From Rhodospirillales bacterium (GTDB lineage: Bacteria > Pseudomonadota > Gammaproteobacteria > Steroidobacterales > JAHEKG01): DNA of 38,073 bases. Location of the stretch: NCBI GenBank assembly GCA_024638475.1, contig JAHEKG010000006.1, positions 1 through 38,073 of the forward strand, given 5' to 3'. The position numbers were made by a program, and so were the translations under genes. Positions 1 to 38,073 of this stretch are shown here, one piece after another. The notes under the pieces were generated by a model. That model had not been told where the DNA came from and did not search any database. It saw nothing but the letters and a program-made list of their open reading frames with translations. Every line of letters starts with the position of its first letter. The first letter of the stretch is position 1.

Positions 1-421
1 GGAGGTCGTCGATCACCGTCCCGCCTATGCAGATCAGTTCCTTTCTGCCGGAGGTCCGCAAATTACCGTACTGCAACCCGACGCGTTGGCGTCCGCAGTT
101 GATCTCGATAGTTTTGATGCCGCGGTGGTGATGAGTCACCACCTGGCGACGGATCACGCCTACTTGCGCAGTTTGGCGAAAACGACGATACGCTACATCG
201 GCAGTTTGGGGCCGAGCGATCGACGCGATCAACTGCTCAAAGATTTGCTGCCCGAGTTGGGGGACGACCTAGTCGAACTCCGACGGCGCCTGTACGCACC
301 CATCGGCCTCGACATCGGCGCGCGCGGCCCCGAAGGCATCGCATTAGCGATCTGCGCACAAATCCAAGGCGCCCTGAGTGGACGCGACGCCGGCCATCTA
401 GGCCCTCCGTTTACTGGCTAG
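1..421 (+). CDS. XdhC/CoxI-family molybdoenzyme maturation factor, C-terminal part (5' end outside window)
   Basis: The reading frame is open from base 2 to the TAG at 419-421, so about 139 C-terminal codons are visible and the start lies upstream of the window. XdhC-family proteins bind and sulfurate the molybdenum cofactor and deliver it to xanthine dehydrogenase/CO dehydrogenase-type hydroxylases in the cytoplasm. The visible part looks like their C-terminal Rossmann domain: VVDHRPAY at the left edge, then VMSHHLATDHAYL, RYIGSLGP, and the typical ending PIGLDIGARGPEGIALAICAQI. The gene converges on the phosphatase gene and their 3' ends overlap by 11 bp. The client enzyme is not in the window, so whether it serves a xanthine dehydrogenase or a CoxL-type enzyme is unknown. 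Confidence 0.85.
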   Translation, partial: EVVDHRPAYADQFLSAGGPQITVLQPDALASAVDLDSFDAAVVMSHHLATDHAYLRSLAKTTIRYIGSLGPSDRRDQLLKDLLPELGDDLVELRRRLYAPIGLDIGARGPEGIALAICAQIQGALSGRDAGHLGPPFTG

Positions 422-2015
422 GCAACAAGCCGAGGGAAGCGGCGATCACGTGAAACACGTAGTTTTGCTCCACCGTGCCGCCCAACAATTCCGAGCCAGG
501 CCCTTTCGAATAAACGGGTACGTCTTGCCCACCGTGGACCGAATCGGGGACGGGATTTAAGGCGGGTTGGATGTAGTTGATGTCGTCGGTTGCATCTTCC
601 AAGAGACTGCGCTCAAGGCGGGCGCCTGGCCCACCGGCGTAGCTGAGGATGGTATAGGGCGGGAGGCCCCGGCGGCCCCCGCCGCTCAGACCTGGCCTCG
701 GCGGTCCCACCATCATCGTGGTAAGACCGAGGACCGGGTCCTGCCGGCGCGGATAACCCGACAGCGTTAGGGTGTGGCCATGATCGGCGGTCACGATAAT
801 CAGCGTCTCTTCGTCCGCGGTCAGATCATCGGCAACCGCCACCGCCCGAGCCAGCTCCAACGCCTCGCGTAACGCCCGCGCCGCGTTGTTGCCGTGGTGG
901 GCATGGTCAATGAGGCCGGCTTCCACGAACAAAAAGTAACCCTGGGGTTGTGCCCCAAGGCGTTGCACGGCGAACCGGGTCATTGCGCTCAGACTAGGTT
1001 CGCCGCCAAAGTCGGCCGCGCGATCGGCCTCGAACTCCATATGGGTTGACTCGAACAAGCCTAATACCGGAAGGCGGTCCGTAGCGAGTCCATCAAGCTG
1101 CTTGTCATTCCAAACGTAGGCACCCTCGGGAAAACGCTGCTGCCACTCCTGCACGAGATTACGCTCGTCTCCCCGCGAACCTTGTTGCAGGGAACCAAAC
1201 AGGCGGCGCTCAGATCTCCGTACTACGCTGGGTTCAAAACGGCCTTCCACTTCACCGTCCGCCTCCTCGTCACGACGAGTCTTGGGAAAGAAGGTGGCGC
1301 GACCACCGCCTAGAATGACCTCAATGCCATCGCCATCGTCGAACTCCACTAGCTGGCGGGCGATGTCGGCGCAACCAGTCTTTGCGGCGGCGGACGACAC
1401 CTGCCGATCTAACTCCCAACGCCGATTCGGGGCCTGCGCATAAGCGGCGGCGGGCGTCGCATGAGTCACCCGGGTATTCGTCACAATTCCGGTCGCGATG
1501 CCCTGCTGCTCGGCAAGTTCTATCAGACTGAGGGAGCGCGCAGGATCGCAGGCGGCGGCAGGGGCACCGCTGTCGGTGCCAATTGCGCCGAGCACCGTCT
1601 TGATGCCGGTGAGCAACGCGGTAGCCGTATTCGCCGAATCCGATACGATGACGTTGCTACCGTAGGTACGAGCAAGCGCCAATTGGGGAAACGATTCAAA
1701 ACTTAACGGCCGCATGAGGCCCGTCTGACTCGCGCCTTCCTGCGCCAAGAGGCGACTCGCCGTCACGGTCGCCACGTCCATCCCGTCGCCCAGAAAAAGA
1801 ATCACATTGCGTGCACGGCGGGGCTGCAAATCGGCACTTCGCTGCCGCAACGTCGCGGCGGCAGCCTGAAAGTAAATGTTTTCGCTTTGCGGGATGACGG
1901 GACGGGTCTTGGCCCTTTCCGCCGTCGAGTCGCTGCAAGCCGGCGCGCTAAAGCCGACGCAAACAACGAGTTTCAGGGCCAGCGCCCGCCGAAATTTCAA
2001 CTGACTTGCGGTCAT
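411..2015 (-). CDS. phoA: Alkaline phosphatase (PhoA family), exported
   Basis: This is a metal-dependent phosphomonoesterase that releases phosphate from organic esters outside the cytoplasm. The 534 residues cover the whole family fold. The first metal-binding motif is LGDGMD at about residues 75-80 (Asp77). The nucleophile lies in SDSANTATALLTG (Ser127). EAGLIDHAHHGN supplies metal ligands near residue 365, and TADHGH supplies ligands near residue 410. The N-terminus is a signal peptide ending SAPAC, so Cys27 could be a weakly canonical lipobox or a normal cleavage site. The ATG start is immediately followed by the basic n-region. It is the last gene of the minus-strand run, separated by 62 bp from the membrane-protein gene. 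I see no Pho box, but this was not searched systematically. Confidence 0.9.
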   Translation of the reverse strand: MTASQLKFRRALALKLVVCVGFSAPACSDSTAERAKTRPVIPQSENIYFQAAAATLRQRSADLQPRRARNVILFLGDGMDVATVTASRLLAQEGASQTGLMRPLSFESFPQLALARTYGSNVIVSDSANTATALLTGIKTVLGAIGTDSGAPAAACDPARSLSLIELAEQQGIATGIVTNTRVTHATPAAAYAQAPNRRWELDRQVSSAAAKTGCADIARQLVEFDDGDGIEVILGGGRATFFPKTRRDEEADGEVEGRFEPSVVRRSERRLFGSLQQGSRGDERNLVQEWQQRFPEGAYVWNDKQLDGLATDRLPVLGLFESTHMEFEADRAADFGGEPSLSAMTRFAVQRLGAQPQGYFLFVEAGLIDHAHHGNNAARALREALELARAVAVADDLTADEETLIIVTADHGHTLTLSGYPRRQDPVLGLTTMMVGPPRPGLSGGGRRGLPPYTILSYAGGPGARLERSLLEDATDDINYIQPALNPVPDSVHGGQDVPVYSKGPGSELLGGTVEQNYVFHVIAASLGLLPSQ

Positions 2016-2077
2016 CGTGCTCTGCTAAAGCCTAGACCGGGCCCATACTGGGTCGTCGGCCCGCCGCAGCGCAAGTA

Positions 2078-2998
2078 TTAGTTTCCTCCCGGACCCACCG
2101 GAGCCGGGCGGTCATCGATGTGCGCTTTCGTATGCTGAGGCGTTCGGATGACCAAAACGGCAGCAACGACGATGGCAGCAGTTATCAGGCTCATCTCCAA
2201 TGCGAATTCTGACGGCTTCTCCCAGAACTCCGTGATCAGGTGCCAACGCCCCACCAGCTCTACGCTGTTCCAAGCAATGATTGCCGTGGGTATACCATAG
2301 CGAATGGCCGTCGTGACCTTCCAGAAGCGCACCAGGCGCTGGAACAGATAGATCGCCCATACCGTATTGACGAAGAAAAACCCGTAGGTTACCGGGTGAC
2401 GATCGCCAAACAATTCATCGTTATACAAGAACAATAGCACCACATAAAAAAACCAAATGACGTAGATCGTTTCTAAACAGGTGATGGCCGCGAAACTGCG
2501 CTGATAACCTCGGTTCGGCTTGCCTGTGCGCATTTTTAAATTGCGCTGAAACCAAACAAACATGTTGCACTTGGTGTCTTTGTTGAACAAAAAGAACATC
2601 AACGTGGCCATGAGCACCCCGATGGAGGACATCATCACCAAGTATTCCGCTTTAGTGGCAATCTCCCCTGCGACATTCGGATCCATCAGGTCCGGCACGC
2701 TCAAATAATTGGCGTTCCAAACGAAAGAAAATTCGACCCACCCCGTCCACAGTAACGACCCGGCCCAGAAACCGAGCCAGGTACCAGCGACTTCACCGGC
2801 ATATTTCATGCCGTACCACAGCATAACTACCCCGACCAAGCCCATGAGCGCCGCGCTATGGTAAACATATTCCTCTCCAAGCCATTTTTCCATCACGATC
2901 ATGATGGTGTGCCCTAGACCCTGGAATGCGAACACGATGAGAAAGGCAAACAGCCCTATGAAAGGCGGCCGTACGAAAATACTCTTTGTGGTACTCAT
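2078..2998 (-). CDS. Polytopic inner-membrane protein of unknown function
   Basis: I do not recognise this 306-residue protein. It has about eight hydrophobic segments, starting with FIGLFAFLIVFAFQGLGHTI and ending with SLITAAIVVAAVLVI, so it is an integral membrane protein. Buried polar and charged residues (GHTIMIVMEKW, WVEFSFVWNANY, VELVGRWH) suggest a cofactor, ion or lipid site rather than a simple anchor. Its ATG overlaps the TGA of the upstream TetR gene in an ATGA arrangement (2995-2998), so the two are translationally coupled and probably share one transcript. A regulator-plus-membrane-protein pair suggests that the protein is an effector of the TetR regulon or is controlled by it. 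The substrate is unknown. Confidence 0.75.
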   Translation of the reverse strand: MSTTKSIFVRPPFIGLFAFLIVFAFQGLGHTIMIVMEKWLGEEYVYHSAALMGLVGVVMLWYGMKYAGEVAGTWLGFWAGSLLWTGWVEFSFVWNANYLSVPDLMDPNVAGEIATKAEYLVMMSSIGVLMATLMFFLFNKDTKCNMFVWFQRNLKMRTGKPNRGYQRSFAAITCLETIYVIWFFYVVLLFLYNDELFGDRHPVTYGFFFVNTVWAIYLFQRLVRFWKVTTAIRYGIPTAIIAWNSVELVGRWHLITEFWEKPSEFALEMSLITAAIVVAAVLVIRTPQHTKAHIDDRPAPVGPGGN

Positions 2999-3597
2999 GA
3001 CTTCACCTCGGGTTTTAGGAGGAGACCCGCCATGGCGGCGATAAACAACTTTCTAATGTCAGCGCTTGCTGAAAATACTTCTAAGATCGGCACGGCAACG
3101 CGGGCGATTAACCGCCCGCTATAATCGGCATCACCGTTGAGCAAGATTCCTGCGGGTTCGACACGCCGGACGAGTTGCACGAGCTCGTTGCGAAACTCAG
3201 CGTGATCCTCTTCGAATAACGAAAAGTAGACGCCACCGACCCGAGTCGCGACTCGCAGCGCGTTGGCGTTCAGTTCCCATAGAACCAGGTAGGCCTCGAA
3301 TATTCCGACCATGATCTGGCGGGGCGACTCGTCCGCAATGGCTTTTAGTTCCGCGACCCCGCGCCGGAAGACGGGCCGGACGAGTTCGGCCAACAGGCTT
3401 TCGCGATTGGAGAAGAACCGGTAAAAGCTGCTGCGGGCAATACCCGTCGCCGCCAGTATGTCTTCGACACTGACGTTTTCGAACCCGCGTTCGATGAACA
3501 GCTGGGCGCTTTTTTGCAGCAACAGGCGACGCGTCCGATCCTGGCGGTGGCGAACCTTGCTACTGATTTGCGCGACGGCTGAGTTGCGTGACGACAC
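2995..3597 (-). CDS. TetR/AcrR-family transcriptional regulator
   Basis: This is a one-component repressor-type regulator. The N-terminal helix-turn-helix is plain: RRLLLQKSAQLFIERGFENVS followed by VEDILAATGIARSSFYRFFSNRESLLAEL, with the recognition helix at ARSSFYRFF. The remainder is the variable ligand-binding domain. The longest frame runs from a TTG at 3675, but I prefer the GTG at 3597. It is preceded by AAGGA at a good distance, gives a normal length of 200 residues, and removes an uncharacteristic N-terminal tail. The gene lies 107 bp beyond the carboxylase alpha-subunit stop and is coupled by an ATGA overlap to the membrane-protein gene. A 12-bp palindrome at 3701-3712 is a candidate operator. 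The ligand is unknown; control of the downstream membrane protein and possibly of itself is inferred. Confidence 0.88.
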   Translation of the reverse strand: MSSRNSAVAQISSKVRHRQDRTRRLLLQKSAQLFIERGFENVSVEDILAATGIARSSFYRFFSNRESLLAELVRPVFRRGVAELKAIADESPRQIMVGIFEAYLVLWELNANALRVATRVGGVYFSLFEEDHAEFRNELVQLVRRVEPAGILLNGDADYSGRLIARVAVPILEVFSASADIRKLFIAAMAGLLLKPEVKS

Positions 3598-3700
3598 CAG
3601 GTTAATCCTTGGGTGACCAAACAATCGAACATTAGTGTACCACTTCGCCTCGCAATAAAAATCCCTTATAAACAAGCAAGTTACATAAAGTTACAGGTGG

Positions 3701-3712
3701 TGGTCTAGACCA
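3701..3712. promoter_or_regulatory. 12-bp perfect palindrome, possible TetR operator
   Basis: TGGTCTAGACCA reads the same on both strands. It spans the stop codon of the biotin carboxylase gene and lies just upstream of the TetR gene. A direct repeat GTTACA sits next to it (about 3680-3695). TetR proteins usually bind short palindromes near their own genes, so this is a candidate site by position and symmetry only. Confidence 0.3.
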
Positions 3713-5645
3713 ATCTAGCCAACTGTTGGCCTTCCCTCACTTGCTGGCCTGGGCGAAAAAAAACCGCCTCGACCACCCCGGCCCGGGGAGCCCGAATGGG
3801 GTGTTCCATTTTCATGGCCTCGACGATCATCAAGGTCTGGCCGACTTCTACCGCATCCCCTTCCGCCACCAGCACGTCCAGCACCTGCCCTGGCATCGGC
3901 GACACCAGCGCACCCTCTTGAGCCGCGGCCAAGTCACGTTGTCGTGGCCGCCGGTAACTTCGCGCTGCGGCGTCAACCCAGATCCAAACGGTCTCGTCAT
4001 CGAAAATCACCGGGCAGTCGAACGGCTCACCATCCAAGTCGCCATTGATGCGGTTACCGCAACGAGAAATTTCGGTGACACGCCAACGCTGGTCGTCCGC
4101 ATAGACAGTCGCGGCATTGCCAACGAACTCTATTTCGACGACGTTACCACCGTCCTCACCTTCCAAATCCAGCAGGCTGCGACCAGCTCTGTTGAGGCGC
4201 CACCCGTCGCCGCTCTGCCACGACAACGCCGCGGCAACTGCCGGCATGCCACAGGCAGCCACTGCCGCAATGGGCAAGACCGCTCGGCCCGCCTGGCTGG
4301 CTAACGGGAATTCGCGCTGATCGAGAAAATCCGTCGTTACGGCTCCAGCCCGGAATGCGGGGTCGGTCACGACCTGAAGCAGTACCGCAAGATTCGTTGT
4401 GACGCCGATCACCTCGCACTCGTTAAGCGCTTTAGCCAACACGCTCAAAGCCTGCTGCCGGTCCGCACCCCAGCCGATGACCTTGGCGATCAGGGGGTCG
4501 TAGAAAACGGTAATCTCATCCGCCTGCCTAATGCCGGTGTCGATCCGCACCGCATTGCCCTGTTCCGGCAGGCGCAAGTGCCTAAGCACACCGGTCGATG
4601 GCAGATGTTCCGCCTTCGGGTCCTCCGCATATAGCCGAGCCTCTATCGCATGGCCCTCAAACCGGACTTCTGCTTGTCGAATGTCCAAGTTCTCGCCGGC
4701 GGCAATCAACAACTGCCACAAGACCAAATCGATACCGGTAATCATCTCCGTGACGGGATGCTCCACCTGGAGCCGCGTGTTCATCTCCATAAAGAAGAAT
4801 TCCTCACCCACTACTAGAAACTCCACCGTACCGGCCCCTCGGTAGTCGATAGCCTGAGCGGCAGCTATGGCGGCGCGATGGATTGCTTCGCGCAGGCCAG
4901 CATTGAGATCCGGAGCCGGCGCTTCTTCGAAGACTTTTTGGTAGCGACGCTGTACTGAACAGTCCCGCTCGCCCAGGTGAATACAATGGCCGCGGTTGTC
5001 AGCCAGAATTTGCACCTCGACATGGCGGGGCCGAGTCAAGTAGCGCTCAAGAATCAAGCGATCGTCGCCGAAGGCCTTAACCGCCTCGCGCCTAGCAGAC
5101 TGAAGTTGTTGCACTAGGTCATCGGCCTGGCGGATCAAGCGCATGCCTTTACCGCCACCGCCGGCAACCGGTTTTGCCAACAACGGGAACCCGATTGCGT
5201 TAGCCGCGCCGACGAGGGCTTCAAGTGATTGGTCGGCCCCGTCGTAACCGGGGACCACGGGCACATTCGCCGCCGCCATGAGCTGTTTGGCGCGAGCCTT
5301 GTCGCCCATAGCCGCAATCGCGTCGGCTGATGGCCCGACGAATACCACGCCGGCTGCCGCGCAAGCCCGGGCGAAGTCCGCGTTCTCGGCCAAGAAACCG
5401 TATCCGGGGTGCACCGCTTGCGCGCCCGTTGCCTGGGCCGCAGCGACGATCCGTGCAATGTCGAGGTAACTGCTTTGGGGGGCCGCCCCGCCAATTTCTA
5501 CGGCGCTATCGGCGAGCGCCACATGCAGCGCATCACGATCGACGGTCGAATAGACCGCCACGGTGTGGATACCCAAAGCCTGGGCGCTGCGAATCACGCG
5601 GCACGCAATCTCGCCTCGGTTGGCGATTAGGAGGCGTTCGAACAT
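3705..5645 (-). CDS. liuD: Methylcrotonyl-CoA carboxylase alpha subunit (biotin carboxylase + biotin carrier)
   Basis: This subunit carboxylates its own biotin with ATP and bicarbonate, for transfer by the beta subunit. The 646 residues are ordered as usual: biotin-carboxylase N-domain (FERLLIANRGEIACRVIRSA), ATP-grasp domain with the glycine-rich AKPVAGGGGKGMRLI, HVEVQILADNRG and EMNTRLQVEHPVTE, a linker, and a biotinyl domain with EAMKME (Lys612 is the biotinylation site). The beta-subunit stop lies only 2 nt before its ATG, so the two are coupled. The neighbouring isovaleryl-CoA dehydrogenase points to leucine degradation, where 3-methylcrotonyl-CoA is the substrate. Geranyl-CoA or propionyl-CoA carboxylase are less likely alternatives. 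The gene order dehydrogenase-beta-alpha matches liu clusters, but no hydratase separates the subunits here. Confidence 0.9.
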   Translation of the reverse strand: MFERLLIANRGEIACRVIRSAQALGIHTVAVYSTVDRDALHVALADSAVEIGGAAPQSSYLDIARIVAAAQATGAQAVHPGYGFLAENADFARACAAAGVVFVGPSADAIAAMGDKARAKQLMAAANVPVVPGYDGADQSLEALVGAANAIGFPLLAKPVAGGGGKGMRLIRQADDLVQQLQSARREAVKAFGDDRLILERYLTRPRHVEVQILADNRGHCIHLGERDCSVQRRYQKVFEEAPAPDLNAGLREAIHRAAIAAAQAIDYRGAGTVEFLVVGEEFFFMEMNTRLQVEHPVTEMITGIDLVLWQLLIAAGENLDIRQAEVRFEGHAIEARLYAEDPKAEHLPSTGVLRHLRLPEQGNAVRIDTGIRQADEITVFYDPLIAKVIGWGADRQQALSVLAKALNECEVIGVTTNLAVLLQVVTDPAFRAGAVTTDFLDQREFPLASQAGRAVLPIAAVAACGMPAVAAALSWQSGDGWRLNRAGRSLLDLEGEDGGNVVEIEFVGNAATVYADDQRWRVTEISRCGNRINGDLDGEPFDCPVIFDDETVWIWVDAAARSYRRPRQRDLAAAQEGALVSPMPGQVLDVLVAEGDAVEVGQTLMIVEAMKMEHPIRAPRAGVVEAVFFRPGQQVREGQQLARLV

Positions 5646-5647
5646 GA

Positions 5648-7255
5648 TTACATGCGAAAGATGCCGTACGGCGTTTCACTTTCCATAGGCGCCGCGGCGG
5701 TAATAGCTAAGGCGAGCGCAAGCACTCGGCGGGTATCCAAGGGATCGATGACGCCATCGTCCCATAACCGGGCGCTGGCATAATAGGGGTGACCTTGAAC
5801 CTCATACTGTTCCAAGATGGCCTGGCGAAACGCTGCCTCGTCTTCCTCCGACCACGCCTTACCCTGCCCTTCGCGCGACTCTCGTTGCACCATGGCCAGT
5901 ACGGTAGCGGCCTGTTCACCACCCATGACCGAGATCCGCGCGTTCGGCCAAGTCCACAAAAAACGCGCGTCATAGGCGCGACCACACATGCCATAGTTCC
6001 CCGCGCCGAAGGACCCACCGATAATGACGGTAAGTTTCGGTACTCGAGCGCAGGCCACCGCGGTGACTAGCTTGGCGCCATCTTTGGCGATCCCGGCCGC
6101 CTCGTACTTTCCGCCGACCATGAAGCCGGTGATGTTTTGCAGGAACAGCAGCGGAATACCGCGTCGATTACATAGCTCGATAAAGTGCGCGCCCTTGAGC
6201 GCAGACTCGGAAAACAATATGCCGTTGTTCGCGAGCACGCCGACCGGGTAGCCTTCGATATGCCCAAAACCGCAAACCAGGGTCTTGCCGTAAAGCGGTT
6301 TGAATTCGCTAAATTCTGAATCGTCAAGTAGCCGCGCCAACACTTCGCGAACGTCGTATGGCGTGCGGGTATCCTTAGGAACGACGCCATAAATCTCGTC
6401 AGCGGGGTAGCGCGGCGCGCGCGCGGCCAGCGGTGGCGCGGCTGGAGCGGCCCGGTTCAGATGGGCCACCAACTCGCGGGCAATTAATAGCGCATGGCTA
6501 TCGTCCTCGGCTAGATAATCAGCCACCCCGGACTGGCGCGTGTGGACATCCCCACCACCCAGCGATTCGGCATCGATCTCCTCACCGGTTGCGGCCTTCA
6601 CCAATGGTGGCCCACCCAGAAAGATCGTCCCCTGCTCCCTAACGATGATCGTTTGATCGGACATGGCCGGAACATAAGCACCACCCGCCGTGCAGGAACC
6701 CATCACGACCGCTATTTGCGGAATATTGCGGGCCGACAGCTGAGCCTGGTTGAAAAAGATACGTCCGAAGTGGTCGCGATCGGGAAATACTTCGTCCTGG
6801 CGAGGCAGAAAAGCGCCGCCCGAATCCACCAAATAAATGCAGGGCAGATGATTCTCTAAGGCGATCTCTTGGGCGCGCAAATGTTTTTTTACGGTAAGCG
6901 GATAGTAACTACCGCCCTTTACGGTGGCGTCGTTGGCAACGAGCATACACAGGGTGCCGGACACTTGACCGACACCCGTGATGATACCCGCCGAAGGTAC
7001 CTGATCCTCGTACATTCCGTTGGCTGCAAGCGCGCCTACCTCCAGGAAAGCCGCGCCTGGATCGACGAGCTTGTCGATGCGATCGCGGGGTAATAACTTA
7101 CCGCGACCGACGTGGCGCTCCCGGGCACGCTCCGACCCTCCTTGGGCTAGGCCGGCCGTCTTGGCATGGAGATCGGCTGCGAGCGTGCGGTTGGCCGTGG
7201 CATTGGCCCCAAACACTGCATCGTTGGGATTGAGGCCGCTAATTATTGTCGACAT
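5648..7255 (-). CDS. liuB: Methylcrotonyl-CoA carboxylase beta subunit (carboxyltransferase)
   Basis: This subunit transfers the carboxyl group from biotin to 3-methylcrotonyl-CoA, giving 3-methylglutaconyl-CoA. At 535 residues it has the normal length of the family. Typical carboxyltransferase stretches are [82 protein letters not shown] and [16 protein letters not shown]. The stretch [17 protein letters not shown] is characteristic of MCC beta rather than of propionyl-CoA carboxylase beta. The gene starts 24 bp after the isovaleryl-CoA dehydrogenase stop and ends 2 bp before the alpha-subunit ATG, so the three form one operon. Confidence 0.93.
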
Positions 7256-7279
7256 GGCGGTATTGTTTCAGAGAAGCCG

Positions 7280-8419
7280 TTACGGCGTCGAGTCAAAAAG
7301 CTCGCGCCCGATGAGCATTCGGCGAATTTCACTGGTCCCGGCGCCGATTTCATAAAGCTTAGCGTCGCGTAACAGGCGGCCGGTGGGATAATCGTTGATA
7401 TAGCCGTTACCGCCCAAGGCCTGTATCGCCTCCAACGCCATCCAAGTGGCTTTCTCGGAGGCGAACAAGATGCAGGCCGCCGCGTCGAAACGAGTAGTGC
7501 GACCCCGATCGCAGGCGTTAGCAACCGCATAAACGTAGGAACGTGCCGCATTCATGTTCGTATATAGGTCGGCAATTTTCGCCTGCATGAGTTGGAAGGT
7601 GCCGATGGGTTGGCCAAACTGCTTGCGCTCGTGGACATAGGGCAGAACCGTATCCATGCATGCGCGCATGATACCCAGGGAGCCGCCGGCCAGCACGACG
7701 CGCTCGTAGTCGAGGCCGCTCATGAGGATCTTGGCGCCCTCCCCCAGCGTGCCGAGCACCTGCTGCTTTGGCACGATACAATCCTTGAAAACCAACTCGC
7801 AGGTATCGGAGCCGCGCATACCTAGCTTGTCCAGTTTCTGGGCCGTCGAAAAACCGCGCGTACCTTTTTCTACAATGAACGCCGTGATACCCGCATCCGC
7901 CTTCGCGTAAACTACCAGCACGTCGGCATCGGGGCCGTTGGTAATCCACATCTTGTTGCCGTTGAGGAGGAACCCCTCATTGCATTCGCGGGCGCTGGTA
8001 CGCATGCCCAAAACGTCGGAACCCGCACCCGGTTCGCTCATCGCCAAGGCGCCTACGTGTTCGCCACTGATCAACGCCGGTAACCAACGCCGTTTTTGCG
8101 CTTCGCTGCCCCAACGGCGAAGTTGGTTGACGCAAAGGTTGGAATGAGCCCCATAGGACAGGCCCACGGCCGCCGAAGCGCGGCTGATCTCCTCCATAGC
8201 CACCACGTGGGCCAAGTAGCCGAGTCCGGCGCCTCCGTACTCGGCTTCAACGGTGATGCCGAGCAGACCCAGCTGACCGAGCTGAGGCCATAGGTCCCGC
8301 GGAAAGACATTACTACGGTCGATTTCCTCCGCCCGCGGAGCGATGGCGGCGGTTGCGAAATCCGCAACCGCGTCACGCATGAGGTCGAGCTCTTCACCCA
8401 AACCGAAATCGAATTCCAC
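7280..8419 (-). CDS. liuA: Isovaleryl-CoA dehydrogenase
   Basis: This is an FAD-dependent acyl-CoA dehydrogenase that oxidises isovaleryl-CoA to 3-methylcrotonyl-CoA, the step before the carboxylase encoded next door. The 379 residues show the family fold: [39 protein letters not shown] (flavin contact), [21 protein letters not shown] and [28 protein letters not shown] holds Glu239 at the position of the catalytic glutamate found in isovaleryl-CoA dehydrogenases, rather than the C-terminal position used by other acyl-CoA dehydrogenases. The C-terminal [33 protein letters not shown] motif region (about residues 335-370) is also typical. The start is a GTG with a GGGGTAGCGA stretch upstream and an in-frame stop close by, so no longer start is possible. 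Confidence 0.93.
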
Positions 8420-8495
8420 TCGCTACCCCAGGATCTGCGTCCAACCAGCGCCGAGTTCCATTGTCCGCCCGGCAAGCGGGAGATCCATACCCTAG

Positions 8496-9314
8496 TCAGG
8501 GTAGATGGGTCATGGCGTCCAAAAAATAGGCAAACAGGGCGGCCTGGGAGGTGACTTGCAGCTTGGCGTACAGATTTTTGCGATGCACGGTCACCGTCGC
8601 CGGTGAAATCTGCAATTCCCGAGCGACGGACTTCGCCGAGTGTCCCTTGAGCAGTAGCACGGCCACCTCACGTTCACGGGCCGTCAGCAGCTCACCGCCA
8701 AATTCTTCGAAGCAATCCAACATGCGCTGGTGCAGCTCATCCGCTTGCACGCGTGGATCGAGGCAGCGGCCGATTCGGCCCATGGCCGCATGAATGACCG
8801 GACCGACGCCCTTCAGACGAGCCAATTCGCGGGGACTAAAACGACTGGACCGACGGCCGATCACTAGCGCTAGCGTCAACCCGTCGGCCACCGGCGTCAC
8901 CGCATCGGCCTCATCGACGAGATGTGTGCGCAAACGATACTCGCGATAGTAGGCAGATACGTTGAACCGGTCCGGAGAGCGATCGCGAAACCGAAACATC
9001 CCAGGCCGCTTCGCGTTCAGAGCCAGCTCATAGAGTGGGTCGAGCAGATAGGGGCCGGCCAAGTAGCGATCGATGTAATGGGCCGCAACCCGCTGCGTCA
9101 TCGTGTGATGAATCACCTCGGGGCGGGCTTGGCTGCGGTATGCCACCAGGCAAGTACCATCATCGTGGACAACGGTTCCCACGGCCCTGGCCAGCGCCTT
9201 ACAAAGATCAGCGCGGTCCTCCGCCGCAACCAATTCGGCGACCGCGCTTTGCCAGGCTGGCGCGGTGAACTTCAAGTTAGTCGTCGGTCTTGCTGTCCGG
9301 CACGGCAAACACAC
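8496..9314 (-). CDS. LuxR-type transcriptional regulator
   Basis: The C-terminus is a GerE/LuxR helix-turn-helix: LLTAREREVAVLLLKGHSAK then SVARELQISPATVTVHRKN and LYAKLQVTSQAALFAYFL (about residues 205-265). The N-terminal 190 residues are a sensor region without recognisable autoinducer or receiver motifs, so the signal is unknown. The frame begins at a GTG (9314) that overlaps the upstream dehydratase gene by 38 bp. TTG codons at 9308 and 9274 are alternatives, and the last would start just after the upstream stop. It stands between the AbfD-like gene and the leucine genes and could control either. A 6-bp inverted repeat (TACCCT...AGGGTA, 8488-8503) lies across its stop, just before the dehydrogenase gene. 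Confidence 0.8.
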   Translation of the reverse strand: MCLPCRTARPTTNLKFTAPAWQSAVAELVAAEDRADLCKALARAVGTVVHDDGTCLVAYRSQARPEVIHHTMTQRVAAHYIDRYLAGPYLLDPLYELALNAKRPGMFRFRDRSPDRFNVSAYYREYRLRTHLVDEADAVTPVADGLTLALVIGRRSSRFSPRELARLKGVGPVIHAAMGRIGRCLDPRVQADELHQRMLDCFEEFGGELLTAREREVAVLLLKGHSAKSVARELQISPATVTVHRKNLYAKLQVTSQAALFAYFLDAMTHLP

Positions 9315-10833
9315 GTTCGAAGTAGTCGGATACCGTATCTATGACGCCCTGTTGCGTGTCCGGATCGATACCGGCCAAGCTCTTGGCTAACGCTTTCTTG
9401 AAGTCGAGTTGCATTTGCCGGCCGATCTGAATCCGCTGTGCCTGGGGTGACCCCGCGCCGTGCATGGACTCTGTGAGATACCCCACGGCGTTGCGGCCCA
9501 AGGTCATGTTCTCGATGAGTCGCAGGATGCGCATCCGATCTTCGGTAGGTATTTCCTTGCGGCCTTTGAAGTATTTCCGCAACCGGTCGCCCAGTTCCGG
9601 GTGTTCCAGATCCTGCTGCGACGGCAACGTCACGACCAACCCGCCGGCCAAATCCTGCGCCAACCGCGCGACCTCGTAAGGCATCTTAGTGACGTGGTGC
9701 TTACACACATTGGCGAGCATATCGTCATTAATATAAGCACCGGATGCGGTCGCGTGAGCCTGGTAGCTAGAGGCGATGCCTGTCGAGTACACGGTCTCGT
9801 TGAGGTGCGTCATTTCCACTAACTTGTCTTTGATGTGAGAGGCCCGCTCCACACCGTTGAAGTCGGCGATCGTCGCAGCTGCACCAATTAACACATCACC
9901 GACACCGGATTTACAAACATAGCTGCGACGGTGATAGCAGGTGAAACGCTCAACCAGCATCGCCGCGAATTCGAATTCCCCATGCATGAACACCCGATCC
10001 CAGGGAATGAAGACATCCTCGAAGATCACCATCGCTTCCTGCCCGGAATACTGACTGTTACCCACGTCGATGTCGCCCTCTTCCATGGCACGAGTGTCGC
10101 AGGATTGGCGCCCGTAAACGTAGGTGATCCCCGGGGCATCGACGGGAACGGCGCCAACAATGGCAAAGTCCTCATCGCCCGCACCTAAGCGCATCGTCGG
10201 CATGACCAACAGCCAATGGGAATTCAAACACCCGGTCTGATGAGCCTTGGCACCGCGAATGTAGACACCCTCTTCCGTACGCTTGGACACGTGCACGAAT
10301 AAATCCGGATCGTCTTGCTCGTGGGGGGCTTTGCTGCGGTCGCCTTTCACGTCCGTCATCGCACCACCGATGACGAGTCCCTGCGCCTGAGTCATGGTGA
10401 CGAACGACTTGAACTGCTCGTGATAGTGAGTACCGTGCGCAGCATCGATCTCATAGGTGACCGAGTACAGCGAATTGAACGCGTCCATTCCAACGCAACG
10501 TTGGAAACAGGTGCCGGTTAGCTGCCCGAGGCGCCGCTGCATCTTGTTTTGCAGGACTAAGTCTTCGGGGCTTTCGGCGATATGTAAAAACCGATTGATG
10601 CGCGTGCCCGTGAAAGGTGACATCGCAGTGGCCAGCTCCGGGCGCTCATTGGCGAGGTCATACGTCCGCGCAACCGCATTGATAGAGGGCCGAATCATAG
10701 GATGGTCCACCGGCTCATCGACGAGTTCGCCGAATAGGTACACGGTGAGGTCCCGGCCCCGCAGACTGGCGATGTACTCCTCGCCGTTACTAATGGGCTT
10801 CTGGGCCTTTATTTCAGCAACTTCAACTGCCAT
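9277..10833 (-). CDS. 4-hydroxybutyryl-CoA dehydratase/vinylacetyl-CoA isomerase-like protein (AbfD type, HpaB superfamily)
   Basis: Automatic annotation may call this 4-hydroxyphenylacetate 3-monooxygenase, but the sequence follows the AbfD branch, which binds FAD and a [4Fe-4S] cluster and dehydrates 4-hydroxybutyryl-CoA to crotonyl-CoA by a radical route. Visible AbfD signatures are YLFGELVDEPVDHPMIRPS, TCFQRCVGMDAFNS (Cys109, Cys113), GAMTDVKGDRS, RGAKAHQTG, YGRQSCDTRAMEEGDIDVGN, YHRRSYVCKSGVGD (His301, Tyr305, Cys307) and LTESMHGAGSPQAQRI. The cysteine pair and the His/Cys pair match the cluster ligands known for the Clostridium enzyme. From memory, though, His to Cys is one residue shorter here. 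Length (518) is normal. It lies 78 bp after the indolepyruvate oxidoreductase. The true substrate is uncertain; a related gamma-hydroxyacyl-CoA is possible. Confidence 0.72.
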   Translation of the reverse strand: MAVEVAEIKAQKPISNGEEYIASLRGRDLTVYLFGELVDEPVDHPMIRPSINAVARTYDLANERPELATAMSPFTGTRINRFLHIAESPEDLVLQNKMQRRLGQLTGTCFQRCVGMDAFNSLYSVTYEIDAAHGTHYHEQFKSFVTMTQAQGLVIGGAMTDVKGDRSKAPHEQDDPDLFVHVSKRTEEGVYIRGAKAHQTGCLNSHWLLVMPTMRLGAGDEDFAIVGAVPVDAPGITYVYGRQSCDTRAMEEGDIDVGNSQYSGQEAMVIFEDVFIPWDRVFMHGEFEFAAMLVERFTCYHRRSYVCKSGVGDVLIGAAATIADFNGVERASHIKDKLVEMTHLNETVYSTGIASSYQAHATASGAYINDDMLANVCKHHVTKMPYEVARLAQDLAGGLVVTLPSQQDLEHPELGDRLRKYFKGRKEIPTEDRMRILRLIENMTLGRNAVGYLTESMHGAGSPQAQRIQIGRQMQLDFKKALAKSLAGIDPDTQQGVIDTVSDYFERVFAVPDSKTDD

Positions 10834-10911
10834 GCCTCTATCTCCGCACGCAAAACCGCTATCGTCCCCCGCCCGGCGGACGACGTCAATCTTAAGCCAA
10901 CCCGGACCCCG

Positions 10912-13900
10912 TCAGGCGGCTTGTTGCAGATCGGGCGAACGCCAGCGACTAAGTAACTCCGCACGGCAAGCGTCGGCGCGAGCGACGGCCGCTGCCTTAA
11001 CGGGACCGTATCCCCGAATCTCCTCGGGTATTCGCAACAATTCGGCCGCCAAGTCTAGCCGCTCGGCAGACAGGCCGCGCATGACCTCATCCAACAAGTT
11101 TTGATACTCCGCGAGCAGCCGCCGCTCCATACGCCGTTCTTTGGCATAGCCGAACGGATCGAACATCGATCCGCGCAAGAATCTGAATCGCGCCAACAAT
11201 TTGAAAACGGACATTATGTAACCACCGAATACCCGTTTTATCGGCCGGCCGGTAACGGGGTCTAGTTTTGTCAGTAACGGCGGCGCCAGATGAAACTTCA
11301 GCTTCATCGGCCCATCGAACTCCCGCGCCAATCTTGCGGAAAATTCTGGCCCGCTCATCAACCGTGCCACCTCGTACTCATCTTTATAAGCCATCAATTT
11401 GAACAAGTTGCGGGCAACAACTTCCAAGAGCGCGCTGCTCCCCGGACGAACTTCGCTTTCCGCCTCGCGAACCTTTTCGACCTGAGCAAGATAGGTCCTT
11501 GCGTAAGTAGCGTTCTGGTAGCCGGTCAAGAACTCAACACGCCGCTCAATAATCTCGTCGATCGATGAGGACAGTCGTGCGATTTGGTTTTTTGGGCTCT
11601 CATCCGCAATGGACTCGACCGCAGCCAAGTCAGCCGCTGCGCGGCGGCCCCAGTTGAAGGCGTCGACGTTCTGCTCCACTGCGACCCCATTCAATTCAAT
11701 GGCCCGCTCGAGCGCGTCCGCGGTCAGCGGGATCAGCCCCCGCTGATAGGCGTAGCCGACCAAAAATAGGTTGCTGGCAATGGCGTCGCCTAGTAGCGCA
11801 GTCGCCAAACGCGTGGCCGGCACGAAGAAAGCGCGATCCCGACGCGTCACCGAAGTGATAGCCGACACCATGTCATCGGCAGGAAACGCCAAGTCGCGAT
11901 CACGAATAAACGCCGCCGGCATGTCGTCGTGGAGATTGACGACCGCCGCGCTGCGGCGTTGATCCAGCTTGCCGAGCGCCTCTTTACCGGCGCCCACGAC
12001 TAGATCGCAGCCTAGCATGAGGTCTGCCTCCCCTGCGGGAATGCGCACGGCATGCAAGACGCCGGGTGTCTTGCCGATGCGGACATGGGATAGAACCGCA
12101 CCAAACTTTTGCGCCAAGCCTGTCTGGTCGAGCGTCGTCACCGCCAACCCGTCTAAGTGCGCGGCCATGCCCAATAACGCGCTAACCGTGACAACCCCCG
12201 TACCACCGACACCAGGAACGATGATGCCGTACGGCCGATCCAAGCCCACTTTGTTACCCGGCTCCGGAATCGGCGTCGTGTCAATTTGTTTAGGCGTGGG
12301 TTTGCGCAGTTCCGCGCCCTCCACGGTGACGAAACTCGGACAAAAGCCTTCGACGCAGCTGAAATCTTTATTGCAAGCGGACTGGTTTATCGTCCGCTTC
12401 CTCCCGAACTCGGTTTCCCGCGGCACAACGGCAAGACAATTGGAAACCTGGCTGCAATCGCCGCAGCCCTCACACACCAATTCGTTGATCACGACTCGAC
12501 GCTGTGGGTCTTCCAATAAGCCCCGTTTGCGGCGGCGGCGCTTTTCCGCGGCGCAGGTCTGGTCGTAGATCAGCACGGTGATGCCGGGCTCTTCACGCAA
12601 CTGTTCTTGAATCCTGGCAAGATCGCGACGATGATCGATACTGGCCCGCTCCCGCAGCACGTCCGCGTTGGGATATTTTTCCGGTTCATCGCTGACGATA
12701 GCGATGCGCGTGACGCCCTCCGCAGCCACTTGATCCACGATCATCTCAACGGACAATTGGCCATCGACCTGCTGACCGCCCGTCATGGCCACGGCATCGT
12801 TGTAAAGAATCTTGTAGGTCATGTTCACGCCGGCGGCAATCGCGGCGCGGATCGCCAGTAATCCGGAATGGTAGTAGGTACCGTCGCCCAGGTTCTGGAA
12901 AATATGCGTCGTTTCGGTAAATGGAGCCTGGCCAATCCAGCTCGCCCCCTCGCCACCCATTTGGGTAAACGTCGCGGTGTCTCTGTCCATCCACATCGCC
13001 ATGTAATGACAGCCGATCCCAGCGGTGGCGCGGCTGCCAGCGGGAACCCGGGTCGACGTGTTGTGCGGGCAGCCGGAACAAAAATGCGGGGTCCGCTCCA
13101 AGCTGGGCTTCAGATGATCTAGAAAACCTTCTTTTTGCCTCAGGAAATCGATGCGTTCCTGCAGCCGGCTAGCATGGGCCGGGTCCGTTACATAGGGCCC
13201 CAGCCGCGCCGCCAGGACGGTGGCAACTTGCGCCGGTGTCAACTCCCCATTCGCCGGCAATAACCAATCACGGTTTTCATCGAACTTGCCGACGATGCGC
13301 GGTCGTCTATCCGCATGCCAGTTATAAAGCTGCTCTCTAATTTGGTTCTCTACGACGGCGCGTTTTTCTTCGACGACAACGATTTCCTCCAGGCCTTCCG
13401 CAAACCGGCGGACCCCTTCGGGCTCGAGGGGCCAGCTCATACCGACCTTGTAGAGGCGCACCCCGAGACGTTTTAATTCGGCCTCATCGAGGCCAAGGTC
13501 TTCCAGGGCCTGGCGCACATCGCCGTAGGCTTTGCCCGTAGTCACGATCCCGAAGCGCGCCGCGGGCGCTTCCAGCACGATACGATCCAACTGGTTGTGG
13601 CGCACAAACCCCAGCGCCGCATAGATCTTGTAGCGATGAAGACGGCGTTCCTGCTCTAGCGGAGAGTCAGGCCAACGAATGTTTAGCCCGCCCACCGGCA
13701 TCTCGATCTGCGGTGTGGCAATCGCAAACCGCTGCGAATCGATGTCGACGCTCGCCGATGAATCCGCCGTCTCCGAGATCATCTTAAGCGCTACCCAACA
13801 TCCCGAGAAGCGGCTCAACGCAAATCCGAATAAGCCAAAGTCGAGTACATCCTGCACGCCGGCCGGATTCAATACCGGAATCATCGCGTCCATGAACGCG

Positions 13901-14379
13901 TACTCGCTTTGATGGGCCAGCGTCGAGGATTTGGCGGCGTGGTCATCGCCCGCCGCAACGATCACGCCCCCGTGTGGCGCAGTGCCCGCCGAATTGGCGT
14001 GCTTGAGCACATCGCCGCTCCGGTCGACCCCCGGGCCTTTCCCATACCATAGGGAAAATACACCATCCTGCTTTGCCCCCGGGAAAAGCCCCACCTGTTG
14101 GGTCCCCCAAACTGCCGTCGCGGCCAGGTCCTCGTTGACTCCAGGGTGGAACTTGATGGCCGCGCGGTCGAGAAAGGGCTGCGCCCGCCAAAATTGTTGG
14201 TCCACTCCACCGAGCGGCGAACCGCGATAGCCCGTGACGTAACCCGCTGTGTTCAAACCACGCGCGTTATCGCGTTGCCGCTGCAACAACATGAGCTTGA
14301 CCAGCGCCTGGATACCAGACAGGTAGGCGGCGCCGGTCGCGACTCGGTACCGGTCGTTCAGGTCCTTCACGGCAAGCAA
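10912..14379 (-). CDS. Indolepyruvate ferredoxin oxidoreductase, one-chain proteobacterial form (IorA-IorB fusion)
   Basis: This enzyme oxidatively decarboxylates aryl- and other 2-oxo acids, formed by transamination of amino acids, to acyl-CoA with ferredoxin as acceptor. The 1155 residues contain, in order, the pyrimidine/TPP domain (AGYVTGYRGSPLGGVD, FHPGVNEDLAATAVWG, YGKGPGVDRSGD), the pyrophosphate-binding domain (CSGCPHNTST, GDGTYYHSG, LYNDAVAMTGGQ, about residues 420-540) and a ferredoxin-like region near 630-690 (VCEGCGDCSQVSNC, then CNKDFSCVEGFCPSF). The gamma domain follows (GVGGTGVVTVSALLGMAA, DQTGLAQKFGAVLSH), and then a C-terminal DUF6537-like part. The start is TTG at 14379, decided by a strong AGGAGG five bases upstream. 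An Lrp-type regulator diverges from it. It probably feeds aromatic amino-acid catabolism. Confidence 0.93.
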   Translation of the reverse strand: MLAVKDLNDRYRVATGAAYLSGIQALVKLMLLQRQRDNARGLNTAGYVTGYRGSPLGGVDQQFWRAQPFLDRAAIKFHPGVNEDLAATAVWGTQQVGLFPGAKQDGVFSLWYGKGPGVDRSGDVLKHANSAGTAPHGGVIVAAGDDHAAKSSTLAHQSEYAFMDAMIPVLNPAGVQDVLDFGLFGFALSRFSGCWVALKMISETADSSASVDIDSQRFAIATPQIEMPVGGLNIRWPDSPLEQERRLHRYKIYAALGFVRHNQLDRIVLEAPAARFGIVTTGKAYGDVRQALEDLGLDEAELKRLGVRLYKVGMSWPLEPEGVRRFAEGLEEIVVVEEKRAVVENQIREQLYNWHADRRPRIVGKFDENRDWLLPANGELTPAQVATVLAARLGPYVTDPAHASRLQERIDFLRQKEGFLDHLKPSLERTPHFCSGCPHNTSTRVPAGSRATAGIGCHYMAMWMDRDTATFTQMGGEGASWIGQAPFTETTHIFQNLGDGTYYHSGLLAIRAAIAAGVNMTYKILYNDAVAMTGGQQVDGQLSVEMIVDQVAAEGVTRIAIVSDEPEKYPNADVLRERASIDHRRDLARIQEQLREEPGITVLIYDQTCAAEKRRRRKRGLLEDPQRRVVINELVCEGCGDCSQVSNCLAVVPRETEFGRKRTINQSACNKDFSCVEGFCPSFVTVEGAELRKPTPKQIDTTPIPEPGNKVGLDRPYGIIVPGVGGTGVVTVSALLGMAAHLDGLAVTTLDQTGLAQKFGAVLSHVRIGKTPGVLHAVRIPAGEADLMLGCDLVVGAGKEALGKLDQRRSAAVVNLHDDMPAAFIRDRDLAFPADDMVSAITSVTRRDRAFFVPATRLATALLGDAIASNLFLVGYAYQRGLIPLTADALERAIELNGVAVEQNVDAFNWGRRAAADLAAVESIADESPKNQIARLSSSIDEIIERRVEFLTGYQNATYARTYLAQVEKVREAESEVRPGSSALLEVVARNLFKLMAYKDEYEVARLMSGPEFSARLAREFDGPMKLKFHLAPPLLTKLDPVTGRPIKRVFGGYIMSVFKLLARFRFLRGSMFDPFGYAKERRMERRLLAEYQNLLDEVMRGLSAERLDLAAELLRIPEEIRGYGPVKAAAVARADACRAELLSRWRSPDLQQAA

Positions 14380-14506
14380 TTCACCCTCCTAACGGCGTCG
14401 CAGGCTGTCGCCATGTTACGCCCATCCTCATAGGAAATAATTGCATATTTTCTTCAACTACTATAAATACTAGGATATATATCCGCCTTTTAGGTTTTAT
14501 ATTAGG
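14380..14506. promoter_or_regulatory. Divergent promoter region between ior and the Lrp-type regulator
   Basis: This gap is strikingly AT-rich compared with its surroundings. On the plus strand TTGCAT (14441-14446) and TATAAA (14462-14467), 15 bp apart, are possible -35/-10 boxes for the regulator. A 12-bp palindrome GGATATATATCC (14473-14484) lies between these boxes and the regulator ATG and could be an operator for Lrp-type binding. The oxidoreductase reads the other way and has AGGAGG right before its TTG. These assignments are by eye. Confidence 0.4.
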
Positions 14507-14977
14507 ATGAAATCTCCGATAAATCTAGACGAAATCGACCGCCGAATACTCAGGGCTCTGCAACAACAGGGCGACATTTCCATGGTGGACCTAGGCGAGC
14601 GGGTCGGTCTCTCGCACACACCTTGCTGGCGGCGGGTGAAGCGCTTGGAAGACTCCGGCGTGATTCGGCGACGCGTCGCCTTGCTGGATCCGCATCTACT
14701 CGAACTATCCGTAAGCGTGTTTGCCGCCATTAGTATCAAGAAGCATGACGAAGCCTCGTTGGCCCGGTTTGAAAAGGCCGTGCAGGCAATCGACGCAATT
14801 GTCGAATGCCACACGGTCAGCGGCGACCGCGATTTCTTGCTGAGGGTCGTGGTCGGTACCGTCGCCGACTACGAATTGCTGTTGAAACGCAAACTGACCC
14901 AGCTACCCGGCGTGGAGTCGGTGAGTTCGACGTTTGCTTTGAAACAGGCCAAGTACACGACGCAGTTGCCGATCTGA
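14507..14977 (+). CDS. Lrp/AsnC-family transcriptional regulator
   Basis: This is a small DNA-binding protein that senses amino acids or related 2-oxo acids. The 156 residues have the standard plan. An N-terminal HTH carries LDEIDRRILRALQQQGDISM and then DLGERVGLSHTPCWRRVKRLEDSGVI, where the recognition helix follows the LSHTPCWRRV stretch. A C-terminal RAM ligand domain carries AIVECHTVSGDRDFLLRVVV and KLTQLPGVESVSSTFALKQAK. It is divergently paired with the indolepyruvate oxidoreductase across a 127-bp AT-rich gap, which makes that gene its most likely target and an aromatic amino acid its most likely effector. Both of these are inferences. It ends 19 bp before the convergent methyltransferase. 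Confidence 0.92.
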   Translation: MKSPINLDEIDRRILRALQQQGDISMVDLGERVGLSHTPCWRRVKRLEDSGVIRRRVALLDPHLLELSVSVFAAISIKKHDEASLARFEKAVQAIDAIVECHTVSGDRDFLLRVVVGTVADYELLLKRKLTQLPGVESVSSTFALKQAKYTTQLPI

Positions 14978-14996
14978 CTTTACGCAACGCTGTCTA

Positions 14997-16136
14997 TCAT
15001 TTCTTAGCACCGGTAAAGAAATATCGCCCACCGGCGCTGCGAGTGGCATGCTTGTCCACTTTATTGGCCGCAAAAAATAAACTGCGCGTAAAAGCGCGAA
15101 AGATATTAGCGGATGCGAAACCTGCAGCCGCATAGAAATCTTCCAATGGCAGCTCATAACATGCCGCCATAAAGGGTTCATTATTGAAATGAATATCCCA
15201 GTCGCGCAAAGACGCGGTGTATGCATCGAGCTCGTCAAACTGCGGTGCATCCTGATGCAGCATGATGCCACCCGGCTTTAGTAGCCGATGGCATTCGGCA
15301 AACACCCTTTTTAGCGCAGGCAGGGACGTCTCATGCAGAAACTGGCGTGACACGATGAGATCGAACGACTCGTCTTCGAAGGGCACCGCTTCCGCGTTGG
15401 CCTGTCGAAAATCGACGGCAACACCCAGTGCATTCGCGCGGGCGTGGGCATAGCGCAGACAAGGGGCGGCGACATCGATGCCGATGACCTCGGCAGTCTC
15501 GAAAGCCGCTTTGAACGGCAGCGTAAAGTGGCCGACCGTACAACCCAGATCCAGAATACGTTGCGGATGCAGGTCGGCATGCTTGGCTTTTAGCCACGCG
15601 GCCACGGACTGCCCAGCGTCGTCGTTGTAGGGCCCCTGGGTACCCATGGAATGCACACTGATCACCCGGTCGTAGGCTGCACCGGCCGATAGATCGTCGC
15701 TAACCGTTTCCGTATGGTATCCGCCGGGACAAAGATGAATGTCGTGGGCGGTGAGATAACGCGGCACCTCGACATCCGGGTCCAGGGTCAGCGATCCGAT
15801 GGTCCGCTGCGTTTTCGCCCGGGCCATGAGCGCCGCTCGCTGGCGGCCGACCATGCCTGCGGCGACGTCGTGCATGCGTTCCTGATTGTAGGTTCTCAAG
15901 GCGTACCAGGCCTGATTGGCCGGTACCCGCCGCATGGCCGCTGCGATATCTTTATGGTTGGGCGATCGGCCGAGCGTGTCTTTTAGAACAGGCGCTACTT
16001 CGCGTCGATAAAGTTGCCGCAAGCCGGGCCGTAACCGCACTTCCAGCAATAGCGACATTTGCCGTACGAAATCTTCTCGAGACTGCTCTTCCGCCGTCGC
16101 CGTCGGCAGCATCCCATGGGTGGCAAAACTCGGCAT
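14997..16136 (-). CDS. Class I SAM-dependent methyltransferase, unknown substrate
   Basis: The methyltransferase core sits in the second half of the 379 residues. Motif I is RILDLGCTVGHFTLPFK (about residues 190-206), followed by VIGIDVAAPCLRYA, DFRQANAEAVPFEDESFDLIV and LLKPGGIMLHQDA. Motif I has CTVG where CGTG or CGPG is usual. The N-terminal 150 residues are a helical region of their own (DFVRQMSLLLEVRLRPGLR onward) without a recognised domain, so this is not a minimal methyltransferase. The ATG at 16136 has little Shine-Dalgarno sequence. The gene lies downstream of the paired hairpins and stands alone in its orientation. A 7-bp AT-stem inverted repeat (14999-15022) at its end might help termination between the convergent genes. 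The substrate is unknown. Confidence 0.75.
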   Translation of the reverse strand: MPSFATHGMLPTATAEEQSREDFVRQMSLLLEVRLRPGLRQLYRREVAPVLKDTLGRSPNHKDIAAAMRRVPANQAWYALRTYNQERMHDVAAGMVGRQRAALMARAKTQRTIGSLTLDPDVEVPRYLTAHDIHLCPGGYHTETVSDDLSAGAAYDRVISVHSMGTQGPYNDDAGQSVAAWLKAKHADLHPQRILDLGCTVGHFTLPFKAAFETAEVIGIDVAAPCLRYAHARANALGVAVDFRQANAEAVPFEDESFDLIVSRQFLHETSLPALKRVFAECHRLLKPGGIMLHQDAPQFDELDAYTASLRDWDIHFNNEPFMAACYELPLEDFYAAAGFASANIFRAFTRSLFFAANKVDKHATRSAGGRYFFTGAKK

Positions 16137-16185
16137 AGTGGCCCCAGTTTACACGCAATCCAGATGTCAGCGAACGTTGTGACTA

Positions 16186-16270
16186 GGGTAACTGTCCGTA
16201 CACCTCTCTCATGGGATGGCTCCCTGCGGTCCGCTTTATTCCCATGAGAGAGGTGTACGGACAGTTACCC
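16186..16270 (+). repeat. Hairpin element A: perfect 31-bp inverted repeat around a 23-nt core
   Basis: The left arm 16186-16216 (starts GGGTAACTGTCC, ends CTCATGGGA) and right arm 16240-16270 are exact reverse complements over all 31 bp, and pairing stops at the very next base on the outside. The 23-nt core 16217-16239 starts TGGCTCCCTG and ends CCGCTTTAT. It is identical, in opposite orientation, to the core of element B. Strand + is assigned because the core reads in this direction here. Inside the core is a near-palindrome GCGGTCCGC. There is no T-tract, so an ordinary intrinsic terminator does not explain it. Confidence 0.9.
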
Positions 16271-16338
16271 CAGGATCGTTACGGCTAGACAGCGCCGTCA
16301 GCCAACGAGCCTATCGTCGAAGACGCCGCTTGTTAACT

Positions 16339-16423
16339 GCGCCTGGCTATGGTTACCCGTTTGGAGGGAATAAAGCGGACCGCAGGGAGCCATCCCTCCA
16401 AACGGGTAACCATAGCCAGGCGC
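16339..16423 (-). repeat. Hairpin element B: same core inverted, different 31-bp arms
   Basis: The left arm 16339-16369 (starts GCGCCTGGCTATGG, ends TTTGGAGGGA) and right arm 16393-16423 are perfect reverse complements over 31 bp, again ending abruptly. The core 16370-16392 starts ATAAAGCGGA and ends GGGAGCCA. It is the exact reverse complement of the core of element A. Arms A and B share only the four bases next to the core (GGGA/TCCC), so the conserved unit is 31 bp (4+23+4) and the outer 27 bp on each side are unique to the copy. Confidence 0.9.
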
Positions 16424-16432
16424 GGCGGGACA

Positions 16433-16452
16433 ATCGCACAGGGGCGTGCGAT
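16433..16452 (-). terminator. Small hairpin after the RCCR-like gene, possible weak terminator
   Basis: ATCGCAC and GTGCGAT pair over 7 bp around a 6-nt loop, about 20 bp after the RCCR-like stop on the minus strand. Only a short TTGT follows instead of a run of T, so termination activity is uncertain. Confidence 0.3.
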
Positions 16453-16472
16453 CCGGTCGGAACTATTACCGG

Positions 16473-17273
16473 TTAGGCGCCGTCCATCTGGGCTTTGCCC
16501 ATGCGCAGCGCCAGCATGCGCTCATACTCTTCCTCGCCGAAAATCGGCACCACCAAGGCGTTCATCGGGTCTAGCCGATAACCCAACTCGCGAACGCGGT
16601 AGTCGTAATCGCGCAACGCGCCGCGCTCGGATTCCGGCACCGGCTCTGCTTCATCGAGCCAACCGAACCAGCGATTAATGAACCCTTCGAGATACGCCTC
16701 GCAGATATCAATGTTTTGCTCTTCCAGTTCGGCAAACATGCTAATGCACACCGGCGACAACAGACCGCGCAGGTAGGTGCCGTGACTGACGGACCAGGTG
16801 AAATTCGGATTGCTGCGGAAAGCGAGATGGTCCTCGTTGACTGGCTCGTAGTAACGATTGAGATAATCCAGGTCCACGCGAATATCCGCTCGTGGCGTAT
16901 AGTCGGCGTAGAAGAAAAGCTTGGGCACGGTGCCGAAGATCACGGTCAAATGAGGCACGCGAGTTTGCTGGCTCAAGAACACCGTGGCGTTGATGTCCAA
17001 GATCGATGCCTTGCGATTGCCGATCCATGAATTGACCAGCCAGTCCACCTCAGGTCCCGAATAACCGGCAAACGATCCTTCCATCCGACCATCCGGTGCC
17101 GCGTAATAATCCCTGCCCTCGCAAGCTGGATGCAGCTCGACGTCGAAACGCCCCTTGACTCGCTCAACGATGCCCTTTTGTATCCCCCACAGGCGCTCCC
17201 AGGCCTGGCTCACATCAACGTTGGGATTCTCCGCCAGAAACTCGTGGATGGTCTTAGTTTCGGTGACTGCCAT
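16473..17273 (-). CDS. Red chlorophyll catabolite reductase (RCCR)-like protein, ferredoxin-dependent bilin reductase superfamily
   Basis: Plant RCCR reduces an open-chain chlorophyll breakdown product with ferredoxin electrons. From memory, this 266-residue protein follows Arabidopsis ACD2 over most of its length. EVDWLVNSWIGNRKASILD matches the plant region around DFVIGSWIHCK. LFFYADYTPRADIRVDLDY and LNRYYEPVNEDH match the PHRKDLVLNPDYLKEYYQD region. SHGTYLRGLLSPV matches SPSLFVRSAFSPT, and a C-terminal RLDPMNALVVPIFGEE matches the end of the plant enzyme. The C-terminal catalytic aspartate region appears kept (Asp in RLDPMN), whereas the N-terminal catalytic glutamate seems replaced by hydrophobic residues (LTVIFGT). 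It is expressed with the SDR 18 bp upstream and has GGAG before its ATG. The substrate is unknown, but a linear tetrapyrrole is possible. Confidence 0.65.
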   Translation of the reverse strand: MAVTETKTIHEFLAENPNVDVSQAWERLWGIQKGIVERVKGRFDVELHPACEGRDYYAAPDGRMEGSFAGYSGPEVDWLVNSWIGNRKASILDINATVFLSQQTRVPHLTVIFGTVPKLFFYADYTPRADIRVDLDYLNRYYEPVNEDHLAFRSNPNFTWSVSHGTYLRGLLSPVCISMFAELEEQNIDICEAYLEGFINRWFGWLDEAEPVPESERGALRDYDYRVRELGYRLDPMNALVVPIFGEEEYERMLALRMGKAQMDGA

Positions 17274-17291
17274 GAACTGACTCCGTCGGAC

Positions 17292-18086
17292 TTACCAATC
17301 TGCTTTGCTAGATGACGACGGTGGCAATTGGCCAATATGGATTCCACTATCGACAATCAGGACTTCGCCGGTGACTACCGCCGCGCCTTCGAGAAACCAA
17401 ACCAACGCCTCGGCCACTTCCTCGGCCGTTGCCACCTTCTTTAATGGCAGCATTTTTTTCGCGGCCTCGAGCATCGCTTGGTAAGCCTCGTCTCCCATTC
17501 CTGCCTGTAACCAACGCGTCTGAATCATGCCCGGTGCCACCGCATTAATCCTTATTTCCGGCGCAAGCACGTGGGCCAGCGATTTCGTCATTAGATTTAG
17601 GGCCGCCTTGGAGGCCGCATAGGCCATCGAAGAAGCTATGCCGGTCACGCCGCCGATCGACGAGTTGTTGACGATTGCGCCGGCACCCTGCTTGCGCATG
17701 TGCGGTTCGACGGCGCGCACCATCTGATAAGTACCCACAACGTTAACGGCATAAATGTCGAGGAAGTCTTGCTTGTCTAGTCCTTCCAGGTTCTCGTACG
17801 GGTTGAACTTCGTCCGGGCGGCATTATTGACGAGGAAGTCTACTCTACCCCAAGTATCGACGGCGGCCTGAACCATCGCCCGGCAAGCTGCGTCATCCGA
17901 TACGTCGGCCTGAAACACTAACGCCTCTACACCCTTGGCGCGGCATTCCGCGGCCGTTTCCTCGGCCTCATCCTTACTGCGGGTGTAATTGATTACAACG
18001 TTACGGCCGCGTTCCGCCAACATCACCGCCGTCGCCGCACCCACGCCGGTGGCTGAACCGGTTACTATGGCAACTTTCTGGGTCAT
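17292..18086 (-). CDS. Short-chain dehydrogenase/reductase (SDR), classical type
   Basis: This is an NAD(P)-dependent oxidoreductase acting on an unknown alcohol or carbonyl. It has the classical glycine motif VTGSATGVGAATAVMLAERG, the NNAART (NNAG-like) motif, the catalytic Ser in NNSSIGGVTG, and YAASK with Tyr and Lys. The NAVAPGMIQTRW motif and the C-terminal TGEVLIVDSG follow. The frame extends to a GTG at 18098, but ATG at 18086 (MTQKVAIVTG) puts the Rossmann strand at the usual distance from the N-terminus. It is first in a two-gene operon with the RCCR-like gene and diverges from the UbiD-type gene across about 200 bp. I see no clear operator there. Asp/Asn at the end of strand 2 (INYTRS) suggests NADP preference, as an inference. 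Confidence 0.9.
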   Translation of the reverse strand: MTQKVAIVTGSATGVGAATAVMLAERGRNVVINYTRSKDEAEETAAECRAKGVEALVFQADVSDDAACRAMVQAAVDTWGRVDFLVNNAARTKFNPYENLEGLDKQDFLDIYAVNVVGTYQMVRAVEPHMRKQGAGAIVNNSSIGGVTGIASSMAYAASKAALNLMTKSLAHVLAPEIRINAVAPGMIQTRWLQAGMGDEAYQAMLEAAKKMLPLKKVATAEEVAEALVWFLEGAAVVTGEVLIVDSGIHIGQLPPSSSSKADW

Positions 18087-18290
18087 CGGATTATCCACAC
18101 TAGTCGCTTGAAACGTTGCGCAGAATCATACGATCCCAAAAGGCCGGAAGGTTTGCTCCGGACCAGCTGGCGCCTGGCGCGTCCGCTAGGCGGTTAGCGC
18201 TTCGGGCCCAGTTGCCACCAGCGTTGCCAAGTCAACAATGGGCGCAATCAAACCACACCAATAAAAATCTAAAACCGGGAGAACGCGCTG

Positions 18291-19787
18291 ATGCCTTACC
18301 ACGACATGCGGGCCTACCTGAATCGGCTGAAAGAATTGGGTGAATACAAAGATGTGGACGTACCGCTGCGCTGTGACCGCGAGGGAAGCGAATTACAGGC
18401 ATTGATGCGTCACCTGCACAACATCGACGGTCCCGCTGTCAAACTCAATAAGTTGGAGGGCTACAACACGCCGGACGTGCCCGTCGTGTTCAACCCGTAC
18501 GGCACCCGGCATCGAACCGCCTTGTCCATAGAAGTCGACGATCCGCTGGAAGCAAAACTCAAACTTGCGCGCATCTTGGGCGATCGCAACAGCTGGCACA
18601 AACCACGCATGGTAGACGCCGGCGACGCACCCTGTAAGGACGTGATCATCACCGAAGATCAGGTGTCACTGGGCGAGCAAGTCCCCCATGTCTGGTTCGG
18701 CAAAGAGGGTCCAGCGTACATCACGAGCGGCGTGGCTATCACCAAGGATCCGGAGAATGGTGAACGTAACGTAGGTTGGTACCGCCATACGCAACTCCAT
18801 AACGCCTGGCATCCGGCCGGAGGTAGCTACTCGGCTAAGCGGCAGCAACGGGATCTAGCGGTGTTTGGCTACTGGAACCCGCCCATGAACCATATCGGCC
18901 TTCACATCGCCAAGGCTTGGGGGAACGGGCAACCCCTCGAAGTTGCCATCGCCATTTGTTGCGATCCCGCCGTCCACGTGGCCGCCGCAACCGGCTTACC
19001 CTATGGGCTGGATGAATACGATTTCGCAGGTGGTTTACGCGGTACGCCCGTAGAACTCACCAAGTGCGAAAGCGTCGATCTGGAAGTGCCGGCCACGTCC
19101 GAATGGGTACTGGAAGGAGTCATGCTCCCCGGAGAGGAAGAAGCCATTGGCTGGCACTCGAACCCGGTCGGGTATTACGACAAAGTGCAGACGTTTCCGA
19201 TCATGCAGGTCAATTGCATTACGCATCGCAAGAATCCATTGTGGCACTCCACTATGGAAATGGTTCCTCCGTTTGATCACAACTACATCGCCATCCTCCC
19301 GGTCGAAGGCGAAGTACTGAGCGATTTACAGCACAAAATTCCGGAAGTCAAAGATGTAGTCGTTACCCCCAACATGATGTACGTGGTCCAGCTGAGTGTT
19401 GACGGTGCCAGCAAACCCCATCCCGAGTTCGGCAAATACATACTGCATGCCGTATGGGGGGCCGCCGGCCGGTGGGGACGCACGGCGAAAATGGTGGTCG
19501 TGGTCGGACCCGATGTCGACCCCTACGACCTAGGGCAGATCGAGTGGGCCATCATGAGTCGCGTCCAACCCAAGAGCGACGTCATCATTAATGCGTCTGG
19601 CCAGGCGTTCGTACTCGATCCGTCGGCGCCTAAATCAGCCCAGGGGGTGCCGACGCAATCCGAACAAATGGGCATCGATGCAACCATCAAGATTCCGGAA
19701 CGCTTCGACGATTATCCGGAAGTCAGCAATGCCGATCCCGCTGACGTGGCCGCCCTCGCTGAAAAACTCAGGGATGTGCTTGGATAG
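18291..19787 (+). CDS. UbiD-family prenylated-FMN-dependent (de)carboxylase
   Basis: UbiD enzymes reversibly decarboxylate aromatic or alpha,beta-unsaturated acids with prenylated FMN made by a UbiX partner, which is not in this window. The 498 residues are of normal length. Typical stretches are MRAYLNRLKELGEYKDVDV, NVGWYRHTQLHN with the Arg/His metal-cofactor region, YWNPPMNHIGLHIAKAW, AIGWHSNPVGYYDK in place of the usual EGPFGE-type loop, and the C-terminal MSRVQPKSDVIINASGQAF. The altered EGPFGE region suggests a non-ubiquinone substrate. The ATG follows GGGAGA by 8-9 bases. It is divergent from the SDR/RCCR-like operon and converges on the MepK-like gene with only 6 bp between the stops. 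Confidence 0.88.
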   Translation: MPYHDMRAYLNRLKELGEYKDVDVPLRCDREGSELQALMRHLHNIDGPAVKLNKLEGYNTPDVPVVFNPYGTRHRTALSIEVDDPLEAKLKLARILGDRNSWHKPRMVDAGDAPCKDVIITEDQVSLGEQVPHVWFGKEGPAYITSGVAITKDPENGERNVGWYRHTQLHNAWHPAGGSYSAKRQQRDLAVFGYWNPPMNHIGLHIAKAWGNGQPLEVAIAICCDPAVHVAAATGLPYGLDEYDFAGGLRGTPVELTKCESVDLEVPATSEWVLEGVMLPGEEEAIGWHSNPVGYYDKVQTFPIMQVNCITHRKNPLWHSTMEMVPPFDHNYIAILPVEGEVLSDLQHKIPEVKDVVVTPNMMYVVQLSVDGASKPHPEFGKYILHAVWGAAGRWGRTAKMVVVVGPDVDPYDLGQIEWAIMSRVQPKSDVIINASGQAFVLDPSAPKSAQGVPTQSEQMGIDATIKIPERFDDYPEVSNADPADVAALAEKLRDVLG

Positions 19788-19793
19788 ATCAGA

Positions 19794-20327
19794 TCACCAA
19801 GCCCTAACGGGCCCGGTGTCGATATGCACGAAGTTCGATTTGGGGTAATAGCCCACTCCGCCGGACCGCAATGCCAAAGCGGCCCCGCGTAAACGCTCCG
19901 TTGGCACGCTCGTTAGGCGCACGTCCACCGCGCGCCCCACCATATGGAAGCTGCGTTCCGAAACGCCCGCCGTATTGCGACGCAGCATGGTGTTGGTTTT
20001 GCTCGAACGGAAAGCCGATATCACCTCGAAGGCGCCGCGTTCGCCGGCCCGGGCGAACAATAACGCCAGCAAGTCTAATAACGATTTCTCTACCGGGTGT
20101 TCCTCACCGGTGCGAAAATCTCGCAATAGGCGGTTGATGTTGGCCAGGGCAGCCGGCAAATATTCACCGTGCTCGAAGTAGACAACGTCGAGGCGTTCTC
20201 CGGTATGAGCGTGCTGCAACCTGAGACGGCGGTGAGCAGGAGCGGCCGCTAGGGCGAGCGTAGGCGCAGCCATTAGGCCGCAACCGGCAGCCAGGATTCG
20301 GCGTCGAGTCAATTCCATAGGGCGCAT
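19794..20327 (-). CDS. MepK/YcbK-like DUF882 murein endopeptidase, Tat-exported
   Basis: This belongs to the peptidase M15-like DUF882 family; E. coli MepK cleaves 3-3 cross-links in peptidoglycan in the periplasm. A twin-arginine signal MELTRRRILAAGCGLMAAPT begins the protein. Candidate zinc ligands are in SFHMVGRAVDVRL (His and Asp) and NFVHID (His), and FRSSKTNTMLRR is the usual conserved stretch before them. The frame is open to 20378, but the ATG at 20327 sits directly before the Tat motif and follows a GGGAAA. It lies 66 bp downstream of the AgmX-like gene in the same direction. It may belong to the motor operon as a cell-wall enzyme, or may be separately transcribed. Confidence 0.87.
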   Translation of the reverse strand: MRPMELTRRRILAAGCGLMAAPTLALAAAPAHRRLRLQHAHTGERLDVVYFEHGEYLPAALANINRLLRDFRTGEEHPVEKSLLDLLALLFARAGERGAFEVISAFRSSKTNTMLRRNTAGVSERSFHMVGRAVDVRLTSVPTERLRGAALALRSGGVGYYPKSNFVHIDTGPVRAW

Positions 20328-20393
20328 CGAGTAATTTCCCGAACCAACAGTATCGCCAAGGTAACCCATCGGTCGCAACCGATCCAGTCCGGA

Positions 20394-21362
20394 CTATGCG
20401 GGGAAGAAATCGATCGGCTTCGTCGTCGTTATGGCCTCGACATCCTTGGCATCGAAGCGGAACAACAATATTCGCTGCACGAGCTTGCGCTCAAGATCCG
20501 GGTCACCGAGTTCGCTCGAGACGACTTCACAGAATGTTACGGCGCCCGCTGGAGAAATCGTCAGGCGCAGCACCAACTTACCTTCCAGCGAGGGATCTTT
20601 ACGCAGGGCGCGGTTATACAGCGCGTAGATCGCCCCCTTGTTGCGATCGAACACCATTTCTATTTCTTCGCGGCTGCGCGACCCCTTATTGGACGAACCC
20701 GAGCGCCGTGCGGCGCCGCCACCAGCGCCGAAATCCGCGGCGTTGCTCGCGACTCGCGTCGTCGAACGCCCAGCCAAGCCGCTGCCGCCGGTATTACGGC
20801 TGAGCGCGGCAGTATTGATGCCGCCGCTGGCCCGGCCAGCCTTCGACGTAATCAAAGACCGCTCTGCTCGAGGCACGTCGCCCTCGACACCGCCGAGGAG
20901 CTGTTGGTCTTGATTGAGCTTGTCCAGCGTCTCGTTATCACGCAGATCGGCCAATTCGTCGGCAAACGGCAGGAGGCCTGCCACCTTTGCGTTATCTCTC
21001 GCCTGCTCCACCTGATCTATTACCGGTTCCGGTTCGGGCTCGGGTTCTTTTTGGACAACCTTCTCCGGTTCCGGATCGTCCTCCTTCACCACCTTCTCCG
21101 GCTCTTCTTTCACAACCACCGGCGGGGGCGGCGGGGGCGCCTTGCGCTCCAGTATCAGTTTCGCGAACCGCTTCGGAATTTCTTTGACGTCATTCGGGTC
21201 GGGTTGAGGCGTCGGCAAGATACTGATCAGTAACGCCAATACCAATACCGAGCCAACCGTGCGTAGCAGAATCTGCCGGAACTGCTGTTCCTGCTGGGAG
21301 GACATGCTCCAGGGCAGTTCAAAAACACGAAAATACGTCGTCGTTGTCGTTGCGGCGGCCAT
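20394..21362 (-). CDS. TonB-like energy transducer with AgmX/PglI C-terminal domain (GltG/GltJ-like)
   Basis: This links an inner-membrane proton motor to periplasmic or outer-membrane partners. A short cytoplasmic N-terminus precedes one membrane span (TVGSVLVLALLISILPTP, about residues 38-55). A long Pro/Glu/Lys-rich periplasmic linker follows (KAPPPPPPVVVKEEPEK, then repeated EPEP runs), then a Gly/Ser/Arg-rich region. The C-terminal domain is REEIEMVFDRNKGAIYALYN, KDPSLEGKLVLRLTISPAG and FCEVVSSELGDPDLERKLVQ, which is the AgmX/PglI signature of Myxococcus adventurous-gliding proteins. ATG at 21362 follows AAGGA. The first span and linker are TonB-like, but the C-terminal domain is not that of TonB. 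It is the last gene of the tightly spaced operon. Confidence 0.88.
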   Translation of the reverse strand: MAAATTTTTYFRVFELPWSMSSQQEQQFRQILLRTVGSVLVLALLISILPTPQPDPNDVKEIPKRFAKLILERKAPPPPPPVVVKEEPEKVVKEDDPEPEKVVQKEPEPEPEPVIDQVEQARDNAKVAGLLPFADELADLRDNETLDKLNQDQQLLGGVEGDVPRAERSLITSKAGRASGGINTAALSRNTGGSGLAGRSTTRVASNAADFGAGGGAARRSGSSNKGSRSREEIEMVFDRNKGAIYALYNRALRKDPSLEGKLVLRLTISPAGAVTFCEVVSSELGDPDLERKLVQRILLFRFDAKDVEAITTTKPIDFFPA

Positions 21363-21371
21363 ACCCAATCC

Positions 21372-21902
21372 TTAGGTGTTACCGGCGGCTTGAGCCATGA
21401 CGGTGTCTGACGTTTTCTGCAGCACAGCCAGGGATAACTGACCGTAGTCGGCGTCCGTACAAGTTGCCATGACTTTCTTTAGCAACTTATAAGGAATCTC
21501 ACGATCACCCATAATCGTTACCTCGCGATTTAGGATGTCTTCCTTTGCCTCTTGGCGGAGGACCCGATCGGTTTGCTTCTGCAAAGCCGCACGTAGTGCG
21601 GGAATGACCACACTTTCGCTGGCCAGCACCTCGCTGACACTCGCGATGATTCGGCCCTGCACCAATAGGCTGTCCTTGGTGACCATGACCACAACCGTTT
21701 CACGGGACCGCTCTTCCGCCACGGACTCCGGGAGCTTTAGATCCTTGGCGTTAGGTAGAACCTCTACCTCGCTAGAACTTACCAGTAGAAAAAACACGAG
21801 GATCGTGAAAATGTCCATCAGCGACACCAGGTTAAGCGACAGGCCCTTCTTGTGCCGCTTATGGTGGCGCTCCATGCGCGCCGCTCGTCCACCTGAATAC
21901 AT
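21372..21902 (-). CDS. ExbD/TolR-type motor subunit with the conserved membrane aspartate
   Basis: This is a single-span proton-channel subunit. The span near residues 26-45 reads SLNLVSLMDIFTILVFFLLV, with Asp30 at the position of the proton-carrying aspartate of ExbD/TolR/MotB. The periplasmic part (EVLPNAKDLKLPESVAEE, and a C-terminal YKLLKKVMATCTDADYGQL) has the ExbD fold pattern. ATG at 21902 follows AGGAG. It is separated by 9 bp from the AgmX-like gene and by 9 bp from the second ExbD gene. With one ExbB and two ExbDs the arrangement equals AglR-AglQ-AglS. Confidence 0.9.
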   Translation of the reverse strand: MYSGGRAARMERHHKRHKKGLSLNLVSLMDIFTILVFFLLVSSSEVEVLPNAKDLKLPESVAEERSRETVVVMVTKDSLLVQGRIIASVSEVLASESVVIPALRAALQKQTDRVLRQEAKEDILNREVTIMGDREIPYKLLKKVMATCTDADYGQLSLAVLQKTSDTVMAQAAGNT

Positions 21903-21911
21903 CGTCAGCTC

Positions 21912-22406
21912 CTAATTCAAGACCGGCGCATCGCCGATGGATATCTCGGGGAAGAGCTCAGCCTTTAGTACTTGCTCTTCGTCGTCAATTTTCTCCACCA
22001 CACGCACCGTATCCATCACCTGTACAAGCACCTCGTAGGCGATGTCCTGCTCGAGCAACAGCGTCGCATCCGTCTTAGTGGGGAATTTTTCCTTCACCGA
22101 AACGAGATACTCGCTGAGCCTCTTGAGGTCGTATTCGTCGCCGTCGCTTGCGATGTTCGTCAACATGCCCTGGTTGCGATCACCAACTTCAATCGTGGCA
22201 TCGCGTACCGTAATCTCAAGCATGAATTCCGGCTCAGTTGGCTCCTGCTCCTCAACCTGGGAAGTCGGCAGGTTGAGTTCCAGAATTGCCAACCGCGAGA
22301 ACACCGCGGTAATCAGCAAGAACGGCACGAGAATCACCATCAGATTCATGAACGCCGTAATGTTCAATTCGGCGGTTTCGTGCTGCTTACGACGTCGACG
22401 GCTCAT
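21912..22406 (-). CDS. Second ExbD/TolR-type subunit, asparagine in place of the membrane aspartate
   Basis: The plan is the same as its neighbour: a basic N-terminus (MSRRRRKQHETAEL), one span (NITAFMNLMVILVPFLLITA), and a periplasmic domain ending in YEVLVQVMDTVRVVE. Where ExbD proteins carry the essential Asp (family pattern TPLID), this one has Asn21 (AFMNLMVIL). It therefore cannot relay protons by the canonical residue and may be a structural partner of the Asp-bearing subunit. The frame is open to 22466, but ATG at 22406 is right: AGGAG lies at the proper distance and overlaps the ExbB stop, and the longer start would overlap ExbB by 50 bp. Confidence 0.88.
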   Translation of the reverse strand: MSRRRRKQHETAELNITAFMNLMVILVPFLLITAVFSRLAILELNLPTSQVEEQEPTEPEFMLEITVRDATIEVGDRNQGMLTNIASDGDEYDLKRLSEYLVSVKEKFPTKTDATLLLEQDIAYEVLVQVMDTVRVVEKIDDEEQVLKAELFPEISIGDAPVLN

Positions 22407-22416
22407 GGGCTCGCTC

Positions 22417-23076
22417 CTAGGCGGATGCCGCCGGCTTAGTCGGTGCCGAACGCTCCGTAATGGCATTTAGGAATTTCACGGAGGCCATTTCCAGGCTGTC
22501 GACAATCTCAGTGGTCTTAGTTTGCAGGACCGTATGGATCAACAGCAGGGGAATCGCCACCATCAGGCCAAACGCAGTGGTGTTCATCGCCACCGAGATA
22601 CTGGCTGACAGTAGGTCCGCTTTCTCCGCCGGGTTCGCATTAGAGACCGCCGTAAACGCGCGTATCAACCCGATGATGGTGCCGAGTAGTCCAAGCAGCG
22701 TGGCGATGTTCGCAAAGGTCGCGAGATAGTGAGTCCGCTTTTCCAACCGCGGCATCACTTCCATCAGGCTTTCTTCCATGGCCTTTTCCACGTCTTCACG
22801 GCGACGAGCCGAGCGAACGCGATTCAGGCCATAGGTCATGATGGTGGCAACTGCCGCTTTGGATTTACCGGCAACTTCGGCGGCGGCTGAAAAATTACCG
22901 GACCGTAGATAAGGTGTGACCTTCTTCCACAAGACCTTATTCTTAGTCGTGGTAACCGTGAGAAACAGGTAGCGCTCCACAGCGATGGCGAGCCCCAGTG
23001 CAAAAACCAGCACGATGGGGTACATGAAAAGACCGCCCTCCTGAAAGAAGCTCACAATGGTGCTATAGACTTCCAT
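22417..23076 (-). CDS. MotA/TolQ/ExbB-type proton channel
   Basis: This inner-membrane channel subunit drives the ExbD and TonB-like partners with the proton gradient. Three spans are visible in 219 residues: MYPIVLVFALGLAIAVERYL, then ATFANIATLLGLLGTIIGLI, then SVAMNTTAFGLMVAIPLLL. They carry the polar threonines typical of spans 2 and 3 (LLGTIIG, NTTAFG). The cytoplasmic loop between spans 1 and 2 is normal (RREDVEKAMEESLMEVMPRLEKR). ATG at 23076 follows GAGGAG. It lies 5 bp after the preceding gene. By neighbourhood it corresponds to AglR of the Myxococcus gliding motor rather than to TolQ, because no pal/tolB is present. Confidence 0.92.
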   Translation of the reverse strand: MEVYSTIVSFFQEGGLFMYPIVLVFALGLAIAVERYLFLTVTTTKNKVLWKKVTPYLRSGNFSAAAEVAGKSKAAVATIMTYGLNRVRSARRREDVEKAMEESLMEVMPRLEKRTHYLATFANIATLLGLLGTIIGLIRAFTAVSNANPAEKADLLSASISVAMNTTAFGLMVAIPLLLIHTVLQTKTTEIVDSLEMASVKFLNAITERSAPTKPAASA

Positions 23077-23081
23077 GGGTA

Positions 23082-23543
23082 CTACTCCTCTTGGCTCTCG
23101 CCGTACAGTGTGTCGTAATAGTCGAGTTGCCGGCGGAAGACCTCAGGGTCCACCGGAGCCAGCACCTCATCTAACAAAGTATTTACGGGCCTTCCTACTA
23201 AGTCCCCCAAATCCGAGTTTTTCCAGGGGATGATGTATAGGACTTTAGGCAATTCCTGGTTCCCGGTAATTGACGTGGTTCCCAGATCGAGCTGATCCAT
23301 TGCCCGGTATCCGCCGGCAGTCTTGCTCCCCCCCGCAATCGGGGGAGCCGGCGCCGTATCCCGAGCGTCGTCCGCGGGCGCCTGGGCTGCGGCGGGAGAG
23401 GGCGCCGCTGGGGCCGGATCAACGCGGCCCAGGCTCGTATTCACGGCGGGTTCCAGTGCATCGACCTCCGCTATGGGATCTTGCCCGAGGCTCGGCAGCG
23501 GGATCCCGCCGAGCAACGCCATCATCAGCCAAACGCGTCTCAT
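23082..23543 (-). CDS. Small exported protein of the motor operon, unknown function
   Basis: I do not recognise a named family in this 153-residue protein. It has a signal peptide (MRRVWLMMALLGGIPLPSLGQ), an Ala/Pro-rich low-complexity linker at about residues 35-75, and a compact C-terminal segment. That segment (MDQLDLGTTSITGNQELPK, VLYIIPWKNSDLGDLVGRP, VNTLLDEVLAPVDPEVF) looks conserved in character and ends in an acidic tail. It should sit in the periplasm. Its ATG overlaps the stop of the TPR lipoprotein gene (ATGA at 23540-23543) and has AGGAGG upstream, so it is coupled to that gene and lies 5 bp before ExbB. The position suggests a role linking motor and TPR proteins. Confidence 0.75.
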   Translation of the reverse strand: MRRVWLMMALLGGIPLPSLGQDPIAEVDALEPAVNTSLGRVDPAPAAPSPAAAQAPADDARDTAPAPPIAGGSKTAGGYRAMDQLDLGTTSITGNQELPKVLYIIPWKNSDLGDLVGRPVNTLLDEVLAPVDPEVFRRQLDYYDTLYGESQEE

Positions 23544-24229
23544 GGCGCCTCCTCCTGAGCGATACCTTCCTGGGCGATCCGTGTCGTCGGTTCCGTGATA
23601 CCCAATCGACGCCTAAGATCGATGATCCACTTCTTCACGCGGTCATCCTCACCGGCAAGTGTTTGGTAGCGCTCGTAGTGTGGCAGCGCCTCCTCGGGCC
23701 GTTTCAAATACAGGTCCAACAACACGCCCAGGTTGTAATGCGCGAGGGCATAGTCGGGTGCGATCGCCAAAGCATCGGCGTAGGCCTGCTCTGCCGCACC
23801 GAAGTCCCCTTGCCGGCGCAGCAAGATACCCAACTGATTATGCGCTTCGGCGTGAACCGGATTTAGCGCCAGCGCTTTCTGCAAAGCGTCTCTGGCCGCC
23901 GTATCCCGGCCCGAGTCCATGTAAATAATCGCGAGATTGACCCGTGGCCCGGCAAAATCCGGATGCTCCAGAATCAGCTGTTCCAACTCGAGTTCGGCCT
24001 CGGTCACATCGCCGCTGCGCATCGCCGCCAGCGCTCGGTCGAATCCGGCCTGGGCGTCGCCGGGAACCTCGACGATCGGCGCTACAGCAGCAGCCGGCAA
24101 ACCGGGATCGGCGGCAGCGGCGTCGCTGGCGGGTACCGTCTGAGTGGGCGGCACACTGGCGCAACCCGCCAGCACCGCCACAAGCAAGGGCATCAACCAC
24201 CGTGCGGACTTATTGAATCGCAACAACAA
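23540..24229 (-). CDS. TPR-repeat lipoprotein of the motor operon (GltE-like by position)
   Basis: The signal peptide ends in a canonical lipobox, LLVAVLAGC, and lipidation would be on that Cys. The residue at +2 is Ala, so outer-membrane sorting is expected. After an Ala/Pro linker come about four TPR units: FAGPRVNLAIIYMDSGRDTA, NPVHAEAHNQLGILLRRQGD and APDYALAHYNLGVLLDLYLKR are clear. The start is one of three consecutive TTG codons, placed by AGGAGAGAGG upstream. A later ATG would leave no basic n-region. The start overlaps the end of the 942-residue gene by 20 bp. TPR lipoproteins act as assembly scaffolds; GltE (AglT) of Myxococcus is the nearest functional comparison, as an inference. 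Confidence 0.85.
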   Translation of the reverse strand: MLLRFNKSARWLMPLLVAVLAGCASVPPTQTVPASDAAAADPGLPAAAVAPIVEVPGDAQAGFDRALAAMRSGDVTEAELELEQLILEHPDFAGPRVNLAIIYMDSGRDTAARDALQKALALNPVHAEAHNQLGILLRRQGDFGAAEQAYADALAIAPDYALAHYNLGVLLDLYLKRPEEALPHYERYQTLAGEDDRVKKWIIDLRRRLGITEPTTRIAQEGIAQEEAP

Positions 24230-27038
24230 GCCTCTCTCCTAACTCTTGCTTGGCATAGCGTACCGGCATCAACTCGGCGAGCTGTCTCAAGCTCGCCTCG
24301 ATCCATTCGTCGTAGATGGCTTCTTTGGTTCGCTGGGCGTTGACTTCATGTAGTTCGATTGCTTGCTCCTCGAAGGGGTAAGCCTGTTCTTCGAGGAGAA
24401 TCTCGTATTGCTCCAATTCCGCCGCTGTCAGTCCCGCCGGGCGTTCGGACTCAAACAAATCTTTGCTGAATCGATGATAGAGATCGGCAATCTGAAAGGT
24501 CGCGGCCGTCGTCACCTCGGCTACCTCATAGTCTGCCGCGCGTCCGTATGCGGCCAACGCTTCTTCCATTCGCTGCTTCTTGATCTTCAGGCTTGCCTTG
24601 AGCGGAATGACCAGTCGCGTCCCGAGGAAGGCATCCCGCGCAGGTTCGGCCAGCACCAGGGCAGCCTTGGCGGCTAGGTAACGACTCCGATCGGTGCGCT
24701 CTGCGCCGGCCGCGCCGTCGGCGCGTACGATTTCGTTCAACCATTCCATCCGCCCCGCATAGTCGCCGTTCGCCTCAGCCATCTCTACGAGCTTCTGACG
24801 GGCTTCCATTGCCGGACCGAGTGGGCTCGGGTAACGCTCGATGTAGCTGGCGTAAGTGGCGCTGGCAGCGCCGGCATTACTTGCTTGCTCGTACAACTCC
24901 GCGGCTCGCCACAAAGCTTCCTGCTGCTCCTCCGGCGATGACGTCGGCGCCGAAGCGATGCGTTCGAATTCACCCGCTGCGCGTTGGCTCTGGCCCGCCT
25001 CGAGGTAGGCCACGGCCAGGTTTGCCGTTACCTCGTCAACTAATTCGTGGTCCGGGTGATTCGCCCTGAAGCCCTCTAATGCATTCGTCGCGCGAGCCCA
25101 ATCCTTCAGCTGGACGAGAGCAATGGCCGCGTCGTAGTCTGCGGTGACCCTGATAGCCGATGCCGGCGCGGCCCCAGCGACCCTGCCAAAGTGGCCCACC
25201 GCCGTTTCTAGATCGCCAGCCGCACGGGCGAGCTCGCCTTGCTTATAAATCGCCGAAGCGATGCGTTCTACAACAGCAGAATACTGATCATCCGTGGGTG
25301 CAATGTATGCCTGCAGCCGCAGATAGGCCGACTCTGCCTCCGAATAGTCGGCGAGATCGAAATTAGAGTGCGCAATAACGGTCCAAGCGGTGCGCGCATG
25401 TTTGGCTTCCACCGGCGGCTGCAGTGCAACGACCTGGGTGGCAACCTCCTTTGCCTCGACGAATTCGCCCAGCTCAAACAGCGCTTCTGAAGAGGCCGTC
25501 AAGACCGCGCCCGCCTGCTCGTGTTCGGGATAGGTTCGCGCAAATCGAAGACCACTGTCGATGCCCTGCCGATGCCAGGTGCTGCGCTCCGGCTCCGCCA
25601 GCTGCTGTTCGTGTTTCCGATACGCTAATAACGCCGCATAACCTGCCTCACCGCCCTTATCGTGAGGCGGATAAGCATATGCGGTACGTTCATACTCCAG
25701 CGCTGCACCGCCAGGGTCGCCGCTTTCGAATAACACTTCGGCAAGCAGAAAGTTGGTTTGCGGCGCCTCGCTGTCGTTCGGGAAAGATTCCAAATACCCC
25801 CGGTACCACTGCGCAGCTCGGGCGTAGTCGGAAGGCTTCTTGGAACTCTGGGCCTGCGAATGGTAATACTTGGCGAGGTCGGTAAAGTTGGTTTTGAGGT
25901 GCGCCAACACTTCGGGTTGGGTTGCCTGGTCGTGGCGCTCCCAGTATGGGCTAGTGAGCGCATAGCGTTCGACAAAGCTCTGCTTCCCTTCCAAGACCAA
26001 GGTTGCAAATTGTCCTTGTTTGTAGGCTTCGATAACTTCGACTTGAAGCAACGGCGCCTTCACATGGTAGGGATCTAGATCTACGAACGCCTGGTAAGCC
26101 TGGGCACCGTCCTGATAGCGTTCCTTTTCCAAGTAAAGATCGCCCAGGTTGGTATAGATGATGTACGTATAGGGTGGATTGCCGCGGCCACTGAGATATT
26201 CCGTGACCGAATCCGCGCCGTCGATATAAGAAAAACTGATGCTCAAGACGCGAAAGGTATCTTCGACCATCTCGCGCTCCGCGCGAGACATGTTGGCGAT
26301 CACTCGGTCCGTATCGGCCACGGAGGCGGCGTCGCTGCCGCCGTAGGGTATGAGTTTTCGATCCAGTAGCGAAAAGAACGAATCGAGACTCTCTTCATGC
26401 AACATCTGCTTGAACGACGACCATCCATGCTTGTACAGCGCTTGTTCGTAGAAGTTCGAGGCCGGCCCCATTTGGAGCACTTTGTTGTATGCCTCCTCCG
26501 CCTCCGCGTAGCGCTTGTTGACGAACAGTGCTTCACCGCGCCTGAACTGCGCCTCATCCATATGCACGGTAGCCGGGTATTCCGCGACCAGCCGATCCAG
26601 AATGTCTAATGCGCGTTGGTTATCACCCGTGACCTCATAGGCACGCGCCAACTGATAGAGAACTAGGTCGTTCTTGGCGTAATCAGGAAACGCCGCAAGC
26701 AATTGCTCGTACAAACCCACGGCACTCCCGAACGCGCTCGCTTCCAAACTTTCCAAATTGGTTACCAGCTGCTCCGCCTCACCGACTTCCAACTGTAAAT
26801 CAGCCAACCGGCGCATCGCTTCCGCGCGCAACAGCGGATCGCCCGAGGCAAGGTCGAGAAACAAGCGATAGCTTTCCATCGCCTTCGTATCGCTTTGCGG
26901 AATCTGCGAGAACGTGTCGACCTCGACCGTACGGTCCTCGAGGCTCTTGATCGTATCGGCTTCGTCGATCGAATGCTTACCCCCGCCGCCGAACGGCCAG
27001 ATGGCGGCAACCGCAACTAATCCGATCAGGGGACTCAC
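24210..27038 (-). CDS. Large TPR-repeat envelope protein of the motor operon (GltD-like by architecture)
   Basis: The 942 residues consist mostly of degenerate TPR and Sel1-like helical pairs. Examples are ALDILDRLVAEYPATVHMDE, AQFRRGEALFVNKRYAEAEEAY, GDLYLEKERYQDGAQAYQAF, NFLLAEVLFESGDPGGAALEYE and ANLAVAYLEAGQSQRAAGEFE. The N-terminus (PLIGLVAVAAIWPFGGGG) is a short hydrophobic segment that could be a signal or an anchor. The start is GTG, overlapping the stop of the preceding gene (27035-27038), with GGGGTAAG upstream. Such long TPR solenoids are protein-binding scaffolds. In Myxococcus the comparable large periplasmic TPR protein is GltD (AgnA). Direct sequence orthology is not something I can show. 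Confidence 0.82.
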   Translation of the reverse strand: MSPLIGLVAVAAIWPFGGGGKHSIDEADTIKSLEDRTVEVDTFSQIPQSDTKAMESYRLFLDLASGDPLLRAEAMRRLADLQLEVGEAEQLVTNLESLEASAFGSAVGLYEQLLAAFPDYAKNDLVLYQLARAYEVTGDNQRALDILDRLVAEYPATVHMDEAQFRRGEALFVNKRYAEAEEAYNKVLQMGPASNFYEQALYKHGWSSFKQMLHEESLDSFFSLLDRKLIPYGGSDAASVADTDRVIANMSRAEREMVEDTFRVLSISFSYIDGADSVTEYLSGRGNPPYTYIIYTNLGDLYLEKERYQDGAQAYQAFVDLDPYHVKAPLLQVEVIEAYKQGQFATLVLEGKQSFVERYALTSPYWERHDQATQPEVLAHLKTNFTDLAKYYHSQAQSSKKPSDYARAAQWYRGYLESFPNDSEAPQTNFLLAEVLFESGDPGGAALEYERTAYAYPPHDKGGEAGYAALLAYRKHEQQLAEPERSTWHRQGIDSGLRFARTYPEHEQAGAVLTASSEALFELGEFVEAKEVATQVVALQPPVEAKHARTAWTVIAHSNFDLADYSEAESAYLRLQAYIAPTDDQYSAVVERIASAIYKQGELARAAGDLETAVGHFGRVAGAAPASAIRVTADYDAAIALVQLKDWARATNALEGFRANHPDHELVDEVTANLAVAYLEAGQSQRAAGEFERIASAPTSSPEEQQEALWRAAELYEQASNAGAASATYASYIERYPSPLGPAMEARQKLVEMAEANGDYAGRMEWLNEIVRADGAAGAERTDRSRYLAAKAALVLAEPARDAFLGTRLVIPLKASLKIKKQRMEEALAAYGRAADYEVAEVTTAATFQIADLYHRFSKDLFESERPAGLTAAELEQYEILLEEQAYPFEEQAIELHEVNAQRTKEAIYDEWIEASLRQLAELMPVRYAKQELGERLVVAIQ

Positions 27039-28921
27039 GGACTTACCCCGTTCAGGCCGTCGAAATCCGTCACCGCACTAGCCGATGCGCGATCGTAAAT
27101 CGAGGCCAACGCGAATCTGGCTTGGATCATGTAGGTGTCCAGGCGGCGCTTCTGAGCGGTTAGCTCGTCAATCGCGACGTCTTCCAGGAAAGCGCGTTGC
27201 CGGCCCAGAGCATTATCGACGTTACTCGCTACCAACCCGACGCGGGGATTCAACGCCGCAACCCGAGCACTAAGTTCCGCAAACCGCTCCGGCCACTGCG
27301 CCGTTTTCTGCGATACCCTGTGGTAACGCCGCTGCCCCGTCTTGACGTCTTTGTCTAACTGGCGCAACGTTTTCGTCTGACGCCACAGCCGAGCTTTGTA
27401 ATCTCGGCTCAAGTCCCAGTACATTAGGCCCTTGAGAAACTCTTGCTTAGCCGCGATTTCCGCGACCTCGGGGTCGTCTCGGAACATTGCGAGTTTGGAT
27501 TCCATCCCCACCAACAGTTCCCAGTTCGTCTGTTCGTCTAGGGTGCCCAACGCCACGGCATCCTCGTCACGCTCAATGGCCTTCAAAGAGGTCTTCAACT
27601 CCAATAACCGGCTGCCCAGTTCATCCGGATCTGCGCTCGCCAGGCTGGCTTCGATGCGGGGCAAACGTTGCCGGTATGCAACTTCGCGAGTCGCCAGCAT
27701 GTCGTCGAAAGTATCAAGGCTCGCCACCCACTGATCCAAATTGGCTCGCATGAACATCAAATCGCGATAGTTTTTCAAGCCTTCTTGAAACCGGTGACTC
27801 GCCATCAATTCATATAAGTAACGCGTTTCCGGCGCATCGGGTAGTTCATCCAATTGCCAAAACCAACCCATACTCTTGCTCGAATCTTGCGCAAGCACCG
27901 CGGCCAATAATTCGCCATTCCTGATACTGGCGATCGATTGATCAAGACGGGTTATTTCTTCGTGAAAGGCCTCGATCGCGTCCAGGTAGTAATCGGCCGC
28001 CTGCTTGTTTGCGTCAAGCTTGGCGAGCGCGTACGGCACGGCCAATAACGACTCTTGCACGGCGGGATCGAGCAGATGGCGACGCCGCAATTCCATCCAC
28101 GGCACCAGCGCACTACGATAGTGCTCTTGCGCGCTATCCGACCAACCGACACCCAGCAGAGCCTTGGTCGAGAATGGCCCGTCAAGCCTGACCCGCTGTA
28201 ACGCCGGCCGCGCGAGTTCCGGGCGTTCCGCTTGCAGCCAGGCGTAACCTAGCGCGACGTTGGCCTTGTCCCTAAGGCCTGCCATCTCTTCCGTCCGCGG
28301 ATTCAAGCTGCCAACCTCGTCGAGCAGCGCCGTGCCTTCAGCAGTACGATTGAGCCTCACCAAAGCAACGCCCAAGTTATATCGCGAGTAGCCCGACCAT
28401 TCCTTTGGCCCTTCGAAACTCTCTAATTGCAACCGCGCTTCGTCGAAACGATCCTGTTCCATCAATACTTGAGCACGCAGCATGTGCCGCTCGGTCTCGA
28501 GCGGTCCAATGAGCTCGCCCTCAATACGATCTAACGCTGATTCAGCCTCCGCTAGGTAGCCGCGTTGGTACCAGACCTTCGCCATGAAAAACCAGGCGCG
28601 GTCACGAAACTCCGGCGATACCGCATCCTCGAGTAGGCGCTCGAAAATCTGCCCCGCCAACTTGTGTTGACCGTAGGAGAGATACAGGCCACCCAATAAT
28701 AGCTCGGCTTCCTCCGCGTGGTTGCTAACGCGATCGCGCTGTTTTGCCGTCAGCAGGTGGGTCAGGGCCGTAAAGTAGTCGTCCTGATAAAAATAGTACA
28801 GGACCTCCCCATAGTGGAGGTCCTGTACGGTAATCGCGTCGCGCCCGGCGTCTGCGCCAACGGCACTAGAACACAGGACAACCAGCAACAGGCCGCAGTT
28901 TAGGCGTAACCAGCGCCTCAC
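27035..28921 (-). CDS. TPR-repeat exported protein of the motor operon (628 aa)
   Basis: The signal peptide is RLNCGLLLVVLCSSAVGADA. TPR-like pairs follow: EVLYYFYQDDYFTALTHLLT, AEELLLGGLYLSYGQ-type units near residue 70, AWFFMAKVWYQRGYLAEAES and SRYNLGVALVRLNRTAEGTA. A helical, coiled-coil-like C-terminal half covers about residues 370-600 and is rich in Arg, Leu and Glu. It should be periplasmic or peripheral to the outer membrane. The start is GTG, with GGGAG upstream, six bases after the stop of the coiled-coil gene. A perfect 13-bp inverted repeat lies about 95-125 nt into the coding region. Role inferred from the operon: scaffold of the same envelope machine. Confidence 0.8.
   Translation of the reverse strand: MRRWLRLNCGLLLVVLCSSAVGADAGRDAITVQDLHYGEVLYYFYQDDYFTALTHLLTAKQRDRVSNHAEEAELLLGGLYLSYGQHKLAGQIFERLLEDAVSPEFRDRAWFFMAKVWYQRGYLAEAESALDRIEGELIGPLETERHMLRAQVLMEQDRFDEARLQLESFEGPKEWSGYSRYNLGVALVRLNRTAEGTALLDEVGSLNPRTEEMAGLRDKANVALGYAWLQAERPELARPALQRVRLDGPFSTKALLGVGWSDSAQEHYRSALVPWMELRRRHLLDPAVQESLLAVPYALAKLDANKQAADYYLDAIEAFHEEITRLDQSIASIRNGELLAAVLAQDSSKSMGWFWQLDELPDAPETRYLYELMASHRFQEGLKNYRDLMFMRANLDQWVASLDTFDDMLATREVAYRQRLPRIEASLASADPDELGSRLLELKTSLKAIERDEDAVALGTLDEQTNWELLVGMESKLAMFRDDPEVAEIAAKQEFLKGLMYWDLSRDYKARLWRQTKTLRQLDKDVKTGQRRYHRVSQKTAQWPERFAELSARVAALNPRVGLVASNVDNALGRQRAFLEDVAIDELTAQKRRLDTYMIQARFALASIYDRASASAVTDFDGLNGVSP
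28796..28828 (-). repeat. Perfect 13-bp hairpin inside the start of the TPR gene
   Basis: GTACAGGACCTCC (28796-28808) and GGAGGTCCTGTAC (28816-28828) pair without mismatch around the 7-nt loop CCATAGT. On the mRNA it begins about 94 nt after the GTG start and encodes VQDLHYGEVLY. It contains GGAGG on one arm, a Shine-Dalgarno-like sequence that would be hidden in the stem. Confidence 0.75.
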
Positions 28922-28927
28922 TCGATA

Positions 28928-29521
28928 CTACTCCCACTCCTTGACATAGAATTCGGGCTGCTGCTTCAATTCCCGATCGGAAATCTCAAGCTGCACATAC
29001 TTCGGCCCGATGCCTTTCTCGAACATCAGCGAGGCGCCCCTCCGGTAATCCCGCTCATGGGGGCCTTGCCCGGTGAAGATGGCCACTAGCTCATGCTCAC
29101 CGACCTTAAGATTGCCCAAATAGATTTGGTGCACCCCGCCGCGAATTAGTGCATCGACTTCGCGTCGGGTATAGAGATAGTTCGCAACCTCTTTGTTGTT
29201 GACTTTGATTTGTACCGAATCGAGGTTGAAGAAATCCCCAACGTCCATCGACACGAATAGTGCAACCTGCGTATTGGCGGGAAACAGAAGCTCTTCCTCT
29301 AGCAGGAACAGTTCCGTATTCAAGTCCAGTACTTCCTTCTTGAGCTCTTGGATATCCTGATCCAGATTCTTGAAAGAAGCCGCCGCCTGTTTGTTGGCGT
29401 TCAACGCGGCGCCGTCATCCGGATTGAAAGCCGGCGTGGCCTGTTCTTCATCCTGGCCCAATGCGTTGGGGCTCACGGCGAATGCAATCAGCATTACCGC
29501 TGTCAACCAAGCTTTAATCAT
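28928..29521 (-). CDS. Exported coiled-coil protein of the motor operon, unknown function
   Basis: After a signal peptide (MIKAWLTAVMLIAFAVSPNALG) and an acidic stretch there is a heptad-like coiled coil (AAASFKNLDQDIQELKKEV then LDLNTELFLLEEELLFPAN). A beta-rich C-terminal domain follows (TQVALFVSMDVGDFFNLDSV, KVNNKEVANYLYTRREVD, GNLKVGEHELVAIFTGQGP). I do not recognise the family. The frame is open to a GTG at 29545 that overlaps the TlpA-like stop, but ATG at 29521 has GGAG six bases upstream and starts directly at a normal signal peptide. It should be periplasmic. The C-terminal domain with VGEHELVAIFTG resembles Ig-like modules that bind other envelope proteins, as an inference. Confidence 0.75.
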   Translation of the reverse strand: MIKAWLTAVMLIAFAVSPNALGQDEEQATPAFNPDDGAALNANKQAAASFKNLDQDIQELKKEVLDLNTELFLLEEELLFPANTQVALFVSMDVGDFFNLDSVQIKVNNKEVANYLYTRREVDALIRGGVHQIYLGNLKVGEHELVAIFTGQGPHERDYRRGASLMFEKGIGPKYVQLEISDRELKQQPEFYVKEWE

Positions 29522-29541
29522 CGCTGTCTCCATACTGACAG

Positions 29542-30036
29542 TCACTCACGCAGTAGCGCCCTTAACTGTTGAAGATAAATTGTTTCGCGGCCACGCCTGT
29601 AACCCTCATTGACATGCCGGACGATGCCCTCCCGATCCACCAGGAGCATCACGGGTAATGAATCGATCTCGTACTGTTTGCTGACTTTGCGGCCATCGTC
29701 GAAGAGTACGGGATGACGCATGCCGAGGTTAGCCGCCATTTCCGCGGCATCTTCTCGCTTTCGGTCCATATTCACACTCAAGACTTGAAAACCAACTTCG
29801 CGATAACGCTGGTAAAGATCATTGAGCGCCGGCATGGACTCTCGACAATCGCCGCACCAACTGGTCCAGAAGTTGATAAGCACAACCTCGCCGCGATATT
29901 CCGAGAGGCGCAGGTTTTCACCGCCGATACTCTTGAGAACGAAATCCGGCGCCTCGGCACCGGCTAAGTCGGCAGCATTCGAGCCCACCGCAAAAAGCGA
30001 CAAGCTAACCAACAACACACAACGCCACATTGTCAT
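29542..30036 (-). CDS. TlpA-like thioredoxin-fold protein, exported
   Basis: This is a periplasmic thiol-disulfide protein. The signal peptide is MWRCVLLVSLSLFAVGSNA. The TlpA/AhpC-like core is APDFVLKSIGGENLRLSEYRG, VVLINFWTSWCGDCRESMPAL with the active-site pair WCGDC, then VLSVNMDRKREDA and IDSLPVMLLVDREGIV (cis-Pro in LPV). The redox site has Gly-Asp between the cysteines, whereas Gly-Pro is typical of thioredoxin. It is the first gene of the operon as drawn here, with ATG ATA-spaced alternatives at 30036 and 30030. AAGGA precedes it. It could keep cysteines of the envelope proteins reduced, although the downstream proteins contain few cysteines. Confidence 0.9.
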   Translation of the reverse strand: MTMWRCVLLVSLSLFAVGSNAADLAGAEAPDFVLKSIGGENLRLSEYRGEVVLINFWTSWCGDCRESMPALNDLYQRYREVGFQVLSVNMDRKREDAAEMAANLGMRHPVLFDDGRKVSKQYEIDSLPVMLLVDREGIVRHVNEGYRRGRETIYLQQLRALLRE

Positions 30037-30354
30037 CGTTCCAATCCTTGGGCTCAGTGCGCGCGTACGGCGGGCCTGGCCTGCCAGAAGTTATCTGGGC
30101 AAGACATAATTCCCGCAGCAGCAACCTTATTGCCCCCATGTGTCACTGTATGTGAGCCAGTTCTCACCCTCGCCGTCCTGGCCTAAGGGCCGTCGGGCGG
30201 GCACCGAAACTGTGATGTTATTGGGTGATAAAAGCGCACACTCACGACGGCAGGCAGATCAGTATGCATCGGCGGGGAAACCGGGTCCAAGTGTCGCCCA
30301 TAGCCAACGGCGAACCCGTCTTGGCGATCAAAAAGCGTCGCAGATCGGCGACAG
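30037..30354. other. Intergenic region between ApbE and the motor operon
   Basis: This 318-bp gap must hold the promoter for the minus-strand operon that starts with the TlpA-like gene. I find no convincing -35/-10 pair. An imperfect inverted repeat with CCAGA/TCTGG arms lies near 30081-30097. Short plus-strand frames between 30140 and 30452 have no recognisable product and no good ribosome-binding site, so I do not call a gene. Confidence 0.5.
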
Positions 30355-31368
30355 TTAGGGTGCTATGGCGGGCACCATCAGTCCGTCGGAGTAAAACAAC
30401 TGGCCTTTATCGTCCACGATCACGGCTTCGTACGCCGGCAGCTTCTGAATAATCCGGAGGCCTCGTTCTATCCCGAGTACGAACATCGCGGTCGACAGCG
30501 CATCCGTGATGGTGGCGTCGGGGCCGACTACCGTAGCGCTCTGCACGCCCATGCTCGGCATCCCGGTCGCCGGGTTGATAATGTGATGGTAGCGGACCCC
30601 GTCCTCCACGAAGAAACGTTCGTAGTCGCCGGAGGTAGAGATCGCCTCATCCACCAACGGCAAGCGAGTAACCACAGAACCTTGTTTGCGAGGATTACGA
30701 ATTCCAACTAGCCAGGGCTGCCCTCTGCGGTCACCAAGGACGCGAGTATCGCCCCCCGCGCTAAGAACCGCATGACGAACGCCCACATCACGAAGTATCG
30801 CGGCGCCGCGTTCGACAGCGTAGCCCTTGGCAATCCCTCCCAGATTCAAGCGCATTCCCGGCTTAGTAAACTGAATTTGGCGCGGATCAGCGTTGAGTTT
30901 CACAGCGCGGTAGTCGATGGCGTCGAGTCGCGCGGCGATGCTGTCCACATCGGGACGCTGGCGGGCACGGAAATCATACAAATAACCGACGCTCTCGTAA
31001 GTAATATCAAAGGCACCCTCGGTCGTTACCGATAAGGCGAGCGCGCGGCCGATCAAACCATGCAATTCGGCGCCGAGGCCGACCGGCGCAAGGCCGGCGT
31101 CGCGATTGATTCTAGACAGCTCGCTGTCAGCTTTGTAGGTACTCATTAAGCGATCGATACGAGCAAACTCGGCGATGACTGCTGCGGCCCAGGCCTTGCC
31201 CTGGATGGCATCCTCGGCCCAGAGGTCCACCGTGACCACGGTACCCATCATCGTTTTCTGCTGTCGTTGCCACTCAGCCGAGACTAGCTGCGGCGCCAGT
31301 AACAGAACCGCTTCAAGGACAAACACCGCCCAGAACTGGCCGTCACCCAGCGTTCGTCGTATGCTCAA
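30355..31368 (-). CDS. apbE: FAD:protein FMN transferase (ApbE family)
   Basis: ApbE attaches FMN covalently to threonine in target flavoproteins, usually in the periplasm. Signatures are MMGTVVTVDLWAED, LMSTYKADSELSRINRDAG, GMRLNLGGIAKGYAVERGA (flavin/AMP site), AISTSGDYERFF, HHIINPATGMPS and TDALSTAMFVLG. A signal peptide is present (FWAVFVLEAVLLLAPQLVSA). The start is unclear. The frame is open to 31482, but TTG at 31368 gives the best signal peptide and keeps it clear of the divergent LemA gene, whose ATG is only 28 bp away. ATG at 31410 would overlap LemA. No obvious target protein with a flavinylation motif is visible in the window. Confidence 0.9.
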   Translation of the reverse strand: MSIRRTLGDGQFWAVFVLEAVLLLAPQLVSAEWQRQQKTMMGTVVTVDLWAEDAIQGKAWAAAVIAEFARIDRLMSTYKADSELSRINRDAGLAPVGLGAELHGLIGRALALSVTTEGAFDITYESVGYLYDFRARQRPDVDSIAARLDAIDYRAVKLNADPRQIQFTKPGMRLNLGGIAKGYAVERGAAILRDVGVRHAVLSAGGDTRVLGDRRGQPWLVGIRNPRKQGSVVTRLPLVDEAISTSGDYERFFVEDGVRYHHIINPATGMPSMGVQSATVVGPDATITDALSTAMFVLGIERGLRIIQKLPAYEAVIVDDKGQLFYSDGLMVPAIAP

Positions 31369-31396
31369 CGGGCATTTGAATCTAGGGGTTTCCGTT

Positions 31397-31990
31397 ATGA
31401 GTTGGCTCATATTCCTTGGCGTCCTGGCCGCCATCGCCGTTTGGGCTGTTGGCATGTATAACAATTTGGTGAACTTGCGCAATCGGGTACGTAACGCTTT
31501 TTCACAAATTGATGTTCAGCTTACCCGCCGGTACGACCTAATACCTAATTTGATCGAAACGGTAAAAGGCTATATGGCCCATGAGCGTGAAACCTTGGAA
31601 GCGGTGATCAACGCCCGTAACGCGGCAGTCAACGGCCTGAAAGCGGCGGCGGCGGACCCTTCCAACGCGGAAGCCATGAAGGCGCTGGGCGGCGCGGAAG
31701 CCGCATTGGGCGGGACTTTGGGCAGGCTATTTGCCCTAGCCGAAGCATATCCCGACCTAAAGGCCAACCAGAATATGATTCAATTACAAGAGGAGCTCGC
31801 CTCCACGGAGAACAAAGTCGCTTTCTCACGGCAGGCCTTCAACGATTCAGTGATGAACTACAACAACGCGACGGAAAATTTCCCAAGCAACATCGTTGCC
31901 AATACCTTCAGCTTCAAGGCCGCCGAGTTCCTGGAAATCGAATCGGAAACCAAGCGAGAAGTGCCAAAGGTCAGCTTCGGCAAGGATTGA
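31397..31990 (+). CDS. lemA: LemA family protein
   Basis: LemA proteins are anchored by one N-terminal helix with a helical periplasmic or extracytoplasmic domain, and their genes very often accompany HtpX-like proteases, as here. The span is SWLIFLGVLAAIAVWAVGMY. The family body is clear: NNLVNLRNRVRNAFSQIDVQ, LTRRYDLIPNLIETVKGYM, HERETLEAVINARNAAVNGL, LGRLFALAEAYPDLKANQNM and AFSRQAFNDSVMNYNNATEN. At 197 residues it is of normal length. The frame is open from 31175, but ATG at 31397 begins directly before the anchor. It is divergent from apbE and lies 39 bp before the protease gene. Its biochemical role is not settled in the family. Confidence 0.93.
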   Translation: MSWLIFLGVLAAIAVWAVGMYNNLVNLRNRVRNAFSQIDVQLTRRYDLIPNLIETVKGYMAHERETLEAVINARNAAVNGLKAAAADPSNAEAMKALGGAEAALGGTLGRLFALAEAYPDLKANQNMIQLQEELASTENKVAFSRQAFNDSVMNYNNATENFPSNIVANTFSFKAAEFLEIESETKREVPKVSFGKD

Positions 31991-32029
31991 GCGGGAGCTT
32001 GCCGAATAATTGTGCCGTAGCGGGCAATC

Positions 32030-33895
32030 ATGGATTTTTTTAACACTCAGGAGCAATCCCGGCGAACCACGCGCCGGCTCATGATCCTGTTCGGCTTGGC
32101 CGTTATCACCATAGTAATAGCGGTCACGTTGGTGGGCGGATTCTTGCTCGGCGCCTTCCAGTCGTATGACGACGGAAGCAGGCTCGTCCAGGTCCAGCCG
32201 GACTGGACATCACTCGCCCTGGTCGCCTTCGGTACCGGTCTATTCATTGGCTTGGCGAGCCTGTATCGAACCGCCCGATTGCGTCAAGGCGGCGGCGCAG
32301 TGGCCCGGGCGCTGGGGGGGACGGAAATCGCCTCTGATACAAGTGACCCACTCCGCCGGCGGCTCATCAATGTCGTCGAAGAAATGTCTATCGCTTCCGG
32401 GGTACCCGTGCCGGAAATCTTTGTGCTCGAGCGAGAACCGGGGATCAACGCCTTTGCCGCGGGTTTTAACCCCAATGACGCTGCAATCGCGGTTACCCAA
32501 GGCACACTGGAACACTTGAGCCGCGATGAGCTGCAGGGCGTCGTTGGCCATGAATTCAGCCATATCCTGAATGGGGACATGCGCATCAATATGCGCCTGA
32601 TCGGAGTCCTGTATGGGATTCTCGTGTTGTCGTTGATCGGTCGGCTACTGCTGCGGGGCGGGCGGTTTGCCAGCGTCAGCCGGCGCCGCGGCAATGGCGG
32701 CGCGCCATTGGTGATTCTCGGATTGGCGTTGGCCGTTATCGGCTCTATTGGGGTTCTGTTTGGACGGCTAATCAAAGCCGGGGTGTCACGCCAGCGTGAG
32801 TATCTGGCGGATGCTTCAGCCGTGCAGTTCACTCGCGACCCCAGCGGGCTTGCAGGCGCGCTGAAAAAAATCGGTGGCTTCGGCAGCAATTTGGACGCGA
32901 CGGATGGCGAGGAAGTTGCACACATGTTGTTCAGTCGGGGCGCCAACGCGTTTAGAGGCTGGTTCGCGACTCATCCGCCTTTAGAACAACGGATCAGGGC
33001 GTTAGATCCGCAGTTTGCTGCCGAGACACCGAGCCGGGATCCACAGCACCAGGCCGCGACCCCGGAATTACCGGTCTCCGGGTTGGCCGCCGGGTTGGCG
33101 GGGCGGGCCGACCAACCGACGGCCGCGGAACTGCACCATGCCAGCCGGCTCCACGCGTCCATGCCGAGTTCGCTTGCCGACGCCGCACACGCGCGAGAAG
33201 GCAGTTTCCTCCTGATCGTCGCGCTGGCACTGAACAGCGATCAACGCCAGCGCAGCGCGCAGCTGGGCCTGTTGCGCAGTCGCCTCGGGCAACAGCGCGC
33301 GGATCTCTGCGAACGCCTGAGCAATGAGCTAAGCGCGGCGGGTGTCGAAGTGCGGCTTCCGCTTCTCGAGATGGCCTTTCCTCGGGTCAAAGACCGCCCC
33401 GCCAGTCAGCTGGAGTTCCTACTCGCTCTGATTAACGAACTCATCGCGATGGACGACCGCCTGGAGCCCTTCGAACTCGCACTGGTCCGAACATTTGAAA
33501 GTTACTTAGCCGAACAACCGGAGTTTCGAACCGGCGCCAAAACGCTTGTCGCGGATCGGAGACAGGTGGAAACCGCAAGCGTCGATCTCATCGTTGGCTT
33601 GGCGGCTTTCAGTCATACCGAATCCCAGCAACGGCATGAAGCCGTGCAGCGAGGTTTACAGGCCTTGGGCGCCGATCACTCAACTCAGGCGCTTCAACCT
33701 GAACGCAACCTGGAACGGCTTGATGCGGCCCTCAGCGTCCTGGCTACGGCATCCCTTGACGCTCGCCGCCGTGCGCTGGTAGCCGCGTACGCCTGTGTTA
33801 GCGCAGACAACCACATCAACTTGGAAGAAGGCGAACTGTTCCGCGCCATTGCGGCGGTTTTGGGTTGTCCCTTGCCGCCGTTCGCAAAACACTAA
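32030..33895 (+). CDS. HtpX-like M48 membrane metalloprotease with long C-terminal extension
   Basis: This is a zinc endopeptidase that acts on membrane or misfolded proteins. Two spans precede the catalytic domain (residues 17-42 and 60-79). The zinc site is HEFSH (His174, Glu175, His178), with the third ligand in SRQREYLADASAVQF, and two more hydrophobic segments lie between them, as in HtpX. The family ends after FRGWFATHPPLEQRIRALDP (near residue 320). Here about 290 further residues follow, helical and cytoplasmic in character, finishing with LVAAYACVSADNHINLEEGELFRAI, which resembles a TerB-like or EF-type acidic helical domain. This makes it 621 residues, about twice E. coli HtpX. It is paired with LemA. 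Confidence 0.9.
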   Translation: MDFFNTQEQSRRTTRRLMILFGLAVITIVIAVTLVGGFLLGAFQSYDDGSRLVQVQPDWTSLALVAFGTGLFIGLASLYRTARLRQGGGAVARALGGTEIASDTSDPLRRRLINVVEEMSIASGVPVPEIFVLEREPGINAFAAGFNPNDAAIAVTQGTLEHLSRDELQGVVGHEFSHILNGDMRINMRLIGVLYGILVLSLIGRLLLRGGRFASVSRRRGNGGAPLVILGLALAVIGSIGVLFGRLIKAGVSRQREYLADASAVQFTRDPSGLAGALKKIGGFGSNLDATDGEEVAHMLFSRGANAFRGWFATHPPLEQRIRALDPQFAAETPSRDPQHQAATPELPVSGLAAGLAGRADQPTAAELHHASRLHASMPSSLADAAHAREGSFLLIVALALNSDQRQRSAQLGLLRSRLGQQRADLCERLSNELSAAGVEVRLPLLEMAFPRVKDRPASQLEFLLALINELIAMDDRLEPFELALVRTFESYLAEQPEFRTGAKTLVADRRQVETASVDLIVGLAAFSHTESQQRHEAVQRGLQALGADHSTQALQPERNLERLDAALSVLATASLDARRRALVAAYACVSADNHINLEEGELFRAIAAVLGCPLPPFAKH

Positions 33896-33959
33896 TGTGG
33901 CTGCGCTTGCTGTACCGATAAGGTATATTCACATCCACCTACACTCGGGGGTTGAGACG

Positions 33960-34754
33960 ATGATGCGACGTTACCTAAACGGCATTTTGTTCTGCCTAGG
34001 CATGGGCTTATTGAGTGTCAATGCGCACGCAGCGCTGAGTGAAGAAGAGCGGCTCGCGCGAGCCACCGAAGTGCTCCAGCAAATGACGCTGATGCCGGAA
34101 TCGGGCATTCCGCCGGTGTTACTGCGCCGTGCGCAGGCAGTGATCGTGGTCCCGAATCTCATCAAAGGCAGTTTCTTTATCGGCGGCCGCCACGGCCGCG
34201 GCGTCATGGTCGTTAAATCGCCCAATGGTGAGTGGAGCAACCCATCATTCGTCACCCTCAGCGGCGGTAGTTTCGGTTGGCAATTTGGCGCCCAGTCCAC
34301 TGATCTGGTATTGGTCTTCAAGAATCGCGGTGCGGCCGATAACATCGTCTCCGGCAAATTAACGCTTGGCGGCCAAGCCTCAATAGCAGCGGGTCCAGTG
34401 GGACGCAATACGGAGGCCGCCACTGATTTGAGATTCAACGCGGAAGTCTATACCTACTCGCGGAATCGCGGCTTGTTTATTGGCGCTTCGGTGGAAGGCG
34501 CATCGCTCCGAATCGACGATGCGGCCAATCGAGTCTACTACGGCAATCGCGGCATCACCTCCGTGGAAGTATTGAGCGATCAATCCTTGGCCACACCGGC
34601 TAGTGCCCGCCAATTCATTCTCGCACTGGACCAAGTAGAGCCGGCCAGAGCCGCCCAAAGTCGGCCGGCCCTTAGCGAACCACCCGACGAGCAGTTAGCG
34701 CCCGAAGAGGAAGCCACAACCTACGCGCTGGGCGAAGCCGACTTCGACGGCTAA
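33960..34754 (+). CDS. SYLF-domain (Ysc84-like, lipid-binding) exported protein
   Basis: SYLF proteins bind phosphoinositides in eukaryotes; the bacterial members are exported and less understood. A signal peptide is present (MMRRYLNGILFCLGMGLLSVNAHA). The SYLF body is readable: LLRRAQAVIVVPNLIKGSFF, IGGRHGRGVMVVKSPNGEWS, FVTLSGGSFGWQFGAQSTDLV, KLTLGGQASIAAGPVGRNTE, AEVYTYSRNRGLFIGASVEG and NRVYYGN. A 50-residue acidic Pro-rich tail follows the domain. The frame is open from 33795, but tandem ATGs at 33960 and 33963, after a GGGGGTTGAG stretch, start the signal peptide. It lies 64 bp downstream of the protease and only 1 bp before the MscS gene, so these are one transcript. Confidence 0.9.
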   Translation: MMRRYLNGILFCLGMGLLSVNAHAALSEEERLARATEVLQQMTLMPESGIPPVLLRRAQAVIVVPNLIKGSFFIGGRHGRGVMVVKSPNGEWSNPSFVTLSGGSFGWQFGAQSTDLVLVFKNRGAADNIVSGKLTLGGQASIAAGPVGRNTEAATDLRFNAEVYTYSRNRGLFIGASVEGASLRIDDAANRVYYGNRGITSVEVLSDQSLATPASARQFILALDQVEPARAAQSRPALSEPPDEQLAPEEEATTYALGEADFDG

Positions 34755-34755
34755 T

Positions 34756-35856
34756 ATGGAGTCGATGGCCGCGCTTCTGAGCGCCGTTCAGGCCGGGTTG
34801 GATATTCTCGGGCCGAATCCATGGCTGCGTGCTGCCGTGATGATCGTGGCGGCACTCGTTGTTGCCTTCGTTGTCGAACGCCTTATCGTCGCCACCATCG
34901 GCCGCTTAGTGGGACGTACTAGCACTCTATTAGACGATGAGTTGATCGAACGTTCCCGTCGGCCGGTTTTCATGACAATTTTCATTGCCGGGCTCGTTAT
35001 TGCCACCCAGCAACTGAAGCTCTCGGAAGGCATCACCAACATAACCGTAAGCGCGCTGCAGACGATCCTGATTCTCTCCTGGCTGGGTTTCGCGTTGCGT
35101 TTCTTTAGTATCTTGCTAAGCGCACTATCGCGCGTGCATGAAAAATATGAGTTCATCCAGCCCAGCACGCTGCCGCTGTTCGACAATACCGCGAAAATCA
35201 TTGTGGCAGGCGCGGGGGTCTACCTCGCGTTCCTCGCCTGGAATATCGATGTCACCGCCCTACTCGCCTCCGCGGGCATCGTCGGGTTGGCCTTGAGTTT
35301 CGCCGCCCAAGATACCCTCTCGAACGTGTTTGGCGGCATGTCGATTCTGGCGGACCGGCCTTACCGGGTTGGCGACTTTATTAATTTGGATAGCGGTGAG
35401 CGTGGCGAGGTCACCCACATAGGCTTGCGCAGTACCCGCTTACTGACGCGCGACGATGTCGAGGTCAGCATACCTAATTCCGTCATGGGCAACGCGAAGA
35501 TCGTCAACGAAGCGGGCGGGCCGCATGAGAAATTCCGTATACGCATTGCCGTTGGCGTGGCTTACGGGTCTGATATCGACCGGGTAGAAGCCTTGTTGCT
35601 GGAAGTCGCCACTGAACATGAGGAAGTTTGCACGACGCCTGAACCGCGGGTGCGCTTACGCGGTTTTGGGAACTCGAGTTTGGACTTTGAATTGTTGGCG
35701 TGGGTGGCGCGCCCCATTTTGCGCGGCCGCATTACTCACGAACTCAATTGCGCCGTATACAAGACATTCGGCGCACACAACGTGGAAATCCCTTTCCCGC
35801 AACGAGATGTTCACGTGCGGGAGTTGCCCGCGCCCGCTCAGCCTTCGCCCGGCTGA
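34756..35856 (+). CDS. Small-conductance mechanosensitive channel (MscS family)
   Basis: This is a pressure-release channel of the inner membrane. The 366 residues show three or more N-terminal spans (MIVAALVVAFVVERLIVA, FMTIFIAGLVIATQ, ILILSWLGFALRFFSILL), then the pore-lining helix AGIVGLALSFAAQDTLSNVF, the beta domain motif GGMSILADRPYRVGDFI, and a cytoplasmic vestibule with ISIPNSVMG-like VSIPNSVMGNAKIVN. All are canonical. ATG at 34756 is used; another at 34765 is possible. The stop overlaps the convergent EexN-like gene by 19 bp. Grouping with LemA, HtpX and SYLF suggests membrane-stress function. Confidence 0.93.
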   Translation: MESMAALLSAVQAGLDILGPNPWLRAAVMIVAALVVAFVVERLIVATIGRLVGRTSTLLDDELIERSRRPVFMTIFIAGLVIATQQLKLSEGITNITVSALQTILILSWLGFALRFFSILLSALSRVHEKYEFIQPSTLPLFDNTAKIIVAGAGVYLAFLAWNIDVTALLASAGIVGLALSFAAQDTLSNVFGGMSILADRPYRVGDFINLDSGERGEVTHIGLRSTRLLTRDDVEVSIPNSVMGNAKIVNEAGGPHEKFRIRIAVGVAYGSDIDRVEALLLEVATEHEEVCTTPEPRVRLRGFGNSSLDFELLAWVARPILRGRITHELNCAVYKTFGAHNVEIPFPQRDVHVRELPAPAQPSPG

Positions 35857-36683
35857 TTGCCCGGTGGTGGCTCAAAGGGCTGCCAGCTCGGATCAGCCGC
35901 CGAGGAGTCCTCGATCACTGGCTGCGGCTCCGCCACCTGAGTGCTGTCCGCAGTTGGCTGCTGAGAAACTCCCGAATCATCCATAGTGGGCACGGAAGAA
36001 ACTTCTGCGGGTACTAGGTCCGGCAATGCTTGCGCGGGGGCCTGCGCTGCGACCGCCGGGTCGATAACGTCAGCACCATTGCTAAGCGAATAACCCGGTT
36101 GAGTCTCACCGCCCAGATAGCTAGCCGCAGCTTCGGAGCGTTGTGGCTGGGCTGGGTCCGAAACCCCCGGTTGCAACGGCGGGGCAGGAAACTGCTGCCC
36201 GGCGTAAATATCCTGTCGGGTTTCGGGTTCGAGTTCTCCGCCGGTCGGGTAGCCGGCCGTATCTGCGCCGGTCCCGGTTGCATCTGCATAAGACCAGCGT
36301 TGTTCATACGCCGCGCTTGCGCGCCGCTTCATTTCGGTTAACTGTTGCCGCTCCGCCGCTTGACGCGCATCGATGCGTTCACGCAGGGCCGCACGCTTTC
36401 GTTCAGACTCTGCCTCGAACCGTCGCCGTTTCTCGGCATCGTTCTGCGCCGCCAGGGCGGCAGCCGCTCGCTTCGCGTTGATGCACTCGGCGTCCCCGCG
36501 GGAGGCGTCGCGGCTAGAGTTGCAGCGCAACAGCGTGGCCTCCCGGGCGATCGGATCTTCGAGATACTCAGAATAACTTCTTGGTGCTTCCGCCTCGCAT
36601 GCGGCTAGACCGATAGCCACCATCAGGAGCGCCGCCGGACGAATGGCCGAACGTGCTACTTTGGAATACGAAAATCGGGGCAT
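35838..36683 (-). CDS. EexN-like lipoprotein with Arg/Glu-rich helix and long disordered tail
   Basis: The signal peptide ends IGLAAC, a lipobox, and Cys29 or so would be lipidated. The segment after it, SYSEYLEDPIAREATLLRC and then RGDAECINAKRAAA, follows the pattern of EexN family proteins (Tyr-x-x-Asp/Asn-Pro, two cysteines, CxNA). EexN is known from plasmid entry exclusion, but the chromosomal relatives have no known function, and no conjugation genes are here. A long basic/acidic helix (ERKRAALRERIDARQAAERQ) and a 150-residue Pro/Gln/Ala-rich low-complexity tail complete the 281 residues. It lies 114 bp downstream of the WD40 gene. Confidence 0.7.
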   Translation of the reverse strand: MPRFSYSKVARSAIRPAALLMVAIGLAACEAEAPRSYSEYLEDPIAREATLLRCNSSRDASRGDAECINAKRAAAALAAQNDAEKRRRFEAESERKRAALRERIDARQAAERQQLTEMKRRASAAYEQRWSYADATGTGADTAGYPTGGELEPETRQDIYAGQQFPAPPLQPGVSDPAQPQRSEAAASYLGGETQPGYSLSNGADVIDPAVAAQAPAQALPDLVPAEVSSVPTMDDSGVSQQPTADSTQVAEPQPVIEDSSAADPSWQPFEPPPGNQPGEG

Positions 36684-36705
36684 TTTTTCGGCCTGCGAAC
36701 GACCC

Positions 36706-36726
36706 CTCCGGGCTCGAGCCCCGGAG
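36706..36726. repeat. Short GC-rich hairpin before the EexN-like gene
   Basis: CTCCGGG and CCCGGAG pair around the 7-nt loop CTCGAGC. It lies about 23 bp upstream of the ATG of the EexN-like gene, between that gene and the WD40 gene on the minus strand. No T-run follows, so it is more likely an mRNA leader structure or chance than a terminator. Confidence 0.35.
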
Positions 36727-36797
36727 TTAAGTCAAGTGCCGATAGAATAGACGTTAACCTGCCAGCGGGGGCTGGACTGGTTCACAAAACCCAGACC

Positions 36798-38073
36798 TCA
36801 ACGCCGTTGCGGCTGGCCATCTGGAGTCAAATCCATTCCCAATGCATCACGGAGCGGGCCCCAATTACTGTCGGCATCGCCAGGCGGGAGCGGCCGCCGG
36901 ATGCGTTCGAAGCGGGCAACGCCCGGCCGGGCATGATACGCCGACAGTAACCGCAGCCGGCTGCCGTCACGGCTGATCGCTACTGGCCCTGTTTGGGCCC
37001 CTAGCGGCGCCAGCCGACTGGATTCGATCCGGATCTCGTTCCCGTCAAAACGCAGCCAGTGAATCCAATGCAAAGTCTGCGCAACGATAAACCGCTCATC
37101 GGCGCTAAAAACGATTGCCCGAATTCGATGCCGGAGATCAAGGCTCGCACCCACGGGGGCCCCTGAAGCGACGTTCCAAAGCTGCAACGATCCGTTTACG
37201 GTGCCCGAAGCGATGAGCTCGCCTTGAACAGCAAACGCCAACGCCGTCACTTCGCCCTTGGCGCGAGCCGCGCGTAGGGGCGTGTTGGCACGGGGGGCAA
37301 CCAATTGCAGATTGCCTGCGACATCGCCAACCGCCAATAGGTCGCTCGCCGGCGCAAAGGCCAACGCGGAAGCCCGGCCGGTCACCGCGACTTCACTCAC
37401 CATTGCCGCGTCGGCCGTACTCCAGACCCGCGCCGAATAATCGGCCCCGCTTGCCAACCATCGGCCATCAGGGCTCAGGACTACTTGCGTCACCGCGCCG
37501 GCGGGGTGGCGCATGAAAAACTCGCGCGGTACGCCGCTCGATAGGCTCCACAGCCGCACAGCGCCATCTGCACCGCCACTGGCCGCAATATCGCTTGATG
37601 ACAGGCTCGCCAGGCTCGTCACCGGACCGTTATGCCCAATGTAATCGAGCCCGCCTTCTTCCATCGCACTATCCACGATCAAGGGGCGCACGTGCCCCAA
37701 CGCGTCCCCAAGGAGGTAAAGCTCGCCCTCCGGATCCAATGCAGCACTGGTAAGCTGGCTAGACGACAAGGTTTGTGCGGACGGCTCGGTGAACTGCCAA
37801 AACCGCAAGATTTCTGTGTCGGCAAACGCCAACTCGCCGTCCCGGCCCATCAACAGCTTTGCCACATCACTCGGCAGCGCCTCATGTCGCATCACCCTCA
37901 CCCCCCGGCGCGCGAGATCGACGTGCTTGATGAGCCCATCTTCTGCGGTGTACGCGAGTTGGTCGCCGGCCACCGCAACGCCTCCGGCGGAGCGGCCCAG
38001 ATATTCGGCCTTGATCAAGCCATCGGCCGGTCGTTCGATCCACCAGAGCCCGCGATCGGCTGTGACCGCCGCG
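36798..38073 (-). CDS. WD40-type beta-propeller protein, 3' part (5' end outside window)
   Basis: The reading frame stays open past the TTG at 38018 to the window edge, and the residues there (GLWWIERPADGLIKAEYLG) fit another propeller blade, so the gene starts beyond 38073. The visible 424 codons contain WD40-like blades: GHNGPVTSLASLSSSDIAAS and GGADGAVRLWSLSSG; HPAGAVTQVVLSPDGRWLAS and GADYSARVWSTADA; ASALAFAPASDLLAVGDVAG; and VTALAFAVQGELIASGTVNG with SLQLWNVASG. The final blade ends in DLTPDGQPQRR. Propellers are protein-binding platforms. A longer protein with an N-terminal signalling or membrane domain is possible but cannot be seen. Confidence 0.8.
   Translation of the reverse strand, partial: AAVTADRGLWWIERPADGLIKAEYLGRSAGGVAVAGDQLAYTAEDGLIKHVDLARRGVRVMRHEALPSDVAKLLMGRDGELAFADTEILRFWQFTEPSAQTLSSSQLTSAALDPEGELYLLGDALGHVRPLIVDSAMEEGGLDYIGHNGPVTSLASLSSSDIAASGGADGAVRLWSLSSGVPREFFMRHPAGAVTQVVLSPDGRWLASGADYSARVWSTADAAMVSEVAVTGRASALAFAPASDLLAVGDVAGNLQLVAPRANTPLRAARAKGEVTALAFAVQGELIASGTVNGSLQLWNVASGAPVGASLDLRHRIRAIVFSADERFIVAQTLHWIHWLRFDGNEIRIESSRLAPLGAQTGPVAISRDGSRLRLLSAYHARPGVARFERIRRPLPPGDADSNWGPLRDALGMDLTPDGQPQRR

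Follow-up and report, generated by a model that had tools for sequence, protein, structure and literature searches.

A nine-gene operon, probably of the gammaproteobacterial Agl-Glt core-complex kind, its unequal ExbD pair and candidate outer-membrane partners

A single motor of Myxococcus xanthus can carry either Glt or Nfs proteins at the cell surface (PMC3858216). In this species, GltA and GltB, two outer-membrane barrels that are paralogous to each other, are encoded in one operon with GltC and bind it (PMC4488436). Luciano et al. described in 2011 a core complex made up of AglRQS, GltC, GltD, GltE and GltG in gammaproteobacteria and Geobacter; they doubted that the core alone drives motility, and gliding is undocumented in most of its hosts (PMC3169522). 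No later functional work on the gammaproteobacterial core was found in the literature searched. The initial annotation of the DNA studied here had pointed to simpler gammaproteobacterial relatives of Agl-Glt, in agreement with that report (PMC3169522); it had also placed GltJ in the core, which is absent from the published set.

The window, which is the whole 38-kb stretch of DNA that was analysed, contains a minus-strand operon of nine closely packed genes from 29545 to 20394 (Table 1). One ExbB and two ExbD genes share this single operon with the genes in Glt positions. All nine proteins that had been claimed (ExbB, two ExbDs, an AgmX-type protein, three TPR proteins and two exported proteins) were present at their positions. 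Packing with overlaps or gaps below 25 bp was also borne out when the start of ExbD1 was corrected. This gene probably starts at the ATG at 22406, preceded by a GGAG ribosome-binding site, rather than at the ORF opening, and the junctions between the nine genes then lie between 20 bp of overlap and a gap of 15 bp. The TlpA gene overlaps exp205 by 4 bp, and both it and an ApbE gene adjoin the operon. Judged by its content and order, the operon would correspond to the published gammaproteobacterial Agl-Glt core complex.

Table 1. Genes of the operon and its adjoining genes in the window
Feature	Position	Strand	Evidence and remarks
TlpA-like exported thioredoxin	29542..30036	-	AhpC-TSA 4.7e-27; first gene of the predicted transcript
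exp205, exported, coiled-coil + beta-sandwich, no family name	28928..29545	-	System marker; no Pfam/NCBIfam match
TPR protein, 628 aa (TPR628), GltC position	27035..28921	-	TPR_19 5.3e-9
TPR protein, 942 aa (TPR942), GltD position, large periplasmic TPR scaffold	24210..27038	-	TPR_16 5.8e-21; YbgF/CpoB-type repeats 2.9e-30
TPR lipoprotein, 229 aa (TPR229), GltE position	23540..24229	-	TPR_16 1.4e-21; lipobox LAGC
exp153, exported	23082..23543	-	Position of GltF in gltDEFG; no family match
ExbB/AglR-like motor subunit	22417..23076	-	MotA_ExbB 1.2e-30
ExbD1, Asn for membrane Asp	21912..22406 (ORF opens 22466)	-	ExbD 1.2e-14
ExbD2, keeps proton-carrying Asp	21372..21902	-	ExbD 9.4e-16
GltG-like AgmX/TonB-like protein	20394..21368	-	NF033768 63.1 bits, cut-off 40
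MepK/DUF882 endopeptidase, adjoins operon, no conserved member	19794..20378	-	Peptidase_M15_2 5.6e-51; MepK 181.8 bits, cut-off 185

Among related loci with the full set of nine genes, order and strand were identical in 74 of 74, and these loci span two deep paralogous groups, type I and type II. This arrangement is therefore not a product of chance. The window operon belongs to the type I lineage, which is probably of the Agl-Glt core-complex kind. The marker exp205 was found at 80 loci and in 82 of 369 gammaproteobacterial genomes sampled (about a fifth). Upstream of exp205, TlpA was a conserved neighbour, lying within 1.5 kb in 72/76 loci. The MepK gene, which had been taken into the annotated interval, did not stand beside the operon in any of the 47 related loci with room for it, and MepK was ruled out on this count as a functional part of the system. 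The same count bears on a Tol-Pal-type cell-wall or division machine with MepK as its wall cutter. Such a machine could be suggested by the YbgF/CpoB-type TPRs, by MepK directly downstream and by TolQ as the best motor profile. However, ExbB reached 64 bits with the TolQ model against a cut-off of 221, and the TolR model gave about 26 bits against 127, both far under threshold; the operon is also without Pal, TolB and TolA. We regard this explanation as highly improbable.

The motor genes were compared with their relatives. In the ExbB tree, the window ExbB clustered with type I and type II relatives, apart from two further ExbB/TolQ-like proteins that the genome encodes. The Zorya defence system (ZorAB) was also considered and rejected: ZorA gave only 22 bits, for ExbB as a generic MotA/ExbB protein, and no ZorB was found. 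As a new observation, we found that one ExbD of the pair has lost the membrane aspartate and that the other always retains it. The position is occupied by Asn in 56 of 66 ExbD1 sequences, and the Asp of ExbD2 is kept in 72/72. Only ExbD2 has a protonatable Asp, which makes the axle subunits unequal, and the pair is a natural experiment on how motors of this family employ the two. Steroidobacter agaridevorans and Peristeroidobacter agariperforans, which both have the operon, retain an Asp in ExbD1 too.

The GltG-like protein has one transmembrane helix, a Pro-rich linker and an AgmX/PglI C-terminal domain, as seen by profile and in alignment A5. The domain model scored above its cut-off (Table 1), and the full-length GltG equivalog remained below its own (40 against 650 bits). 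A third AgmX-like match in the genome, on contig C257, was below cut-off. A PDB sequence search with the AgmX protein and with exp205 gave no meaningful match. The ExbB, ExbD and TonB-like parts, together with a weak TonB_C match (17.1 bits, under the cut-off), could also belong to an ordinary TonB-type energiser of a TonB-dependent receptor, assisted by TPR proteins. This is unlikely. The C-terminal domain is of the AgmX type, and classical TonB systems lack the two ExbDs, the three TPRs and the two unique exported proteins. Conserved synteny with a TonB receptor had been named as refuting the Agl-Glt reading; no receptor family recurred beside the operon, either among the clustered neighbours of the 80 loci or at further type I and type II loci.

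TPR families were found in all three TPR proteins with Pfam and NCBIfam, and none of the three had a direct profile link to GltC, GltD or GltE. In the predicted structure of TPR628, TPR helices at residues 35-345 were accompanied by a 116-residue helix at 508-623 (pLDDT 88.7), so the model suggests a periplasmic TPR superhelix with a long C-terminal coiled coil; its Foldseek matches were generic TPR folds. The GltC model NF033756 missed TPR628 in the own-genome search and responded weakly in 3 of 28 of its relatives (best 4.5e-4). Even GltC and NfsC are only 19% identical to each other (PMC4488436), and TPR628 is in keeping with GltC in its TPR fold and its place in the operon. None of the GltD models responded to TPR942 (24 members in alignment A4). 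TPR229 gave about 48.7-49.9 bits with the GltE model, which is unspecific, TPR229 being the second-best match in the genome, and the PilW model scored higher at 79.5. Besides the lipobox of TPR229, a lipobox-like motif was present in 68 of 83 relatives. The putative GltC, GltD and GltE assignments thus follow TPR content, lipobox and gene order, with profiles backing only the motor and the AgmX/TonB-like protein. The initial Agl-Glt reading stood for the motor, the transducer, the TPR lipoprotein and the operon structure, but it did not gain profile support beyond the motor and AgmX.

Neither exp205 nor exp153 had a Pfam or NCBIfam match. The AlphaFold model of exp205 shows a helix at residues 51-87 followed by eight strands (mean pLDDT 84.7), and Foldseek against the PDB returned no significant match, only Ig/transthyretin-like folds. 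In exp153, the motif ITGNxELPKVLYIVPWK is conserved, and G94, E97, P99, P106, W107 and R138 are invariant in alignment A1.

The absence of an outer-membrane barrel, noted earlier, was correct for the neighbourhood but not for the genome. A barrel module consisting of OMP_myx_plus and an SH3-barrel protein, probably paralogous to each other, sits on contig C210 of the same genome, apart from the operon; the two are candidate GltA/GltB-like barrels. In a class-wide scan, OMP_myx_plus was above cut-off in 56 of 369 gammaproteobacterial genomes (31 families), and exp205 was present in 56/56 of these (Fisher 1.7e-46, with no correction for relatedness). Among 57 OMP_myx_plus barrels, 41 lay within 13 kb of exp205, and at linked loci, in many other species, the barrel pair, a TlpA and a DUF3570 share a supercluster with exp205. 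The module is unlinked in the window, and among the 80 exp205 loci just 3 have it linked. The location of the barrel missing from the window and the co-occurrence of such barrels with the core across gammaproteobacteria are new. Also new is the linkage of the second core operon of this genome to a giant protein: downstream of it, as at other type II loci, lie genes for a giant DUF11 surface protein and for an OmpA-domain protein. Stand-alone core operons also occur, so that neither barrel nor giant protein is strictly required.

These partners bear on whether the operon serves a Myxococcus-like gliding machine. Core Agl-Glt parts are present, and the genome holds the candidate barrels. Against this, no GltI-, GltJ-, GltK- or GltH-like genes were recognised in the window or the conserved neighbourhoods, the marker gene occurs in about a fifth of the gammaproteobacterial genomes sampled, and the doubts of Luciano et al. 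about core and hosts apply (PMC3169522). The operon would encode a core complex rather than a complete gliding machine, and we consider gliding very unlikely. In other gammaproteobacteria, the core comes together with barrels of the outer membrane or with giant proteins of the surface, which makes the moving or display of cell-surface material more likely than gliding.

At type I loci, another possibility is that the core forms part of an extracytoplasmic redox system, placing or energising exported haem lipoproteins, a DUF1501-like protein and DUF3570, in which TlpA and ApbE would act as enzymes of maturation. In many genomes, the type I core is bordered by genes for haem lipoproteins (HzsA-like/PD40, LamG-cytochrome and PSCyt2-like), DUF1501-like and DUF3570, haem-motif counts are nearly constant at 2, 2 and 1, ApbE and TlpA adjoin the window operon, and DUF3570 is flavinylated in another setting (PMC8238504). 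However, the PSCyt2-like gene was not found in the own-genome search (genome 82% complete). The haem module was absent in most of the 80 loci and was rejected as an obligatory partner. The flavinylation motif was missing in 22/27 type I DUF3570s, and flavinylated DUF3570 was likewise rejected as the main link to ApbE. We hold a redox role to be rather unlikely.

We favour, with some confidence, a PMF-driven, envelope-spanning motor of the Agl-Glt type that acts through barrels on surface material and probably not in gliding. How such a complex would assemble, pass force and handle cargo is inferred as follows. ExbB and an ExbD1/ExbD2 heterodimer would form the inner-membrane proton motor, in which only ExbD2 would be protonated. 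The motor would work on the GltG-like TonB protein; with its Pro-rich arm, this protein may cross the wall and engage the periplasmic TPR proteins, exp153 and exp205. The TPR proteins as struts, with exp153 and exp205, would connect to the outer-membrane barrel pair (OMP_myx_plus and SH3-barrel, C210) and transmit the pull of the motor to it. The output would be force or movement on outer-membrane or surface molecules, that is, their export, placement or anchoring.

More tentatively, the nine-gene motor may underlie a modular family of gammaproteobacterial surface machines, a general PMF-powered exporter or positioner of large surface proteins later exploited by gliding. If so, type I would combine the motor with GltA/GltB-like barrels, joined in many species by haem- and lectin-bearing lipoproteins, and the type II motor would go with a 1,700-aa OmpA-domain protein and a giant surface protein of the DUF11/isopeptide kind. 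The ExbD heterodimer of such a general surface-protein motor would then work with one functional aspartate. The barrels and giant proteins are candidate partners and cargo of the core; cultured strains of Steroidobacter and Peristeroidobacter have the operon, and both can be tested there.

Compared with known systems, the operon shares the PMF motor family and a TonB-like C-terminus with TonB-ExbBD and Tol-Pal, and differs from them in two distinct ExbDs, a large TPR scaffold and an operon without receptor, Pal, TolA or TolB. The Myxococcus Agl-Nfs spore-coat system shows that the motor with Glt-like proteins is able to transport surface polymer without motility (PMC3858216); genes for exopolysaccharide were not recognised next to the operon here. 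M. xanthus Agl-Glt has in common with the operon the motor type, the AgmX/TonB-like transducer, periplasmic TPR proteins, a TPR lipoprotein, the order D-E-(F)-G and, with the candidate GltA/GltB-like barrels here, an outer-membrane barrel pair elsewhere in the genome. In contrast, M. xanthus GltG carries an FHA domain (PMC3169522), against a short N-terminus alone in the type I GltG-like protein, and the Asp that ExbD1 lacks is predicted in both AglQ and AglS. Relative to the core of Luciano et al., the set here has nine genes, with exp205 and exp153 extra, and one ExbD is without Asp; gltA and gltB have been described from Myxococcales and Bdellovibrionales only, whereas one lineage here co-occurs with OMP_myx_plus barrels. 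Shared with that core (PMC3169522) are the single operon, ExbB/ExbD/ExbD, the GltG-like TonB protein, the three TPR proteins, an additional gene that Myxococcales lack, and frequent duplication within a genome.

The initial annotation described nine closely packed genes, and gene calls and family searches confirmed that all nine are real and lie close together on the minus strand. Family searches backed ExbB, the two ExbDs, the C-terminal AgmX/PglI domain and the TPR proteins (named by length in amino acids), and gave no match for either exported protein, exp205 or exp153. TlpA and MepK also lie within the interval first described. The ExbD1 reading frame apparently overlaps ExbB by 50 bp; judged from the sequence, an ATG preceded by GGAG is the likelier start. 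We refer to this operon as type I and to a second one in the same genome as type II.

Coordinates of the core operon and associated features
Feature	Sequence	Coordinates	Strand
Core, in order exp205, TPR628, TPR942, TPR229, exp153, ExbB, ExbD1, ExbD2, AgmX/TonB-like	Window		-
MepK/DUF882	Window	19794-20378	
ExbD1, likelier start	Window	22406	
TlpA	Window	29542-30036	
ApbE, LemA, M48 protease	Window	30355-33895	
Barrel module	Contig C210 (L154)	4752-7849	
Second core operon	Contig C270 (L090; L174)	744-17582	
Third AgmX-like domain	Contig C257 (L091)	5956-6129	
Type I DUF3570 (example)	L018	6873-8015	

A search of genome contigs with exp205 as query yielded 80 loci; their hosts are Steroidobacter, Peristeroidobacter, Woeseiaceae and uncultured gammaproteobacteria. 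Of all the loci fetched, 74 have the full set of nine genes, with identical order and strand (74/74). TlpA lay at most 1.5 kb upstream in 72/76 loci, and MepK was found at none of the 47 related loci with room for the gene. In 54 to 58 of the 80 loci, ApbE, LemA and the M48 protease are neighbours of the operon, which indicates that the gene arrangement in the window was inherited as a locus and is no recent insertion. No receptor recurs among the neighbours of the 80 loci or at the further type I and II loci, which argues against a TonB-type uptake system, and profile scores far under the cut-offs speak against a Tol-Pal-type machine. Zorya was excluded by a search with ZorA/ZorB models.

Upstream of the core, some type I loci encode an SH3-barrel protein and a barrel that scores 149 bits against OMP_myx_plus (TIGR04565; cut-off 60), together with TlpA, a further barrel of the DUF3570 family, and ApbE. 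The C-terminus of the SH3-barrel protein matches TIGR04565 weakly (25.9 bits), suggesting that the two proteins are probably paralogues. Among 369 gammaproteobacterial genomes, exp205 was found in 82, including all 56 (31 families by our count) with a strong OMP_myx_plus match (Fisher 1.7e-46, related genomes treated as independent), and 41 of 57 barrels lay within 13 kb of an exp205 gene. Several genomes with type II as the only operon type found, namely G019, G311, G346, G361 and G250, gave no strong match. No barrel stands beside the window operon, as initially noted, but the same genome holds DUF3570, TlpA, OMP_myx_plus and an SH3-barrel gene, the last interrupted by the contig end, on contig C210. 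This is likely the outer-membrane module that goes with the window operon, unlinked to it in this genome. In M. xanthus, the paralogous outer-membrane barrels GltA and GltB are co-transcribed with GltC and bind it (PMC4488436); by analogy, the OMP_myx_plus/SH3-barrel pair is a candidate counterpart. Since gltA and gltB had been reported only from Myxococcales and Bdellovibrionales (Luciano et al. 2011, PMC3169522), the pair, if so, would extend the known set.

A redox role of type I is possible, as many type I loci encode exported haem lipoproteins (HzsA-like/PD40, LamG-cytochrome and PSCyt2-like) and a protein that reads as DUF1501-like, for which a Pfam scan was empty. However, the haem module is absent from most of the 80 loci, and one of its genes was not found in the window's genome. 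A flavinylation motif of DUF3570 has been reported (PMC8238504), but [ST]GA[ST] is absent in 22/27 type I DUF3570s. ApbE is linked to DUF3570 although most type I DUF3570s lack the motif. The lipoproteins are a Planctomycetes-like set within gammaproteobacteria, with nearly constant CxxCH counts (2, 2 and 1, respectively). This divergent set lies beside the core, together with the DUF1501-like protein, at L155-L172 (type I), L007-L012, L018 and L022.

The window's genome (82% complete, 384 contigs) contains a second, complete nine-gene core on contig C270. Downstream lie a protein of 2204 aa, which combines DUF11, SdrD_B and isopeptide-forming fimbrial domains, and then a 1711-aa OmpA-domain protein, an arrangement kept across type II loci. 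A large exported-looking frame starts within about 600 bp in 10/10 type II relatives with sequence past the GltG gene. In the six loci traced further, this genome's included, the product of the following gene is about 1,700 aa long, with two OmpA domains in the two scanned and a C-terminus that, by eye, looks like a barrel end. In the ExbB tree, the type II sequences make up one clade (94/89; 99/98 with L137), and types I and II group away from two further ExbB/TolQ-like proteins encoded in this genome. Type II GltG-like (AgmX/TonB-like) proteins have an additional N-terminal part of about 150 residues, found in no type I protein. A third, stand-alone kind (L180-L191) adjoins housekeeping genes and has a shortened TPR628 or an apparent TPR628-TPR942 fusion (1415-1535 aa). 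A 354-aa open frame on contig C257 contains another AgmX-like C-terminal domain, the third, which at 36 bits falls below the cut-off.

The membrane aspartate of ExbD2 is present in 72/72 sequences, and that of ExbD1 is replaced by Asn in 56/66. The ten exceptions, mostly Steroidobacter-like (L010, L012, L013, L036, L039, L047, L059, L066, L070 and L165), retain Asp, so both ExbDs carry it there; they offer a natural comparison set for a one-Asp motor. According to a review, the aspartate is predicted to be retained in AglQ as well as in AglS (PMC9389320), and AglQ D28N loses proton conductance (PMC3858216). Taken together, an obligate ExbD1/ExbD2 heterodimer with a single working proton site is the natural inference.

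The motor and AgmX/PglI domain of the proposed Glt-type core were upheld by profile, and TPR628, TPR942 and TPR229 correspond to GltC, GltD and GltE by position. Likewise, exp153 occupies the place of gltF in the published gltDEFG order (PMC3169522); its profile search gave no backing for GltF, and it carries a strongly conserved ITGNxELPKVLYIVPWK motif. The predicted exp205 structure has a signal segment, one long helix and an eight-strand sandwich (pLDDT 84.7), with no significant match among PDB folds. TPR628 is predicted as a TPR superhelix, with generic TPR matches in the PDB, plus a coiled coil including a 116-residue helix that could stretch far across the periplasm.

In the chain of steps with most support, PMF, on which this motor family runs, would power ExbB/ExbD1/ExbD2. 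Beyond the motor, we infer that the GltG-like protein would act as output arm, and that the TPR proteins, exp153 and exp205 would relay force to the outer membrane. The load would be the barrels and, in sister systems, the giant surface proteins. An AglR-GltG two-hybrid contact is known in M. xanthus (PMC3169522). Operons of this kind were already known in 2011. What this analysis adds is the partner modules, the co-occurrence of barrel with core in one direction, the split into types I and II, and a one-Asp motor as read from sequence. Gliding driven by the core alone is unlikely, having been doubted by Luciano et al. (PMC3169522). Agl-Nfs, which transports a surface polymer without motility (PMC3858216), provides a precedent for a role of that kind.

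Follow-up and report, generated by a model that had tools for sequence, protein, structure and literature searches.

A tandem ExbD pair with aspartate in one subunit and asparagine in the other at the proton-carrier position of an AglR-like operon

Within the window, by which we mean the whole 38,073-nucleotide stretch of DNA analysed here, two adjacent minus-strand genes encode ExbD/TolR-family proteins of which only one carries the transmembrane proton-carrier aspartate. This residue is present as Asp30 in the product of 21372-21902 and is replaced by Asn21 in the product of 21912-22406, the two falling in a single alignment column, the one occupied in ExbD, TolR and MotB by the proton-carrier Asp. 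The earlier note on this DNA had claimed this difference, and the claim is borne out by the ORF coordinates, the codons and the shared column; its order of "first Asp, second Asn" holds on the plus strand and is reversed in transcription, which runs from the ring gene through the Asn gene (21912-22406) to the Asp gene (21372-21902). The pattern is far beyond chance and is a real feature that is broader than the window alone. We consider this claim about the sequences solid, and its best reading would be a heterodimer that acts as a one-site motor.

The operon and its two ExbD subunits

The two genes lie in a region (20394-28921, minus strand) that forms one operon for three TPR proteins, a small secreted protein, a ring subunit, the two ExbD/TolR proteins and a TonB-like transducer. 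The ring subunit (22417-23076, 219 aa) is an AglR-like member of the MotA/TolQ/ExbB family (PF01618, 106.3 bits). It is followed by the Asn subunit (164 aa; PF02472, 55.4 bits), with Asn21 encoded by AAT at 22344-22346, and by the Asp subunit (176 aa; PF02472, 58.5 bits), with Asp30 encoded by GAC at 21813-21815; Asp is found here in 171/171 partners across the operon family. Both scores exceed the curated Pfam cut-off for PF02472 (25.4 bits), and the Asn subunit is a member by profile, yet lacks the residue that has been called essential. The transducer (20394-21362) is GltG-like, with an AgmX/PglI C-terminal domain (NF033768, 63.1 bits against a cut-off of 40), and does not reach the cut-off of the GltG equivalog NF033760 (40.4 bits vs 650). 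On the other side of the ring gene are the small secreted protein (23082-23543, 153 aa; conserved in 39/39 and 6/6 operons), a GltE-like TPR lipoprotein (23540-24229; NF033758, E 2.3e-13, under the equivalog cut-off; 39/39 and 6/6 operons), a large TPR protein that is GltD-like by position (24210-27038; TPR profiles; 38/39 and 6/6 operons), and a TPR protein with weak TPR matches that is a possible GltC counterpart by position only (27035-28921), all on the minus strand.

With one aglR-like gene, two ExbD genes, and gltG-, gltE- and gltD-like genes, of which the last two are weak by profile and assigned from position and TPRs, the operon has the AglRQS-Glt gene set and matches an AglRQS/Glt-like "core complex". 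The Myxococcus counterpart is compared here by its description in the work of Luciano et al., who treat the gammaproteobacterial aglRQS-gltDEGC core complex as a functional unit whose function is unknown, with an extra gene absent from Myxococcales, and who argue that on its own it does not power gliding (PMC3169522). The window operon also has such a gene, as the small secreted protein fits this description. Like the AglRQS motor and Glt complex of Myxococcus xanthus, the window operon places two ExbD genes after a single ring gene and also encodes TPR proteins and a GltG-like TonB protein that ends in the AgmX/PglI domain. In M. xanthus, Asp is the residue described for AglQ as well as for AglS, whereas the window subunit in the AglQ gene position has Asn, and the AglRQS/Glt literature cited here makes no mention of an Asn paralogue.

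The two ExbDs are unlike outside the membrane as well. Modelled alone with AlphaFold from a 47-sequence alignment, each has one membrane helix and a periplasmic domain (pLDDT 88.5 for the Asn subunit, with its helix at 16-44, and 84.0 for the Asp subunit). In Foldseek searches, the periplasmic domain of the Asp subunit finds the solved domains of ExbD and TolR (8pek, E 3.9e-4), whereas the Asn subunit has no significant match (the best relevant one being ExbD 8pek, E 0.013) and carries a conserved C-terminal LFPxISxGDAP motif. A search of the PDB gave distant ExbB, TolQ and ExbD structures and none of this motor.

Conservation of the pair and the Asp/Asp clade

We searched mainly with the ring protein, so that there is no bias toward either ExbD residue, and counted operons by distinct ring sequence. 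Among 187 distinct complete operons in Gammaproteobacteria, 172 are Asn/Asp (171 scored automatically and one, L189, read by hand), 14 are Asp/Asp, one is Ser/Asp, and no other combination occurs. The Asn is thus essentially invariant in this paralogue, the point that the earlier note had proposed to check. The family has clear limits: across a sample of 399 genomes from the phylum, its members score at least about 280 bits and all other ring proteins at most about 120, and in this sample the members are confined to the window's class, where the operon is found in 60/274 sampled genomes. Every complete operon has one ring gene per two ExbD genes, and where the neighbourhood is complete, no Asn ExbD was found to be without an Asp partner. 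Outside the two Asp/Asn families described here, Asp occupies the site in 70/70 other ExbD/TolR proteins sampled across the class. Ordinary tandem exbD1-exbD2 operons likewise have two ExbD genes, but unlike the window operon, the four pairs in that sample (L292, L293, L294 and L298) are all Asp/Asp.

The codon itself bears on whether the Asn could reflect local decay or neutral change of a redundant copy. Across 171 operons, it is AAC in 108 and AAT in 63; the third base thus varies freely with A retained in the first position, although a single A-to-G transition would give Asp. Conservation of the Asn equals that of the surrounding helix (TAFMNLMVILVPFLL) and exceeds that of nearly the entire periplasmic domain. 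Relatives with Asp in both subunits, which the earlier note had named as the case for local decay, do exist, although as a single clade of 14; elsewhere the Asn is strongly maintained, being fixed in 172 operons that span dozens of families; its codon has undergone synonymous change, and the neighboring helix residues are equally conserved. This conservation across operons contradicts local decay, which we consider extremely improbable. A sequencing error in the window is ruled out by the presence of the same Asn in relatives.

In the larger trees, the 14 Asp/Asp operons cluster as a single group, and their partner genes are the same in kind as those of the Asn/Asp operons; where there is enough sequence, the transducer gene occurs in 96/96 operons of the Asn/Asp type and in 13/13 of the Asp/Asp type. 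In this clade, both transmembrane helices differ from the Asn/Asp form, with a Pro-x-x-Asp motif in both ExbDs, and ring residue Thr166, which adjoins the pore residue Thr167, is changed to Cys or Asn. The ExbD site thus varies in concert with the partner helix and the pore. The pore residues Thr133 and Thr167 of the ring (22417-23076) are themselves invariant in the family. In TM3, a Pro found in 7/7 outgroup rows (equivalent to ExbB Pro141 and MotA Pro173) is replaced in the AglR-like family by Thr126 (170/170 Asn/Asp and 11/14 Asp/Asp operons). This replacement is a candidate compensation for the Asn subunit, though it cannot be specific to Asn since most Asp/Asp operons share it.

The direction of change can be read in two ways. 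In the AglR tree rooted on other ring proteins, the Asp/Asp clade is nested within the Asn/Asp operons, which would mean a return to Asp, and in the concatenated tree it sits beside particular Asn/Asp operons. In the other history, which is compatible with a heterodimer mechanism, Asp/Asp is ancestral and normal, with a single origin of the asymmetric form, which would be no more than tolerated. Consistent with this are an AU test that does not reject all Asn/Asp operons as one clade (p 0.435), the canonical form of the Pro-x-x-Asp motif in both Asp/Asp subunits, and the Asp described for both M. xanthus proteins. The two tree placements and the recurrence of the asymmetry in a second family weigh against it, and we regard it as possible, if doubtful. 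Because one clade of the family runs on Asp/Asp, the asymmetry is not required for the function of the operon.

Several smaller observations concern membership of the family. The sole operon with Ser in place of the Asn is L157, with the motif FMSLMIVLVPVLL. Operons in records titled Rhodospirillaceae, Nitrospira and Polarisedimenticolaceae (L037, L085 and L088, respectively) group with the gammaproteobacterial ones, and the title of L088 (Polarisedimenticolaceae) looks wrong, as a search centered on its genome gave the window's own phylum. Searches of plasmid and viral collections gave no close relative. The window genome has a second, diverged motor operon that is also Asn/Asp (G000:C270 around 7547-9175; L003 and L006), with three proteins 38-61% identical to those in the window and a GltG-like protein after the cassette.

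A second family and the cytoplasmic acid

An Asp/Asn pair also occurs in a second operon family (ExbB-ExbD-ExbD-TonB) from Alpha- and Gammaproteobacteria, in which 37/39 pairs have Asp in the first ExbD and Asn in the second, the opposite of the gene order in the window's family. Searches with the ring protein of this family gave 17/17 Asp/Asn pairs in one sample and 20/22 in another that extended to further families of the phylum (loci L295, L296, L297, L300, L332-L344, L347, L357, L361-L366, L368-L374 and L376-L385, with the Asn in the second ExbD of L297 read by hand). The two exceptions, L367 and L375, are Asp/Asp, and single-ExbD operons with similar ring proteins have Asp at the site. 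The TonB is confirmed by Pfam in L295 and assigned by annotation in the named representatives, while the downstream proteins of three other operons had no Pfam match. The named representatives are on plasmids of Phaeobacter inhibens (pP92_a) and Leisingera, and we read the Asp and Asn directly in the P. inhibens pair and in that of Leisingera sp. S132; the P. inhibens operon comes after a TonB-dependent receptor and an iron ABC transporter. These ExbDs are annotated merely as "biopolymer transporter ExbD". Since the family occurs in P. inhibens and other cultured Roseobacteraceae, it is directly testable.

The second family resembles the window operon in its Asp/Asn pair and in the acid split described below, but differs from it in the reversed gene order, the ordinary TonB partner and the transmembrane motif. 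In the ExbD tree, the two subunits of the window's family group together (96/95), apart from the Asn group of the second family (97/96). This grouping and the opposite gene order favor two origins of the Asn, while a single origin, with one Asn clade, is not rejected by the AU test (p 0.42).

Both families also show a reciprocal distribution of an acidic residue on the cytoplasmic side of the site. In the window, Glu13 of the Asn subunit (22368-22370, minus strand) lies 8 residues before Asn21, in the region of E. coli ExbD Glu14. An acid at -8/-7 from the site is found in 168/171 Asn subunits vs 4/171 Asp subunits of the window's family, and in 17/17 and 18/19 Asn subunits (35/36) vs 0/17 and 1/19 Asp subunits (1/36) of the second. 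Among other ExbD/TolR proteins, 52/70 have an acid at -8 or -7, the usual place being eight residues ahead of the Asp. These counts share ancestry and are not independent events, their weight lying in the recurrence in two families and the persistence over high divergence. The E. coli Ton structure shows bonds from ExbD Met15 and Glu14 to ExbB Asn196 and Arg200, with the Glu14 region hydrogen-bonded to ExbB (PMC12215075); the acid at -8/-7 appears to lie in this region by position, although it is not proven to be the same residue. As judged from sequence, the two acids found in the usual homodimer are divided between the subunits in both families, each subunit retaining one and having lost the other. 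The earlier note's term "silent partner" is therefore too simple for the Asn subunit, which keeps its own conserved acid and its C-terminal motif. With the ExbB-ExbD, TolQ-TolR and MotA-MotB 5:2 motors, the window proteins share Pfam families, pore threonines and single-TM shaft subunits with a polar site at the same place; those motors have a homodimer with two Asp, whereas in the window two different subunits divide the Asp and the cytoplasmic acid.

A possible one-site motor and its alternatives

An obligate heterodimer would produce such a reciprocal split, and together with the recurrence of the pair in a second family, the split suggests a heterodimer with divided roles. The earlier note's idea of a heterodimer with one proton carrier is in part borne out by these patterns. 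We infer that the operon probably encodes a 5:1:1 motor in which a pentameric AglR-like ring (22417-23076) surrounds an obligate heterodimer of the two ExbDs (21912-22406 and 21372-21902) as its shaft. The Asp subunit would be the only proton carrier in the pore, and the Asn subunit would sit in the same pore, permanently neutral as though always protonated, and would supply the acid at the cytoplasmic mouth that the Asp subunit has lost. A full turn would then take at most five protons in five 72-degree steps, as against ten protons in 36-degree steps, and the output would be force carried across the envelope by the TonB-like protein (20394-21362) and the TPR proteins. That two ExbB/ExbD lineages independently split the shaft in this way, each into an obligate heterodimer of a sole proton carrier and a protonation mimic that keeps the cytoplasmic anchor, with one proton site and at most five protons per turn, is a broader proposal to which we would give an even chance.

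Reviews place the two Asp in different environments, with models of 36 degrees per proton and ten protons per turn (PMC12905483, PMC9389320, PMC12215075); a 2026 review regards the Asp as absolutely required and presents a model of protonation states being traded between the two Asp (PMC12905483). Current models of MotAB, ExbBD and TolQR all rely on such a swap between identical Asp residues. The D22N change in MotB imitates protonation (PMC9389320), and in M. xanthus the AglQ substitution D28N eliminates both proton conductance and motility (PMC3858216). As AglQ has the gene position of the Asn subunit, an Asp/Asn pair is evidently not tolerated there without other changes, and the gammaproteobacterial motor must have compensations for a substitution that stops the Myxococcus one.

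The pairs might instead be separate homodimers in separate rings, one being an active Asp/Asp motor and the other an Asn/Asn complex that is inactive and regulates it or only anchors the transducer. The sequence by itself is compatible with this, the periplasmic domains of the two ExbDs differ, and homo- versus heterodimers are stated to be undecided for AglQ and AglS (PMC9389320). We nevertheless find it unlikely, given the single ring gene per pair, the strict pairing in every complete operon, and the acid split in two families: a decoy need not retain the cytoplasmic acid while the active subunit loses the same one. A still less probable reading, to which we assign only a slight chance, is that the site works by other chemistry, with the Asn either deamidated to Asp after translation or coordinating another ion such as sodium. 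The Ser in the one exception is also neutral and polar, so a polar side chain may matter; deamidation, however, would not explain selection against an encoded Asp, and it is expected to be slow for an Asn followed by Leu, Ile or Val within a membrane helix, which counts against that version.

Should such one-site motors be confirmed, alternation between two Asp would not be a requirement of 5:2 motors. A natural one-Asp motor would separate the roles of the two sites and would break the ten-fold symmetry, making the steps addressable. Glu and Asp have been lost reciprocally, which also points to the cytoplasmic acid having a second role. The Asn/Asp operons would serve as a built-in one-site mutant for comparison with Asp/Asp relatives of the same family, a motor with one arm by nature that could reveal if both are necessary.

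Adjoining the transducer gene is a likely peptidoglycan L,D-endopeptidase (19794-20378) that is MepK-like (NF053624, 181.8 bits, just below the cut-off of 185), and it may be meaningful that an enzyme that cuts the wall is encoded next to a motor that spans the envelope.
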